DNA from: Rhodanobacter fulvus Jip2
GTDB taxonomy: Bacteria > Pseudomonadota > Gammaproteobacteria > Xanthomonadales > Rhodanobacteraceae
Assembly (NCBI RefSeq): GCF_000264315.1
Contig: NZ_AJXU01000014.1
Coordinates: forward strand, 1 to 64,000
Reading direction: 5' to 3'
DNA: 64,000 nt
Shown: positions 1 to 64,000 of the stretch, in pieces
How the letters are laid out: each line of letters begins with the position of its first letter
How positions within the stretch are numbered: the first letter of the stretch is position 1
Notes under the pieces: model-generated
What the model was told of the DNA's origin: nothing
What the model saw: only the letters and a program-made list of their open reading frames with translations
Database searches by the model: none
Program-made: the position numbers and the translations under genes

Positions 1-20
1 AATCCCGAATCCCCAATCCC
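1..20. repeat. GGGATTN heptamer array, cut by the window edge
   Basis: On the minus strand this reads as consecutive GGGATTG/GGGATTC units. It belongs to the same family as the arrays at 45796, 49294, 50637 and 58927. It lies in frame within the 3' end of nadE. Confidence 0.7.
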
Positions 21-1328
21 TGCTCCGTTACGCCAGCGCGCCAGCCGGTACACCACCGTCTTGTACACATCCTTCAGCGGCGCGTAGGCACCGCACATGT
101 CGCCATAGAGGGTGGCGTAGCCCACCGCCATCTCGCTCTTGTTGCCGGTGGCCAGCAGCAGTTGGCGGTGCTTGTTGGACAGCGCCATCAGCATCACGCC
201 GCGGGTGCGCGACTGCAGGTTTTCCTCGGTGGTGTCGGCCGGCTTGCCGGCGAAGGCGGGAGTCAGCGCATCGACGAACGATTGATAAGTCGCCTCGATA
301 TCGATCACGTGGTAGTCCACGCCGAGTTTCTCCGCCTGCGCGCGCGCACCGTCCAGCGACAGCTGCGAGGTGTAGCGCGTGGGCATCATCACCGCGGTGA
401 CGCGATCGGCACCCAGCGCATCCACCGCCAGCGCCAGGGTCAGCGCGGAATCGATGCCGCCGGACAGACCCAGCAGCACGCCGGGGAAACCGTTCTTGTC
501 GATGTAGTCGCGGATGCCGCGCACCAGTGCGTGATACAGCGTGGCGTCGGCGCCGGGGTCGGTGGCACGCGGCCAGTCGTGCGCGGCCAGCATGCGCGTT
601 TCGGTATCGAATTCCGCCCACAGCAAGGCGTCCACGAACGCCGGTGCCCGCGCGGCAACGGAGCCGTCGCCATTGACCAGGATCGAGGCACCGTCGTACA
701 CCACTTCGTCCTGGCCGCCGACCAGGTTGAGGTAGGCAATCGCGCAGCCGGTTTCCCGCGCCCGCGCCACCAGCACCGCCTCGCGCTCGGCCTGCTTGGC
801 GTCGTCCCACGGCGAGGCGTTGATCACCAGCAGCAGTTGCGCGCCGGCAGCCGCGGCCTGCGCGGCCGGCTCGCTGCGCCAGACGTCCTCGCAGATCAGC
901 AGGCCCACGGTGACACCATCGATCACCGCCGTGGTGGTTTCGTGGCCAGGCTGGAAATAGCGCATGTCATCGAACACGCCGTAGTTCGGCAGCGCCTGCT
1001 TGTGCGCCGTCGCCTCGACCCGCCCCTGCCGCAACAAGCTGGCGGCATTGAACACCTCGCCTTCGCTGTGCGGATGCCCGATCAGCACGGCGACGTCAGC
1101 GGAATCCGCGGCCAGCGCCGCCAGTTCGCTCTCGCAGGCAGCCAGGAAACTGGGACGCAGCAACAGATCCTCGGGCGGATAGCCGCTCAACGTCAGTTCC
1201 GGAAACGCCACCAGCGCCGCCCCGCCCGCCGTGGCCTCGGCGACAAGCCGGCGCACGCGATTCGCGTTGGCAGCCACCGCGCCGACCGGGAAATCCTGCT
1301 GGGCCAATGCCAGACGCAACTTTGCCAT
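1..1328 (-). CDS. nadE: Glutamine-dependent NAD+ synthetase (3' end outside window)
   Basis: Makes NAD+ from deamido-NAD+, ATP and ammonia taken from glutamine; cytosolic, last step of NAD synthesis. The N-terminal half is a nitrilase-type glutaminase: Glu in FPELTLSGYPPEDL, Lys in HKQALPNYG and the catalytic Cys in LLICEDVW. The C-terminal half is the synthetase with the PP-loop SGGIDSAL. The chosen start reads MAKLRLALAQQDFPVG; another in-frame ATG lies 12 nt upstream (1340) and neither has a clear Shine-Dalgarno. The usual C-terminal region (YRLARWRN) is followed by residues read from a GGGATTN heptamer array, and no stop occurs before the window edge, so the protein carries an unusual repeat-encoded tail. 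Confidence 0.95.
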   Translation of the reverse strand, partial: MAKLRLALAQQDFPVGAVAANANRVRRLVAEATAGGAALVAFPELTLSGYPPEDLLLRPSFLAACESELAALAADSADVAVLIGHPHSEGEVFNAASLLRQGRVEATAHKQALPNYGVFDDMRYFQPGHETTTAVIDGVTVGLLICEDVWRSEPAAQAAAAGAQLLLVINASPWDDAKQAEREAVLVARARETGCAIAYLNLVGGQDEVVYDGASILVNGDGSVAARAPAFVDALLWAEFDTETRMLAAHDWPRATDPGADATLYHALVRGIRDYIDKNGFPGVLLGLSGGIDSALTLALAVDALGADRVTAVMMPTRYTSQLSLDGARAQAEKLGVDYHVIDIEATYQSFVDALTPAFAGKPADTTEENLQSRTRGVMLMALSNKHRQLLLATGNKSEMAVGYATLYGDMCGAYAPLKDVYKTVVYRLARWRNGAGIGDSG

Positions 1329-1412
1329 GGCGAAAAACATTCTGTGGGGAGGGCCGCCATGGTAATTCAACTGCCGGGAAAGAATGGAGCCGTCGACTTT
1401 CCGCACTGCCGA

Positions 1413-1766
1413 TTAGCCGTCCGAATGCGGGATGGCCAGCACTTCCGCAATCGACGCCAGAACCTGGTCGACACGGGCGAGCACGTCATGGTTCCAGCAG
1501 TGGATCACCTTGAATCCCTGCTGTCGCAACCATGCGTCGCGGCGCGCATCGATACCGGACTCTCCATGCTGGGAGCCGTCGATCTCGATGACCAGCCTCT
1601 TTTCGACGCAGGCAAAGTCGGCAATGTAGGGACCGAGCGGATGCTGGCGACGAAAGCGGCAGCCCGACAGCTGGCGGCGACGCAGACGTGTCCAGAGGTA
1701 GCGCTCCGCGGGTGTCATCTCGCGCCGTAGCTGGCGCGCGAAGCGGATTTTGGCGCTGTCGCGCAT
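1413..1766 (-). CDS. DUF559-family small endonuclease-like protein
   Basis: A 117-residue single-domain protein of the DUF559 family, which has a Vsr/very-short-patch-repair-like nuclease fold. Typical features are visible: an N-terminal RQLRREMTPAERYLWTRLR segment, then RFRRQHPLGPYIADFAC, then the acidic pair EIDGSQH and the end motif GFKVIHCWNHDVL. The function of stand-alone family members is not established. The start MRDSAKIRFARQ was chosen because homology begins there; the reading frame continues open upstream through the inverted repeat at 1878-2003, which can mislead gene callers. It lies 85 nt upstream of nadE on the same strand. The association with the repeat suggests a mobile origin. 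Confidence 0.85.
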   Translation of the reverse strand: MRDSAKIRFARQLRREMTPAERYLWTRLRRRQLSGCRFRRQHPLGPYIADFACVEKRLVIEIDGSQHGESGIDARRDAWLRQQGFKVIHCWNHDVLARVDQVLASIAEVLAIPHSDG

Positions 1767-1877
1767 GGTGCTCTCGTCGTTGGCGTGTCCGAGGGTCAAT
1801 TTGCGCGATTGGGCAGCGTTGCAGCAGAGGGATGGGTAAGCGGCGCTTGTGGGTGCGCGTCGGCTGGCGATGAAAGC

Positions 1878-2003
1878 GCCCCCATCCGCCCTGTCGGGCA
1901 CCTTCCCCCGTTGCACGGGGGAAGGAAGCGGCCGGACTCCTCGAAACAGCCAGCTTCCTTCCTCCGCTTGCGGGGGAAGGTGCCCGACAGGGCGGATGGG
2001 GGC
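1878..2003. repeat. Inverted-repeat element with 33-bp perfect arms
   Basis: The arms 1878-1910 and 1971-2003 are perfect reverse complements, starting GCCCCCATCCGCCCTGTCGG and separated by a 60-nt spacer. The left arm is followed by a small secondary hairpin, CCCCCGTTGCACGGGGG. It resembles the CCC(C/T)CATCCG..CTTCCCC class of intergenic repeats common in GC-rich proteobacteria. A degenerate relative may occur at about 8868-8892. Confidence 0.85.
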
Positions 2004-2030
2004 CCGCTTCAAACAACCCGCTCCAAAACA

Positions 2031-2055
2031 AAAGGCCGCGCAATGCGCGGCCTTT
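2031..2055 (-). terminator. Rho-independent terminator of sucCD
   Basis: An 11-bp perfect stem with core GGCCGCGC and loop ATT as read on the minus strand is followed by TTTTGTTTT. It lies 25 nt past the sucD stop. Confidence 0.85.
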
Positions 2056-2079
2056 CATCAACAACGTGGCAATCACTGC

Positions 2080-2952
2080 TTACTTCATCAGCTTGGCCAG
2101 CGCCTTGCCCAGATCCGCCGGCGATTTCACCGTGGTGACGCCGGCCTTCTCCAGCGCGGCGAACTTCGCCGCGGCGGTGCCCTTGCCGCCGGAGATGATC
2201 GCACCGGCATGGCCCATGCGCTTGCCGGCCGGAGCCGACGCACCGGCGATGAACGACACCACCGGCTTCTTCACGTATTCGCCGATGAACTCGGCGGCGT
2301 CTTCCTCGGCGCTGCCGCCGATCTCGCCGACCATGATGATGCCCTCGGTCTGCGGGTCGTCCTGGAACAGCTTCAGGCAGTCGATGAAGTTCAGGCCGTT
2401 GATCGGGTCGCCGCCGATGCCGATCACCGTGCTCTGGCCGAGGCCTTCGTTGGTGGTCTGGAACACCGCTTCATAGGTCAGCGTGCCGGAGCGCGAAACC
2501 ACGCCGACCTTGCCCTTCTGGTGGATATGGCCGGGCATGATGCCGATCTTGCATTCGCCGGGGGTGATGATGCCGGGGCAGTTCGGCCCGATCAGCACCA
2601 CTTCCGGATGCTGGGCCAGCACGTTCTTCACGCGCAGCATGTCCAGCACCGGGATGCCCTCGGTGATCGCCACGATGGTCCTGATGCCGGCATCGATCGC
2701 TTCGAGGATGGAGTCGGCCGCGAACGGCGGCGGCACGAAGATCACCGACGCGTCGGCGCCGGTTTCCAGCACGGCCTCGGCCACTTCGTTGTAGACCGGC
2801 AGGCCGATGTGCTCGGAACCGCCCTTGCCCGGGGTCACGCCGCCGACGATCTGGGTGCCGTAATCGAGGCACTGCTGCGCATGGAAGGTGCCCTGCTGGC
2901 CGGTGAAGCCCTGCACGATCACCTTGGTGTTCTTGTTGACAAGTACGCTCAT
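2080..2952 (-). CDS. sucD: Succinyl-CoA synthetase (ADP-forming), alpha subunit
   Basis: Works with SucC to convert succinyl-CoA to succinate with ATP formation in the TCA cycle. At 290 residues it is full length. The N-terminal CoA-binding Rossmann segment ([20 protein letters not shown]) and the C-terminal ligase domain with the phosphohistidine region ([18 protein letters not shown]) are visible. A strong Shine-Dalgarno, GAGGAG, precedes the ATG and contains the sucC stop region; the two genes are 14 nt apart and form one operon ending at the 2031-2055 hairpin. Confidence 0.97.
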
Positions 2953-2966
2953 GTTTCGATTGCTCC

Positions 2967-4130
2967 TCAGGCCTTGGCCGCAGCCACGGCTTTCTGGGCC
3001 GCGTCGTTGAGATCATCCGCCGGCGTGATCGCCAGGCCGGAGTTGGCCAGCAGTTCGCGGCCCTTCTCCACATTGGTGCCCTGCAGGCGCACCACCACGG
3101 GAATGGTCAGGCCCACTTCCTTGACCGCGGCGATGATGCCCTCGGCGATCATGTCGCAGCGGACGATGCCGCCGAAGATGTTGACCAGGATGCAGTTGAC
3201 CTTGTCCGAGGAGGTGATCAGCTTGAACGCCTCGGTGACGCGCTCCTTGGTGGCGCCGCCGCCCACGTCGAGGAAGTTGGCCGGCTCGCCGCCCGCCAGC
3301 TTGATCACGTCCATCGTGGCCATCGCCAGGCCGGCACCGTTGACCATGCAGCCGATGTTGCCGTCCATCGTCACGTAGTTGAGGTTGCTTTGCTGCGCGG
3401 CGGCTTCGGCCGCGTCTTCCTGGGTCAGGTCGCGCATGGCGGCCAGGTTCGGGTGACGGAATTCGGCGTTGTCGTCGGAGTTGACCTTGCCGTCCAGCGC
3501 GGCGAGGTTGCCGTCTTCCAGCACGGCCAGCGGGTTCAGCTCGACCAGGGCCAGGTCCTGCTCGTTGAACAGCTTGTACAGGCCCAGCATGATTTTCGTG
3601 AGCTGGTTGACCTGCTTGTTGGTCAGGTCCATCGCGAAGCCGAGCTGGCGGCACTGGTACGGCTGCAGCCCTTCGACGAAGTCGACCACGATGGTGTGGA
3701 TGTCTTCCGGGGTGTCCTTGGCGACCTGCTCGATGTCCACGCCGCCGTGCTTGGAGGCGATGAACGAGACGGCCCTGGAATCACGGTCGACCAGGATCGA
3801 CAGGTACAGCTCGCGGGCGATGTCGGTGGCGTCGGTGACCAGCACCAGATTCACCGGCAGCGCACGGCCGGCCGACTGGTAGGTTTCCATGTTGGTGCCG
3901 AGCATGCCCTTGGCAGCGGCGCGCACGTCGTCGAAGCTGCGGCAGAACTTGACGCCGCCGGACTTGCCGCGGCCGCCGGCGTGGATCTGCGCCTTGACCA
4001 TCCATTGCGTGCCACCCAGTGCCTTGGCGGCATCGACGGCAGCGTCGGGGGAGTTGGCGACCTTGCCCGGCGGCACGGCGATGCCGTATTGCGCGAACAG
4101 TTCTTTGGCCTGGTATTCGTGGAAATTCAT
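2967..4130 (-). CDS. sucC: Succinyl-CoA synthetase (ADP-forming), beta subunit
   Basis: Nucleotide-binding subunit of succinyl-CoA synthetase, with an ATP-grasp fold. The 387-residue length matches the family. The start [20 protein letters not shown] is the conserved SucC N-terminus and is preceded by GAGG; an in-frame ATG 13 codons further upstream is not conserved and was rejected. Visible motifs include [10 protein letters not shown] (nucleotide binding) and the succinate/CoA region FLDVGGGA. It is the first gene of the sucCD operon. The 214-nt gap before the upstream channel gene should hold its promoter, but no clear -35/-10 pair was found. Confidence 0.97.
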
Positions 4131-4344
4131 TCGATACCTCGAGCGAACGGGGGAACATGGTGGCCGCACACGGTGCGGCGGCGTGGGTCACGAAGGCGGA
4201 AAGCGGGAAGACCGATGCCGTTGAAAAGGGCAAAATCCACGCGATTCGGCCCGCCATTTTCGCGGATGGGGGCCGCAATGGAAAGAGCCAGCCCCCAAAG
4301 CGAGGCCCGGCGCGGCCTAAGCGGCGCGAAACCCCGGGCCCAGC

Positions 4345-5439
4345 CTAGCCGGCAGGGCTCGTGCCGCCCTCCGCGCCCGGCAGGTAAACCGCCCCGTCCG
4401 CCCGCAAGGTGCGCACGGGCACGGCGAAGGTCAGTTCAAGCGCTTCCAGCCGTTGCATCAGCGCCAGGTTGATGCCCTGCTGGATATCCATGTAGACGTT
4501 GTAGTCGGGGCTTTGCACGATGTGCACCACCTCGAAATCCAGCGAACTGGGGCCGAATCGCTGGAAGTGCGCCCGGTCCAGCCTGGTGTTTTCCACGGCG
4601 CCGACGATGTCGCGCACCGCCTCGACCACCTGCTCGACCTTGCCGCGCGGGGTGTCGATCGGCAAACCGAAGCCGAACACGATGCGCCGCGTCCGCATGC
4701 GGCTGTAGTTGCGGATGGTCTGATCCAGCAGCATCGAGTTGCTGATGCTGATCTCTTCGCCGCTGAGCGAACGGATGCGGGTGGTCTTGATGCCCACGTG
4801 CGCGATCGTGCCCAGGAAATCGCCGAACTGGATGAATTCGCCGATCTCGAACGGCTTGTCCAGGCCGATCGCCAGCGAGGCGAACAGATCCTTCAACACG
4901 TTCTGCAAGCCCAGCGCCACCGCGATGCCGCCGATGCCCAGGCTGGCCACGAACGCGGTCACGTTGACGCCCACGTTGTCCAGCACGGCCAGCAGCAGCA
5001 ATGCCCACACCATGGTGCGCGCAAACCAGCTCAGCATCGTCATCACGACCGGGTTGCCCGCGCCGGTACCGGTACGGCTGAGGCTGCTGGCCGTCCATGC
5101 GCTGATCGCATGGCTGGCCCACAGCCCCACCTGCAAACCGACGACGAGAAACATCAGGCTGTCGAGCCAGCGCGTCACCTGTGGCGACGGCTGCAGCACA
5201 TGCAGCCCGATCAGCACGAAAAGCAGGAAAAGCAGCGTGGCGCTGGTCAATTTCAGTACCGAGGCCATGATCGTCAGCGCGGCGCTGCCGGTGCGCTCTG
5301 CCAGCTTGCGCAAGCGGGTCGACACCACGCGCAACACGCCGCGAGCCAGCAGGAAGCCACCCAGCGTCACCAGCGCGGCATAGGCCCAGCGCAATACCTG
5401 GATGTGGAAAAACTGATGCTCTGAAAGCCAGTCATGCAT
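4345..5439 (-). CDS. MscS-family mechanosensitive ion channel
   Basis: A 364-residue inner-membrane protein. Four or so hydrophobic segments (about 15-35, 58-82, 90-112, 135-160) precede the pore-lining MscS helix rich in Gly and Ala (VASLGIGGIAVALGLQNVL), then the beta domain (FEIGEFIQFGDFLGTIAHVG, NSMLLDQTIRNYS) and the C-terminal alpha/beta domain. It probably opens on hypo-osmotic shock. AAGG lies 9 nt before the start. It is divergent from pilS with a 214-nt gap. It is a standard small MscS type; the physiological role is inferred from family only. Confidence 0.9.
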   Translation of the reverse strand: MHDWLSEHQFFHIQVLRWAYAALVTLGGFLLARGVLRVVSTRLRKLAERTGSAALTIMASVLKLTSATLLFLLFVLIGLHVLQPSPQVTRWLDSLMFLVVGLQVGLWASHAISAWTASSLSRTGTGAGNPVVMTMLSWFARTMVWALLLLAVLDNVGVNVTAFVASLGIGGIAVALGLQNVLKDLFASLAIGLDKPFEIGEFIQFGDFLGTIAHVGIKTTRIRSLSGEEISISNSMLLDQTIRNYSRMRTRRIVFGFGLPIDTPRGKVEQVVEAVRDIVGAVENTRLDRAHFQRFGPSSLDFEVVHIVQSPDYNVYMDIQQGINLALMQRLEALELTFAVPVRTLRADGAVYLPGAEGGTSPAG

Positions 5440-5619
5440 GGCGTTCTACCTTGTTCGGGGAGGGGAGCCGGAACAGCCGGATCAATCACGGCATGCGGTT
5501 GCGCGGACGGCCATGCTCGCAAATGCCCGCGCATGGCTCAACCCGCGACGCGGCAGCTGGCACCCGCCAGCGCATCGAAAAACCGTGTTCCACGCACTGC
5601 GCGTCCGGCGCGCGCCGCT

Positions 5620-5625
5620 TATACT
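5620..5625 (+). promoter_or_regulatory. Possible -10 element of pilSR
   Basis: TATACT lies 28 nt before the pilS start. No good -35 hexamer is seen at 16-18 nt, so this is tentative. Confidence 0.3.
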
Positions 5626-5653
5626 CGCGCAACTGCCCCGGAGTGCCTTGCGA

Positions 5654-7303
5654 ATGTCCAGCACGTCACTTTTGCCCGCCTCCAGCGGACCCGCCACAAC
5701 GTTCTACAACGAACTTACCTTTCTCAACGTTTTCCGCCTGATCCAGGCGCTGGTCTACATGGGGCTGGCCTTCAGTCCCACGGGACTGGGTTGGCCCAGC
5801 GTGCCCGACCCCGCCTTCGCCCATCATGTGGCCGAGGCCTACCTGCTGTTCGCGCTGGTGTCGTTGCTGCTGAACCGGCGCAGCATGCCGCATGCCCGGC
5901 TCGCGGTTTCGGTGGCGCTGGTGGTGGATATCGTCGGTGCGCTGCTGGCGATCACCGCCATGCGCGAAGCCCACATCGGCATTGCCATGATGCTGGCTGT
6001 GAACCTCAGCGCGGGTGCCCTGATCCTGCCGCTGCGCCTGTCCAGCTTCTTCGCGGCGCTGGCCACGCTGGGCACCCTCGGCCACACCTTGCTGGATGCC
6101 ACGCAAGCCAGTTCCAGTGATCGCGACCTGCTGGAAGCGGCGCTGTTCGGCCTTGCCTACTTCGCCACCACCACGCTATGCCACGTGCTGGGCCGGCAAC
6201 TGCGTGCCACCGAGGCATTGGCCGAGCAGCGCAGCACCGACCTGGCCAACCTGGCGCAGGTCAACGAGCTGATCATCCGCCGCATGAAGACCGGCGTGCT
6301 GCTGGTGGACGACGCCAACCGCATCCACCAGATCAACGAATCGGCCTGGATGCTGATGGGCAACCCCGGCGCCGACCAGCGCGACCTGGGCCAACTGGCA
6401 CCGGAACTGTCGCGCCGCCTGTACCACTGGATGACCTCGGGCAAGCTGGACGAAACTGCCACCCAACTGGCCGACGGCGTGCCCGAGGTGGTGCCACGTT
6501 TCTCGCGTCTGGCGCCGAACGACGACTCCCACGTGCTGATCTTCCTGGACGACACCTCGCTGCTGTCGCGCCGCGCCGAAGAGCTCACGCTGACCTCGCT
6601 GGGCCGGCTGTCGGCCTCCATCGCGCACGAGATCCGCAACCCGCTGGCGGCCATCCGCTACTCCGCGCAGCTGCTGGCCGAATCGAAAAGCATGGACAGC
6701 ACCGACCAGCGCATGGTCGAGATCATCAACAACCACTGCATCCGCCTCAACGAGATCATCGAGAACATCCTGCAGTTGTCCCGGCGCGAGCGCTCGCGGC
6801 CGGAAACGCTGGACCTGGGCCACTGGGCGCAGTCGTTCGTGGAGGAATACAAGCAGGGCAACGACATCGGCGCCGACACCTTGCGCGCGGTGACCAACAG
6901 CGATGTCGAGGTCGCCGCCGTGGCCGACCCGCAGCAACTGCAGCAGGTGATCTGGAACCTGGTGCAGAACGCGCTGCGCTATGGCCGCATGCCCGGCCAG
7001 GCGGCGCGGGTACTGGTGGTGGCGCGCCGCGGCGAACACGGTGTGCCCATCCTCGAAGTGATCGACCGTGGCCCGGGCATCGCGCCGAAAGTGGCCGCGC
7101 AGATTTTCGAGCCGTTCTACACCACCCACGAATACGGCACCGGCCTGGGCCTGTACCTGGCCCGGCAGATGAGCGACGCCAACCAGGCCGCGCTGGAATA
7201 CGTGCGCGTACCCGGCGGCGGCAGCTGTTTCCGGCTGCTGCTGACGCCGCCGGCACGCAATCCGGCCGACGCGGAAGTCGCCGATCGCGCCGCCACGCGT
7301 TGA
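5654..7303 (+). CDS. pilS: Type IV pilus two-component sensor kinase PilS
   Basis: Membrane histidine kinase controlling pilA transcription through PilR. The 549 residues contain about six hydrophobic N-terminal segments (about 25-175), a PAS-like region (about 205-300), HisKA with the phospho-acceptor His325 in SASIAHEIRNPLAAI, and an HATPase domain with the N box (NLVQNALRYG), DRGPGIAP, FEPFYTT and the GTGLGLYLA box. The start MSSTSLLPASS was preferred over an ATG 72 codons upstream, which would add a non-conserved arginine-rich tail. pilR follows after 53 nt. In other gammaproteobacteria PilS senses pilin levels in the membrane; that is family knowledge. Confidence 0.93.
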   Translation: MSSTSLLPASSGPATTFYNELTFLNVFRLIQALVYMGLAFSPTGLGWPSVPDPAFAHHVAEAYLLFALVSLLLNRRSMPHARLAVSVALVVDIVGALLAITAMREAHIGIAMMLAVNLSAGALILPLRLSSFFAALATLGTLGHTLLDATQASSSDRDLLEAALFGLAYFATTTLCHVLGRQLRATEALAEQRSTDLANLAQVNELIIRRMKTGVLLVDDANRIHQINESAWMLMGNPGADQRDLGQLAPELSRRLYHWMTSGKLDETATQLADGVPEVVPRFSRLAPNDDSHVLIFLDDTSLLSRRAEELTLTSLGRLSASIAHEIRNPLAAIRYSAQLLAESKSMDSTDQRMVEIINNHCIRLNEIIENILQLSRRERSRPETLDLGHWAQSFVEEYKQGNDIGADTLRAVTNSDVEVAAVADPQQLQQVIWNLVQNALRYGRMPGQAARVLVVARRGEHGVPILEVIDRGPGIAPKVAAQIFEPFYTTHEYGTGLGLYLARQMSDANQAALEYVRVPGGGSCFRLLLTPPARNPADAEVADRAATR

Positions 7304-7356
7304 CCTTTCGCCCTGCCCTAGTAACCTGCACAGCACCGTTGCCAACCAAGAAGCCC

Positions 7357-8748
7357 ATGACTGCACAGACCGTTCTGGTCATCGACGATGAACGCGATAT
7401 CCGCGAACTGCTGACCATCACGCTGGGCCGGATGGATCTGCAGGTAGACGCCGTGGGCACCGTCGCCGACGCGCGCCGCGCGTTGGCCGAACGCACGTAC
7501 GACCTCTGTTTCACCGACATGCGACTGCCCGACGGCAACGGCCAGGAGATCATCGAACTGATCGCCGAAACCTGCCCGGACACGCCGGTGGCGATGATCA
7601 CCGCCTACGGCAACGTCGACGCGGCGGTGACCGCGTTGAAAGCCGGCGCGTTCGACTTCGTCTCCAAACCGGTGGACATCCAGATGTTGCGCGGCCTGGT
7701 ACGCACCGCGTTGCGGCTGGCCGAGGAAAAGCGCAACGGCGGCGGCGCCACCAAGGCCGGCGACTTCGGCTCGCGCCTGATCGGCGACTCGGCGGCCATG
7801 CAGCAGGTGCGCACCACCATCGCCAAGCTGGCCCGCAACCAGGCGCCGGTCTACATCGCCGGCGAATCGGGCGTGGGCAAGGAGCTGGTGGCGCGACTGA
7901 TCCACGAACAAGGCCCCCGCGCGGCCGGCCCGTTCATCCCGGTCAACTGCGGCGCCATCCCGTCCGAGTTGATGGAAAGCGAGTTCTTCGGCCACCGCAA
8001 GGGCAGCTTCACCGGTGCCAGTGCCGACAAGGAAGGCCTGTTCCAGGCGGCGCAAGGCGGCACCCTGTTCCTCGACGAAGTGGCCGAACTGCCGCTGCAC
8101 ATGCAGGTGAAACTGCTGCGCGCGATCCAGGAAAAGGCGGTGCGCGCCATCGGCGGTCGTGACGAAATTCCCGTGGACGTGCGCATCCTCTCGGCCACCC
8201 ACAAGAACCTGGGCCAACTGGTCGAACAGGGCCAGTTCCGCCAGGATCTGTTCTATCGCATCAACGTGATCGAGCTGCGCGTGCCGCCGCTGCGCGAGCG
8301 TCGCAGCGACGTGCCGCAACTGTCCACCTTCATCCTGCAGGCGCTGGCCGGCAAGAACGGCGGTGGCGTCGGGCAGTTGTCCGCCGAAGCGAAACAGGCG
8401 CTGGAAGCCTACGATTTCCCCGGCAACGTGCGCGAACTGGAGAACATCCTGGAACGCGCCATGGCCATGTGCGACGGCGAACGCATCGACGCCGCCGACC
8501 TGATGCTGCCGCAACGGACTTCTCGCCTCAACCCCGAAACCGCCGCGGAACCCGCCCTCGGCCAGCCGCCGGCAACGCCGGCACCGGGCGCCGACGGCGG
8601 CCTCGACGACTACATCAGCAACCTGGAACGCACCGCGATCATCAAGGCGCTGGAAGAATCCCGCTACAACAAGACCGCCGCCGCCAGGAAGCTCGGCATC
8701 ACCTTCCGCGCACTGCGCTACAAGCTGAAGAAGCTCGGCATCGACTGA
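7357..8748 (+). CDS. pilR: Sigma54-dependent response regulator PilR
   Basis: NtrC-type activator of sigma54-dependent pilin transcription, phosphorylated by PilS. The 463 residues hold a receiver domain with Asp54 (CFTDMRLPDGNG) and Lys104 (FVSKPV), an AAA+ domain with Walker A GESGVGKE (169-176), the sigma54-contact loop GSFTGA (216-221), Walker B FLDE (238-241) and an arginine finger region (PPLRERRSD), and a C-terminal Fis-type helix-turn-helix (NKTAAARKLGITFRALRYKL). A proline/alanine linker (about 385-415) separates the last two. GSFTGA instead of GAFTGA is common in PilR. No terminator is visible downstream. Confidence 0.95.
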   Translation: MTAQTVLVIDDERDIRELLTITLGRMDLQVDAVGTVADARRALAERTYDLCFTDMRLPDGNGQEIIELIAETCPDTPVAMITAYGNVDAAVTALKAGAFDFVSKPVDIQMLRGLVRTALRLAEEKRNGGGATKAGDFGSRLIGDSAAMQQVRTTIAKLARNQAPVYIAGESGVGKELVARLIHEQGPRAAGPFIPVNCGAIPSELMESEFFGHRKGSFTGASADKEGLFQAAQGGTLFLDEVAELPLHMQVKLLRAIQEKAVRAIGGRDEIPVDVRILSATHKNLGQLVEQGQFRQDLFYRINVIELRVPPLRERRSDVPQLSTFILQALAGKNGGGVGQLSAEAKQALEAYDFPGNVRELENILERAMAMCDGERIDAADLMLPQRTSRLNPETAAEPALGQPPATPAPGADGGLDDYISNLERTAIIKALEESRYNKTAAARKLGITFRALRYKLKKLGID

Positions 8749-8765
8749 GGGATGGGCAACCGTTC

Positions 8766-8805
8766 ACCCTGAGCGCAGGCGCGCCGCGCCGAAGTCGAAG
8801 TGTAT
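8766..8805. repeat. Interspersed repeat-like sequence downstream of pilR
   Basis: The stretch CGTTCACCCTGAGCGCAGG followed by CCGAAGTCGAAGTG resembles the dispersed 'CCCTGAGC..GTCGAAG' repeat found between genes in many GC-rich gammaproteobacteria. It is recognised by pattern only. The 205-nt gap 8749-8953 holds no gene. Confidence 0.45.
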
Positions 8806-8953
8806 GGCCGCTGGCGCTACGCTGCGCGAGCACGGCATCAACCGCACGCGCCGTTCTCCTACCCTGCTTGCGGGGGAGTGCCGGGGCGGGGTTCGCTTTT
8901 GATCTTTCCGTCGGGTCGCCCCAGCGCCAAGCGGTGGGCGCGTCCGCACTCGC

Positions 8954-10528
8954 TCACTCCGCGGACGACACCGCCGCCAGCGCCTTGCGCAAGGTACGCA
9001 GCAGTACCTGGGTCACCACGGGTTTGTCGACCACGAACAGGTTTTTCAGCGACGGCAGTTCGTTCGGGTCGGGCGGCGCGTCGGGGCGGGCCAGCAGGAT
9101 CACCGCGCCGGCGTAGCCGTGGTCGATCAAGGCGGCCAGGGTGCGCACGCCGGTGAACAGGTTCATGTCGGCGTCGAGCACGACCAGGTCGGGCAGGCCG
9201 CAGGCTTCGATCCATTGCAACGCGGCGGTACCGCTCTGGCTGGCGTGCGCCTCGTAGCCGTAGGCATCGAGGGTGTCGACCAGCAGGGACAGCTGGCCCG
9301 CCTCTTCCACCACCACCAGCACGCTTTCGGCGGCGCCGTCCAGGTCCTCCTCCAGCGCGGTGTCGGTATCGGCGGCCAGCGCTTCCAGCGGAATGTAGAG
9401 ATCGAAACGGGTACCGCGGCCCGGCGCGCTGTCCACCCGCATCACGCCGCCATGGCTGCCCACGATGCGCTTGCACGACATCAGGCCCAGGCCGGTGCCG
9501 GTTTCCTTGGTGGTGAAGAACGGCTCGAACAGATGCTCCAGCACGGCATTGTCCATGCCCGGGCCGCTGTCGATCACGCTGATGCGCAGGTAGCAGCCCG
9601 AATGCGGCTGTTCGCCGGCCATGAAAAAATCGACGGGCAGTTCGGCCTGGCTGGTTTCGATGCGCAGCCTGCCGCCGTCGGGCATCGCCTGGATGGCGTT
9701 GAGGCAGAGATTGAGCAGGCACTGCTGCAGCTCGGTGTGGTTGCCCTCGAACGTCAGCTCGGGGTCCTCGATGGCCAGCTCCATTGCCACCGAGCGGGGC
9801 ACGCTGCCCTGCATCAGCAGATCCAGCGCGCTGAACAGTTCGCCCAGCCGCACCTGCTCGGCGCGGCGGGCGCCGCGCGCGAACGACAGCATCGACTGCA
9901 CCATGTCCAGGCCGCGCTTGCCGCAATCGCGCACCAGCTTGCCCAGCCGCGCCAGGCGCGGGTCGTCCTGGTAATCCTGCAGGCTGTCGCCGGCCAGCAG
10001 CAGCGGCTGCAGCAGGTTGCGCAAGTCGTGGCTGAGGCCGCCGGCCAGCATCGCCAGGCTTTCGAAGCGCTGCGCCCGGATCAACTCGGATTCGGCGCGG
10101 CGGCTGGCCCGGCGCGCGGCGGCCTCGGCCAGCGCGCGGCGCACGGCGCTGGCCAGCCGCGCCGGGTTCTGTTTCAGGATGTAGTCGGTGGCGCCATTGC
10201 GCAGTGCCTCGATCGCCGCCTCCTCGCCCAGGGTGGCGGAGACGAAGATGAAGGGCAGATCCTCGTCGTGCCGGCGCAGCAACTCCAGCGCGTGCTGGCC
10301 TGAGAAGCCCGGCAGGCTGAGGTCGGACAACACGATGTGCGGCTTGAAGTCGCGCAGGGCGGCGCTGAAACGGGCTTCGTCGTCAACCAGCAGCACTTCG
10401 TAGGGAAGGCCGTCGTCGTCGAGCTCGGCCAGGACCAGCTCGGCATCGAGACGGTTGTCTTCGACCTGCAGCACGCGAACGACCGGCATGGTGCGCGGCG
10501 TTTGGTTTGGCCCGGTGTGCTCCGCCAT
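8954..10528 (-). CDS. Hybrid histidine kinase: receiver - HisKA - HATPase - receiver-like
   Basis: A soluble 524-residue signalling protein with no membrane segment. It has an N-terminal receiver (about 15-135, acidic residues ED at 23-24, phospho-Asp69 in VLSDLSLPGFSG, Lys119 in YILKQ), a kinase core with phospho-acceptor His167 (LAGGLSHDLRNLLQPL), N box NLCLNAIQAMP, DSGPGMD, FEPFFTTKETGTGLGL, and a C-terminal receiver-like domain (LVVLDADM, VVDKPV). In the last domain the first acidic pair appears as EE, so it may be degenerate. The start MAEHTGPNQ is preceded by AGGACGAGG. It is the last gene of a three-gene cluster, 80 nt after the single-domain receiver. The input signal is unknown. Confidence 0.88.
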   Translation of the reverse strand: MAEHTGPNQTPRTMPVVRVLQVEDNRLDAELVLAELDDDGLPYEVLLVDDEARFSAALRDFKPHIVLSDLSLPGFSGQHALELLRRHDEDLPFIFVSATLGEEAAIEALRNGATDYILKQNPARLASAVRRALAEAAARRASRRAESELIRAQRFESLAMLAGGLSHDLRNLLQPLLLAGDSLQDYQDDPRLARLGKLVRDCGKRGLDMVQSMLSFARGARRAEQVRLGELFSALDLLMQGSVPRSVAMELAIEDPELTFEGNHTELQQCLLNLCLNAIQAMPDGGRLRIETSQAELPVDFFMAGEQPHSGCYLRISVIDSGPGMDNAVLEHLFEPFFTTKETGTGLGLMSCKRIVGSHGGVMRVDSAPGRGTRFDLYIPLEALAADTDTALEEDLDGAAESVLVVVEEAGQLSLLVDTLDAYGYEAHASQSGTAALQWIEACGLPDLVVLDADMNLFTGVRTLAALIDHGYAGAVILLARPDAPPDPNELPSLKNLFVVDKPVVTQVLLRTLRKALAAVSSAE

Positions 10529-10608
10529 GATCCTCGTCCTTTCAACCCGCACCTGCGCGTTTTCGGTGGCCGCCCAGCGCGGCCGTGTTGCCTTGGCTCG
10601 CGTTTCGC

Positions 10609-11055
10609 TCAGTCCTGTTCGGGCGCCTGGTTCAGCACGGCCCAGAACTGGCCCAGCGTACGCACGGCGTCGAAAAACTGGTCGACGTCGACCGGCTTGA
10701 TCACGTACGCGTTGGCGCCAAGATCCCAGCTGCGCGCCAGGTCGCTTTCCTCGCGCGAGGAGGACAGGATCACCACCGGGATGCGCCGCAGCTGTTCGTC
10801 GTTGCGCATCTCGGTGAGCACGTCCAGGCCGTTCATGCGCGGCATCTTGATGTCCAGCAGCACCACCGCCGGATCGCCGGGCTCGCGCGTGGCCCAGGCG
10901 CCGCGCGCATGGAGGTAGTCGAGGCAATCGACGCCGTCTTCCACGTGCACCACCGGGTTGGCCAGATGCGCCTCGCTCAGCGCGTCCATCGCCATTTCCG
11001 CGTCGGCGGCGCTGTCTTCAACCAGCAGGATGGTTCGCAGGTCTTTCTTGTTCAT
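10609..11055 (-). CDS. Single-domain response regulator (Rcp1/CheY-like)
   Basis: A 148-residue stand-alone receiver with the acidic pair ED (13-14), phospho-Asp68 in AVVLLDIKMPRMNGLDVL, the Ser/Thr at VILSSSREESD and the conserved Lys in YVIKPVD. It has no output domain, so it should act as a phosphate shuttle or by protein contact. The insertion before LLDIKMPRMNG (HARGAWATREPGDPA) is typical of receivers paired with phytochrome-type kinases. Its ATG overlaps the stop of the upstream kinase (ATGA), so the two are translationally coupled and are very likely cognate. Confidence 0.92.
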   Translation of the reverse strand: MNKKDLRTILLVEDSAADAEMAMDALSEAHLANPVVHVEDGVDCLDYLHARGAWATREPGDPAVVLLDIKMPRMNGLDVLTEMRNDEQLRRIPVVILSSSREESDLARSWDLGANAYVIKPVDVDQFFDAVRTLGQFWAVLNQAPEQD

Positions 11056-12845
11056 GCCTTGTCTCGCGTGTGTGCGCCGGCCAGGTCGGTGGCCGGCAAC
11101 GAAAAGTGGAAGTGGGCTCCGCGCCCGGGTTCGGCTTCGGCCCAGACACGGCCACCATGGCGTGCCACGATGCGCCGGACATTGGCCAGGCCGATGCCAT
11201 TGCCCGGAAATTCGGAAGCGCGGTGCAGGCGCTGGAACACGCCGAACAGCTTGTCCGCATACTGCATGTCGAAACCGGCGCCGTTGTCGCTCACGGTGAA
11301 CTGGTACTCGCCCTGGCGACCCTGGGTCGCGCTGACCTCGATCTGCGCCACATCGCAATGGCCGGTGTATTTGACCGCATTGCCCAGCAGATTCTGCCAG
11401 ACGGTGCGCAGCATGTTCTCGTCGCCGATGACCATCGGCAGCGGCTTGATGGTCCATACGATGCGCCGGTCCGGTGCGCCCGATTCGGCCAGCGCGCTGG
11501 CTTCCTCCACCAGCGACTGCATGTCCACCGCCTGCAGCCGCAGCGCGCCACGGCCCAGGCGGGAAAACACCAGCAGGTCATCGATCAACAGCGCCATGCG
11601 CTGCGCCGAGCCGCCGATGACCTCGATGTAGTGGCTGGCCTTCTCGTCGATCCGATCGCCCAGGTGCTGCTCCAGCTTGCGGGCAAAGCCGGAAATGTGC
11701 CGCAGCGGCGCGCGCAGATCGTGCGATACCGAATAGCTGAACGCCTCCAGCTCGCGGTTGACGTCGGAGATCTGCGCCACCTTGCCTTCCAGCTGGCGGT
11801 TGAGGTCGTTCACCTGCTGCTCGGCCAGCGCACGCACGGTGACGTCGCTCACCGTCAGCAGCAACGTGGGCGCGTCGGTTTCCAGCTTTTGCAGCCGCCG
11901 CGCGTTGATGACCACATGCCGCTCCAACCCGTCAGCGGTACGCTGGGTCAGGTCGTAATCCCACAACTCGCGGTCCCGCAGCAGCACATCCTTCAGTCGC
12001 TGCAGCACCACGGCATCGCTCCACACCCCTCCACCGATATCGATCAGCGGCATGGAACGCTGATCGGCGTCCATGCCGTACAGCTCGCTGAAGGCGTTGT
12101 TCACCAGCAGGCTGTTGAGGTCTTCGTCAAACAGCGCGATCGGCTCGCGCACGGCCTGGAAGATCAGCTGCGAGCGCAGCACCGCCCGGCCCTCTCGCGT
12201 TTCCGCCAATTGCCGCTGACCAATCTGCCGCTCGGACATAATCACGATGATCGCCAGCAACACCAGCTGGGCCAGCGCAGTGATCGTCAATACCACGCGA
12301 CCCGTCCTGGCCTGTTCACCCGCCATGACCTGACGGTCCGTCAGCAGGTTGTCCTCGTTGGCCACGATGGCGCCGATCCGCGCGTTCATGCCGAACAGAT
12401 CATCGCCATCGCGCAGCGATTGCCGCGCACCGGCGGCATCTCCCTTGCCCAGCCGGGCCTGCGCCTGGGTCATCAGGGCGATGCGGCCGTTGACGCTGCT
12501 CTCCAGTGCACTGACCAGCGCCTGTTGCCTGGGGTTGTCGCGCACCATGGCGTGCAGGGCCGGCAACAATTCAGCCGTTTCGCTTGCCGCCCTTGCCGCG
12601 CGTTGACGCACGGCATCGGTGGCGTCGCCCGCCAGCAGGCGATAGCTGGCCGCTTCGCTGTCGTGGATCACGTACGCGATCCGGTAGGTAAGCGCCTTGA
12701 CCTCGTTGGAATGAATGACCCACGCGTTGGCGCGCACGGTGTCGCGCTGACCGGACAGCGTCACGATGTAAGGCATGCCCACGATGATCATCATCGCCAG
12801 CAACAGCCCGGCGGTGCGCCAGCGCACGATACCGTTGAATTTCAT
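11052..12845 (-). CDS. Membrane histidine kinase with CHASE3-like sensor and PAS domain
   Basis: A 597-residue kinase. Transmembrane helix 1 (about 11-30) and helix 2 (about 183-203) bracket a 150-residue helical periplasmic domain of CHASE3 type (RDTVRANAWVIHSNEVKALTYRI...). A PAS domain follows (about 225-340), then a short coiled coil and HisKA with His375 in FSYSVSHDLRAPLRHISGF, which is the phytochrome-like class, and an HATPase domain (DNGAGFDMQYADKLF, GNGIGLANV). It is the first gene of the kinase-receiver-hybrid cluster. The ligand is unknown. The 265-nt gap upstream separates it from the divergent peptidase gene. Confidence 0.9.
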   Translation of the reverse strand: MKFNGIVRWRTAGLLLAMMIIVGMPYIVTLSGQRDTVRANAWVIHSNEVKALTYRIAYVIHDSEAASYRLLAGDATDAVRQRAARAASETAELLPALHAMVRDNPRQQALVSALESSVNGRIALMTQAQARLGKGDAAGARQSLRDGDDLFGMNARIGAIVANEDNLLTDRQVMAGEQARTGRVVLTITALAQLVLLAIIVIMSERQIGQRQLAETREGRAVLRSQLIFQAVREPIALFDEDLNSLLVNNAFSELYGMDADQRSMPLIDIGGGVWSDAVVLQRLKDVLLRDRELWDYDLTQRTADGLERHVVINARRLQKLETDAPTLLLTVSDVTVRALAEQQVNDLNRQLEGKVAQISDVNRELEAFSYSVSHDLRAPLRHISGFARKLEQHLGDRIDEKASHYIEVIGGSAQRMALLIDDLLVFSRLGRGALRLQAVDMQSLVEEASALAESGAPDRRIVWTIKPLPMVIGDENMLRTVWQNLLGNAVKYTGHCDVAQIEVSATQGRQGEYQFTVSDNGAGFDMQYADKLFGVFQRLHRASEFPGNGIGLANVRRIVARHGGRVWAEAEPGRGAHFHFSLPATDLAGAHTRDKA

Positions 12846-13110
12846 GTGGCTCGCGTCATCGGCACGACCTGCCGCAAAGGGAAATATTTTTCATTCTTGC
12901 ATGCTTTTGCAGGCTGTCCAGCCGGCGAGGTAACGTTGCCCACGGCCCGCGCCTCGTGCGGCCGACTGACACAGGTGTCTGATTTTCGGGAAAAAGACCT
13001 GCCGCCGCCAGCACCCGGCACCTTCCGCAAGCCCGCGGACGCGCGGCCACGCCATCGGCCCGTGGAGGTTGTGGATATCATGCCTGCCTTGCCCTTTTCC
13101 CGAGGTATCC

Positions 13111-15087
13111 ATGACTCCATCCACCGCGCGCGCCCTGTTCGGCAGTGTCCTGTTGTGGCTGGCCCTGCCGGTCATGGCCGCCGCGGCCGATAGTGCCGCG
13201 TTCAACCCGCAGCAGGCGTTCGCGCCGTTCGATTACCCGCAGCCGGCAACGGCCTACCGCTCCGCCAGCGGCCTGCCCGGGCCGGCGTACTGGCAGAACC
13301 GCGCCGACTACCGCATCACCGCCACGCTCGATCCGGCCAGCCGCAAGCTCGACGGCAGCGAAGTGATCAGCTACACCAACAACAGCCCCGACGCACTGGA
13401 CGTGTTGTGGCTGCAGCTGGACCAGAACCGCTACCGCAAGGATGCCCGTGGCGCCTTCACCGGCGACAAGTTTCCCACCGAGTTCACCGACGGCTACCGG
13501 ATCACGTCGGTGGCCGTCGAAGACGCCCACGGCCGCAAGCAGGCGGTGAAATGGGTGGTTTCCGACACGCGCATGCAGGTGCGCCTGCCCGACGCGTTGC
13601 CGGGCCACGGCGGCAAGCTGCAGCTGCACGTCGCGTGGAGCTTCACCGTGCCCGGCGAGTTCGGCGGTCGCATGGACGTGAACGCCAGCAGGAACGGCGA
13701 GATCTTCGAGATCGCGCAATGGTATCCGCGCATGGCTGTCTACGACGACCTGCGCGGGTGGGATACCGCGCCCTATCTCAACAGCGAGTTCTATCTGGAA
13801 TACGGCGATTTCGATTACGCCATCACCGTGCCGTGGAACATGATCGTGGCCGGTTCCGGCGAACTGCTGAACCCGGGCGACGTGCTGACCGCGACCCAGC
13901 AAAAGCGGCTTGAGCAGGCACGCCGCAGCGATGCCACGGTGATGATCCGCACGCCGGCGGAAGTGAATCAGCCGTCCAGCCGTCCAAAGACCAGTGGCAC
14001 GCTGACCTGGCACTTCCGCATGCACAACACCCGCGACGTGGCCTTCGGCGCCTCGGCCGCCTATGTGTGGGACGCGGCACGCATCAACCTGCCCGAGGGC
14101 AAGACCGCGCTGGCCATGTCGGTGTACCCGGTGGAAAGCGCGGGCCCGCAGGCCTGGGGCCGGGCCACCGAGTTCCTCAAGGCGTCCACCGAATACTTCT
14201 CGAAGCAGTGGTATCCGTATCCCTGGCCGGTGGCGATCAACGAGGCCGGCACCGCCGGCGGCATGGAATATCCCGGCATCACGTTCGATTCCAAGCGGGC
14301 AAAGGGCAAGAGCCTGCACATGGTCATCGCGCACGAGATCGGCCACATCTGGTTTCCGATGATCGTGGGCAGCAACGAGCGCCGCGACGCGTGGATGGAC
14401 GAAGGCTTCAACACCTTCATCGACGTGTACGAGGACGACGCCTTCAACCACGGTGAATACGCGCCCAAGCGCGACGGCGAATACGCGCCCGGCGGCGGCA
14501 ACCCCGCCGACGAGATCGCCAGGGTGATGATGGACGCCGACGCGCCGCCGCTGCTGATCGGCGCCGACATGGTGCCGGAGAAATACCGCCACCCGATCAC
14601 CTACTTCAAGGCCGCCTTCGGCATGGTGCTGCTGCGCGAGCAGATCATCGGGCCGGAACGGTTCGACCCCGCGTTTCGCCGCTACATCGCCACCTGGGCG
14701 TACAAGCACCCCAGCCCGTCGGACTTTTTCCGCTTCATGGAAAGCGAAACCGGCGAGGACCTTGGCTGGTTCTGGCGCGGCTGGTTCCAGCACAACTGGA
14801 CGCTGGATCTGGCGGTGCAGAAGGTGGCTTACACCGATGGCGATTACCGCAAGGGCGTCGACGTCACCCTCGCCAACCTCGACAAGCTGGTGTTGCCGGC
14901 CACGCTGGACGTGGTCTACGACGACGGCAGCAAGCAGCAGGTGCGCGTGCCGTGGGAAACCTGGCAGCAGCATCGCCGCTACGTCGTGCACGTGGATGGC
15001 ACGCGCCAGGTGACATCCGTCAGCATCGACCCAGGCCATGCCTTGCCCGATCACGACCGCAGCAACAACAGCCTGCAGATGAAATGA
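13111..15087 (+). CDS. Secreted M1-family zinc metallopeptidase
   Basis: A 658-residue aminopeptidase-like protein with a signal peptide ([25 protein letters not shown]). The gluzincin signature is complete: HEIGH at 408-412 and the third zinc ligand Glu431 in DEGFNTF. The exopeptidase loop appears as GGMEYPG (383-389) in place of GAMEN, as in bacterial secreted M1 members. The start at ATG 13111 follows CGAGG; an in-frame ATG 14 codons upstream lacks support. It should degrade peptides in the periplasm or outside the cell. It is a single gene, divergent from the kinase gene and convergent with the VOC gene. Confidence 0.92.
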
Positions 15088-15101
15088 GCCGCTGACGACA
15101 A

Positions 15102-15126
15102 CGGCGCCCTGCCTGCATGGGCGCCG
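15102..15126. terminator. Possible terminator hairpin between convergent genes
   Basis: An 8-bp perfect stem, CGGCGCCC/GGGCGCCG, with a 9-nt loop lies 14 nt past the peptidase stop. No T-run follows, so termination is uncertain. Confidence 0.4.
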
Positions 15127-15142
15127 CCGCTTCGCGAAACAC

Positions 15143-15562
15143 TCAGTCGGTCAGGGTGCAGACGAATTCAAGGCGCGTGCCGCCCGGTTCGCGCACCATG
15201 CAGTGCATGCGTGATCCGCCGGCAGCCACCGGTTCCGGCGCGAATTCGGTCTGCACGCCGGGCCAGGTCGACACGCGGGCGTAGACGCTCTGCAGCGTCG
15301 ACGCGTCGGGCACTTTCAATGCCAGGTGATGCAGGCCGATGTTCTTGCGTCGATCAAACGCGACCGGGGTCGCGGACTTGTCGACCTCCCACAGCGACAA
15401 TCCGACGGTGCCATCGGAAACGAAGACCGCCGGGTACGCCGGTACGCCGCCAATAACCTGCCACCCCAGGCATTCGACAAAGAAACGGCGGGATTGCTCG
15501 AGGTCACCCACCGTGAGGCCGATGTGATCGGCCCCCGCCGTTTGCGCATGCTGCTCTTGCAT
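15143..15562 (-). CDS. VOC-superfamily (glyoxalase/dioxygenase-like) protein
   Basis: A 139-residue protein with the two beta-alpha-beta-beta-beta modules of the vicinal oxygen chelate fold: ADHIGLTVGDLEQSRRFFVECLGW at the N-terminus and LHHLALKVPD in the second half. Candidate metal ligands are His13 (DHIGLTV), the His of LHHLAL and the Glu of TRLEFVC near the end. The substrate cannot be told from sequence. It is divergent from a TetR-family gene with 115 nt between the starts, which suggests the regulator controls it. A detoxification or dioxygenase role is possible. Confidence 0.8.
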   Translation of the reverse strand: MQEQHAQTAGADHIGLTVGDLEQSRRFFVECLGWQVIGGVPAYPAVFVSDGTVGLSLWEVDKSATPVAFDRRKNIGLHHLALKVPDASTLQSVYARVSTWPGVQTEFAPEPVAAGGSRMHCMVREPGGTRLEFVCTLTD

Positions 15563-15606
15563 GAATCAACTCCTTGTCCGGGAACCCGGCTGCAGGCCGC
15601 CCTGTG

Positions 15607-15679
15607 ATTTTTGTACTCCGTCGGATAATATTTTGACCGGCGCCGCAGGTCAATATTTCCATACGTAACGGTACAAAAT
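15607..15679. promoter_or_regulatory. Putative divergent operator between VOC and TetR genes
   Basis: This AT-rich 115-nt gap holds nested dyads. ATTTTTGTACTCCGT on the plus strand (15607-15621) is matched in inverted orientation by CATTTTGTACCGTTACG (15664-15680). A TTGACC/GGTCAA inverted repeat with a 9-nt centre lies between them (about 15633-15653). The plus-strand copy next to the TetR start would allow autoregulation. This is pattern-based inference. Confidence 0.45.
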
Positions 15680-16289
15680 GAACGGAACAGCAAAGAAGCC
15701 GCGCGGACGCCCGCGCGCCTACGAACCGCAAGTTGCCCTGCGACAAGCCACGGGCGCCTTCTGGAAGTCGGGCTATGCCGCAACCTCGCTCGACGACATC
15801 ACGGCGGCGACCGGCATGAACCGGCCCAGCCTGCGCGCGGCGTTCGGCGACAAGCGCGCGATCTACCTGCAGGCGCTGGCCGACTACTGGGAACTCCAGC
15901 TTGCCGCGATGCGCAAGGCACTCGACGGCGACCATGCGCTGGATACCGCGCTGATGCGCGTCTACGACGCGGCATTGGCCATCTATTTCTCCGGGGACGG
16001 CCCGGCGCGCGGGTGTTTCGTCGTGGGTACGGCCATCACCGAAGCGGTCGACAACCCCGAGGTGCGGCGCAGCGTGATGGATGGCTTTCGCACGCTCGAC
16101 ACCCGTTTCGAAGCCCGCCTGCGCCGTGCACGCGACAGCGGCGAACTCGACAGTGACGCCGACCCGACCGCGCTGGCCCTGCTTGCCACCGCGACCCTGC
16201 ACACCCTGGCGCTGCGTGCCCGCGCCGGCACGTCCCGCAAGGACCTGCGCAAACTGGCCTCGAAGGCGACAGGCGTGATCTGCGGATGA
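15678..16289 (+). CDS. TetR-family transcriptional regulator
   Basis: A 203-residue repressor-type protein. The N-terminal helix-turn-helix is clear: ALRQATGAFWKSGYAATSLDDITAATGMNRPSLRAAFGDKRAIYLQAL (about 20-67), the TetR signature. The C-terminal ligand domain (about 80-200) has the AcrR/YxaF-like pattern with ARGCFVVGTAITEAV. It likely represses the divergent VOC gene and itself by binding the dyads in the shared gap. It overlaps the downstream mug-like gene by 4 nt (ATGA), so these are co-translated. Confidence 0.9.
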   Translation: MNGTAKKPRGRPRAYEPQVALRQATGAFWKSGYAATSLDDITAATGMNRPSLRAAFGDKRAIYLQALADYWELQLAAMRKALDGDHALDTALMRVYDAALAIYFSGDGPARGCFVVGTAITEAVDNPEVRRSVMDGFRTLDTRFEARLRRARDSGELDSDADPTALALLATATLHTLALRARAGTSRKDLRKLASKATGVICG

Positions 16290-16843
16290 ACCGTGGGCGG
16301 CAGAGCACGCGTGGCGAGGCCGAGGGGACGCCAGCTGCATTGCCGGACCTGATGGCGGCGCAGCTTGCCGTGGTGTTCTGCGGCATCAACCCGGGCCTGA
16401 TGGCCGCCGCCATGGGACATCATTTCGTCGGGCCGACGAACCGTTTCTGGCGCGTCATCCACCTGGCGGGCTTCACCCCGGACGAGATCAGGCCCGAGGA
16501 CGATCAGCGGATTCTCCACTACCACTGCGGCCTGACCACCGTGGTCAGCCGGCCCACCGCCAGCGCCGACCAGTTGGCGCCCGGGGAATTCGCGTCCGCC
16601 GCTGCTGAATTCCGGCGCAAGATCGAGCACTACGCGCCACGCTTCGTGGCCTTCCTGGGCAAGGCGGCGTATGCCGCGTTATCGGGCCACCGGGAGGTCA
16701 GCTGGGGACGGCAGGCCGACCTCATGAGCGGCGCGATCGTCTGGGTGCTGCCCAACCCGAGCGGCCGCAATCGAAGCTTCCGACTCGACCGTCTCGTCGC
16801 CGCCTACCAGCAGCTTCAGCGGGCGGTGAGCGCTGCCCCGTGA
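16286..16843 (+). CDS. mug: G/U(T) mismatch-specific uracil-DNA glycosylase (Mug/TDG family)
   Basis: Removes uracil or thymine opposite guanine in base excision repair. The 185-residue protein carries the family motif GINPGL (catalytic Asn) in AVVFCGINPGLMAAAMGHHFVGPTNRFW and the second motif VLPNPSGRNR, both diagnostic for Mug/TDG. GKAAYAAL lies between them. Slightly longer than the usual ~168 residues because of an N-terminal tail. It overlaps the tetR stop by 4 nt. Convergent with the GH31 gene 21 nt downstream. Confidence 0.92.
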   Translation: MNRGRQSTRGEAEGTPAALPDLMAAQLAVVFCGINPGLMAAAMGHHFVGPTNRFWRVIHLAGFTPDEIRPEDDQRILHYHCGLTTVVSRPTASADQLAPGEFASAAAEFRRKIEHYAPRFVAFLGKAAYAALSGHREVSWGRQADLMSGAIVWVLPNPSGRNRSFRLDRLVAAYQQLQRAVSAAP

Positions 16844-16864
16844 CCCACCCCCGCGTGAGCCACC

Positions 16865-19354
16865 TCACGGGTGCATGGCGTCGATGCTGATCGCCTGTGG
16901 CTGATCGGCGATGGTGAAGCGCAAGGTGCGCGCGGCGCGATCGGACACCGCGTCGACACGACGCCCACCGACCATCGCGTGGCCGGCGCCATCCCAGCCG
17001 TGGATCGTCACTGCCAACTGCTTCCACCAGGGCTTGAACCGGCCATCGCGCGCCGCGAAGTCGATGCGCACGCCATCGTCGCTCACCGTGCAGCGAAGCG
17101 TCTGCCGCAGGAAGCCCTGCTTGCGGTACGCCATGCTGTGGCCGTCGTCGGCGTACAACTGGCCGTGGCAATCGGCACCGGGATAGACGTCTATCTGCAA
17201 CGCACCGAATGGCGTTTGCGCGGTGCTCCGCACCAGCGGCTGGCGCGGCAGGATGCTGCCGGCGCGGACGAAGACGGGCAGCTTGTCCAGCTGCGGCGTC
17301 TCTTTCACCACGATGCTGCTGGAGCGCTTCTCGTTGGTGGCCTGCGAGGCCGACTGGATGGTCTGGCTGGCCCCATCGACAGCCGCGCCATCCACCGCCA
17401 GCCCGGTCCAGTAGTCGTACCAGCCGCCCGCCGGCAGGCAGACATCGTAATCCTGCGGCGATTCCGGATTGGGCGGCGGCGCCACCAGCAACTGGCTGCC
17501 CACGGTGAATGCCATCGACTGGTCGCACGAGGCGCTGATCGCGTCCGGGTAATCGTAGAAAACCGGCCGCATGATCGGGTCGCCGCGACGCGCGTTTTCG
17601 TCGGCCAAGGCGTAGAAATACGGCAGCAGGCGGTAGCGTTCCTCCACGTAATGCCGGCGGATGGCCAGATGCTGCGGCCCATCCACCCACGGCTCGGCCC
17701 GCGGCGTGCCCTTGGCCGCGTGGTCGCGGAATATCGGCGTGAACGTGGCGATCTCGAACCAGCGCGTCAGCAGTTCGGCGCTGGGGCCGCCGGTGAACCC
17801 GCCCACGTCGGCGGCGCTGTATGAGAAGCCCGACAGGCCGAGGTTGATCAGCTGGTGCACCGACAGTTTCAGCTGATCCCAGGTGGAACCGTTGTCACCG
17901 GTCCAGGTCACCGCGTAGCGCTGGCCGCCGGCATAGCTGGCGCGCGTCATCACGAACGGCCGCTCGTCGGGGCGCAGCTTGCGCAGCCCGTCGTAGGTCG
18001 CGCGCGTGTTCTGCATGCCGTAGACGTTGTGGATCTCGGCATGGCTGGCCTTGCGGCGGGTGAAATCGTCGCTGGCGATGCGGTGGACGTTGTCCAGCGG
18101 CATGGTCTTGGTCGGCGTATCGAACACCGCCGGCTCGTTCATGTCGTTCCAGAAACCGGCGATGCCGTCGGCCACGAACGGCCGATACAACGTGCCCCAC
18201 CAGTCACGCACGCTGGCCTCGGTGAAATCGGGAAACACCGACGGCCCCGGCCACACCGGCGCCACGTAAACCGAGCCATCCGGGTTGTGCACGAACGCAT
18301 CGGCGGCCGCACCGCTGTCGTACGGCGCATAGCCCTCGTCCGGTGCATGGGCGATGTGCGGGTCGGTGATCGCCACCAGCTTGATGCCCTCACCGCGCAG
18401 TTCGCGCACCAGCCCCGGCATGTCGGGAAACGCCTGCCGGTTGATGGTAAACGGGCGGTTGCGGTCCTGGAAATCGATATCCAGCCAGATCACGTCGGCG
18501 GGGAACCGGTCCGCACGCAAGCGCGCCGCCACCTGCCGCACCTCGTCGCCGGTCATGTAGCTGTAGCGCGACTGCTGATAGCCGAACGCCCACCTCGGCG
18601 GCAGCGGCGCCTTGCCGGTGAGATCGGTGTAGCGGCGCACCACGTCCGCGGTGGTGGGGCCAGCGATGAGGTAATAGTCGATCGGACCATCCGGCGCGCC
18701 GAAGGCCAGCGTGTCCGCGTCGCGATGACCGAAGTCGAACCAGCTGCGCCAGCTGTTGTCGAGCAGGATGCCGTAGCTGCCGCCCGCGCCGCCGACGCCG
18801 ATGAAAAACGGAATCGACTTGTAGATCGGGTCGGTGGCGCTGCTGAAACCGTAGGCGTCGGTGTTCCAGTCCACATAGCTCTGCCCGCGCCGATCCAGCG
18901 AGCCGCCGGTCTTGTCGCCCAGGCCGAAGATGTGTTCGGACAGCGGAAGCTGCTTGCGCAAGGTGAAAGCGCGACCGTCCGCATCGAACGGTTGGGCCGC
19001 GTCGGCCGAAATCGTGCGACCTTGCAGATCTTCCACCCGCAGCCCCAGCGACTGGGGATCGATGCGCACGCGCAACGCCCTGGTGGAAAAGCCGTCGGCA
19101 TGACTTTCCACCGCAACCCGCGCGTGGCGGACCTCGGCCGGCACTGCCCAGCTGGCGTCTTCGGGAAACACGCCGTCGCGCGCGATCCGCACGCGGATGA
19201 TGTGATCGGTCAGTGCCGTCACGCGCAGCGCTACGGCACCGCGACGCAGCTCCACACCGTCGCGATGGTGATCGATATGGGGCGCCACCGTGGCGGCGAA
19301 CGCAAAGCTTCCGCTCGTCGCCAGCAGCAGCACGATGGCGGCGACGATACGCAT
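16865..19354 (-). CDS. Secreted GH31 alpha-glucosidase-like enzyme
   Basis: An 829-residue glycoside hydrolase family 31 protein with a signal peptide (MRIVAAIVLLLATSGSFAFAA). It has the N-terminal beta-sandwich (about 40-245), the (beta/alpha)8 barrel with nucleophile Asp404 in FWNDMNEPA and acid/base Asp497 in VTWTGDNGSTW, WLDIDFQDR at 290-298, and C-terminal beta domains. It should release glucose from alpha-glucosides outside the cytoplasm; other GH31 activities such as xylosidase cannot be excluded. A GTG seven codons upstream, with a better Shine-Dalgarno (GGAAGGGGATTCGGAGC), is an alternative start. No carbohydrate operon surrounds it. Confidence 0.92.
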   Translation of the reverse strand: MRIVAAIVLLLATSGSFAFAATVAPHIDHHRDGVELRRGAVALRVTALTDHIIRVRIARDGVFPEDASWAVPAEVRHARVAVESHADGFSTRALRVRIDPQSLGLRVEDLQGRTISADAAQPFDADGRAFTLRKQLPLSEHIFGLGDKTGGSLDRRGQSYVDWNTDAYGFSSATDPIYKSIPFFIGVGGAGGSYGILLDNSWRSWFDFGHRDADTLAFGAPDGPIDYYLIAGPTTADVVRRYTDLTGKAPLPPRWAFGYQQSRYSYMTGDEVRQVAARLRADRFPADVIWLDIDFQDRNRPFTINRQAFPDMPGLVRELRGEGIKLVAITDPHIAHAPDEGYAPYDSGAAADAFVHNPDGSVYVAPVWPGPSVFPDFTEASVRDWWGTLYRPFVADGIAGFWNDMNEPAVFDTPTKTMPLDNVHRIASDDFTRRKASHAEIHNVYGMQNTRATYDGLRKLRPDERPFVMTRASYAGGQRYAVTWTGDNGSTWDQLKLSVHQLINLGLSGFSYSAADVGGFTGGPSAELLTRWFEIATFTPIFRDHAAKGTPRAEPWVDGPQHLAIRRHYVEERYRLLPYFYALADENARRGDPIMRPVFYDYPDAISASCDQSMAFTVGSQLLVAPPPNPESPQDYDVCLPAGGWYDYWTGLAVDGAAVDGASQTIQSASQATNEKRSSSIVVKETPQLDKLPVFVRAGSILPRQPLVRSTAQTPFGALQIDVYPGADCHGQLYADDGHSMAYRKQGFLRQTLRCTVSDDGVRIDFAARDGRFKPWWKQLAVTIHGWDGAGHAMVGGRRVDAVSDRAARTLRFTIADQPQAISIDAMHP

Positions 19355-19688
19355 GATTGGCAGTTTTCTGGTCACGCTCCGAATCCCCTTCCATGGCAGC
19401 CGCCACGGATGACATGTTTCATGGGTGGCCGCGAGCTCAGCTGTCGTGGCGCGCTTTGGCGTACAGCGCGAACGGAAGGCCGGCCGGCAGTCACCGGAGT
19501 CTCGCATGGCGTACTGGCCCTGGTGTCGCCAATCGGCCCTCTCCGCGCATGAATACGTATGCATCTCGCGTTGAGCGGGGATGCGGCTTGTCGGGCGACG
19601 TATCCCACTACCGCAAGGCCAACGTCCCGACAAAAAAAGCCGGCGAATTCGCCGGCTTTTTTCTTCAACACTTCTGCGTAAGCGTGTC
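19355..19688. other. Intergenic region between GH31 and ssb
   Basis: The 334 nt hold the ssb terminator (19633-19662) and presumably the GH31 promoter. Short open frames crossing it show no recognisable protein. Confidence 0.6.
19633..19662. terminator. Bidirectional terminator downstream of ssb
   Basis: A perfect 30-nt palindrome: six A, then GCCGGCGAATTCGCCGGC, then six T. It works in either direction; the minus-strand gene ssb ends 27 nt before it. Confidence 0.9.
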
Positions 19689-20195
19689 CTAAAACGGAAT
19701 TTCGTCATCCGCGAAGCCGTTGTCGGCCGGGGGCGGCGACGAGCGCGATGCGCCCTGATCGTCGCTGCCGCGTGACTGGCCACCGTAATTGCCGCCACTC
19801 TGGCGCTGGCCGCCGCCCTGCGAGCGCTGCCCGCCGCCACCGCCGCCACCGCCGCCTTCATTGCCGCCCAGCATCTGCATTTCGCTGGCGATGATGTCGG
19901 TGCTGTAGCGCTCGACGCCATCCTTGCCGGTGTACTTGTCGGTGCGCAGCGAACCTTCGATGTAGACCTGGCGGCCCTTCTTCAGGTAGTCCCCCGCGAT
20001 CTCGGCCAGGCGGCCGAACATCTTCACCCGGTGCCACTCGGTTTTCTCGACTTTCTCGCCGCTCTGTTTGTCGGTCCAGCTTTCCGACGTGGCGATGTTC
20101 AAGGTAGTGACCGCGGTGCCGCCGCCGGTGTGGCGCATTTCCGGATCCGCGCCCAGGTTGCCGACCAGGATGACTTTGTTGACGCCACGTGCCAT
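19689..20195 (-). CDS. ssb: Single-stranded DNA-binding protein
   Basis: Binds single-stranded DNA in replication, recombination and repair. The 168-residue protein has the N-terminal OB fold ([21 protein letters not shown], then [21 protein letters not shown]), a glycine/glutamine-rich linker (about 112-155, with a run of nine Gly) and the acidic partner-binding tip DDEIPF. The MFS gene lies upstream on the same strand (165-nt gap), and an inverted repeat at 20214-20244 sits just before the start. A strong terminator follows. Confidence 0.97.
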
Positions 20196-20213
20196 GGGAG
20201 TGTCCTCGTTGAG

Positions 20214-20244
20214 CCGGCCGTATTTAACGGATGATTACGGCCGG
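20214..20244. promoter_or_regulatory. Inverted repeat in the ssb leader
   Basis: CCGGCCGTA and TACGGCCGG are perfect 9-nt arms around a 13-nt AT-rich centre, 18 nt before the ssb start. It could be an operator or a leader hairpin. It does not match the LexA box of Xanthomonadales as I know it. Confidence 0.5.
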
Positions 20245-20360
20245 AGTGGTGGATCAGGCTGGCCATCATAACCGGGGCAAAGGCCGTGTACATGCGTCGC
20301 CCACCGGAACCCGCGTCAGCCCCCGCCGGGGCCATGTAGGAGGTCGCCTGGAGCGCCTTC

Positions 20361-21569
20361 CTAGACGGTTTGCGCCTGGGCGGTGGCCGCCATGTCCGCA
20401 CCGATCCGGCGCGCACCGGCCACCACCAGCGGCAGCCACAGCAAGGTCATGGCCGCGGCGCCCACAAAGATGCCGCTGGGGCCCAACCGGCCCAATGCGA
20501 TGCCGCCGAAGGTACCGCCGACAAAGGCGCCGATGAACTGGCTGGTGGAATACGCGCCCATGGCCGCGCCGCGCAGGTGTGCCGGCGCCAGCCGCGAAAC
20601 CAGGCTGGGCAGTGCCGCCTCCAGCAGGTTGAAGGCCGAGAAAAATACCGTGGCGGCCACGCCGAACGCGATCAGGTGATTGCCCGACAGCGCGAAACCC
20701 AGCAACGCCAGCCCGATCGCCACCACGCACACCATCACGATGCGCAGGCTCTGCGCGATCTCGCGCATGTGGCGCAGGCTGCCGCCCATCACCAGCGCCG
20801 CCACCACCATCACCGGCAGGTACAGCTCCCAGTGCCGGTTCACCGGCAAATCCAGGGTGTTCGCCAGCAGCAGCGGCAAGCCCACGAAGCTGGCGGTCAG
20901 CAGCGCGTGCAGGAAGAACACCGAACCGTTCAGCACCATCATGCGGCTGTCGCGCAACATCACCAGCACATGGCCGAAACCAGCCGCGGCCGGCGCCTGT
21001 GCCCGTTCGGGCGTGGGCACGATCAGCCACAACAGCGCCAGCGAGATCAGCGCCAGGATCGAGGTGGCCGCAAACAGGCCGGGCAGGCCGTCGATGGCTT
21101 CCAGCGGCGGCCCCAGGATCAGCGCCAGCAGGAACGCCAGCCCGATCGACACGCCGATGATGCCCATCACCTTGCCGCGGTTCTCCTCAACGGTGAGGTC
21201 GGCCGCCAGCGCGATGCCGGCACCGGCCACCGCGCCCATGCCCTGCACCGCGCGGCCGATCACGATGCCGGTCAACGTATGCGACATCGCCGCGATCAAC
21301 CCACCCAGCGCGAACAACAGCAGCCCCAGGGTAATCGCCGGCTTGCGCCCGATCCGGTCGGACAACAACCCCAGCGGAATCTGCAGCAGCACCTGCCCCA
21401 ATCCGTACACGCCCAGCGCCAGTCCGATCATGAAGCCGGTGGCTCCCGGCATCGTCTTCGCGTACAGCGAAAACACCGGCATGATCAAAAACAGGCCGAA
21501 CAAGCGCAGGCTGATCACGCAGGCCAGGGTCAGGGCGCTGCGCCGTTCAAGGCGGGAGAGTTTGCTCAC
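20361..21569 (-). CDS. MFS transporter (YajR-like drug efflux type)
   Basis: A 402-residue inner-membrane major facilitator with about 12 hydrophobic segments. The loop 2-3 signature LLSDRIGRKPAI and the GRAVQGMGAVAGAG segment of helix 5 (drug/proton antiporter motif) are visible. It starts with GTG (V/M-SKLSRLERRSALT); the much longer open frame upstream is antisense to ispB and was discarded. A gene of this type next to ssb is a common arrangement in gammaproteobacteria. The substrate is unknown. The 162-nt gap to ispB is divergent. Confidence 0.85.
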   Translation of the reverse strand: MSKLSRLERRSALTLACVISLRLFGLFLIMPVFSLYAKTMPGATGFMIGLALGVYGLGQVLLQIPLGLLSDRIGRKPAITLGLLLFALGGLIAAMSHTLTGIVIGRAVQGMGAVAGAGIALAADLTVEENRGKVMGIIGVSIGLAFLLALILGPPLEAIDGLPGLFAATSILALISLALLWLIVPTPERAQAPAAAGFGHVLVMLRDSRMMVLNGSVFFLHALLTASFVGLPLLLANTLDLPVNRHWELYLPVMVVAALVMGGSLRHMREIAQSLRIVMVCVVAIGLALLGFALSGNHLIAFGVAATVFFSAFNLLEAALPSLVSRLAPAHLRGAAMGAYSTSQFIGAFVGGTFGGIALGRLGPSGIFVGAAAMTLLWLPLVVAGARRIGADMAATAQAQTV

Positions 21570-21697
21570 CGGGGTACCGATTTCGGGGAAGGCATGGGCG
21601 GCATTATAGAGTCGCGGCCCATGCGGCGGTTTGTGGCGACATGTCGCGGCCGCGCCTGATGTGCACTGATCACACCATGCGGGTGACCGCCGGGCCC

Positions 21698-21703
21698 TAT
21701 AAT
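21698..21703 (+). promoter_or_regulatory. Possible -10 element of ispB
   Basis: A perfect TATAAT lies 28 nt before the ispB start. No clear -35 hexamer is found at 16-18 nt. Confidence 0.4.
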
Positions 21704-21731
21704 CGAACCGATAACCTCCTTGAATTTCCCC

Positions 21732-22733
21732 ATGACCCCGATGCCAGCCGACGCCAGCCGCCCCGCCGACTTTGCCCGGGTGCGCGATCTTGCCGCGACC
21801 GACATGCAACGCGTCGACGCGCTGATCCGCCACCGCCTGTCCTCCGACGTGGTGCTGATCAACCAGATCGCCGACCACATCATTGCCGGCGGCGGCAAGC
21901 GCCTGCGCCCGATGCTGCACACGCTGGCCGCCGGCGCGGCCGGCTACAGCGGCGAGCAGCACGTGAAGCTGGCGGCGGTGATCGAGTTCATCCACACCTC
22001 CACCCTGCTGCACGACGACGTGGTCGACGAATCGGACCTGCGCCGCGGCCGCAAGACCGCCAATGCGCTGTGGGGCAATGCGGCCAGCGTGCTGGTGGGC
22101 GATTTCCTGTATTCGCGCTCGTTCCAGCTGATGGTGGAGCTGGACGACATGCGCATCATGCGCATCCTGGCCGACACCACCAACACCATCGCCGAGGGCG
22201 AGGTGCTGCAGTTGCTCAACATCGGCAACGCCGACGTCAGCGAGGCGGCGTACCTGGCCGTGATCGAGCGCAAGACGGCGGTGCTGTTTGCCGCCGCCAC
22301 CGAGCTGGGCGGCATCCTGGGCGGCCTGCCGCAAACGCAGGTGGACGCGCTGCGCCGCTACGGCATGGAGCTGGGCTACGCATTCCAGATCGCCGACGAC
22401 CTGCTCGACTACGTCTCCAGCCCCGAGGCACTGGGCAAGAACATCGGCGACGACCTGGCCGAGGGCAAGCCCACGCTGCCGGTGATCTACGCGCTGGAAA
22501 AGGCCAGCCCGGATCAGGCGCAGTCGCTGCGCCATGCGATCGAACACGGCGGCCTGGATTCGCTGGACCGCATCATCGCCTCGATCCGCGACTCCGGCGC
22601 GCTGGAGCGCACCCGCGAGCGCGCCTTCGCCCATGCGCAGGCGGCCCGCGATGCGCTGGCCGCACTACCCGCTTCCGACTATCGCGACGCCCTGGCCACC
22701 CTGGCCGATTATTCGGTGCAGCGCACCTTCTGA
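21732..22733 (+). CDS. ispB: Octaprenyl (polyprenyl) diphosphate synthase
   Basis: Builds the isoprenoid tail of ubiquinone by adding isopentenyl diphosphate units. The 333-residue protein contains both aspartate-rich motifs: LLHDDVVDES (95-99) and QIADDLLDY (222-226), and the GGGKRLRP substrate site (53-60). The start ATG 21732 was chosen; a TTG four codons upstream and an ATG three codons downstream are alternatives, and none has an obvious Shine-Dalgarno. It is a single gene; the two ubi genes lie 1 kb downstream on the other strand. Tail length cannot be predicted. Confidence 0.93.
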   Translation: MTPMPADASRPADFARVRDLAATDMQRVDALIRHRLSSDVVLINQIADHIIAGGGKRLRPMLHTLAAGAAGYSGEQHVKLAAVIEFIHTSTLLHDDVVDESDLRRGRKTANALWGNAASVLVGDFLYSRSFQLMVELDDMRIMRILADTTNTIAEGEVLQLLNIGNADVSEAAYLAVIERKTAVLFAAATELGGILGGLPQTQVDALRRYGMELGYAFQIADDLLDYVSSPEALGKNIGDDLAEGKPTLPVIYALEKASPDQAQSLRHAIEHGGLDSLDRIIASIRDSGALERTRERAFAHAQAARDALAALPASDYRDALATLADYSVQRTF

Positions 22734-22746
22734 GCCCGAGATTTTT

Positions 22747-22773
22747 TGTGGGAGCGGCTTCAGCCGCGATGCC
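22747..22773. repeat. REP-type palindrome
   Basis: TGTGGGAGCGGCTTCAGCCG followed by CGATGCC is the classic 'GGAGCGGCTTCAGCCGCGA' repetitive extragenic palindrome of pseudomonads and Xanthomonadales, with stem GCGGCT/AGCCGC (22754-22767). It lies between the convergent ispB and hydrolase genes. Confidence 0.8.
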
Positions 22774-22814
22774 TTTCGCCCATCTCGACAGAAAAGCACC
22801 GCGACCAGATTCGC

Positions 22815-23603
22815 CTACGGCTTGCCCGCAAACGACTCATGCAACCAGTCATGCATCAGCCGATAGCTGCGCCTGGCGATGGGTTCGTCGTAGCGGCAAC
22901 CGGGCGAGTTCTCGCCCACCTCGGTGAAGCAATGCACCGCGTGGCCGATCACCACGAACTGCCAGTCGGCCGGGCTCTGGCGCATTTCATCCATGAACGC
23001 GTCGGCGGCCGGCATGGTGCCCTTGTCGTCGGCACCGTTCAGCACCAGCACGCGCGCCTTGATGTTTTTCGCCAGCGCCGGGTTGTCGGTATCCAGCCCG
23101 CCATGGAATGACACCACCGCTCCGACGTCGGCACCGCTGCGGGCCAGGTCCAGCACCGCGCTGCCACCGAAACAGAAGCCGATCGCACCCAGCCGGGCAA
23201 CGTCGAGCGGCGCCGTGCCGGCCTGCGCTTTCAGCTGATCGAGCGCGTGGCCGATGCGCTGGCGCATCAGCGCGCGGTCGGCGTACAGCGGCTTCACCGC
23301 AGCCTGCGCCTCGCTGAAGGAGGTGGGCCGGATCTTTTCACCGTACATGTCGGTGAGCAGGATCACGTAGTCGCTGCCGGCGATCGCCTCGGCTTTTTTC
23401 ACCGCGCCATCGTTCACGCCGTACCAGTTCGGCACCATCACCAGGCCCGGGCGTTTCGCCATGGTGGCGTCGTCATAGATCAGCACGCTGTGGAATTTCG
23501 TGCCGTCTTGGGTCCAGTCCACGGCGCGCTGGACCATCTTCGCGTTGGCGGAAAACGCCGCGACGGCAAGCACGAGCAGGCAACACAATCGAACGATGCG
23601 CAT
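22815..23603 (-). CDS. Secreted dienelactone hydrolase-family protein
   Basis: A 262-residue alpha/beta hydrolase with a signal peptide (MRIVRLCCLLVLAVAAFSANA). The nucleophile elbow is GFCFGGS, with Cys in place of Ser as in dienelactone hydrolases; the acid is probably in LVLNGADDKGT and the His in VIGHAVHCF. The substrate is unknown; chlorocatechol breakdown is not supported by any neighbour. It is separated from the upstream flavoprotein gene by 21 nt and may be its last operon partner. Confidence 0.88.
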   Translation of the reverse strand: MRIVRLCCLLVLAVAAFSANAKMVQRAVDWTQDGTKFHSVLIYDDATMAKRPGLVMVPNWYGVNDGAVKKAEAIAGSDYVILLTDMYGEKIRPTSFSEAQAAVKPLYADRALMRQRIGHALDQLKAQAGTAPLDVARLGAIGFCFGGSAVLDLARSGADVGAVVSFHGGLDTDNPALAKNIKARVLVLNGADDKGTMPAADAFMDEMRQSPADWQFVVIGHAVHCFTEVGENSPGCRYDEPIARRSYRLMHDWLHESFAGKP

Positions 23604-23624
23604 GGGGTTGTCTCCGGTGGGTGG

Positions 23625-24833
23625 TTATTGCCCTGCCGCGTGTCCCGACAGCAGGCGTTTCAAGGGCGTGAGGCGATCGAGCAGGCGAACGCCGGCGCCA
23701 CGCGCGGCCACCAGCGGTGACGATTGCCAGGCGTAGACCCGCGCCAGCGCGTCGAAACCCAGCGCGTCCAGCGTGTCGGCGCTGCGGCGGCGGCGGGCGT
23801 AGCGGCGCAGCACGTGCGCGGCGCCGATGTCGCGACCGGCGGCGCGCGCGGCCAGCAGCGTGTCGCGCAGTTCGGCCACGTCGCGCAGGCCCAGATTGAC
23901 GCCCTGCCCGGCCAGCGGATGCACCGCGTGCGCCGCATCGCCCAGCAGCACGAAGCGATCGGTCTGGTAGCGCTCAGCCAGTTGCAGCTTCAACGGAAAC
24001 GAGGCGCGCGGCGTGGTGCCGGTGACGCGGCCCAGCCGGAAATCGCTGGCCACGCCCAGGGCGTCACGGAAGGCTGCATCATCCAGCGCCAGCACGCGCT
24101 GCGCCTGCGCCTCGGGCAACGACCACACCAGCGAGCTGCGGCCATCGGCCAACGGCAGCAAGGCCAGCGGACCGTCAGGCAGGAAACGTTGCCATGCCGT
24201 GCTTTCATGAGGGCGCTCGGTATGCACATGAGCCACCACCGCGCGCTGCGCGTAATCGCGGCCACGCGTGCCGATGCCGGCCAGTTGGCGCAGTGGCGAT
24301 GAGCCGCCGTCGGCCGCCACCAGCAGTGCCGCCGACAGGGTTTCGCCGTCGTCCAGCTGCAGCCGGACGTGATCCTCGCGCGCCTCGAAACCCTGCACCG
24401 CCGACGGACACAGGCGACGCACGCCAGCCGCTTCCAGCGCCTGCCACAACATCCACTGCACCAGATTGTTCTCGACGATAAAGCCCAGTTCCCGCCGACC
24501 TTCGGCCGCCGCATCGAAATCGATCGCCGCACCGCTGGCCGCATCCCATACGTGCATGTGCGCGTAGGCGGATGCGCGAGCATCGCGAATGGACGGCCAG
24601 ACGCCGAGATCGTCCAGCAGCGCGACCGACGACGGCGCCAGGCCGACCACGCGCAAGTCCACCTCGTCCTGCAGCTGCCACGGAGCCGGCGCACGCGCTT
24701 CCAGCAACACCGTATCGAAGCCCGCGCGCGCCAGCGCCAGCGCGGTGGCGGCGCCCACCATGCCGCCGCCGACCACGGCAACGTCAGGCATCGCAGCGCG
24801 CCGGCGCGGCATTTCCCGCAACAGACGGTTCAT
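23625..24833 (-). CDS. UbiH/UbiF/VisC-family FAD-dependent hydroxylase
   Basis: A 402-residue flavoprotein monooxygenase of ubiquinone synthesis. The FAD-binding GGGMVGAATALALARAG is near the N-terminus, the second FAD motif RFVLLGDAAHAVHPLAGQGVNLGLRDV near residue 300, and the DG motif is VAADGGSSPLRQ. It is the paralogue of the next gene, so it probably hydroxylates another ring position (UbiI/VisC or UbiF type); which one cannot be decided here. The ATG start overlaps the ubiH stop by 4 nt; an internal Met at MPDVAVVGGG is an alternative. Confidence 0.87.
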   Translation of the reverse strand: MNRLLREMPRRRAAMPDVAVVGGGMVGAATALALARAGFDTVLLEARAPAPWQLQDEVDLRVVGLAPSSVALLDDLGVWPSIRDARASAYAHMHVWDAASGAAIDFDAAAEGRRELGFIVENNLVQWMLWQALEAAGVRRLCPSAVQGFEAREDHVRLQLDDGETLSAALLVAADGGSSPLRQLAGIGTRGRDYAQRAVVAHVHTERPHESTAWQRFLPDGPLALLPLADGRSSLVWSLPEAQAQRVLALDDAAFRDALGVASDFRLGRVTGTTPRASFPLKLQLAERYQTDRFVLLGDAAHAVHPLAGQGVNLGLRDVAELRDTLLAARAAGRDIGAAHVLRRYARRRRSADTLDALGFDALARVYAWQSSPLVAARGAGVRLLDRLTPLKRLLSGHAAGQ

Positions 24834-26059
24834 GGCAAGCGCTCCAGCACGGCCAGCGGCGGTTCGCCGCGAAAACCCATGCCGCGCCGCGCCAGCGCGC
24901 GTTGCAGCGGTGGTACGCGGTCGCAGGCCAGCAACGCCAGCGAGCGCAACGGCCCCAACAGGGGCTGCGGCAGGCAGGCCAGCTGCACCAGGCCATGGCT
25001 CATCACCATGGTGCCCTCGCGATCCGCCGCGCGCCGCGCCGCATAGCCTCGCAACAGGTCGGCGGTGCCTGGATCGGCGGCGTTGGCCAACAGTTCGGAC
25101 AACGTCAACGCATCGCGCAAGCCCAGGTTGAAGCCCTGCGCGCCGATCGGATGGATGGTCTGCGCCGCATTGCCAACCAGCACCGCACGCGGGCCGATCA
25201 CCTGCTGCGCGGCAATGCGGTGGATGGCATAGGGATGCCGCCGGCCCGGCCGCGTCAGCCGACCCAGCCGCCAGCCGAAACGCTGCTGCGCCAGCGCGAT
25301 GAAGCGCTCGTCATCCATCGCCGCCACCGCCTCGGCCTGCGCGGCAGGCACGGTAAGCACCAATCCGCAGCGGCGCTCGGCCAGCGGCAGCAACGCCACC
25401 GGGCCGTCATCGGCAAAGCGCTCGTAGGCGCGACCGTCGTGGTCGCGCTCCGGTGTGACGGTGCTGACAAACAGGGTTTGCTCGTAGTCGTGCCGTTCCG
25501 CGCCGATGCCCAGTTGCGTGCGCACGAACGATTCGCTGCCATCGGCCCCCACCAGCAAGGCCGCATCGACTTGGCGCACGCCATCGGCGGTGGCAATGCC
25601 GGCGCGCCAACCGTCCGCCAGCGGCTGCAGGGTTTGCAAGGTGGCGGGCGCCAGGCGCGTCAACCGGGTGCATTCGTCCAGCCGCCGCAACAACGCGGCA
25701 CCCAGTTCGCGCGCCGGCAGGGTCCAGCCCAGCGCGTCCACGCCATGCCGGGCCGCGTCGATACGCGCGCTGCCGAACTCGCCCGCGCGGCTCACATGGA
25801 TATGCCGGATCGCCGTGGCTCGTCCGGCGGCATGGCGCCATACGCCGATGGCCTCCAGGCCGTTGACGGTGGCGCGCGCCAGCGCCAGGTTGCGTTCGTC
25901 GTAGCTGGGCTGCTGGTCGGTGCGCGGCGCGGCGGTCTCCACCAGGGTGGCGGCGATGCCGGCCGCGTCCAGCGCGATGGCCAGGCTGGCGCCGACCAGG
26001 CCGCCGCCCACGATCAGCACGCCGGGGTCCGAGTGGGGAAAAGGCAGCGATGCATTCAT
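24830..26059 (-). CDS. ubiH: 2-octaprenyl-6-methoxyphenol hydroxylase
   Basis: FAD-dependent hydroxylase of the ubiquinone pathway. The 409-residue protein has VLIVGGGLVGASLAIALDAAG, LLVGADGSESFVRTQLGI and RAVLVGNAAQTIHPIGAQGFNLGLRDALTLSELL, where NAAQTIHPI instead of the usual DAAHAMHP is typical of UbiH. It is translationally coupled to the downstream paralogue. The start lies 84 nt from the divergent membrane protein gene, so the promoters of both are in this gap. Confidence 0.9.
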   Translation of the reverse strand: MNASLPFPHSDPGVLIVGGGLVGASLAIALDAAGIAATLVETAAPRTDQQPSYDERNLALARATVNGLEAIGVWRHAAGRATAIRHIHVSRAGEFGSARIDAARHGVDALGWTLPARELGAALLRRLDECTRLTRLAPATLQTLQPLADGWRAGIATADGVRQVDAALLVGADGSESFVRTQLGIGAERHDYEQTLFVSTVTPERDHDGRAYERFADDGPVALLPLAERRCGLVLTVPAAQAEAVAAMDDERFIALAQQRFGWRLGRLTRPGRRHPYAIHRIAAQQVIGPRAVLVGNAAQTIHPIGAQGFNLGLRDALTLSELLANAADPGTADLLRGYAARRAADREGTMVMSHGLVQLACLPQPLLGPLRSLALLACDRVPPLQRALARRGMGFRGEPPLAVLERLP

Positions 26060-26143
26060 CCGCCGATGATACCCGCGGCTTTCGTCGCGGCCACATTGGG
26101 CTAAACTGCGCTTCTATTTGATCGCCGCACATGGAGCCTCCGC

Positions 26144-26749
26144 ATGCCCAAGACATCGACCCAGCGCCTGGGCATTTTCGTGGTTCTCGCCGTGGTGATG
26201 GCCGCCACCCGCATGCATCACTCGATCCTGCATCACTTCGATGCGCTGCCGGACGCGTCATGGGGCATTTTCTTCCTGGCCGGTTTCTGGCTGCGTGGGG
26301 CGGGCCGCTGGGCCTTTCCGTTGTTGATGGCCGAAGCGGTGCTGATCGATTACCTGGTGATTTCCGGCCAGGGCCTGAATTTCTGGAGCCATTACTGCAT
26401 GTCGGCGGCCTACCTGGCCTTGCTGCCTGCCTACTTCAGCCTGTGGATGGGCGGCAGCCTGCTGGCGCGTTATCAGGTGGGCCTGCGGTTGCAGACGCTG
26501 GGCATGGCCGCGGTGGCTTTTCTGGCGAGCTGGGCCGTCTGCTATCTGCTGTCCAACGGCAGCTTCTACTGGCTGAGCGACAGCGTGCCGCTGCCCCGCA
26601 GCATGGCCGCGTGGTCGGCCAACATGGCGGACTGGTACCTGCCGTTCCTGCAGACCACGGCCTTGTACGTGGGCATCGGCGCCGTGCTGCATGTGCTGGC
26701 GACGCAGGTGTCGCGCGCGCTGAACGGCGCGGCTCACTCGTCCCGCTGA
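26144..26749 (+). CDS. Unknown integral membrane protein beside a cobalamin adenosyltransferase
   Basis: A 201-residue protein with about five hydrophobic segments (around 9-25, 40-62, 75-95, 112-133, 158-185). I do not recognise the family. A histidine-containing stretch (MHHSILHHFDALP, 24-36) follows the first segment. The cobalamin adenosyltransferase starts 6 nt downstream, so the two are one transcription unit, which makes a role in cobalamin or corrinoid uptake possible. No cobalamin riboswitch can fit in the 84-nt upstream gap. GGAG lies before the start. Confidence 0.8.
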   Translation: MPKTSTQRLGIFVVLAVVMAATRMHHSILHHFDALPDASWGIFFLAGFWLRGAGRWAFPLLMAEAVLIDYLVISGQGLNFWSHYCMSAAYLALLPAYFSLWMGGSLLARYQVGLRLQTLGMAAVAFLASWAVCYLLSNGSFYWLSDSVPLPRSMAAWSANMADWYLPFLQTTALYVGIGAVLHVLATQVSRALNGAAHSSR

Positions 26750-26755
26750 TCGGCA

Positions 26756-27331
26756 ATGGGCAACCGGCTGTCGCGGATCTACACCCGGACCGGCGATGAC
26801 GGCAGCACCGGGCTGGGCGATGGTTCGCGGGTGGGCAAGGATTCGCTGCGGGTCACCGCCTACGGCACCGTCGACGAGCTCAACAGCACGATCGGCATGG
26901 TGCTGGCCACTGACGGCGTGCCGGATGAAGTACGCGAAGTCCTGACCCAGGTGCAGCACGACCTGTTCGACCTGGGCGGCGAGCTGTGCATTCCCGGCAT
27001 GGAGATGGTGCAGGACAGCGACATCGCACGGCTGGAGTCGACCCTGGACGATCTCAACGAACCGCTGCCGCCACTGAAGGAATTCATCCTGCCCGGCGGC
27101 GGCATGGCGGCCGCCTGCGGCCACCTGGCGCGCACGGTCTGCCGCCGCGCCGAACGCGAAGTGGTGGCACTGGCACGCGCGGAAGACATCCGTGCGCAGC
27201 CGCAGCGCTATCTGAACCGGCTGTCCGACCTGCTGTTCGTGATCTGCCGCGTGCTGGCGCGCGCCAGCGGTCATGGCGAAGTGCTGTGGCAGCACGAACG
27301 CCGGCGGAAGCCCAAACCCGCCGCGGAATAG
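26756..27331 (+). CDS. PduO-type ATP:cob(I)alamin adenosyltransferase
   Basis: Converts cob(I)alamin to adenosylcobalamin. The 191-residue sequence carries the family signatures RIYTRTGDDGSTGLGDGSRVGKDSLRV (ATP-binding N-terminus), GTVDELNS, and RTVCRRAEREVVAL with YLNRLSDLLFVICR near the C-terminus. The start MGNRLSRIYT follows the membrane gene by 6 nt. The histone-deacetylase-like gene comes 8 nt later. No other cobalamin gene is in the window, so this may serve salvage of imported cobalamin. Confidence 0.93.
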   Translation: MGNRLSRIYTRTGDDGSTGLGDGSRVGKDSLRVTAYGTVDELNSTIGMVLATDGVPDEVREVLTQVQHDLFDLGGELCIPGMEMVQDSDIARLESTLDDLNEPLPPLKEFILPGGGMAAACGHLARTVCRRAEREVVALARAEDIRAQPQRYLNRLSDLLFVICRVLARASGHGEVLWQHERRRKPKPAAE

Positions 27332-27339
27332 ACCGCCGG

Positions 27340-28260
27340 ATGATGCGGCTCTACACCCATGCCGATTGTCTGCAGCACGCTGGCGGCCTCGATCACGCCG
27401 AACGCCCTGCCCGCCTGCGCGCCGTGCTGCAGGCGCTGGACCACGACCGCTTTGCCGCACTCGATCGCATCGAGGCGCCACGCGCCAGCCGCGAACAGTT
27501 GTTGCGCGTGCACAGCGCCGCCCACGTCGATCGCATCCTGGCCCACGCCGGCGACAGCGAGTTGCACGCACTGGATGAGGACACCTGGATCGGCCCCGGC
27601 TCGGTCGAGGCGGCATTGCGCGCGGCCGGCGCCGTGGCGGCGGCGGTCGATGCGGTGATCGGCGGGCAGTGCGAGGCCGCGTTCTGCGCGGTGCGGCCGC
27701 CGGGCCACCACGCCACCCGCGATGAGGCGATGGGGTTCTGCCTGTTCAACAACGTAGCCGTGGGCGCGGCCCAGGCGTTCGCCGTGCACGGCTTGAAGCG
27801 GGTGGCGATCGCCGACTTCGATGTCCACCACGGCAATGGCACCCAGGCCATTTTCGAGCGCGAGCCGCGCGTGCTGTTCCTGTCCAGCCACCAGTCGCCG
27901 CTGTATCCCTCCAGCGGCGCCGAGGACGAATGCGGTGTGGGCAATATCGTCAACGGCACGCTGTCACCCGGCGCCGGCTCGCTGGAGTTCCGCGAGTTGT
28001 GGACGCACCGGCTGCTGCCGCGGCTGCACGCATTCAAGCCGCAACTGGTGCTGGTGTCGGCGGGTTTCGACGCACACCGGCAGGATCCGCTGGCCGACCT
28101 CCGGCTGGGCCAGGAGGACTACGCCTGGATCACCGATCAACTGCAGGCACTGGCCCGGCGCCATGCCGGCGGCCGGATCGTCTCCACGCTGGAAGGCGGC
28201 TACGACCTCGGCGCCCTGGCCGCCAGCGTCAGCGCCCATGTCGGCGCGCTGATGGCGTGA
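27340..28260 (+). CDS. Histone deacetylase-family protein
   Basis: A 306-residue class II HDAC/acetoin-utilisation-like hydrolase. The zinc site and active site are intact: AVRPPGHHATRDEAMGFCLFNN (catalytic His-His), IADFDVHHGNGTQ (metal Asp and His), and SAGFDAHRQDPLA (second metal Asp), with LEGGYDLGAL at the end. Bacterial homologues deacetylate polyamines or proteins; the substrate here is not known. Tandem ATGs occur at 27340 and 27343. It lies 8 nt after the adenosyltransferase gene and is convergent with msrB. Confidence 0.9.
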   Translation: MMRLYTHADCLQHAGGLDHAERPARLRAVLQALDHDRFAALDRIEAPRASREQLLRVHSAAHVDRILAHAGDSELHALDEDTWIGPGSVEAALRAAGAVAAAVDAVIGGQCEAAFCAVRPPGHHATRDEAMGFCLFNNVAVGAAQAFAVHGLKRVAIADFDVHHGNGTQAIFEREPRVLFLSSHQSPLYPSSGAEDECGVGNIVNGTLSPGAGSLEFRELWTHRLLPRLHAFKPQLVLVSAGFDAHRQDPLADLRLGQEDYAWITDQLQALARRHAGGRIVSTLEGGYDLGALAASVSAHVGALMA

Positions 28261-28287
28261 CCGGAACGCCGAGGCCTTGTCGGGCCA

Positions 28288-28686
28288 TCAGGCCGGCTTG
28301 AAATCCAGCGCGGTCGAGTTGATGCAGTAGCGCAGACCGGTCGGTGGCGGGCCATCGGGGAAGACGTGGCCCAGGTGCGAATCGCAGCGCGCACACACGA
28401 CTTCGGTGCGGCGCATGCCGTGGCTGTCGTCGGACAGCTCGGCCACCGCCGCCGGCGCGATCGGCTGGAAATAGCTGGGCCAGCCACAGCCGGACCGGAA
28501 CTTGCTGTCCGACCCGAACAGCTCGGCCTGGCAGGCCGCGCAAACGTAGGTGCCCGCGGCATCATGCTCATAGAACTTGCCACTGAACGGTGCCTCGGTT
28601 GCCGAACAGCGACAGGTGGCATATTGCTCGGGGCTCAATTGCGCCCGCCATTCGGCGTCCGACTTGGTGATTTTCTGTTCGGCCAT
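28288..28686 (-). CDS. msrB: Peptide-methionine (R)-S-oxide reductase
   Basis: Repairs methionine R-sulfoxides in the cytosol. The 132-residue protein has the structural zinc Cys pairs CAAC and CARC, the domain core [11 protein letters not shown] and [22 protein letters not shown] with the catalytic Cys in RYCIN, and [12 protein letters not shown] with the resolving Cys. The start [13 protein letters not shown] was chosen; longer frames upstream run antisense to lptD. It is divergent from lptD with a 94-nt shared promoter region. Confidence 0.95.
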
Positions 28687-28780
28687 GCTGAATCCTCGAT
28701 CGGTTTCGAAAGTACCCGCCTGCCTTACATGGGGTCTTTCTGCTAGCTTAACGAGCCTTCGAAGTCGGCAGAATCCCATT

Positions 28781-31123
28781 GTGACGCGCAAGCTACCCCC
28801 ACGACGCCTGCTGGCCGTTGCCGCCGCACTCGCCCTGATTGGCCACCAGGCCAGCGCGGAAACCGCGCAACCAGGCCCCGCCACCGCCGATAGCGCCGAT
28901 ACCGCATGCCCGCTGGGCACCTTCCATTGCCCGCCCAAGCCGCCCAGCTACGCGATGTGTCGGCCCAACGCGATGCTCGACTTCTACGACCCCACGCTGA
29001 GTCGTGACCCAAGCCTGCGCGAAACCAGCCCCACCAGCGTGCTGGCGCAGCACGTGGACAGCTCCGACCAGTCGGTCTACCACCTTTCCGGCGACGTCAA
29101 ACTCGACCGCGCCGACCAGAAGCTGCAGGCCGACAGCCTCGATTACAACAACGTCAGCACCGACTACGACGCCCGTGGCAACGTGCGCTACCAGGAAGCG
29201 GGCCAGCTGCTTTCCGCCAGCCACATGCAGGGCAACACCAACGCCAGCCACGGCATCGCCCATGACGTGCGCTACCAGATGCTGGACGCGCGCGGCAACG
29301 GCGTCGCCGAGCAGGGCCAGATGTTCGACGCCCAGCGCACCCGCTACACCCGCGCCACCTATTCCACCTGCGACGTGGGTCACCACGTGTGGGAATTCCG
29401 CGCCAAATCGATCGCCATCGACAAGACCACCGGCGTGGGCGTGGCGCGCAACGCCACCATGCGCGTGGGCAAGGTGCCGTTTCTGTACCTGCCGTACATC
29501 TCCTTTCCGGTGAACGACCAGCGCAAGAGCGGCTTCCTGTACCCGGTCTTCGGCAAGAGCAGCCGCGGCGGCTTCGAGCTCAGCACGCCGTACTACCTGA
29601 ACCTGGCGCCGAACTACGACGCCACCCTGGACCCGCGCATCTACACCGCGCGCGGCCCGATGCTGGGCGGTGAATTCCGCTATCTGTTCCCGCGCACCCG
29701 CGGCCAGTTCAACGTGCAGTACGTGCCGGACGATCGCGGTGAGCGGGTTGGCCTCGAAGATACCAAGGACACGGAACGTTACCTGGTCAACTTCAGCAAC
29801 GTCACCAGGCTGTGGGGGAGCTGGAATCTGATCAGCTCGATCAACCGGGCCTCGGACAGCGGCTACTACTACGATTACGGCGAAGACCTGGCGACCACGG
29901 GCGCCGTGGTGCGCACGCTCAGTTCCAACGTGGCCGTGCGCGGTGCGGGAAAGTGGTGGAGTGCGGCCGTGGGCGCCACCGTCTACCAGAACGTAAACCC
30001 GTTCGTGACCGACGCGTCGCTGCAATACCGGCAACTTCCCTACGCGACGTTCTCGATGGATGTGCCGCTGGCGCCGTGGCTTGAATTCGGCATGGATACC
30101 GAGGCGGTCGCCTTTCGCAAGCCCGGCTACATCGAGGGTGAGCGCGAGGATCTGTACCCCTACCTGGCCGCTTATTTCGGCACCCCCGCGTGGTTCGTGC
30201 GACCCAAACTGGCGTACAGATATACCGCCTACCAGTTGAACGACGACTATTCGAAATACGGTGCCCGGTTCACCGAGCAATCGCCCACCCGCGCGCTGCC
30301 CATCGTCAGCGTCGACAGCGGGCTGGTGTTCGATCGCAGCACGTCGCTGTTCGGCAGCAGCTACACCCAGACGCTGGAACCGCGGCTGTATTACCTGTAC
30401 GTGCCCTACCGCAACCAGAACAACCTGCCGGTGTTCGACACCCGGTTGATGTCTTTCGATTACTGGCAGCTGTTTTCGCCGAACCAGTTTTCAGGCGCCG
30501 ACCGGCAGATGGACGCCAACAACCTCACCGCGGCGCTGACCAGCCGGCTGCTGGACGAGAACGGCGTGGAGCGGATGTCGGTCAGCCTGGGACAGATCCA
30601 CTATTTCTCGCCGCAGCGTGTCGTCGGAAACGACTGGGTGCACTCGGCCTACGTGGCCCAGTTCGGCCTGCAGCTGAGCGACCGCTGGCGGTTGAACAGC
30701 AGCTACCAGTGGAGTCCGAATACCCGGAAGACCGAAATGGGCTCGTTTGAATTGCAGCGCCGCGTCGGCGACGACGGCATCCTCAACGTGTCCTACCACT
30801 ATCGCCGCAACCTGCTGGAACAATATGGCGTTTCGGGAGTCTACCCACTCTCCGACCGCTGGCGGCTGGTGGGCGCGGTGGCGTGGTCGGTGCCCGATGG
30901 CCATTCGGTGGAAGCCGCGGCCGGCGTGCAGTACGACAGCTGCTGTGTGGCGTTGCGGCTGGTTGAACGCAATTACGTGAAGCAGAGCGGCTACGGCCTC
31001 CCTGCCGGCAGCGGCAACCAGCGCGACAACGCGATCATGTTCGAAATCGTCTTCAAGGGCCTCGGCTCATCCGGCCATCAGATCGACTCGCTCTTGCAGC
31101 GTGATATTCTCGGCTATCAATAA
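28781..31123 (+). CDS. lptD: LPS-assembly outer-membrane protein LptD
   Basis: Inserts lipopolysaccharide into the outer leaflet of the outer membrane together with LptE. The 780-residue length fits. A signal peptide ([25 protein letters not shown]) is followed by an N-terminal OstA jellyroll (about 70-215; [22 protein letters not shown]...) and a large beta barrel. The disulfide cysteines are present: three near residues 47-64 and the CC pair in [15 protein letters not shown] near the C-terminus. The start is GTG, as no in-frame ATG lies nearby. It is the first gene of lptD-surA-pdxA-ksgA-apaG-apaH. Confidence 0.95.
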
Positions 31124-31146
31124 TCGCATTACGCGGGCTTTCATCG

Positions 31147-32481
31147 ATGAAGCAACTCCTCGCCTCCCTGCTGCTCGCCCTGGCGATCGCGCTCCCGGCC
31201 CATGCCCAGTTGCTGGCGCCTGCTGCACCGGCCAGCCAGCCGCTGGATCGCATCGTGGCGGTGGTGGACGAGGATGTGGTCCTGCAGAGCGAGCTGGACC
31301 AGGCCGTGGCCTCGGTACAGCAGCAGTACGCCGCCCATCCCGAACAGTTGCCGCCGCAGCAGGTCCTGCAGAAACAGGTGTTGAACCGCCTGGTGCTGAT
31401 GAAACTGCAGATCGCGAAGGCACACGAGCAGGGCATTCGCGTATCCGATGCCGACGTCGACCAGGCCGTCGCGGCCGTGGCGGCGCAGAACAGGATCACG
31501 CCGGAACAACTGCGCATGGAAGTGGAACGCAGCGGCGACAGCTATGCGGCATTCCGCAGCCAGCTGAGCGATCAGCTGATGGTGCAGCGCCTGCGCCAGA
31601 GCGTGGTGCAGAGTGCGGTCACGGTCACCGACAGCGAGATCAACAACCTGCTGAGCAGCCCCACCTACAAGGCCGGTGAAGTCCATCTGGCCCACATCCA
31701 GATCAGCATCCCCGGCGGCGCCGACGCGGCGGCCATCCAGGCCAGCGCGCAGAAAGCGCAGCAGGCACTCGATGCCATCAAGGGCGGGATGGATTTCAAC
31801 GCCGCGGCGATCCGCTACTCCGACGCCCCCGATGCGCTCGATGGCGGCGACCTGGGCTGGCGCAAGCTCGACGAGATCCCGCCGGCATTCGCCGAAACGC
31901 TGGCGCCCATGAAGCCCGGCGACGTCAGCAACGCACTGCGAGGCCCCACCGGCTTCCACATCCTGAAGCTGATCGGGCAACGCGAGCCCAGCAAGCAGAT
32001 CGTCACCGAGTTCCACGCACGGCAGATCCTGATCAAGCCCAGCGAACTGATGACGCCGGCCCAGGCCGAGCAGAAAGCGCGCGACCTGTACGACCGCATC
32101 GTCAACAAGCATGAAGACTTCGCCAAGCTGGCTAAGGAAGATTCCGACGACGACACCACCGCCAATGCCGGCGGCGACATGGACTGGTTCCCGCAGAAGG
32201 CCTGGGGCGCGACCATTGCCGCGCAGCTGGGCAACCTGAAGGACGGTGAGGTGTCCCAACCGTTCCAGAGCGAAGCGGGCTGGCACATCCTGGAGCGTCT
32301 TGGCACGCGCCAGAGCGACCAGACCGTCGAGCTTGAGCGCGGCGAGGCGCGCCAGGCCATCGGCAATCGCAAGGCCGAGCAGGCCTACGACGACTATCTG
32401 CGCGACATCCGCTCCAATGCCTACGTGCACATCGTCGTGCCCGAGTTGCGCGACGCCGACACCGACAGCGCTTCCTCGTAA
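31147..32481 (+). CDS. surA: Periplasmic chaperone/peptidyl-prolyl isomerase SurA
   Basis: Escorts unfolded outer-membrane proteins to the BAM complex. The 444-residue protein has a signal peptide (MKQLLASLLLALAIALPAHA), the N-terminal chaperone domain (PLDRIVAVVDEDVVLQSELDQAV...), two parvulin domains (about 178-280, HLAHIQISIPGG...GDLGWRKLDEIPPAF; and 290-395, FHARQILIKPSE...GGDMDWFPQ) and a C-terminal helix. It follows lptD after 23 nt, the same order as in E. coli. Confidence 0.95.
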   Translation: MKQLLASLLLALAIALPAHAQLLAPAAPASQPLDRIVAVVDEDVVLQSELDQAVASVQQQYAAHPEQLPPQQVLQKQVLNRLVLMKLQIAKAHEQGIRVSDADVDQAVAAVAAQNRITPEQLRMEVERSGDSYAAFRSQLSDQLMVQRLRQSVVQSAVTVTDSEINNLLSSPTYKAGEVHLAHIQISIPGGADAAAIQASAQKAQQALDAIKGGMDFNAAAIRYSDAPDALDGGDLGWRKLDEIPPAFAETLAPMKPGDVSNALRGPTGFHILKLIGQREPSKQIVTEFHARQILIKPSELMTPAQAEQKARDLYDRIVNKHEDFAKLAKEDSDDDTTANAGGDMDWFPQKAWGATIAAQLGNLKDGEVSQPFQSEAGWHILERLGTRQSDQTVELERGEARQAIGNRKAEQAYDDYLRDIRSNAYVHIVVPELRDADTDSASS

Positions 32482-32491
32482 TACCCGCGAC

Positions 32492-33547
32492 ATGCCGATG
32501 TCCCTGCCACGGCTCGCCCTCACCGCGGGCGAACCCGCGGGCGTCGGCCCCGAACTGCTGATCCGGCTGGCGGCCACGCCGCTGGCCGCCACGCTGGTGG
32601 CGATCACCGATCGCGCCCTGCTGCAACGCGCGGCCGCACGATGCGGCGTGGCGATCGAATTGATCGACGACGATGGCAGCGCACCCGCCGATCGCGCGGC
32701 GGGCACTCTCCGCGTTCGGCATGTGCCGCTGGAAGCGGAAGAAGTTCCGGGCCAGCCCGATCCCCGCAACGCCGGGCACGTGCTGACCACCCTCGCCACC
32801 GCCGCCGACGGCTGCATGGCGGGAAGCTATGCCGCGGTGGTCACCGCGCCGCTGCAGAAATCATCGATCAACGACGCAGGCATTCCCTTCAGCGGACACA
32901 CCGAGTTCTTCGCCGAACGGGCGCAGGCCGACGTGGTGATGATGCTGGCCAGCCCCGAGCTGCGGGTGGCGCTGGCAACGACCCATCTGCCGCTGCGCGC
33001 GGTCGCGGATGCAATCACCACCCCGTTGCTGACCCGTGTGCTGCGCATCGTGCATGCCGAGTTGCGCGGGAAGTTCGGCTTGCCGCATCCCCGTATCGCC
33101 GTGCTGGGCATCAACCCCCATGCAGGCGAAGGCGGGCATATGGGGCGCGAGGAAATCGACACCGTGATTCCCGTGCTGGAGCAGCTACGCGCCGAGGGCA
33201 TGCAATTGCTGGGGCCGCTCCCCGCCGACACCGCCTTCGTGCCGACCATGCGTCCGCGCTACGACGCGGTGCTGGCGATGTACCACGACCAGGCGCTGCC
33301 GGTGCTGAAGAGCGAGGCGTTCGACCGCACCGTCAACCTCACGCTCGGCCTGCCATTCATCCGCACCTCGGTCGATCACGGCACCGCGCTGGACCTGGCC
33401 GGCAGCGGCCGCGCCGATCCCTCCAGCCTGATCGCCGCGGCCAACATGGCATTGGATCTGGTGGCCCGTCGCGCCCTTCATCCCTTCCCTCCTCCCGGGG
33501 GAGATGAGCGCGATGACGGATCCGTCCTGCCGGGAACGACCACGTGA
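32492..33547 (+). CDS. pdxA: 4-hydroxythreonine-4-phosphate dehydrogenase
   Basis: NAD-dependent step of pyridoxal phosphate synthesis. The 351-residue enzyme shows LALTAGEPAGVGPELL, the substrate and metal-binding histidines in SGHTEFFAE and MYHDQALPVLK, and NLTLGLPFIRTSVDHGTALDLAG near the end. After the normal terminus (ALDLVARRALH) a proline/glycine-rich tail of about 20 residues is added. The stop TGA overlaps the ksgA GTG start (GTGA). ATG 32492 was chosen; ATG 32498 is an alternative. Confidence 0.94.
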   Translation: MPMSLPRLALTAGEPAGVGPELLIRLAATPLAATLVAITDRALLQRAAARCGVAIELIDDDGSAPADRAAGTLRVRHVPLEAEEVPGQPDPRNAGHVLTTLATAADGCMAGSYAAVVTAPLQKSSINDAGIPFSGHTEFFAERAQADVVMMLASPELRVALATTHLPLRAVADAITTPLLTRVLRIVHAELRGKFGLPHPRIAVLGINPHAGEGGHMGREEIDTVIPVLEQLRAEGMQLLGPLPADTAFVPTMRPRYDAVLAMYHDQALPVLKSEAFDRTVNLTLGLPFIRTSVDHGTALDLAGSGRADPSSLIAAANMALDLVARRALHPFPPPGGDERDDGSVLPGTTT

Positions 33548-34332
33548 ACGCGCGCCCCAAGAAAAGCTTCGGCCAGCACTTCCTGCACGACAGCCGCTAC
33601 ATCGACCGCATCGTCAGCGCCATGGCGCCGCGCGCCACCGACTTCGTGCTGGAAATCGGCCCTGGCGAGGGCGCGCTGACACTGCCGCTGCTGACGGCGG
33701 CCGGCAAGCTCACCGCCATCGAACTGGACACCGACCTGATCCCGGCGCTGCAGGTGCGCGCGGCCAGCGTCGGCGAGCTGCAGATCATCCATGCCGACGT
33801 CCTGAAGGTCGATTTCACCGCGCTGGCGCAGCGCCATGGCGTCGATCGGCTGCGTATCGCCGGCAACCTGCCGTACTACATCTCCAGCCCGATCCTGTTC
33901 CATTGCGTCGAGCACTTCGGTGCGATCGCGGACATGCACTTCATGCTGCAGAAGGAAGTGGTCGAACGGATGGCCGCCGAACCCGGCAGCAAGGTCTACG
34001 GCCGGCTGTCGGTGATGTTGCAACTGGCCTGCCGCGTGGAGCCGCTGTTCACCGTGCCGCCCGAAGCCTTCCGGCCGCCGCCCAAGGTGGAATCGGCGGT
34101 GGTGCGACTGGTGCCGCTGGCGCCGCAGGATCGCCACGATGCCGATGCGGGCGACGTCTACACCGTGGTCAAGGCGGCCTTCGCGCAGCGGCGCAAGACC
34201 CTCAACAATGCGCTCAAGCAACTGATGGACACCGAGGCGATCCGCCGTGCCGGGGTCGAGCCGGGTGCCCGCGCCGAGACGCTCGCGCCCGGGGATTTCG
34301 TGCGACTGGCGAAAATCTACGGCGGCCAGTGA
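33544..34332 (+). CDS. ksgA: 16S rRNA dimethyladenosine transferase
   Basis: Dimethylates two adjacent adenosines in the helix 45 loop of 16S rRNA during small-subunit maturation. The 262-residue protein has KKSFGQHFLHD, the SAM motif EIGPGEGALTLPLL, the acidic ELDTDLIP and the catalytic NLPYYISSPI. The start codon is GTG and overlaps the pdxA stop by 4 nt, indicating translational coupling. apaG follows after 75 nt. Confidence 0.96.
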   Translation: MNARPKKSFGQHFLHDSRYIDRIVSAMAPRATDFVLEIGPGEGALTLPLLTAAGKLTAIELDTDLIPALQVRAASVGELQIIHADVLKVDFTALAQRHGVDRLRIAGNLPYYISSPILFHCVEHFGAIADMHFMLQKEVVERMAAEPGSKVYGRLSVMLQLACRVEPLFTVPPEAFRPPPKVESAVVRLVPLAPQDRHDADAGDVYTVVKAAFAQRRKTLNNALKQLMDTEAIRRAGVEPGARAETLAPGDFVRLAKIYGGQ

Positions 34333-34407
34333 CCCTTCCTGCATCCTCGTGTGCGATTGCGCCACGCGCCGTGCCCCATGCACGGCGACAAGCCCTACAA
34401 TCCGGAC

Positions 34408-34791
34408 ATGACTGAGAAATCTTCCTACACGATCGATGTGCAGGTCGAAACACGTTTCGTCCCCGATCAATCCAAACCCGGCGACAACCGCTACGTTTTC
34501 GCCTACACCATCACGCTGCGCAACGCCGGCGATGTGCCCGCGCGATTGCTCACGCGGCACTGGATGATCACCGACGCGAACGGCAAGGTCGACGAAGTGC
34601 GCGGCGACGGCGTGGTCGGCGAGCAGCCGTGGATTCGCCCCGGCGACGCCTTCGAATACACCTCCGGCGCGGTGCTGGAAACCTCGGTGGGTACGATGGG
34701 CGGCAGCTACCAGATGCTGGCCGACGACGGCACCGAATTCGACGCGCCCATTCCCACCTTCACCCTGTCCATTCCGCGTACGCTGCATTGA
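34408..34791 (+). CDS. apaG: ApaG domain protein
   Basis: A 127-residue fibronectin-III-like fold protein of the ApaG family, with YTIDVQVETRFVPDQSKPGDNRYVFAYTITLRN and GTMGGSYQM as the most conserved stretches. Its biochemical role in bacteria is not firmly known; it is usually found with ksgA and apaH, as here. The start MTEKSSYTIDV was preferred over ATGs 10 and 19 codons upstream, since it matches the family length of about 125. Confidence 0.93.
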   Translation: MTEKSSYTIDVQVETRFVPDQSKPGDNRYVFAYTITLRNAGDVPARLLTRHWMITDANGKVDEVRGDGVVGEQPWIRPGDAFEYTSGAVLETSVGTMGGSYQMLADDGTEFDAPIPTFTLSIPRTLH

Positions 34792-34806
34792 TGGACGCGT
34801 TCTGAC

Positions 34807-35658
34807 ATGGCCACCTACGCCATTGGCGACGTGCAGGGTTGCTATCCCGAGTTGCAACGGCTGCTGGAGAAGCTGCGTTTCGATACGGCGCAGGACGAGC
34901 TGTGGTTTTGCGGCGACCTCGTCAACCGTGGCGGGCAGTCGCTGGAGACGTTGCGGCTGATCCATCAACTGCGCGAATCCAGCGTGGTCACGCTGGGCAA
35001 TCACGACCTGAGCCTGCTGGCAATCGCCCAGCGCAAGCCGGACGCGCAGGCGCGGGTGAATCCCGAATTGCGCGAAGTCCTGTTTGCGCATGACGCGCCG
35101 GTGCTGTTCGAGTGGATGCGCTCGCAGAAGCTGCTGCATCACGACGAGAAGCTCAACTGGACGATGATCCATGCGGGCCTGGCGCCGATCTGGACCTTGC
35201 GCCAGGCCCAGCGGGCGGCGCAGGAGGTGGAACGTGAGCTCTCCAGTCCGCGCCATCCCCGGCTGCTGCGCAACCTTTTCGGCAACCGCCCCGCCGTCTG
35301 GTCCAGCCGCCTGCAGGGCATGGATCGCCACCGCGCCACCATCAACACGTTGACCCGCATGCGCTATTGCGACGTCAACGGCCGCATCGATTTCGACGCC
35401 AAGGGTGTGCCCGGCACACAGAAACCCGGGCTTTATCCCTGGTTCGAGGTGCCCGGCATGCGCCGGCGCGATACGCGCATCGTTTGCGGCCACTGGTCGG
35501 CGCTGGACCGCTTCGCCGGCTTTGGCGTCCACGCCATCGATACCGGCTGCGTCTGGGGCGGCAAGCTCACCGCGCTGCGACTGGATGCCGAAGAACTCCA
35601 GTACATCACGGTCGACGCGGAACCCCATCGCGTACGTCCACCCGGCGGCGGCGACTGA
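34807..35658 (+). CDS. apaH: Bis(5'-nucleosyl)-tetraphosphatase, symmetrical
   Basis: Splits Ap4A into two ADP. The 283-residue metallophosphatase has all metal-site motifs: AIGDVQGCYPEL, WFCGDLVNRGGQSLETL, TLGNHDLSLL, MIHAGLAPIW and CGHWSALDR. It is the last gene of the lptD operon, 15 nt after apaG. Confidence 0.96.
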   Translation: MATYAIGDVQGCYPELQRLLEKLRFDTAQDELWFCGDLVNRGGQSLETLRLIHQLRESSVVTLGNHDLSLLAIAQRKPDAQARVNPELREVLFAHDAPVLFEWMRSQKLLHHDEKLNWTMIHAGLAPIWTLRQAQRAAQEVERELSSPRHPRLLRNLFGNRPAVWSSRLQGMDRHRATINTLTRMRYCDVNGRIDFDAKGVPGTQKPGLYPWFEVPGMRRRDTRIVCGHWSALDRFAGFGVHAIDTGCVWGGKLTALRLDAEELQYITVDAEPHRVRPPGGGD

Positions 35659-35785
35659 GTCCATCGCATCGCGTGTTGCACGGCATCGGCTGTACCCACC
35701 CGAGCATCCGGGACGCGGCGCATTGACCGATGCAAACGCGTCGCGTCGCGTGCTAGTTTGCTGCTCCGCAACATGAGCGAGCGCC

Positions 35786-36556
35786 ATGGAACATCACGAC
35801 AAGGTCGACCGGCAATTCGGTTCGCGCGCACAGGCCTACCTGGAAAGCGCGGTACACGCACGCGGGCAGGATTTGCAGCACCTGGCGGCACTCGCGGCGA
35901 CGCTTTCGGCCGACGCGCGCATACTGGACATGGGTTGCGGTGCCGGCCACGCCAGTTTTGCGATGGCGCCCCATGTGGGTGAAGTGGTGGCCTACGACCT
36001 CTCGCGCGACATGCTTGCCGTGGTGCGCGACGCGGCGGCGCAGCGCGGGTTGCCCTCGGTGCGCACCGAGCAGGGGCCCGCGGAGCAATTGCCGTTCGAG
36101 GCCGGTGCGTTCGACCTCGTCGTCAGTCGCTACAGCGCCCACCATTGGAGCGATCCGGCCACCGCGCTGGGCGAAGCGGCCAGGGTGCTCAAGCCGGGTG
36201 GACACCTGTGCTTCATCGACGTGGTGGGTCCGCAAGGGCCTCACGCCATGCTGCTGGACACGCATCTGCAGGCGCTGGAGCTTCTGCGCGACACCTCACA
36301 CGTGCGCGACTACAGCCCCGCCGAATGGCACGCGATGTTGCAGCGGGCGGGTTTCGAGTTGACCGCCGAACAGACCTGGCCGCTGGAGATCGAGTTCGCG
36401 AGCTGGGTCGCCCGCATGCGCACGCCGCCGGTACTGGAAGCGGCCATCCGCCATCTGCTGGCGGATGCACCGATGGAAGTGCAGCGTTACTACCGGATCC
36501 GGGCGACGCTCGATTTCACGCTGGAATCGGCGATGTTCACCGCGCGCCTGCCTTAA
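35786..36556 (+). CDS. SAM-dependent methyltransferase (class I, UbiE-like)
   Basis: A 256-residue small-molecule methyltransferase. The SAM-binding motif ILDMGCGAGHASFAMAPHV (about 46-64) is followed by AYDLSRDMLAVV, QGPAEQLPFEAGAFDLVVSRYSAHHWSDP and VLKPGGHLCFIDVVGPQGP. The substrate is not known; members of this group act on quinones, polyketides or toxins. ATG 35786 is preceded by GAGCGCC and has weak support. It lies 127 nt after apaH, probably with its own promoter, and ends in a shared terminator with secA. Confidence 0.85.
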   Translation: MEHHDKVDRQFGSRAQAYLESAVHARGQDLQHLAALAATLSADARILDMGCGAGHASFAMAPHVGEVVAYDLSRDMLAVVRDAAAQRGLPSVRTEQGPAEQLPFEAGAFDLVVSRYSAHHWSDPATALGEAARVLKPGGHLCFIDVVGPQGPHAMLLDTHLQALELLRDTSHVRDYSPAEWHAMLQRAGFELTAEQTWPLEIEFASWVARMRTPPVLEAAIRHLLADAPMEVQRYYRIRATLDFTLESAMFTARLP

Positions 36557-36558
36557 AA

Positions 36559-36587
36559 AAAAAGGCGGCCATGCGGGCCGCCTTTTT
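36559..36587. terminator. Bidirectional terminator between methyltransferase gene and secA
   Basis: AAAAAGGCGGCC and GGCCGCCTTTTT form a 12-bp stem with a 5-nt loop, giving an A-run on one side and a T-run on the other. It lies directly between two convergent genes. Confidence 0.9.
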
Positions 36588-36607
36588 CTTTCAATCAACC
36601 GACATGG

Positions 36608-39313
<2,706 letters not shown>

Positions 39314-39368
39314 CGATCTTCCGGGTAGATAAACGGGATGCCCGCCGACTGGCGCAGGCCAATCGGGC

Positions 39369-39374
39369 ATATTA
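39369..39374 (-). promoter_or_regulatory. Possible -10 of secA
   Basis: TAATAT on the minus strand, 55 nt before the secA start. The -35 region (CTGATC, 17 nt upstream) is poor, so this is tentative. Confidence 0.3.
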
Positions 39375-39508
39375 CTACACACCCCAAGGGCGATCAGGAA
39401 TGTGGTGATTCGGAATGGCGGTCGCGGCGCCGGTATTCAAGGGCGACGCGCCACGGTGACGGCCATCGGCCTCGGCCGAGCCATCACAAGGGGGATAGCG
39501 GGAGCGTT

Positions 39509-40438
39509 TCAGCGATGGCTGCGCACGTAGGTAAGCGGGTTGACCACTCGACCGCCGCGCCACACTTCGAAATGCAGATGCGACCCGGTCGAACGCCCGG
39601 TCGAACCCGCGTCCGAGATCACCTGACCCACGCGCACGCGCTGGCCCGGATGCGCCAGCAAGCTGCTGTTGTGCGCGTAGCGCGTCATGTAGCCGTTGCC
39701 ATGGTCGATCTCTACCACCTTGCCGTAGCCGCGACGCACGCCGGTGAACGTCACCATGCCTGCGGCCACGGCGTGCACGGGCGTGCCCTTGGGCACCGCG
39801 ATATCGATGCCGGTGTGGCGCGCCATATGGCCGTCGAAGGGGTCGGGGCGCGTGCCGAAATACGACGAGATATAGCCCTGGACCGGCATGCCCGTGGGTT
39901 TCAGGCTCGATTCGATGCGCGCGTCCAGCAACAGGCTTTGCAGCGCCGACAACTGCGCCTGCTGGCTGTCGAACTGTCCGGCAAGCTGGTCGATACTGGC
40001 TTCCAGCACCGGCGGCAGCGCATAGCCGGTTTCGCCGGCTTCCTCGATGCCGCCCACCGGGGGCGGCTGGTCAAAGCTGAACTCCCCGTCATCAAGCTTG
40101 CCGACCTGGGCCAGCCGCACGCCCAGCGCATTGAGGCGGGTCGATTGCGCCTGCAGCTGGCCGAGTTTCAGCGCCAGCGCGTCCAGTCCGCGCTCGGCGT
40201 CCTGGCGGACCCCGCTCAATTGCGCATCCTGTTGCTGGATCTGCTGCTGCAGTTCGTGGATGTGGGCCAACGTACGGTCCTGCGGGCTGGCGATGGTCAG
40301 CGCCAGCGCGGCCCCCACGCCAACGCAGCCGAGCAGCACGAATCCCGTGGCCGCATAGAGCTTCCAGCGCAGCCAGCGCCGGGAAAGATCGAGCGTGCGT
40401 GGCAACTTTCGATGACGTGAGACGAGTATGATTTGCAT
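39509..40438 (-). CDS. M23-family peptidoglycan metallopeptidase-like membrane protein
   Basis: A 309-residue protein with a short cytoplasmic N-terminus, one transmembrane helix (about 31-50), a coiled-coil-like region (about 60-110, rich in Gln and Leu), and a LytM/M23 domain (about 175-305). Zinc ligands are intact: His and Asp in HMARHTGIDIAVPKG and the HxH of GSHLHFEVW. It could cut peptide cross-bridges in the cell wall or, like EnvC-type proteins, act in division; being beside the dcw cluster supports a wall role. The start MQIILVSRHRKLPRT is preceded by GGGAAAC. It is divergent from the DUF721 gene with 24 nt between starts. Confidence 0.9.
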   Translation of the reverse strand: MQIILVSRHRKLPRTLDLSRRWLRWKLYAATGFVLLGCVGVGAALALTIASPQDRTLAHIHELQQQIQQQDAQLSGVRQDAERGLDALALKLGQLQAQSTRLNALGVRLAQVGKLDDGEFSFDQPPPVGGIEEAGETGYALPPVLEASIDQLAGQFDSQQAQLSALQSLLLDARIESSLKPTGMPVQGYISSYFGTRPDPFDGHMARHTGIDIAVPKGTPVHAVAAGMVTFTGVRRGYGKVVEIDHGNGYMTRYAHNSSLLAHPGQRVRVGQVISDAGSTGRSTGSHLHFEVWRGGRVVNPLTYVRSHR

Positions 40439-40462
40439 GAGTTTCCCAAGTCGAATCCCGCC

Positions 40463-40945
40463 GTGACGCAGTACGCCAACCCCGCTTCGCGCCGCCATGG
40501 CCACGGCCCGAAAGCCCTGGTCGATTGCGGCTCCTTCGCGGCCCTGGCCCGAAAGGCCGGCGCGCTGGAAGCGCTCGATCGCGCATTGCGTCAGACATTG
40601 CCCTTGCCGTTGCGCGACGAAGTACGTTTCGCCAACCTGCGCTACGGACGCCTTGTCTTCCTGGCAACCTCACCAGCCTGGGCGGCGCGCCTGCGATTGA
40701 TGCAGACGCAGATCCTGGCCGCCGCCGATGCCATTGGCACCAACGCCAGTGCGATTACCGTGAAAGTGGTCCCCCAACCGCCGGCCCCTACCGAGCCGTC
40801 CCGATCAAAACCGCTTTCGCCTGCCGCCGCCGCCCATCTTCGGGCCACCGCAGCATCCATGACAGACCCCGAATTGCAGGGACTGTTCCTTGAATTGGCG
40901 TCCATCGCCGAACCTGCTGATTCCCCTTTTCCCCGGGCAAAGTAG
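40463..40945 (+). CDS. DUF721/DciA-like protein
   Basis: A 160-residue protein with an N-terminal DUF721 domain (ALVDCGSFAALARKAGALEALDRALRQTLPLPLRDEVRFANLRYGRLVFLATSPAWAARLR) and a proline-rich variable C-terminus. DUF721 proteins include DciA, which loads the DnaB helicase in bacteria that lack DnaC; the assignment here is by domain only. The start is probably GTG 40463; an ATG at 40433 would overlap the divergent peptidase gene. It sits where enterobacteria have secM, but it is on the opposite strand to secA. Confidence 0.8.
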   Translation: MTQYANPASRRHGHGPKALVDCGSFAALARKAGALEALDRALRQTLPLPLRDEVRFANLRYGRLVFLATSPAWAARLRLMQTQILAAADAIGTNASAITVKVVPQPPAPTEPSRSKPLSPAAAAHLRATAASMTDPELQGLFLELASIAEPADSPFPRAK

Positions 40946-40988
40946 CCACGAGTCGCCAAATGCGTCCTCGTCGGCTTGTGCGCCAGGA

Positions 40989-41027
40989 ACCCCCCGTTGG
41001 CCGCCTGCGATCGCGGCCGAGGGGTTT
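40989..41027 (+). terminator. Terminator of the DUF721 gene
   Basis: AACCCC...GGCCGC pairs with GCGGCC...GGGGTT as a two-part stem with a small bulge, followed by TTTTAT. Confidence 0.65.
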
Positions 41028-41112
41028 TATAGCACGCGTTTGCGCCGCCAAGCACCTCGTCGATCACGAAAGTGTGAACTGACCCGGCCGACGAGCGGGC
41101 GCGGCGCATGCG

Positions 41113-41146
41113 AAAACGGCCCTGTCAGGGGGCTGACAGGGCCGTT
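41113..41146 (-). terminator. Terminator of lpxC
   Basis: A perfect 14-bp stem, AACGGCCCTGTCAG with its complement, and a 4-nt loop. On the minus strand it ends in TTTT, 32 nt past the lpxC stop. Confidence 0.85.
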
Positions 41147-41177
41147 GGGGTGTTTCCGGGTTAGCCGGGTGGTGGCG

Positions 41178-42092
41178 TCAGATCGCCTGGGCCGGATGCG
41201 CGTAGGAGATCGGCGAGGTGGCCGGATCGTCCTGATAGCTGACTTCTTCCCACGCCGAGGCGTCGGCGATCAGCGTGCGCAGCAGCTTGTTGTTGAGTTC
41301 GTGGCCGGATTTGTGCGCGTCGTAGGCGCCGATCAGGCTGTGACCCAGCAGATACAGGTCACCGATGGCATCGAGGATCTTGTGCTTCACGAACTCGTCC
41401 TCGTAGCGCAGGCCGTCCTCGTTCAGCACCCGGTAGTCATCCAGCACCACCGCGTTGTCCATCGAGGCGCCAAGCGCCAGGTTGTGTTCGCGCAACATCT
41501 CGATATCACGCATGAAACCGAAGGTGCGGGCGCGACTGACTTCCTTCACGAACGAGGTCGTGGAGAAGTCGATCTCGGCGCGCGAGGTGCGCTTGCTGAT
41601 GATCGGATGGTTGAAGTCGATCGAGAAGCCCACCTTGAAACCGTCAAACGGCGTGAAGCTGGCCCATTTGTCGCCTTCCTGCACCTTGATCGGCTTCTTG
41701 ATCCGGATGAAGCGCTTGGCGACGTTCTGCTCTTCGATGCCTGCCGATTGCAGCAGGAACACGAACGGACCGGCGCTGCCATCCATCACCGGCACTTCCG
41801 GTGCGGAAAGGTCGACATAGGCATTGTCGATGCCCAGCCCGGCCATGGCCGAGAGCAGGTGTTCCACCGTGGAAACACGCACGTCGCCCTTGGCCAGCGT
41901 GGTGGACCGGCGCGTGTCACCGACATTGTCGGGTCGCGCGTGGATTTCCACCGGGGGTTCGAGGTCGGTACGACGGAACACGATGCCCGTATTCGGCGCA
42001 GCCGGGCGCAGGGTCATGTAGACCTTGTCGCCAGTATGCAAACCCACGCCGGTGGCCCGGATGATGTTCTTGAGCGTACGCTGCTTGATCAT
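41178..42092 (-). CDS. lpxC: UDP-3-O-acyl-N-acetylglucosamine deacetylase
   Basis: First committed step of lipid A synthesis; zinc enzyme of the cytosol. The 304-residue protein has [15 protein letters not shown], the zinc-ligand segment [18 protein letters not shown] (His79 region), [15 protein letters not shown] and the third ligand region HKSGHELNN. It lacks extra domains. It is separated from ftsZ by 407 nt, which suggests its own promoter, and ends at the 41113-41146 hairpin. In enterobacteria LpxC is controlled by FtsH degradation; whether this applies here is not visible. Confidence 0.97.
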
Positions 42093-42499
42093 TTTTGTTG
42101 GTACCTGTGTAGGTAGCAGCCAATCAGGGAGCGGATGCTAACACAGATTTAACCTGTGATAAAAGCAAACCGAACCGTACAGTCTGATTAAGCCTTCATG
42201 ATTCCTTCATCCCTGCGGAAAGCGATCCGCGAAGCCGTCGTTCGGTAGTGGCGACGAAGCCGTTCGCAGCGACATGCCGCCGGAGCAAATGACATGTGGC
42301 GACGTATACGCCTGATCGCACATGCTCCGACACCATCCGCCTGTCGCAGTGAACCCACGCCGACTTTGGCCGCACGACGATCAGTCAGCGCGGCAACAAC
42401 GCAACGACGCAACGCTGCAGCGCCGGATGCGGACAGCCGGCGCCAGGCAATGCTGAGATGGACAAGCTGTGCGTAGATTTGTTCAGTCTATGTGATACC
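42093..42499. promoter_or_regulatory. Long lpxC leader/intergenic region
   Basis: These 407 nt between ftsZ and lpxC hold no gene that I can support. The lpxC-proximal half is AT-rich and contains a CACAG-N7-CTGTG dyad (42142-42158) and AT-rich stretches that could be a promoter, but no convincing -35/-10 pair. The ftsZ-proximal part has a 7-bp GCGCCGG/CCGGCGC hairpin (42420-42443) without a T-run. Confidence 0.5.
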
Positions 42500-43687
<1,188 letters not shown>

Positions 43688-43794
43688 TTCCCGTTCTCCG
43701 TAGAGTTGTTGTCGTTGTAACCGTGAGTACGGCTCCTGCCGTCTCGCGGTGGGTGGGTGAATCCGTCACCCGCGGTGGCGCGTCCCGCGCCCCC

Positions 43795-45027
43795 TCAGAA
43801 ATTCCTGGTGAACCAGTTGCGCCATTTGCCGACCAGGCCGCCCACGCTGCCGCCCATCGGGTGACTGACGCGGGCCCCGCCGGCGCGCGAGCCGTGCAGC
43901 AGCAGGCCCACGCCGGTGGCGTGCAGCGGGCTGGAGACGACTTCGCCCAGGCCGCTGATTTCCTGCGGCACGCCGATGCGCACCATCATGTGGAAGATCT
44001 CCTCGGCCAGTTCCAGCGCGCCTTCCATCTTCGAGGCGCCGCCGGTCAGCACCACGCCGGCGGCCACCAGGTTCTCGTAGCCGGAGCGGCGCAGCTGGTC
44101 CTGCACCATCTCGAAGATTTCCTCGTAGCGGGCCTGCACGCTCTGCGCCAGGGATTGCCGCGCCAGCCGGCGCGGCGGACGGTCGCCCACGCTGGGCACC
44201 TGGATGGTTTCGTCGGCGTGCGCCAGGCCGGCCAGCGCGCAGGCGTACTTGATCTTGATTTCCTCGGCGTGCGCGGTCGGCGTGTGCACGCCCTGGGCGA
44301 TGTCGCCGGTGACGTTGTCGCCGCCCACCGGCAATGAGGCGGTGAAGCGGATCGAGCCGTGGGTGTAGATGGCGATGTCGGTGGTACCCGCGCCGATATC
44401 GACCAGGCACACGCCCAACTCGCGCTCGTCGTCGGTGAGCACGGATTTGGCGCTGGCCAGCGCCGAGGGCACCAGCTCGTCCACCGACAGCCCGCAGCGC
44501 TGGATGCACTTGGTGATGTTCTGCACCGCGGCGGCCGCGCCGGTGACCAGGTGCACGTTCGCCTCCAGCCGCACGCCGCTCATGCCCACCGGCGAGCGGA
44601 TGCCGTCCTGGCCGTCGATGCGGTATTCCTGCGACTCCTTGTAGAGCACCTTGCGGTCGGCGGGGATCGCCACCGCACTGGCCGCTTCCAGCACCTGCTC
44701 CAGGTCGCCCACGGTCACCTCGCGGTCGCGGATGGCCGCGTTGCCGTGCGAGTTGCGGGTTTCCAGGTGGCTGCCGGAGATGGAGGCGTAGACCGAGCGG
44801 ATATCGCAGCCGGCCATCAGCTCGGCCTCCTCCACCGCGCGCTGGATCGAGTGCACGGTGGATTCGATGTCGACCACCGACCCGCGCTTCATGCCGCGCG
44901 ACACGTGGGTGCCGATGCCGATCACGGTGATCGGCTCGCCGATTTCGTATTCGCCGACGATCGCCACCACTTTCGAGGTGCCGATATCGAGCCCGACGAC
45001 GAGTTGCTTGTCGTTGCGTGGTTTCAT
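43795..45027 (-). CDS. ftsA: Cell division protein FtsA
   Basis: Actin-like protein that anchors FtsZ to the membrane. The 410-residue sequence has VGLDIGTSKVVAIVGE (phosphate 1), VCLVDIGAGTTDIAIYTHGSI (phosphate 2), VVLTGGASKMEGALELAEEI (adenosine), and the C-terminal amphipathic membrane helix VGKWRNWFTRNF. Its ATG overlaps the ftsQ stop by 4 nt. Confidence 0.97.
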   Translation of the reverse strand: MKPRNDKQLVVGLDIGTSKVVAIVGEYEIGEPITVIGIGTHVSRGMKRGSVVDIESTVHSIQRAVEEAELMAGCDIRSVYASISGSHLETRNSHGNAAIRDREVTVGDLEQVLEAASAVAIPADRKVLYKESQEYRIDGQDGIRSPVGMSGVRLEANVHLVTGAAAAVQNITKCIQRCGLSVDELVPSALASAKSVLTDDERELGVCLVDIGAGTTDIAIYTHGSIRFTASLPVGGDNVTGDIAQGVHTPTAHAEEIKIKYACALAGLAHADETIQVPSVGDRPPRRLARQSLAQSVQARYEEIFEMVQDQLRRSGYENLVAAGVVLTGGASKMEGALELAEEIFHMMVRIGVPQEISGLGEVVSSPLHATGVGLLLHGSRAGGARVSHPMGGSVGGLVGKWRNWFTRNF

Positions 45028-45773
45028 GAGGAAATGTTCATGGTGGGGGGCGAACCTCCAGCGTTGGCGGGGGCCGCTTGCGGCCAGCGCACGGCGAATC
45101 CATTGGTGTAACGAAGATCGGCGTAGGCAAACGGCTCGGTATGGCCGGCCATCAGTTGCGGGTAGACATCGAGGAAACGGCGCAAGCGGCGGCCAGCCTG
45201 TTCGCGGTCGCCGATCACGATGCGCGCGCCGGCGGCGGTGCTTACGCTCCAGCTGCCGCGCTCGCTCAACGCCACGCCGTTGATGCGCAGCCCGCTGCCG
45301 GCGAAGGCTTTCTGGGTTTGCGCGTAGAAGCTGACCACTTCGGCCAGCCGATCGTCCGGGCCTTGCAGATGCGGCAACGCGACGAGGTCACCCGCACCGG
45401 GCGCATCGAACACCAGGCCCTGGCGGCTGATCAGCCGCTTGTCGTTCCAGCGCGCGAACGGCTGGCGCTCGTAGATGCGCAGCGACAAGGTATCGGGCCA
45501 GCGCTTGCGCGCTTCCACCGACTCCACCCACGGCAGCGCGGCGACGGCCTTCTGCACGTTGTCCAGGTTCAGCGCGAAAAACCCGCGGCCGATGCCAGGC
45601 AATACCGCGGCGCGCACTTCCGCCGGCGTCACGTGCTTGAACTCCGCCTGCACGGTCAAATGGTTCACCGGCCACCGCGCGGCCGCAAACCAGCCGCGCA
45701 ACACGCCCACGATGGGCAGCGCCACCAGGGCGATGGCCAGGCACCAGGCGATCAGGCGGACGGAGCTTTTCAC
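45024..45773 (-). CDS. ftsQ: Cell division protein FtsQ
   Basis: Bitopic divisome protein linking early and late division proteins. The 249-residue protein has a short N-terminus, one transmembrane helix (about 8-28), the POTRA domain (about 35-105; [19 protein letters not shown]) and the beta domain (about 108-240; [25 protein letters not shown]). The start is GTG 45773, overlapping the ddlB stop by 4 nt; the frame is open far upstream only because it runs through ddlB in another frame. Confidence 0.93.
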
Positions 45774-46786
45774 TGGGCGCCTCCGTTGGAGTCGCGGGAT
45801 TTGGGATTCGGGATTCGGGATTCGGAAGAGCCGGCGGCGTGGGGTCCGAAGCTCGTTTCCAGCACGCGCCAGCACAATTCCTGGTAATCGATACCGGCGG
45901 CGGCGGCGGCTTTGGGTACCAGCGAGTGGGAGGTCATGCCGGGGGCGGTGTTCACTTCCAGCAGCCAGTTGCGGCCCTGGCGATCGCGCATCACGTCGAC
46001 GCGGCCCCAGCCGTTGCAGCCCAGCGCATCGAAGGCCTGCAACGCCAGCGCGCGCAGCGACGCTTCGGCCTCGCCTTCCAGGCCCGGGCACAGGTACTGG
46101 GTGTCTTCGGCCACGTACTTGGCGTTGAAATCGTAGAACTGCGCCTTCGGCACGATGTGGATGCTGGGCAGCACGTCGCGACCCAGGATGCTGACGGTCA
46201 GCTCGGCGCCTTCGATCAGTGTTTCCATCAACAGATCGCCGGGATACTGCGTCGCCAACTGCACCGCCTGATCCAGCTGCGAGGCATCGAACACGCGGCT
46301 CACGCCCACGCTGGAACCCTCGCAGGCCGGCTTCACGATCAGCGGAAAGCCGATCGCCTGCGCCGCGGCCTGCACGTCGGCGCCGCGCGGCAGCGGCATG
46401 AACGCCGGCGTGGGCAGGCCCTGCGACTGCCACACCCGCTTCGAGCGTGTCTTGTCCATCGACAACGCGGAACCCAGCACGCCCGAGCCGGTGTACGGCA
46501 CGTTCGAGGCTTCCAGTGCGCCCTGCAGCACGCCGTCCTCACCGCCGCCGTGCTGGCCGTGCAGGATGTTGAACACGCGGGCGAACCGGCCGACCCGCAG
46601 CGCGTCCAGCAAGGCGGGAATGCCGTCGACGGCATGCGCATCGACGCCGCGCGCCTGCAGCGCAGCCAGTACGTTGCGGCCGGAATCCAGCGACACGCTG
46701 CGCTCGGTGGAGCTGCCGCCCATCACCACGGCCACGCGGCCGAAGTCGGCGGGGTTGTCGATGCGATGGCGTTGCGTGGCGCTCAT
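45770..46786 (-). CDS. ddlB: D-alanine-D-alanine ligase
   Basis: ATP-grasp enzyme giving the D-Ala-D-Ala dipeptide for MurF. The 338-residue protein has [19 protein letters not shown], the ATP-binding [19 protein letters not shown] and [20 protein letters not shown]. The normal end (VLETSF) is followed by about 20 residues, of which [13 protein letters not shown] is encoded by a GGGATTN heptamer array (45796-45825). Start and stop overlap murC and ftsQ by 4 nt each. Confidence 0.96.
45796..45825. repeat. GGGATTN heptamer array inside ddlB
   Basis: Four head-to-tail units, GGGATTT then three GGGATTC, and a final GG. It lies in frame within the last codons of ddlB. No opposite arm is seen nearby. 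Confidence 0.9.
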
Positions 46787-48222
46787 TTGCGTGTCCTCAG
46801 CTCACCGGCCCGCCCCAGCTCGACCGCCACCGCGCCGATATCGCCGGCGCCCATAAGCAGCAGCAGGTCGCCATCGCGCAGCAGCGCCGGCAAGGTGTCG
46901 GCGAACTCGCGCGGGTGATCGACCAGCACTGGATCGACCTTTCCGCGCGCACGTACCGCACGCGCCAGCGCACGGCCATCCGCACCGGCGATCGGTGCTT
47001 CGCCGGCGGCGTAGACATCGGTCAGCACCAGCACGTCGACCTCGGCCAGCACGTTGGCGAAATCGTCCAGCAGGTCGCGCGTACGGCTGTAGCGATGCGG
47101 CTGGAAACCCACCACCAGCCGCCGCTCGGGCCAGCCGCCGCGCACCGCGGCGAACACCGCCGCCAGTTCGCTGGGGTGATGGCCGTAATCGTCCACCAGC
47201 AGGACCGAACCCTGATCGAGCGCGATCTCGCCACGCCGATGGAAGCGCCGGCCCACACCCTGGAACTTGCTCAGCGCGTGCGCGATGGCTTCCGCCTCGA
47301 CCCCCAACTGCCAGCCGATCGCCGCCGCCGCCAACGCGTTCAGCACGTTGTGGCGCCCGGGCAGGTTCAGCATCACCGGCAAGGCTTCGTCGCGACCCGG
47401 CAGGTGCAGGTTGAAATGCATCTCGAAGCCACTCTGGCGCAGCGCGCTGGCGCGCACGTCGGCGTCCTGCGATTCGATGCCGTAGGTCATCACCCGGCGG
47501 GTGGTGCGGCCGGCCAGCTCGCGCACTTCGGCGTCGTCCACGCACAGCACGGCCAACCCGTAGAACGGCAGCCGATGCAGAAAATCGGCAAACGCCTTCT
47601 TCACCAGGGCGAAATCGCCGCCGTAGTTTTCCAGGTGGTCGGCGTCGATATTGGTGACCGCCGCGATGATCGGCGACAGCAGCAGGAACGAGCCATCGGA
47701 CTCGTCGGCCTCGGCCACCAGGTACTGGCCAGTGCCCAGCCGCGCGTTGGCGCCGGCCGCGTTCAACTGGCCGCCGATCACGAAGGTGGGATCGTAGCCG
47801 GCCTCGGCCAGCACGCTGGCGGTGAGGCTGGTGGTGGTGGTCTTGCCGTGGGTGCCGGCGATGGCCACGCCACGGCGGAAACGCATCAGCTCGCCCAGCA
47901 TTTCCGCGCGCGGCACCAGCGGGATGCGCGCCTCGCGGGCGGCCAGCAATTCGGGGTTGTCCTGCGGGATCGCGCTGGAAGTGACCACCACGTCGGCGTC
48001 ACCGAGGTTGCTCGCCGCATGACCGATGTGCACCGTGATGCCCATGCCTTGCAGCCGCAGCGCGGTAGGCGACGGGTTGCGATCGGAGCCGGACACGGCG
48101 TAGCCCAGGTTGTGCAGCACCTCGGCAATGCCGCTCATGCCCACACCACCGATGCCGATGAAGTGCACCCGGCGGAAGGTGCTCATCAAATCCTCGTTGG
48201 CGGAGAGCCGGCGCGGGGTCAT
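46783..48222 (-). CDS. murC: UDP-N-acetylmuramate-L-alanine ligase
   Basis: Adds the first amino acid of the peptidoglycan stem peptide. The 479-residue protein has [23 protein letters not shown] (UDP binding), the ATP loop [12 protein letters not shown] (122-133), EADESDGSF and DDYGHHPSE. The start ATG 48222 gives a 4-nt overlap with the murG stop and an N-terminus [21 protein letters not shown]; the internal ATG 48186 (MSTFRRVHF) is nearer to the usual start and is possible. Confidence 0.96.
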
Positions 48223-49391
48223 GCCGCCACCTCCAGGCAGGCGCGGGCGATGGCCGCGGCCGCGTCGGGTTTGGCCAGCGTGCGGGCGGATTCGGCCATC
48301 GCCAGCAAGCGGCTGCGGTCGCCAAGTAGCGCAGCGAGCTGCTGCGCCAGAAGTTCTACGTTCAAGCTGTTCCCTTTCAGATCGGATTCCGGCAGCAACA
48401 CGGCGGCGCCGGCCTGCACCAGTACGTCGGCATTGCGGGTCTGGTGGTCGTCCACCGCGTGCGGAAACGGCACCAGCACCGAACCCAGCCCGGCCGCCGA
48501 CAGTTCGGCCAGAGTCAGCGCGCCGGCGCGGCAAACCGCCAGATCGGCCCAGGCGTAACTGGCCGCCATGTCTTCGATGAATGGCACCACCTGCGCGCGG
48601 ATGCCGGCCTCGGCATAGGCCGCATTGGTCTCGTCGATGCCGCGCGCGCCACATTGGTGCAGCACGTCGGGCCGCTGCGACGGGTCGAGTCGGGCCAGCG
48701 CCTGCGGCAGCGCCAGGTTCAATGCCCGCGCGCCCAGGCTGCCGCCCAGCACCAGCAACCGCGGCGCATCCCGGTGCTGCGCCATGCGCGCGGCGGGCGG
48801 CGGCAGTTGGGCGATCGCCTGGCGCACCGGGTTGCCCACCCATTCGGCCTGCGGCAGCGCATCGGCAAAACCGGTCAGCACGCGGCGAGCCATGCTGGCC
48901 AGTTTGCGATTGGTGAAGCCGGCCACGCGGTTCTGTTCGTGCACCAGCAACGGCCGCCGCAACAGCCACGCCGCCAAACCTCCGGGACCGGCCACGTAGC
49001 CGCCCATCGACAACACGCTGCGCGGCTGGATCCGCCGCAGCAACGCCAGCGAAGCGAACAAGGCCTGCAGCAGCATCGCCGGCGCCAGCAGGCGGGCCTT
49101 CCAGCCCTTGCCGCGCAGCCCGCGTACCGCCACCGTGTGCAGCGGGATGTTGTGGGCAGGAACCACACGGGTTTCCATACCGCCGGCTGCCCCCAGCCAC
49201 ATCACCGGCACGCCCTGCCCACGCAGCGTTTCCGCCACGGCCAGGCCCGGAAAAATGTGGCCGCCGGTGCCGCCGGCCATGATCAGCACGGGACGGGAAT
49301 CGGGAATGGGGAATGGGGAATCGGTAAAAGCCGGGCGCGGCGCGTCTTGGCCATTCCCGATTCCCGATTGCCGATTCCCGTAGATACTCAT
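48219..49391 (-). CDS. murG: UDP-GlcNAc:lipid I transferase MurG with repeat-encoded N-terminal insert
   Basis: Adds GlcNAc to lipid I, forming lipid II on the inner membrane face. The core is complete: [54 protein letters not shown] and [32 protein letters not shown]. The start ATG 49391 overlaps the ftsW stop by 4 nt, as elsewhere in this cluster. Between MSIYG and the conserved core lie about 30 residues ([14 protein letters not shown]...[10 protein letters not shown]) encoded entirely by a GGGAATN inverted-repeat element (49294-49380). An internal ATG at MAGGTGG is not a plausible start because it removes part of the first strand. Total 390 residues. Confidence 0.95.
49294..49380. repeat. 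Paired GGGAATN heptamer arrays (inverted) inside murG
   Basis: Left arm 49294-49324 has four GGGAAT units; right arm 49353-49380 has the complementary ATTCCCG pattern; the spacer is 28 nt. The arms can pair into a long hairpin, and each has four G-tracts on one strand. The whole element is in frame at the 5' end of murG. Confidence 0.9.
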
Positions 49392-50620
49392 GCCGCCACC
49401 TGCTCGCGCGGAACCGCCGCGGCATTCGCATCGACGGCGGTCACCGCCGCCGGCATCCGGGTGGCCATGTGCCGAGCATCCAGCGCGCGGTTGATCTCGA
49501 ACGTGGCGCGCAGCAGTACGCCGGCCATGGCGCAGGTCAGCACCATCGAGGAGCCGCCGTAGCTGATCAGCGGCAAGGTCAGGCCCTTGGTCGGCAACGC
49601 GCCGAGGTTCACGCCCACCGACACGATCGCCTGCATCGCCAGCATCAGCGAGGTGCCGAACGCCACGTAGCCGGCGAAGCGCTGGCCGACTTCCACGCCC
49701 TTGAGGCCCAGATAAAGTCCACGCCCCACCGCCAATGCAAACAGGCCGATCACCAGCGCCACGCCGGCCAGGCCCAGCTCCTCGCCGATCACCGCGAAGA
49801 TGAAATCGGTATGCGCCTCGGGCAGGTACGACAGCTTCAGCACGCTGGAACCCAGGCCCACGCCGGTCCACTCGCCGCGACCGATCGCCATCAGCGACTG
49901 GGTCAGCTGGAAGCCGTCGTTGAACGGGTCCTTCCACGGATCCATGAACGAGGTCAGGCGCTTCATGCGGTAGCTCTCGCCAGTGGCCGCGATGTACAGC
50001 AGCGGCATCAGCGGCAGCCCCATCAGGAACAGGAAGATCGGCCGCGCGCCGCCCAGCCAGACCATCGCGATGGTCACCGCGATCACCAGCGTGGCCGAGC
50101 CGAAATCCGGTTGCGCCAGCAGCAGCAGCACGATCAGCCCCGCCACCACCACCGGCTTGAACAGGCCCAGGAAGCGCGTTTCCACATTCTCGCGGTGACG
50201 CACCAGATAGCTGGCGATGTACACCACCAGGATCAGCTTCACCGCTTCCACCGGCTGGAACGTGGTCACCAGCAGGTTCAGCCAGCGCCGCGCGCCATTG
50301 ATGCGCATGCCCAGGTGCGGCACGAACACCGCCAGCAGCAAGACGAACGCCAGCGCCAGCAGCGGAAACGCGAATTTCTCCAGCAGCTTCATCTCGGTGC
50401 GCATGGCCACGCCCGCCGCCAGCAGCCCCAGACTGAGAAACACCAGATGCCGCTTCAGGTAATAGAACGCCCCCAGGTGCTGGCTGTCGGCCACCGAGAT
50501 CGAACTGGACGCCACCATCACCACGCCGATGCTGGCCAGCGCAACCAGCGCAATCAGCAACAGCAGATCGAAGCTGCCGCGCGGGCCGTGTCGCCGTTTT
50601 GCCTGGGTGGTGTCAAACAT
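49388..50620 (-). CDS. ftsW: Peptidoglycan glycosyltransferase FtsW
   Basis: SEDS-family lipid II polymerase of the division septum. The 410-residue protein has about ten transmembrane segments. Signature stretches include [58 protein letters not shown] and [20 protein letters not shown]. The start [15 protein letters not shown] is preceded by GGAGCAGG; the 22 additional codons open upstream come from the repeat element. It follows mraY after 126 nt, where murD would be expected. Confidence 0.95.
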
Positions 50621-50636
50621 GGGCCTGCTCCGCAAG

Positions 50637-50743
50637 CCGGGAATGGGGAATAGGGAATGGGGAATAGGTACAAGCACGCACGACACTACGCACCGGCGCG
50701 CACGTGCCGTTCCGATTCCCCATTCCCGATTCCCTATTCCCGG
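50637..50743. repeat. Paired GGGAATN heptamer arrays (inverted) between mraY and ftsW
   Basis: Left arm 50637-50668 contains GGGAAT units separated by G, A, G, A; right arm 50712-50743 is its near reverse complement; the spacer is 43 nt. It fills almost the entire gap between the mraY stop and the ftsW start. It could act as a hairpin or a G-quadruplex in the mRNA or DNA. Confidence 0.9.
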
Positions 50744-50746
50744 CCA

Positions 50747-51847
50747 TCACCGCACCTTCAACGTGGCAAGGCCGATCAGCACCAGCACTACCGAGATGAT
50801 CCAGAAGCGCACGATCACCCGCGGCTCCGGCCAGCCTTTCAGTTCGAAGTGGTGATGGATCGGTGCCATGCGGAAGATGCGCTTGCCGGTGAGCTTGAAG
50901 CTGGCCACCTGCAACATCACCGACACCGTTTCCATCACGAACACGCCGCCCATCACCAGCAGCACGATTTCCTGGCGCACGATCACCGCCACGCAACCCA
51001 GCGCCGCGCCCATCGCCAGCGCGCCCACGTCGCCCATGAACACCTGCGCGGGGTACGTGTTGAACCACAGGAAGCCCAGCCCCGCGCCCGACAGCGCGCC
51101 GGTGAAGATCGCCAGCTCGCCTGCGCCGGGGATGGACGGAATGCCCAGGTATTCGGAGAACACCTTGTTGCCGGCCAGGTAGGCGAACACGCCCAGCGCG
51201 CCGGACACCAGCACCGTCGGCATCACGGCCAGGCCATCCAGGCCGTCGGTGAGGTTCACCGCGTTGGAGAAGCCCACCATCATGAAATACGCCACCACCA
51301 CGAAGAACAGCCCCATCGGCAGCACCACGTGCTTGAACAGCGGCACGTACAACGCGGTCTCCGCCACCGGCAGCGCGCCGGTCGCGTGGGGTGCGGTGTA
51401 GTACAGGAACAGCGCGGCGCCGAGGCCGAAGACGGACTGCCAGAAATACTTCCAGCGGCTGGCCAGCCCGCGGCTGTCCTTCAGCACCAGCTTGCGGTAG
51501 TCGTCGTAGAACCCGATCACGCCGAAGGTCAGCATCACCGCCAGCACCACCCACACGTAGCGGTTGCGCAGGTCGGCCCACAGCAGCGTGGCGACGCTCA
51601 CCGACAGCAGGATCATCACCCCGCCCATGGTCGGCGTGCCGGCCTTGACCAGGTGCGTCTGCGGACCGTCGCTGCGCACCACCTGGCCGGCCTTCAGCGC
51701 GCTCAGCTTGCGGATCAACGCCGGACCCAGCAGCAGCGACACCGCCAGCGCGGTGAGCGCGGCCATGATCGTGCGGAAGGTGATGTACTGGAAAAGATGC
51801 GGCGCCACGAAGTGGCGCGACATCCATTCGGCCAATTCATACAACAT
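50747..51847 (-). CDS. mraY: Phospho-N-acetylmuramoyl-pentapeptide-transferase
   Basis: Makes lipid I at the inner membrane. The 366-residue protein has about ten transmembrane helices and the Asp-rich motifs: [16 protein letters not shown] (DD), [13 protein letters not shown] and [19 protein letters not shown], and the His motif [12 protein letters not shown]. Its start overlaps the murF end by 11 nt. Its stop lies 4 nt from the repeat element at 50637-50743. Confidence 0.97.
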
Positions 51848-53219
51848 CGGACGTGCCCTCCTGCGCCGGGCCGGGTGCGCCCGGAGGCTGCCCCAGCGCC
51901 ACCACCACCTGTTCCATGCCGGCCGAGCGCGAACCCTTCACCAGACAGGTGACGCCCGGATGCAATTGCGAGCGCAGCGCCGCGATCAGCGCGGGCTTGT
52001 CGATGAAATGCGTCGCACCGTCGCCGAACGCCTCGACCGTGGCCGCGCCCAGCGGGCCGACCGCGAACAGCCGCTCCACGCCGCGCTCGCGCGCACGTTG
52101 CCCGACCGAGGCGTGCAGGGCGCGCGCATCGGCGCCCAGTTCCGCCATGTCGCCCAGCACCAGCCAGCGCTCGCCCCCGGCCAGCAGCAGCGTGTCGATC
52201 GCTGCCCGCATCGAGCTGGGGTTGGCGTTGTAGCTGTCGTCGATCACGGTCCAGCCGCCGGACGTCAGCTCGCGGCGAAGCCGGCCGGGCACGCCCTCGG
52301 CCGTCTGCAGCCCCGCCACGATGGTGGCCAGCGGCACCTCCAGCGCCAGCGCGATGGCACTGGCGGCCAGCGCATTGGCGATGTTGTGGCGACCGGGCAG
52401 CGGCAGCGAAACCTCGGCCTCGCCAGCCGGCGTCTGCAGCACGAAACGCGACCCGTCCGGGCGCTGCTCCAGGATCCGGGCGCTCACGTCGGCCGCATGA
52501 TCCAGCCCGAAATGCAGCAGCTTGCGACCACCGGCCAGGCCGTCGAAGAAGCTGGCGAAGGCATCGTCGGCATTGACGATCGCCACGCCATCGGCGGGCA
52601 GGGCCTGATACAGCGCGCCCTTGGTTTCGGCCACGCCTTCGATGCTGCCCATGCGCTCCAGATGCGCCGGCGCGATCAGGTTGACCACGCCGACATCGGG
52701 CCGCGCGATGGCCGCCAGGTAGGCGATGTCGCCCGGCTTGCCGGCGCCCATTTCCAGCACGGCGAACTGGGTGTCGAGCGGCATCGCCAGCAGGCTCAGC
52801 GGCAGCCCCAGTTCGTTGTTGTAATTACCCGCGCTGACATGAGTGCGGCCATGCCGTGACAGGATCGAGGCGGTCAGCGTCTTGACGGTGGTCTTGCCGT
52901 TGGAACCGGTGATACCCACCACCCGCACGTCGCGCTGCGCCCGCACGGCACTGGCCAGGTCGCCCAGGGCCAGTGCGCTGTCGTCGACCACGATTTGCGG
53001 CAGATCATGCTCCAGCTTGTGCGTCACCATGGCGGCCACGGCGCCGCGGGCGGCTGCGTCGGCCAGGTAGTCATGGCCATCGACGCGATCGCCCTTGATC
53101 GCCACAAACAGGTCGCCGGGCTTCACCCGGCGCGTGTCGATGACCACGCCGGTGACTTTGGCATCGGCGCCGTGCAGGCGGCCGTGGGTCCACATGGCGA
53201 TGGTGCTCGCGGACATCAT
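51837..53219 (-). CDS. murF: UDP-MurNAc-tripeptide-D-alanyl-D-alanine ligase
   Basis: Adds D-Ala-D-Ala to the stem tripeptide. The 460-residue protein has the N-terminal UDP domain ([28 protein letters not shown]), the ATP loop [24 protein letters not shown] and [17 protein letters not shown]. It overlaps murE by 4 nt (ATGA) at the start and mraY by 11 nt at the end. Confidence 0.97.
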
Positions 53220-54727
53220 GCGTGCGGCTCCCGGCGTTCCAGCGCGGCTCGCGCCACGGCCATGTCGTCGAAGGGATGCTTGCCGCTGGCGTCTTCCTGG
53301 TAGGGCTCGTGGCCCTTGCCGGCGATCAGCACCACGTCGCCGGCGTGCGCGTCGCGCAGCGCGAGAGCGATGGCCGCGGCCCGGTCGCGTTCGATCGTCG
53401 TGCCCTCAGGCATGCCGGCCACGATCTGCGCCACGATGGCGTCGCCGTTTTCGCCGCGCGGGTTGTCGTCGGTGACGATGGCCACGTCGGCCAGCCGTGC
53501 CGCGATCTCGCCCATCAGCGGACGCTTGCCGGCATCGCGCTCGCCGCCGCAGCCGAACACGCAGATCAGGCGGCCGGCGCAATGCGCGCGCAGCGCGGTC
53601 AACGCCTGCTCCAGCGCGTCGGGAGTGTGCGAATAATCCACCACCACCAGCGGCAGATCGCCCTGCCCGCCGAGGCGGCTCATGCGGCCGGGCACCGGCT
53701 GCAGGTTTTCGAGTGCAGCGACGATGCGCTCGAACGGCTCACCCAGCGCACCGAGGCAACCGGCCACCGTGAGCAGGTTCGCCACGTTGAAACGGCCCAG
53801 CAGCGGACTCTTGACGGGCGCGGCACCCCACGGCGTGCGCAGCTCGAAACTGAGCCCGTTGGACGAGGTGACGATGGCGCTGGCGGCGACATCGGCGTCC
53901 GCATTGTCGGCCATGCTGGTACGCAGCGGCTGCACGGCGCCATCAAGCCGCGCCAGCAGTTCGGGACCGAACGCATCGTCGAGATTGATCACGGCGGCGC
54001 GCAGGCTGGGCCACGCAAACAACAAGGCCTTGGCCGCGCCGTACGACGCCATGTCGCCGTGGTAGTCCAGATGGTCGCGGGTCAGGTTGGTGAAGGCGGC
54101 CACGTCGAAATCCACCGCGGCCACGCGATGCTGCGCCAGCGCGTGCGAGGACACTTCCATCGCCACATGGCTTACGCCCGCGTCGCGGAATTCCGCCAGC
54201 AGCCGATGCACGGCCACCGCATCGGGCGTGGTGCGCTCGCCCTCGTGCAATTGCCCGTGCACGCCGGCGCCGAGCGTGCCGATGGTGGCGCTGCGATGGC
54301 CGAGAAAACTCAGCGCCTGCGCCAGCATCTGCACGCACGACGTCTTGCCATTGGTACCGGTGACGCCCACCACGCGCATCGCTTCGCTGGCGCGCTCGTA
54401 GAAGCGCGCGGCGATCTCGCCGACCTGCGAGGCGAGGTTGTCGATCCACACCACCGGCACGCCTTCGATCACCTGCGAAGAGGTGCCGATGTCGGCCGGT
54501 ACCGGTGCCTCGGCCAGCACCACCGAGGCGCCGCGCTGCGCGGCGACGGGGGCGAAGCGGATGCCATGCGTCTGCGTGCCGCGCAAGGCGACGAAGGCGT
54601 CGCCGCGCACGATCTGGCGCGAGTCGATGGCGAGCCCGGCGATCGAAAGCTCACGGGCGCCGGCTACTTGCGCCAGCGCCGCATCGCCAATGCCCAGCAG
54701 CAGGCGGTCGAGACGATGCACGGTCAT
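53216..54727 (-). CDS. murE: UDP-MurNAc-L-alanyl-glutamate:meso-diaminopimelate ligase
   Basis: Adds the third residue of the stem peptide. The 503-residue protein has the ATP loop GVTGTNGKTSCVQ (120-133), MEVSSHALAQHRV and TRDHLDYHGDM. DNPR at 421-424 marks the meso-diaminopimelate-specific group, so the wall is of the DAP type. It overlaps ftsI and murF by 4 nt at each end. Confidence 0.97.
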   Translation of the reverse strand: MTVHRLDRLLLGIGDAALAQVAGARELSIAGLAIDSRQIVRGDAFVALRGTQTHGIRFAPVAAQRGASVVLAEAPVPADIGTSSQVIEGVPVVWIDNLASQVGEIAARFYERASEAMRVVGVTGTNGKTSCVQMLAQALSFLGHRSATIGTLGAGVHGQLHEGERTTPDAVAVHRLLAEFRDAGVSHVAMEVSSHALAQHRVAAVDFDVAAFTNLTRDHLDYHGDMASYGAAKALLFAWPSLRAAVINLDDAFGPELLARLDGAVQPLRTSMADNADADVAASAIVTSSNGLSFELRTPWGAAPVKSPLLGRFNVANLLTVAGCLGALGEPFERIVAALENLQPVPGRMSRLGGQGDLPLVVVDYSHTPDALEQALTALRAHCAGRLICVFGCGGERDAGKRPLMGEIAARLADVAIVTDDNPRGENGDAIVAQIVAGMPEGTTIERDRAAAIALALRDAHAGDVVLIAGKGHEPYQEDASGKHPFDDMAVARAALERREPHA

Positions 54728-56535
54728 GGCGCGCCCTCGTCGATGGGTGCGTCATCGATCGGCGCATCGACCGGTGGGTTGCTGCCGGCCAGGCCACCGG
54801 TGCCCTGCAGCGGGCCGCCCACATACCAGCGCCCCACATTATCCGGCGGCACATCCAGCAGCCGTAATGCGCCTTCCATCACCTTGGCGAACACCGGCGC
54901 GGACACCATGCCGCCGTAGTAGCTGCGCTTCTGCGGGTTGTCGATCACCACCACGCCGACCAGCCGCGGGTTCGACGCGGGCACGATGCCGGCGAACGCG
55001 GCGGTGTAGTTGCTCTTGGAGTAGCCGCCGGCGTTGGCCTTGTGCGCCGTGCCCGTCTTGCCCGCCACGCTGTAATTGGGGATGCGTGCCTGCGGCGCCG
55101 TGCTGCCCGGCCCTGTCACCGTCTCCATCATGCGCACCAGCTCGTGCGCCACTTTCGGCGAGATGATCTGCTTGGTGGGACCGTCGTTGTCCTTGATGAA
55201 CGCGGGCGTGTGCATCAGCCCGCCGTCGGCGATGGTGGCGTAGGCGTTGGCCAGCTGCAGCACGGTCACGTTGAGCCCGTAGCCGTAACCGAGGATGGCC
55301 TTTTCCAACGGCCGCCAGTCACGGCCGATGCGCAGCAAGCCGGAGGCTTCGCCGGGAAAGCCGCTCTCGGTGCTGTTGCCGAAACCGAAGCCGCGATAGG
55401 TGTCGTACATCAACGTGGTATCCAGCGACATCGCGATGCGCGCCGCGCCCACGTTGCTGGATTTGGTGATGACGCCGGTGGGCGTCAACAAGCCATAGTT
55501 GTGCGTGTCGTGAATGTCGTGGCCCTGGAAATACCAGTGCCCACCGGTGGTGTCGATGATCGGCGTCGTGGGCGTGTACTGGCCGCTGGACAGCGCCGCC
55601 GCCATCAGGATCGGCTTGATCGTCGAACCGGGTTCGAGCAGGTCGGTCATCGCGCGGTTGCGCCGCTGGCCCGGCTTGCTGTCGTTGACCGCGTTGGGGT
55701 TGTAGGACGGCAGGTTGACCATCGCCAGCACTTCGCCGTTGCGCGCGTCGAGTACCACCATCGAGCCGGAGTCGGCCTCGAATTTCTCCAGCGCGTTCTT
55801 CAGCTCGTTGAAGGCGAGGAACTGGATGCGCCGGTCGATGCTCAGCGTGAGACTCTGCCCCGGCTTGGGCGCGCGCACCTGCTCCACGTCTTCCACCACG
55901 TGGCCCATGCGGTCGCGGATCACGCGCTTGGCGCCGGGCTTGCCCGAGAGCCAGTCGTCGTACGCCAGCTCCAGCCCTTCCTGGCCGTGATCGTCGATAT
56001 TGGTGAAGCCGAGCACGTGCGCGGTCAGCTCGCCCGACGGGTAATAGCGCTTGAACTCGCGCTGGCCATTGATGCCCGGGATGCCCAGATCCAGCACGGC
56101 CTGCGCCGCTTCCGGTGCCATCTGCCGGCGCAGGTACACGAACTCGCGCTCGGAGCGCTGTGCCAGCTTGTTTTTCAGCTCGGCGGCATCGACGCCCAGC
56201 GCCCGCGCCAGCGCGGGAATGCGCTCTTCATTGGCCAGCACTTCCGGCGGATTGGCCCAGATCGAGGTGACCGGCGTGGATACCGCCAGCGGCGCGCCGT
56301 TGCGATCGAAAATGGTGCCGCGCGACACCGGGATCGGCATTTCGCGCAGGAAGCGGGCGTCGCCCTGACGCTGGTAGAACGCCTTGCGCACCACCTGCAG
56401 GTCGAACGCGCGCGCCACCAGCCCCAGCCCGCTGAGGCTCAGCAGGCCCACCACGATCAGCATGCGCTTGCGTGCGCTGGGGCCGGCCGCGTGGCGGCGG
56501 CCTTGCGGTGCGGCAATGTGATTGCGCCAGCCCAT
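54724..56535 (-). CDS. ftsI: Division-specific transpeptidase FtsI (PBP3)
   Basis: Cross-links septal peptidoglycan with FtsW. The 603-residue class B penicillin-binding protein has one N-terminal transmembrane helix (about 24-42), the pedestal domain with SRGTIFDRNGAPLA, and the transpeptidase motifs Ser304-Thr-Ile-Lys (EPGSTIKPI), Ser-Ser-Asn (359-361) and Lys-Thr-Gly-Thr (493-496). A proline/aspartate-rich tail ends the protein. The start [14 protein letters not shown] shares one base with the ftsL stop (TGATG). Confidence 0.96.
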   Translation of the reverse strand: MGWRNHIAAPQGRRHAAGPSARKRMLIVVGLLSLSGLGLVARAFDLQVVRKAFYQRQGDARFLREMPIPVSRGTIFDRNGAPLAVSTPVTSIWANPPEVLANEERIPALARALGVDAAELKNKLAQRSEREFVYLRRQMAPEAAQAVLDLGIPGINGQREFKRYYPSGELTAHVLGFTNIDDHGQEGLELAYDDWLSGKPGAKRVIRDRMGHVVEDVEQVRAPKPGQSLTLSIDRRIQFLAFNELKNALEKFEADSGSMVVLDARNGEVLAMVNLPSYNPNAVNDSKPGQRRNRAMTDLLEPGSTIKPILMAAALSSGQYTPTTPIIDTTGGHWYFQGHDIHDTHNYGLLTPTGVITKSSNVGAARIAMSLDTTLMYDTYRGFGFGNSTESGFPGEASGLLRIGRDWRPLEKAILGYGYGLNVTVLQLANAYATIADGGLMHTPAFIKDNDGPTKQIISPKVAHELVRMMETVTGPGSTAPQARIPNYSVAGKTGTAHKANAGGYSKSNYTAAFAGIVPASNPRLVGVVVIDNPQKRSYYGGMVSAPVFAKVMEGALRLLDVPPDNVGRWYVGGPLQGTGGLAGSNPPVDAPIDDAPIDEGAP

Positions 56536-56804
56536 CAGCGCAGCAACCTGACATCTTGCGGACGCGGATCGACCATGCCGAGCTTCTCCCGCGCCTCGGC
56601 ATTGATGCGGCTGGGGTCGGCCTTGGTCGCCTGCTCCAGCTCCAGCTTGCCGAACTCGATGTTCAGCTCGTCGCGCTGGTTTTGCAGCGCCGTGAGGCTG
56701 ACGAACAGCACGCGGCTTTCGTGACGCGTCCACACCACGCCCAACGCGCTGGCCAGCACGGCAACCAGCAACAGCAGGGTGGCGATGGCGCCGACAGCCT
56801 TCAT
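56535..56804 (-). CDS. ftsL: Cell division protein FtsL
   Basis: An 89-residue bitopic divisome protein. One transmembrane helix (about 4-25) is followed by a leucine-zipper-like coiled coil ([39 protein letters not shown]). It acts with FtsB and FtsQ to control FtsWI. The position between rsmH and ftsI and the length are typical; it overlaps rsmH by 4 nt. Confidence 0.93.
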
Positions 56805-57739
56805 GCGCCTTCCTCCGCCAGCTTTTCGGCCACGCGCAGCACCGCCGAACGCGAACGCGGGTTGGCCGACAACTCTTCTGCCGAGGGGAACTGCGCCTTG
56901 CCCACCGCCGTCAGGCGTGCGGGCGCGGCCTGCACCGGCGGGCCGCGGCGGGAGTTCTGCACGCGACCGGACTGGTCGCGGATGAACTGCTTGACCGCGC
57001 GATCCTCCAGCGAATGGAAGCTGATCACCGACAGACGTCCGCCCGGATTGAGCCGCGACAGCGCGGCATCGAGCCCGTCGTGCAACGCATCAAGCTCGCC
57101 GTTGACGCGGATGCGCAGCGCCTGGAACGTGCGCGTGGCCGGATGCTTGCCCGGCTCGCGCCGACCCACCACGCGTTCGCACAACGCCGCCAGCTGGCCG
57201 GTGCGGGTGAACGGCGTGGCGTCGCGATCGGCCACGATGGCACGGGCGATGCGCCGGCCGTGGCGCTCCTCGCCGAAATTCCACAGCACATCCATGATCT
57301 CGCGCTCGCTGGCGTGGGCCAGGAATTCGGCCGCGCTTTCGCCGCAGCTGGTGTCCATGCGCATGTCCAGCGGGGCATCCGCCATGAAACTGAAACCGCG
57401 CGCGGCCTCGTCCAGCTGCGGCGAAGACACGCCCAGGTCGAGCAGCACGCCATCGAGCCCGGCGGCGGTTTCGTCCCACTCGGCCAGGCTGGAGAAGTTG
57501 GCGTGGCGGATGGACACGCGCGGATCGGCGGCGAACTCGGCCTGCGCCGCGGCGATCGCCTGCGGGTCACGATCCATCAACAGCAGCCGACCGTCGGGGC
57601 CCAGGCGCGACAGCACGGCGCGGGCGTGACCGCCGCGTCCAAAGGTTCCGTCGAGATAACGCCCGTCAGAACGCACGGACAGACCCTCCACCGCTTCGCC
57701 CAGCATCACCGGGATGTGCCGCAAAACTCGCTCGGCCAT
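56801..57739 (-). CDS. rsmH: 16S rRNA (cytosine-1402-N4)-methyltransferase
   Basis: Methylates C1402 of 16S rRNA. The 312-residue protein has [13 protein letters not shown], the SAM motif [46 protein letters not shown] and [16 protein letters not shown]. It is the second gene of the dcw cluster, 42 nt after mraZ. Confidence 0.97.
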
Positions 57740-57781
57740 GCCGCACTCCCGCCCTCATCCCACGTGTGTTGCCGCGCCCGC

Positions 57782-58228
57782 TTACAGGCGCAGTTCGGCC
57801 ATTTCGTCTGTGATGTCGTCCTCGCCGATCGTCTGGCGGGTTGTCTTGAGGTGCTCCTGTTCGCTCCACAACTCGAACTTGTCGCCCATGCCCAGCAGCA
57901 CCGCCTTTTTCTCGATGCCGGTGGTGGTGCGCTGACTGGCGGGCAGCAGGATGCGTCCGGCGCCATCCGGTTCGACCACGGCCGCCGCACCCACCAGCTT
58001 GCGTTGCAGGTTGCGGTGCTGGGCCCGGACGCTGGGGAGCGCATTGACCGAGTCGCGCACGCGCTCCCATTCGGCATACGGGAACAGCCACAGGCAGCCT
58101 TCATCGAACGGGTTGTAGGTGATCACCAGACGGTTGCCACACTCGCCCGCCACCTGTTCCCGATACGCGGTCGGAATGGCCAGGCGGCCCTTGTCGTCGA
58201 CGGTGATGGCGGTCTCGCCCTGGAACAC
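57782..58228 (-). CDS. mraZ: Transcriptional regulator MraZ
   Basis: DNA-binding protein that represses the dcw operon. The 148-residue protein has two SpoVT/AbrB-like modules: about 3-50 ([23 protein letters not shown]) and about 75-125 ([20 protein letters not shown]). The second carries the conserved DxxGRxxLP. The start is GTG 58228 (GTGTTCCAGGGCGAG); GGAG lies 10 nt upstream. It very likely binds the box cluster at 58239-58273. Confidence 0.95.
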
Positions 58229-58238
58229 GGTGTCAGAA

Positions 58239-58273
58239 CTCCACTAAAACCCACGATTTCACACAGGAACCCA
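58239..58273 (-). promoter_or_regulatory. MraZ operator: four boxes at 10-nt spacing
   Basis: Reading toward mraZ on the minus strand, the boxes are TGGGT (58269-58273), TGTGA (58259-58263), TGGGT (58249-58253) and TGGAG (58239-58243), each exactly 10 nt apart. TGGGN repeats at 10-nt spacing are the known MraZ target. The first box touches the -10 hexamer, so binding would block RNA polymerase; the last could also serve as the mraZ Shine-Dalgarno. Confidence 0.85.
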
Positions 58274-58301
58274 CGATAGTCTCGCCCTATGAGACTGTCA
58301 A
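58273..58301 (-). promoter_or_regulatory. Sigma70 promoter of the dcw cluster (PmraZ)
   Basis: Perfect -35 TTGACA (58296-58301), 17-nt spacer, and -10 TATCGT (58273-58278) on the minus strand. The spacer holds a GTCTCATAGGGCGAGAC dyad. It drives mraZ and the overlapping genes behind it. Confidence 0.85.
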
Positions 58302-58493
58302 GGGAATTTCGCTTGTGAATCAAGGAGTAAAGGCAGAATGCTGACCGCACATGCAGGACTTTGTGAGCTATACCGGCAAGGTGGTTGAATGCAGGGAGTT
58401 TTCTTATCAGGAGTCGCCACCCCTTTCGGGCCGAATCGGCGCCGTTGCGGGGTTTCCCGGGGGATCGGGGATGAATCGGCGTTCACACAACAA

Positions 58494-58525
58494 GCCGCCG
58501 GCGCGTGAACCCACGCACCGGCGGC
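58494..58525 (-). terminator. Terminator of rnpB
   Basis: A 14-bp stem with one mismatch (GCCGCCGG...CCGGCGGC) and a 4-nt loop, followed on the minus strand by TTGTTGTG. It lies shortly past the rnpB 3' end. Confidence 0.65.
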
Positions 58526-58541
58526 CTATCGGGTAAAAGAG

Positions 58542-58912
<371 letters not shown>

Positions 58913-58926
58913 GCCAGTGTAGCTGG

Positions 58927-59009
58927 CCGGGAGTAGGGAATGGGGAATGGGGAATAGGAAGAGCGGCGGCGCGGCTTTTCCGACTCCCTATTCCCTATTC
59001 CCCATTCCC
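58927..59009. repeat. Paired GGGAATN heptamer arrays (inverted) between rnpB and rsmI
   Basis: Left arm 58927-58958, right arm 58980-59009, spacer 21 nt. The right arm supplies the last codons and the TAG stop of rsmI; the left arm ends 15 nt upstream of the rnpB 5' region, occupying the place of its -35 element. Confidence 0.9.
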
Positions 59010-59837
59010 TGACTCCTGGTACAGCAGCTTGCGCGGTGCACCGCTGATCGCCGCCGCCAATTTCGCCGCTTTCGCCGGCGGCAGTTCCTCGCGCAGGATG
59101 GCAAAAATGCGCCGTCCCTCGGCCAGCTTCGCGTCCGCTTCCTCGCCGCGACCGGCCACCACGATCACATGCTCGCCACGCTGCTGGTCGGGGTCGGTGG
59201 CGACGTGCGCGGCCAGTTCCGCCAGCGGCTCGCCCAGCACGGTCTCGAACATCTTGGTCAGTTCGCGCGCCAGCACCGCCTCGCGCTCGGCACCAAACAC
59301 GTCGCGCATGTCGGCCAGGCTCTCGGCCACGCGATGCGACGATTCATAGAAGATGAGCGTGCGCGTCTCGCTCGCCAGTTCCTGCAAACGACTGCGCCGT
59401 GCGGCGGCTTTCGATGGCAGGAAACCCTCGAACACGAACCGGTCACTGGGCAGGCCCGCCACCGACAACGCCGCGATGGCCGCGCACGCACCCGGCACCG
59501 GAATGCAGCGGATGCCGGCCGCCCGCGCCGCGCGCACCAGCCTGAAACCGGGGTCGCTGATCAACGGTGTGCCTGCGTCGGAAATCAGCGCGACGGATTC
59601 TCCGCCCTGCATCCGCTGCACGATGGCATCCACCACCTCGCGCTCGTTGTGCTCATGCAAGGCCACCAGTGGCGTCGCCACATTGTGGTGTTGCAGCAGC
59701 GGCCGGCTGTGGCGGGTGTCTTCGGCCGCGATCACCGCCACCGCGCGCAAGGTCTCGATGGCGCGGGCGGACAAATCATCGCGATGGCCGATCGGGGTGG
59801 CCACCACCCACAGGCATGCGGGTTGAATTGCTGACAT
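58995..59837 (-). CDS. rsmI: 16S rRNA (cytidine-1402-2'-O)-methyltransferase
   Basis: Methylates the ribose of C1402, the same nucleotide modified by RsmH. The 280-residue protein has LWVVATPIGHRDDLSARAIETL, EDTRHSRPLL, ALISDAGTPLISDPGFRLV and FYESSHRVAESLADM. The start MSAIQPACL follows GGAG. The last residues (QESGNGE) and the stop codon are encoded by the adjoining GGGAATN repeat. It is divergent from lpoA. Confidence 0.96.
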   Translation of the reverse strand: MSAIQPACLWVVATPIGHRDDLSARAIETLRAVAVIAAEDTRHSRPLLQHHNVATPLVALHEHNEREVVDAIVQRMQGGESVALISDAGTPLISDPGFRLVRAARAAGIRCIPVPGACAAIAALSVAGLPSDRFVFEGFLPSKAAARRSRLQELASETRTLIFYESSHRVAESLADMRDVFGAEREAVLARELTKMFETVLGEPLAELAAHVATDPDQQRGEHVIVVAGRGEEADAKLAEGRRIFAILREELPPAKAAKLAAAISGAPRKLLYQESGNGE

Positions 59838-59921
59838 CGGGGAAGCTCCTGCGCCGTGGGTCGCGCGAATACGATCGGCTATGATCGCGCATTGCCGACC
59901 ATGACGAACAAGGGACCTCCC

Positions 59922-61853
59922 ATGCACCTCATGCGCCCGATTCGCGCCGCCGGATTCTGCCTGCTGGCGGCGCTGGCCTTGAGCGCCTGCGTACCCGGCA
60001 ACGTGCAGCGCACGCCGGAGGAAACCGCCGCGGCACAAAGCGCCAATGCGCTGGCACAGCGCGGGCAGTTCGACCAGGCCGCACAGGCCTACCTCGCGCT
60101 GGCCGCGCAGTCACCGGGGCGCGCCGATGAGTATCGCCTGCTGGCCGCCGAAGCCTGGCGCCAGGACGGCCACATCACACAGGCCGCCCCCACCCTTGCG
60201 GCCATCAACCGGCGGCGTTTGCGCGGTGACGAACCGTTTCGCCTGGACCTGTTGCAGGCCGAACTGGCGCTGGAGCGCAACGATGCGGCAACCGCACTGC
60301 AGATCACCCTGCACCCGAGCATGGGCGCGCCCGATGCCTACCTGACGCGACTGCTGGAACTGCGCGCGCGTGCCATGGCCGCCAGCGGCGATCGCTGGGG
60401 CAGTGCGCGTACGCGGGTGGGGATGGATACGCGGCTGACCGGCCTCGACCAGAGCCAGAACCGCCAGCAGATCCTCGACCTGCTCACCCAACTCGGCGTG
60501 GGGCCGCTGCAGCGCCGCGCATCCGCGATGCAGCCGGGTAGCCGCATGCTGCCGTGGGTCAATGAGGCGCTGAGCCAGCTCGGCGTGGCCGTGGCCCGTC
60601 CGCAGCCGACCCTGCAACAACCGGTCGGCACCCTGTTGCCGGGGGCCGATGCCAACGTTCGCGAAGGCTACAAAGTCCCCGCGCACCTGGCCTTGCTGCT
60701 GCCCGCCAATGGCAACTACGCGGCAGCCAGCAGCGCGATCCGCCAGGGTTTCTTCGCGGCCTACCTCGACGCGGCGCGCAACCATGCGCCACGACCCAGC
60801 GTGCGGGTCTATGACAGCCTGGGCAGCCCCGACGGCGCCGTGAAAGCCTATCAACAGGCCGTCAGCGATGGCGCACAGCTGGTCGTGGGCCCACTGACAC
60901 GCACCGAAGTGGCGGCCGTATTCGCCCAATCGCCGCTGCCGGTGCCGCTGCTGGCGCTGAACCACCCCGACGACAAACAGCTGCCCGCCGGCGATGTCAG
61001 CGAATTCGGCCTGCTGCCGGAAACCGAAGGCGCGCAAGCTGCCGACCACATGGTCGAACGTGGAATCCACCATGCCTACGTGCTGACCTCCGACGACGAC
61101 TTTGCCCAGCGCGCGGCCAGCGCGTTCAAGGCCGAGCTGGAATCCCACGGCGGCGACGTGTCCGGCCGCACCACCCTGCCCGGCGGCTCGGTGACCTATA
61201 CCGATGCCATCACCGGCCTCAAGATTCCCGGCGCCGGTACGCCAGCTACTCCTGTCGCCAACCCGACCACCACTGACGACACCACCATCACCACCCTGCC
61301 GGCGCCCGTCAGCGACACCGGCATCTTCATCAGCATGCGGCCCGCCCAGGCACGCCTGCTGGTGCCACAGTTGAAGATCGCCAACGTCACCCTGCCGATC
61401 TTCGCCACCTCGCACGTCTACGCCGGCGTGGACGACACCAGTGCCAACGGCGATCTGGACGGCGTGGAATTCTGCGACGCGCCGTGGCTGTTCGATGCCC
61501 AATCCGGCCTGCCTCGCCACGACGACGTGGCCAATCTGCTGCCCACCGCCCGCGGCGGCGCCGCGCGGCTGTTCGCGTTCGGCATGGATGCGTGGAACCT
61601 GGTGCCGTACCTCGACTGGTTGCGCCAGCACCCCGGCAGCTACCTGCCCGGTGCCAGCGGCCAGCTCACCGCCGACCAGTTCGGAAGGGTGCGGCGCGTG
61701 CTGATCTGGGCCAAGTTCCAGGGTGGCCTGGCCCGGCCGTTAGGCGGCAGCCTGCAGATGGACGAGGTACCGGTCACCGTGCCGCCCGTCAGTGACGCGC
61801 CCGCACCCGCCAGCAGCACCTCCACGCCCGCCAGCCAGCCCGCCAACTACTGA
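59922..61853 (+). CDS. lpoA: Outer-membrane lipoprotein LpoA (PBP1A activator)
   Basis: Lipoprotein thought to reach through the wall and stimulate PBP1A. The 643-residue protein begins MHLMRPIRAAGFCLLAALALSAC with lipobox LSAC, has an N-terminal TPR-like helical domain (about 35-235), and a C-terminal periplasmic-binding-protein-like domain (about 250-620; VPAHLALLLPANGNYAAASSAIRQGF). A Ser/Thr/Pro tail ends the protein. AGGGA lies 7 nt before this ATG, better than the upstream ATG 59901. The order rsmI|lpoA-yraN matches enterobacteria. Confidence 0.9.
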   Translation: MHLMRPIRAAGFCLLAALALSACVPGNVQRTPEETAAAQSANALAQRGQFDQAAQAYLALAAQSPGRADEYRLLAAEAWRQDGHITQAAPTLAAINRRRLRGDEPFRLDLLQAELALERNDAATALQITLHPSMGAPDAYLTRLLELRARAMAASGDRWGSARTRVGMDTRLTGLDQSQNRQQILDLLTQLGVGPLQRRASAMQPGSRMLPWVNEALSQLGVAVARPQPTLQQPVGTLLPGADANVREGYKVPAHLALLLPANGNYAAASSAIRQGFFAAYLDAARNHAPRPSVRVYDSLGSPDGAVKAYQQAVSDGAQLVVGPLTRTEVAAVFAQSPLPVPLLALNHPDDKQLPAGDVSEFGLLPETEGAQAADHMVERGIHHAYVLTSDDDFAQRAASAFKAELESHGGDVSGRTTLPGGSVTYTDAITGLKIPGAGTPATPVANPTTTDDTTITTLPAPVSDTGIFISMRPAQARLLVPQLKIANVTLPIFATSHVYAGVDDTSANGDLDGVEFCDAPWLFDAQSGLPRHDDVANLLPTARGGAARLFAFGMDAWNLVPYLDWLRQHPGSYLPGASGQLTADQFGRVRRVLIWAKFQGGLARPLGGSLQMDEVPVTVPPVSDAPAPASSTSTPASQPANY

Positions 61854-62209
61854 TGCGCGCCGCCGGCGACGTCTTCGAGCAACGCGCCCGCGCCGAACTC
61901 GAACGCGCCGGTCTTGCCTGCCTCGCGGCGAACTACACCACCCGCCACGGCGAACTCGACCTGGTGATGCGCGAAAAGCAAACCATCGTCTTCGTCGAAG
62001 TGCGCTACCGCAAAAGCGCCACCCACGGCGACGCCGCCGCATCGGTCACGCCGACCAAGCAGGCCAAACTGATCCTCGCCGCGCAGCAATGGCTGGCCGC
62101 GCATCCGCAACACGCGAAGCTGGTGTGCCGATTCGACGTGGTGAGCTATGACGGCCCGGTCGGGGCGATATCGCAACAGTGGTTGCGCGGCGCGTTCGAA
62201 GCGGCCTGA
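61853..62209 (+). CDS. yraN: UPF0102 protein YraN
   Basis: A 118-residue nuclease-fold protein of the YraN family: GDVFEQRARAELERAGL, NYTTRHGELDLVMREKQTIVFVEVRYRKS (the conserved GEIDLI/VFVEVK-type active-site pattern) and KLILAAQQWL. The cellular role is not established. The start shares one base with the lpoA stop (TGATG). The usual next gene in enterobacteria, diaA, is absent; a type IV secretion operon follows instead. Confidence 0.93.
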   Translation: MRAAGDVFEQRARAELERAGLACLAANYTTRHGELDLVMREKQTIVFVEVRYRKSATHGDAAASVTPTKQAKLILAAQQWLAAHPQHAKLVCRFDVVSYDGPVGAISQQWLRGAFEAA

Positions 62210-62563
62210 TCAACCCCTGCCGGCATCTGCCTGGCTTCCTCCCGCCCGCTCCGGGCCATCCCACCATGACGTCCCCTCGATAGCGACCGTAGGAATTGGA
62301 CTACGTCCTTCGGCGCATTTCTATGACTGCCCCTACGCAAAACGCTTACTTGGCCGTCTAGACGTCTGTTCTATATTCACGACTCCAAAACCGGGGCACG
62401 TTCAGCGGCTTTGTCGCCGATACACACGACGAAGTTTCCGCCAACCAGGGGCCTGCACGAACGCGCCCGGACTCAACATGCAATTCGTGGCGCAGCTATG
62501 GACCGGCTGCCGCAACGCTGAATCGGATTCGGGAAGGCCTTTCTTCCCGGACAGGGGGATCGA
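62210..62563 (+). promoter_or_regulatory. Regulatory gap upstream of the type IV secretion operon
   Basis: The 354 nt are less GC-rich than the surroundings and hold no gene. A promoter-like pair is present: TTGGCC (62350-62355), 16-nt spacer, TATATT (62372-62377). A GTAG-N8-CTAC dyad (62289-62304) lies upstream, and GTCTAGAC lies within the spacer. These are candidates for regulator sites. Confidence 0.5.
62350..62377 (+). promoter_or_regulatory. Candidate promoter of virB7-virB8
   Basis: -35 TTGGCC and -10 TATATT with a 16-nt spacer, about 190 nt before the first gene start, leaving a long leader. Confidence 0.45.
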
Positions 62564-63127
62564 ATGGAATCGACGTGTGGGAGCTTGTCCTCCACCACCA
62601 TCATGGCGAATCGGGACGTAACGACCGCTGGCATCGGCCGAGCCCGTCGCACTTCCCGTTCTTGCAACTTCATCTTCAGAAGCGGCCTGATCATCGTGGC
62701 TGGTGCCCTGGCCGCGTGCGGAACACCTCCCGCCAAGAACTTCGGTGGCCGCTGGAAACCCGTCAATCATTTTCAGGCGCAACCCACCGAAATCCCGCTG
62801 GTCGCGGACTACACCTACTACGCGGCGCCGATGGATGGAACGCTAAAGAGCATGCTGGTGCGTTGGGCAAACGACTCCGGGCGCGAGCTGTCCTATCAGC
62901 TTCCCTTTGACGTCACCCTCTACACGCCGGTATCGAGTATTCGCACCACCAGCATCGACAGTGCCGCGCAGCAGCTGACACAGATCTACGCCGCGCAACA
63001 CGTGCATGTTTCCGCGACCGATCAAAAAATACTGGTACTCGCATCCGACGCCGCCAGCCGTGGCAGCCCTCATCCGAAGGTCGCTTCAACCGCGCCCACT
63101 CCGGCCGAACACGCGGGTACCAAGTGA
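62564..63127 (+). CDS. VirB7-like type IV secretion lipoprotein with N0/STN-like domain
   Basis: A predicted outer-membrane lipoprotein of 187 residues. The lipobox is Leu-Ala-Ala-Cys (Cys52) after FRSGLIIVAGA. The C-terminal region (about 95-160: LKSMLVRWANDSGRELSYQLP...AAQQLTQIYAAQHVHVSATDQKILVL) resembles the small N0/STN domain of secretins, a feature described for VirB7 of Xanthomonas. The start at 62564 has AGGGGGA before it, but makes a very long n-region; ATG 62603 (MANRDVTT) is the alternative. virB8 follows with a one-base overlap (TGATG), which supports the assignment. Confidence 0.75.
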   Translation: MESTCGSLSSTTIMANRDVTTAGIGRARRTSRSCNFIFRSGLIIVAGALAACGTPPAKNFGGRWKPVNHFQAQPTEIPLVADYTYYAAPMDGTLKSMLVRWANDSGRELSYQLPFDVTLYTPVSSIRTTSIDSAAQQLTQIYAAQHVHVSATDQKILVLASDAASRGSPHPKVASTAPTPAEHAGTK

Positions 63128-64000
63128 TGCCGAACAAGAAGCCTTCCTCCGGCCGGAAAGTCGACGAAGCGATTTCCAGGTCCGTCAATTTCGAGCTGAC
63201 CCTTGCCGACATCGCCCGGCGCAGTGAACGACGTGCGTGGTACGTGGCGTTTGCCGCCATGGCGATGGCACTGATTCTTGCCGGCGGCTATTTCTACATG
63301 CTGCCGTTGAAGCAGAAAGTCCCTTATCTCGTCATGGCCGATGCCTATACCGGCACCGCCACCGTCGCCCGTCTTGATGGCGACTTCGCCATGCGCGGCA
63401 TCACGACGCGCGAGGCCGTCAACCGCAGCAACGTCGCCCATTTCGTGCTGGCCAGGGAGTCCTACGACCAGGCGCTGGTGAACCTCCGCGACTGGAAAAC
63501 CGTGCAGACGATGGCGTCCGGCGGCGTCAAGGCCGAATACATGGCGATGTTCTCGTCCACCAACCCGGACAGCTGGGTCAAACAATACGGGCCGTATCAA
63601 TCCATCCGGATCAAGCTGCTCAGTATCCAGCTGGTGGGTGGCGGTCGCGGCAAGACACCCCGGGGCGCGACCGTGAGGTTCCAGCGCAGCCTTTTCAACA
63701 AATCAAGCGGGGCAACCCGAGCGCTGGACAACAAGATCGCCACCATCGAATTCACGTACAAGCAGAACCTCGAAATGGACGACCAGAACCGCATCGAGAA
63801 CCCGCTGGGGTTCTGGGTTACCAGCTACCGCGTGGACGATGACTACGCCACCGCACCACCGGCGGAAATTGCCGGGCCGCCCATGACGCCAACGGCTGGC
63901 GCGCAAACCGACATCGCCCCTGCGGCGCCGGCAGCCACCGCCGCGCCCCTGTCCGGGTCGACGATGCCCACTGACTCCGCCACGGGAGCGGTACGCCAAT
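63127..64000 (+). CDS. virB8: Type IV secretion protein VirB8 (3' end outside window)
   Basis: Inner-membrane scaffold of the type IV secretion channel. The visible 291 residues show a cytoplasmic N-terminus, one transmembrane helix (about 38-58) and the periplasmic VirB8 domain (about 65-235: KVPYLVMADAYTGTATV, NVAHFVLARESYDQALV, YMAMFSSTNPDSWVKQYG, IATIEFTYKQNL, NPLGFWVTSYRVDDD). A proline/alanine-rich extension follows and runs off the window, which is longer than in Agrobacterium VirB8. It shares one base with virB7. Confidence 0.9.
   Translation, partial: MPNKKPSSGRKVDEAISRSVNFELTLADIARRSERRAWYVAFAAMAMALILAGGYFYMLPLKQKVPYLVMADAYTGTATVARLDGDFAMRGITTREAVNRSNVAHFVLARESYDQALVNLRDWKTVQTMASGGVKAEYMAMFSSTNPDSWVKQYGPYQSIRIKLLSIQLVGGGRGKTPRGATVRFQRSLFNKSSGATRALDNKIATIEFTYKQNLEMDDQNRIENPLGFWVTSYRVDDDYATAPPAEIAGPPMTPTAGAQTDIAPAAPAATAAPLSGSTMPTDSATGAVRQ

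Follow-up and report, generated by a model that had tools for sequence, protein, structure and literature searches.

Heptamer-repeat palindromes at gene junctions of the Rhodanobacter dcw operon lie in apparently translated frames

The window analyzed here, 64,000 nucleotides of Rhodanobacter fulvus Jip2 starting from base 1 of the contig, contains the dcw genes ddlB (45770..46786) and murG (48219..49391) as well as rnpB (58542-58908; Rfam RF00010), all on the reverse strand, and tandem arrays of G-rich heptamers at or near gene ends. Detection of the arrays in the window revealed three paired elements and two single arrays, located where the sequence-only reading had placed them. The paired elements are A, between mraY and ftsW (50639..50741; arms 50639-50666 and 50714-50741), B, within the 5' coding sequence of murG (49295..49379; arms 49295-49322 and 49352-49379), and D, between rsmI and rnpB (58929..59009; arms 58929-58956 and 58982-59009). 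Their positions and the four units in each arm agreed with that reading, but the spacers of B, A and D measured 29, 47 and 25 nt by the detector, compared with the 21–43 nt given earlier. The two single arrays were likewise confirmed: element C (45796..45823) comprises four GGGATTN units and is C-rich in the sense strand, and the GGGATTN array at 1..20, on the reverse strand, is interrupted by the contig end. The arrays are not simply intergenic: 45796-45823 falls in the C-terminal coding part of ddlB, 49295-49379 in the N-terminal coding part of murG, and the right-hand arm of D (58982-59009) holds the stop codon of rsmI, a gene named by family models.

Matches to two adjacent units numbered 19 in the window, against a chance expectation of 0.03. 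The genome-wide three-unit search proposed with the sequence-only reading revealed a dispersed family, with 117 forward and 114 reverse matches (231 overlapping matches in all) and none for the reversed-pattern control. The window held 11 of these matches, compared with 3.8 expected from its length, which is a post hoc excess only. The proposed common design of four heptads, a spacer and an inverted copy was borne out in the stretches examined: 41 of the 59 arrays with at least three units had exactly four, and neighboring arrays formed 17 convergent and no divergent pairs, with no same-strand neighbors within 250 nt. The GGGAATN and GGGATTN units were present in the window as read, but represent two of the eight unit classes assignable at these junctions in relatives, where the arms consisted of GGGACTN, GGGACCN, GGGAACN, GTGAACN or AGTGAGN. 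In 40 of 41 elements, the two arms shared their unit class (permutation mean, 11.1). An Rfam search of 45000-60500 returned rnpB alone above the gathering score, with no match for the heptamer elements.

Site A was occupied in 15 of the 71 measurable loci. A small ORF of 44 codons runs through the element in the window (50613..50747, reverse strand); it begins at an ATG overlapping the stop of mraY (TGATG) and ends at a TGA overlapping the ftsW start (ATGTTTGA). The segment from the mraY stop to the ftsW ATG had 11 different lengths (111–171 nt) among the 15 occupied alleles, and every one was divisible by three, so that unit number does not shift the frame at this site as it does in a phase-variable simple repeat. 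In 15/15 alleles the small ORF was open from the mraY stop as far as a TGA or TAA overlapping the ftsW ATG, and its own ATG overlapped the mraY stop in 14/15; the exception was L069, in which the ATG lies two codons past that stop. L038, which carries a 21-nt deletion scar at site A, retained the small ORF.

At site B, the murG start (ATGA) overlaps the ftsW stop, and the N-terminal extension of the protein derives mostly from the element; the murG family model covers residues 32–384 of 390 and leaves the extension uncovered. The distance from the ftsW stop to the murG motif was 2 mod 3 in all 71 measurable loci, and the frame was open in all 13 alleles longer than 60 nt, two of which (L038 and L065) lacked a classifiable array. 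DdlB has a C-terminal extension, outside the best D-Ala-D-Ala ligase model (residues 13–312 of 338), and the terminal TGA of its gene overlaps the GTG start of ftsQ. In 69/69 measurable loci this stop read RTGA and overlapped the presumed start of ftsQ; among these loci were 19 long forms of site C, of which L041 and L056 had no classifiable array. At site E, between murC and ddlB, the length was 2 mod 3 in 62/62 loci measured, and in all six loci in which arrays were seen there, these were part of an in-frame N-terminal stretch of DdlB that follows a TGATG overlap.

Openness alone is weak evidence, because the common heptamers hold few stops; the other two frames were also open in 3 and 9 of 15 segments at site A, in 0 and 8 of 13 at site B, and in 14 and 12 of 19 at site C, which is in addition defined by its own stop. 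On the untranslated side of D, used as a control, the lengths of the 16 array-bearing regions were 0, 1 and 2 mod 3 in seven, six and three cases, respectively; these 16 are the site-D regions with a classifiable array among 31, and AGTGAGN arrays account for 8 of the 31. A seventh base A that would give an in-frame TAG occurred at 0/15 stop-phase positions and at 10/35 others when sites A and B were pooled (p = 0.022; site C, where the test is circular, was left out), and neither site was significant when taken singly (A, p = 0.062; B, p = 0.54). The alleles are related by descent and their counts are not independent, though each dcw site needs at least 10–12 state changes on the tree. Of 11 independent pairs on the tree, 4.3 had A and B going in the same direction and 0.2 in opposite directions (median p = 0.125); for A and C the values were 4.9 and 0.0, with a median p of 0.0625. 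These values are only suggestive of a link in occupancy between dcw sites.

Simple slippage of a 7-bp repeat during replication, without function or constraint, would account for arrays that reach 14 or more units and for a seventh base that changes fast: between the window genome and Root480, differences affected 12 of 32 seventh bases compared with 6 of 192 core positions, the latter inflated by one arm (L099 4484) matched one register off. The sequence-only reading had named variable copy number between close relatives as the mark of such slippage. Unit number did vary between these two genomes at some arrays (6 units versus 5, 8 versus a rearranged array, and 5 versus a single near-unit, the five-unit array being that of G000), and the L099 1260 element had 4 + 4 units in one and one longer plus one shorter arm in the other. 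At A and C, however, four units were present in both genomes while the seventh base turned over. This constancy despite turnover, the strictly convergent arrangement of neighboring arrays, the frame-preserving lengths and the agreement of unit class between arms already disfavor slippage alone, which we consider improbable.

The arms had also been read as G-quadruplexes, which would form on the G-rich strand in DNA or nascent RNA, alternate with the hairpin and thereby regulate the operon. The window arms do fit the pattern G3+N1-7, the preference for four units is in keeping with it, and published circular dichroism shows such repeats forming G-quadruplexes in vitro (PMC4692102). In G000, 6 of 25 single arrays are flanked (by eye) on both sides by REP copies in inverted orientation, which places them in a loop where no stem would compete with a quadruplex, and an either-strand motif was present in 13 of the 19 long site-C forms. 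Among relatives, the sites differed in this respect. The hairpin of element A (z = −7.2 in the window) was predicted to fold at z < −2 in 15/15 occupied alleles, whereas the quadruplex motif was found in the sense strand of 8/15 and in either strand of 12/15; at site D (z = −9.4 in the window), 22/31 regions folded and 6/31 had the motif. Site B was even, with 7/13 folding (z < −2) and 7/13 carrying the motif, and site C was reversed, with 6/19 folding at that threshold, many of its copies having one classifiable arm. Unit classes without GGG (AGTGAGN and GTGAACN) retained the design and the matched arms, and inspection of the arms of element A by eye, position by position, revealed no complementarity at the seventh base. 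In this comparison, what is conserved at these junctions is the hairpin design, the matching of the arms and the reading frame, and not the G-tracts; the quadruplex pattern applies to the window but its capacity is not a conserved property, and a regulatory switch of this kind seems unlikely. The strong hairpins at A and D would also suit transcript ends or RNase III sites, with the dcw placement incidental, and several G000 arrays start (by eye) a few bases past a stop codon. A processing or termination site would nevertheless not need the open frame found through the elements at A, B, C and E, and we regard this explanation as doubtful.

Two smaller hairpins, both on the reverse strand, enclose the presumed ribosome-binding sites of the genes that follow elements A and C. 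The first, GGCTTGC-GGA-GCAGGCC(C) at 50621..50638, lies at that of ftsW; six of its seven pairs had changed on both sides among relatives, with a covariation of 0.375 compared with 0.155 for shuffled alignments, the former value being reached by none of 500 shuffles. The second, GCGaCTCC-AAC-GGAGgCGC at 45777..45795, lies at that of ftsQ; for this type, from sequences picked by eye, 92.9% of cells were paired (0/500 shuffles), and two pairs had changed on both sides, a number matched by 46/500 shuffles. Covariation in a hairpin at the ribosome-binding site of the following gene is suggestive of translational coupling.

How the family spreads was considered separately. A MITE-like mobile palindrome with a dedicated transposase, active in bursts and with the unit class marking the subfamily last active in each genome, has in our estimate a little less than an even chance. 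Match counts differed sharply between the near relatives L021 and L022 (51 versus 4), and the median number of matches was 48 in genomes with an occupied dcw site (n = 23) and 1 in the rest (n = 27). One class tends to lead in a genome: for example, GGGACTC was found in 94 of the 100 listed overlapping rows of G001, GGGACC led in G002 (27/40 overlapping rows) and GGGAAC in G003 (52/63). Orthologous sites differed jointly in unit class and spacer (L095, L099 1260 and L103), and Root480 contained a nested copy (L143). Contrary to simple mobility, an unsystematic look found neither a target-site duplication nor an enzyme, and some genomes combine many matches with empty dcw sites (L079, 112 matches) or the reverse (L059, 2 matches). 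A Y1/RAYT transposase as the spreading enzyme was rejected: heptads lay within about 1.5 kb of 0/11 Y1_Tnp loci examined, out of 17 matches (4/4 in G000 examined), and the heptad-rich genomes G003, G005 and G006 (63, 68 and 86 heptad matches) contained no PF01797 (Y1_Tnp) match at E ≤ 0.001. REPs flank one of the Y1_Tnp loci examined. Cassette exchange of spacers between loci was also set aside, as the G000 spacers are mutually unlike (by eye) apart from REPs. A genome-wide AGTGANN search matched 13 of 50 genomes with a backward control that gives the identical pattern and is uninformative, and a four-unit RGTGANN search matched 3 of 6 genomes in few places.

A further possibility, which we hold to be rather unlikely, is that each genome writes its own heptamer 'dialect' into a fixed hairpin design, a trans-acting transposase or an array-rewriting or copying enzyme renewing the dispersed copies, and that essential operons remain functional only because their copies sit in translated frames. 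Under such renewal in trans, unit, both arms and spacer would change jointly. The fast genome-wide change of heptamer points to a spreading or homogenizing process that a comparison of close relatives (L021 and L022, for instance) could trace.

Our preferred explanation, to which we assign a probability of about 0.7, is that members of a dispersed family of palindromic repeats have settled at gene junctions and, inside the dcw operon, have been tamed by translation. It builds on features read from the sequences: open frames, frame-preserving lengths, start/stop overlaps, a covarying hairpin at the presumed ribosome-binding site, matching arms and a species-specific unit. Copies are kept in an open frame as the ORF bridging mraY and ftsW, as an N-terminal extension of MurG (in relatives, of DdlB) and as a C-terminal extension of DdlB. 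We infer that a ribosome leaving the upstream gene reads through the element and unfolds its hairpin. It would then open the small hairpin that hides the ribosome-binding site of the following gene and start again there, which would keep translation coupled along the operon without exposing a long untranslated stretch; such coupling would be the benefit. Insertion into heptad arms, or recombination between them, may exchange old copies for new. This suggests how an essential operon could tolerate insertions: they would be translated, and the following gene's ribosome-binding site would stay hidden until a ribosome reached it. The proposed coupling is amenable to single-mutation tests.

Translational coupling generally involves overlapping start and stop codons and an occluded ribosome-binding site, and the TGATG and ATGWTTGA overlaps and the presumed ribosome-binding sites within hairpins resemble this arrangement, except that the coupling leader would here be a repeat element. 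REP/REPIN sequences, associated with RAYT transposases, are likewise short palindromes in inverted pairs at high copy; unlike them, the heptad arrays lie away from those RAYT genes that were examined and also occur in genomes that gave no Y1_Tnp match. In the window genome, REPs are interleaved with some heptad arrays. Rickettsia palindromic elements, described as palindromic repeats of about 150 bp that sit in frame in protein genes and add peptides (PMC10969869), are matched by the in-frame copies at B, C and E, which are palindromic only where both arms persist; the likeness lies in this placement, and tandem-heptamer arms, gene-junction sites and a bridging small ORF set the present elements apart. 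For the TAACTGA heptamer repeats of Beggiatoaceae, a translational role has been suggested (PMC4679880). Among the matches listed from open-licence literature, none concerned frame-open heptamer elements or unit 'dialects'.

The closest known relatives, in line with the similar Xanthomonadaceae arrays mentioned in the sequence-only reading, are the GGGAATC/GGGNATC repeats of Xanthomonas, discussed as largely intergenic G-quadruplex DNA (89% and 93% intergenic) with no role assigned (Rehm et al. 2015, PMC4692102). They share with the present family the (GGGANTN)n unit and the four-unit preference. Like it, they are spread across the genome, lie close to gene ends and form inverted pairs that converge (70 and 75 such pairs in two genomes), and their length and sequence vary between species in the same gene context (PMC4692102). 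Window elements A and B are (GGGANTN)n arrays with at least one GGGAATC; C has GGGATTN alone. In contrast to that description, the unit is replaced here by other heptamers, some without GGG, and open frames run through elements in an essential operon with hairpins at the next ribosome-binding site (PMC4692102). Relative to the described family, the apparent translation of the dcw-operon elements looks new.

The three paired and two single G-rich heptamer arrays that the sequence-only reading had described in the dcw operon, with a possible switch between a G-quadruplex (G4) and a hairpin, lie where it had placed them, and two-unit matches in the window number 19, against 0.03 expected. The genome-wide search it had proposed returned 117 + 114 overlapping matches to the three-unit pattern, and none to the reversed control. 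A census of the window and 26 further stretches of the same genome, picked for holding such matches (304 kb in total), gave 59 arrays with three or more units; 41 of these have exactly four. Neighbouring arrays formed 17 convergent, no divergent and no same-strand pairs within 250 nt. By our own reading, 16 of 17 window-genome pairs have the same unit class in both arms, the exception being the pair at 3342-3538 of stretch L097. Listed arrays of this genome are commonly followed by G(C/G/T)AARAGC, and hexamer runs (AAAAGC, AAGAGC) directly follow heptad arrays after 3960 in stretch L096 and after 4026 in L106. By eye, two inverted REP copies enclose 6 of 25 single arrays, and two further single arrays, cut by contig ends, lie beside one REP. 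On contig C58 of the same genome (stretch L138), a Y1_Tnp (RAYT-like) gene at 1150-1932 has inverted REP copies of type TGTGGGAGCGRCTTCAGYCGCGATGC on either side, and these REPs also enclose some of the single heptad arrays; RAYT as the spreading enzyme was tested and not supported. Contig C1 ends within a heptad array, and C2 and the window (C14, base 1) begin within one; repeat copies are thus a probable cause of breaks in this assembly.

According to the ORF list, the array at 45796-45823 lies within ddlB near its stop, the element at 49295-49379 within murG after its start, and that at 50639-50741 between mraY and ftsW; in the element at 58929-59009 the rsmI stop falls inside the right-hand arm, with rnpB (58542-58908, RF00010) next. 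An Rfam scan of 45000-60500 gave no family at gathering score apart from rnpB. Matches to family models exceeded the curated cut-offs for mraY, ftsW, murG, murC, the D-Ala-D-Ala ligase and rsmI, and the sole match for ftsQ scored under its cut-off. The murG model spans residues 32-384 of 390 in MurG and the best ligase model residues 13-312 of 338 in DdlB, so the element-borne protein ends lie outside the families.

An FtsW scan kept 80 loci, of which 71 (L009-L079) were used together with the window and L080-L088 (39-42% identical) were excluded from the set; the window genome is Rhodanobacter-like, and its closest row in the set is Rhodanobacter sp. Root480 (95% over mraY, ftsW and murG). 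At site A (mraY|ftsW), the 15 lengths from the mraY stop to the ftsW ATG (in L029 placed 9 nt upstream of the match start) take 11 distinct values, all divisible by three. The frame from the ATG overlapping the mraY stop stays open until a TGA or TAA overlapping the ftsW start, with one exception (L069) whose first ATG lies two codons past the mraY stop; the scar allele L038 is organised in this way too. The distance at site B (ftsW|murG) is 2 mod 3 in 71/71 measurable loci, the murG start (ATG in 69, GTG in 2) overlapping the ftsW stop. Site E (murC|ddlB) is likewise 2 mod 3 in 62/62 measured loci, and in the six that carry arrays there the array lies inside an in-frame DdlB N-terminus that starts within a TGATG overlap. 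At site C (ddlB|ftsQ), the ddlB stop is RTGA in 69/69, including all 19 long forms. The 16 array-bearing regions of site D (rsmI|rnpB), which precedes an untranslated RNA, split 7, 6 and 3 over the three length classes. These frame counts argue for selection that would keep ribosomes moving through the elements. The argument for translated elements comes from the length rule and the start/stop overlaps; openness alone is weak evidence, because heptamers contain few stops, and the other two frames are also open in 3 and 9 of 15 elements at A, 0 and 8 of 13 at B, and 14 and 12 of 19 at C. A TAG-creating base occupied 0/15 stop-phase positions versus 10/35 others at A and B combined (p 0.022; by single site, A p 0.062, B p 0.54).

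Arms at these junctions were assigned to eight analyst-chosen templates (GGGAATN, GGGATTN, GGGACTN, GGGACCN, GGGAACN, GTGAACN, AGTGAGN, GGCGAGN). Both arms had the same class in 40 of the 41 elements in which both were classifiable (permutation mean 11.1, p 1e-4), and sites A, B and C agreed within one genome in 18 of 27 comparisons versus 8.4 by permutation (29/45 once site D was added). By our own count of overlapping rows, GGGACTC accounts for 94 of the 100 matches listed, of 171, in genome G001, GGGACC for 27 of 40 listed in G002, and GGGAAC for 52 of 63 listed in G003. Eight relatives (L010, L018, L023, L032, L039, L044, L045, L065), several with few GGGA heptads, have AGTGAGN hairpins at site D, directly before rnpB and supplying or abutting the rsmI stop codon. 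As judged from the sequences compared, the unit changes between relatives and the design does not; and since the units vary, the AGTGAGN hairpins at site D included, conservation does not lie in the G-tract. Folding (z < -2, 60 shuffles per sequence) and a G4 motif on either strand were found in 15/15 and 12/15 elements at A (sense strand 8), 7/13 and 7/13 at B, 6/19 and 13/19 at C, and 22/31 and 6/31 at D, a classifiable array being present in only 16 of these 31 regions.

Site A was occupied in 15/71 measurable loci, site B (insert >60 nt) in 13/71 and site C (>48 nt) in 19/69; long forms without a classifiable array were L038 and L065 at B (2/13) and L041 and L056 at C (2/19). On a 70-row tree, the minimum number of state changes was 12 for A (15/70 occupied), 10 for B (13/70) and 12 for C (18/67). 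Near relatives differ at several sites together, as in L021, occupied at A, B and C, versus L022 with none. On average over independent pairs differing at A, site C differed in parallel with A in 4.9 and in the opposite sense in 0.0 (median p 0.0625); for site B the averages were 4.3 and 0.2 (median p 0.125). In 50 of the 71 genomes, the median number of four-unit matches was 48 in those having a long form at one or more of A, B and C (n=23) versus 1 in the others (n=27; p 1.7e-6), with the reversed-pattern control nonzero in some genomes (L024, 23 versus 128; L079, 16 versus 112). Exceptions were L079, with 112 matches and empty sites, and L059 and L065, with a long form and 2 and 0 matches.

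Eight arms whose unit class is the same in the window genome and in Root480 differed between the two at 12/32 seventh bases and 6/192 core bases, and array flanks by about 5-8%. The unit class differs at stretches L095, L099 (1260 and 5974) and L103, in both arms where two exist, and in the three pairs with changed class among these the spacers are unrelated by eye. A possible further case is L098 5909. Where L100 has five GGGAATC units at 4077-4111, Root480 (in L162) has one near-unit at the orthologous place, possibly a seed for array growth. Root480 has no heptads at site D, an in-frame partial deletion at site B and a nested copy in its orthologue of L110. Both flanks were present in the Root480 stretches for 25 of the 60 arrays tested; these stretches were mostly chosen for heptads, so the cases do not measure the frequency of empty sites. 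At three loci (the ddlB end of L021, L174 and L177), C-rich heptad arrays are broken up by a hairpin of type GGCTCTCAACAGCCGAACGGCTGGTCATCCCG, as if another repeat used heptad arrays as landing sites.

At sites A and C, a short hairpin surrounds GGAG in most occupied alleles, directly 5' of the ftsW start at A and of the presumed ftsQ start at C. In a first type, represented by ten sequences (nine site-A alleles out of 15, selected because they are of this type, plus window-genome locus L111), both sides have changed in 6 of 7 pairs, with covariation of 0.375 versus 0.155 (0/500 shuffles). The second type comprises 16 distinct sequences, 14 representing every long site-C form except L056 (18/19) and two from site A; 92.9% of cells are paired (0/500 shuffles), and two pairs changed on both sides, matched by 46/500 shuffles. 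Because sequences were picked by hairpin type, pairing is favoured in both sets; slid controls pair in 20-66% of cells. Site-A alleles L017, L029, L032 and L072 were assigned to neither set.

At the level of sequence, these elements form a dispersed repeat family with matched arms, frame-preserving occupancy of an operon and a covarying hairpin at the presumed ribosome-binding site. Ribosomes would read through and unfold the element, and would be needed to expose the next ribosome-binding site. An untranslated gap in an operon carries a cost, polarity, and the frame rule probably serves to avoid such a gap. Old copies may be replaced by new ones through insertion into, or recombination between, the arms.

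A four-unit pattern search of the order gave matches in 36/121 genomes, so the repeat class is patchy there. One genome of the order (G064) has very many G-rich heptad-like repeats, its 618 + 572 four-unit GGGANNN matches (control 116 + 131) lying far above other genomes. In the open-licence literature searched, we found no report of frame-open heptamer elements or unit dialects. The repeat class, the four-unit preference and the convergent pairs are already in print (PMC4692102), and the arrays of the window genome have all three in common with the Xanthomonas-type repeats described there. In-frame palindromic insertions are known in Rickettsia, according to a review (PMC10969869), and resemble the present elements in being in frame.
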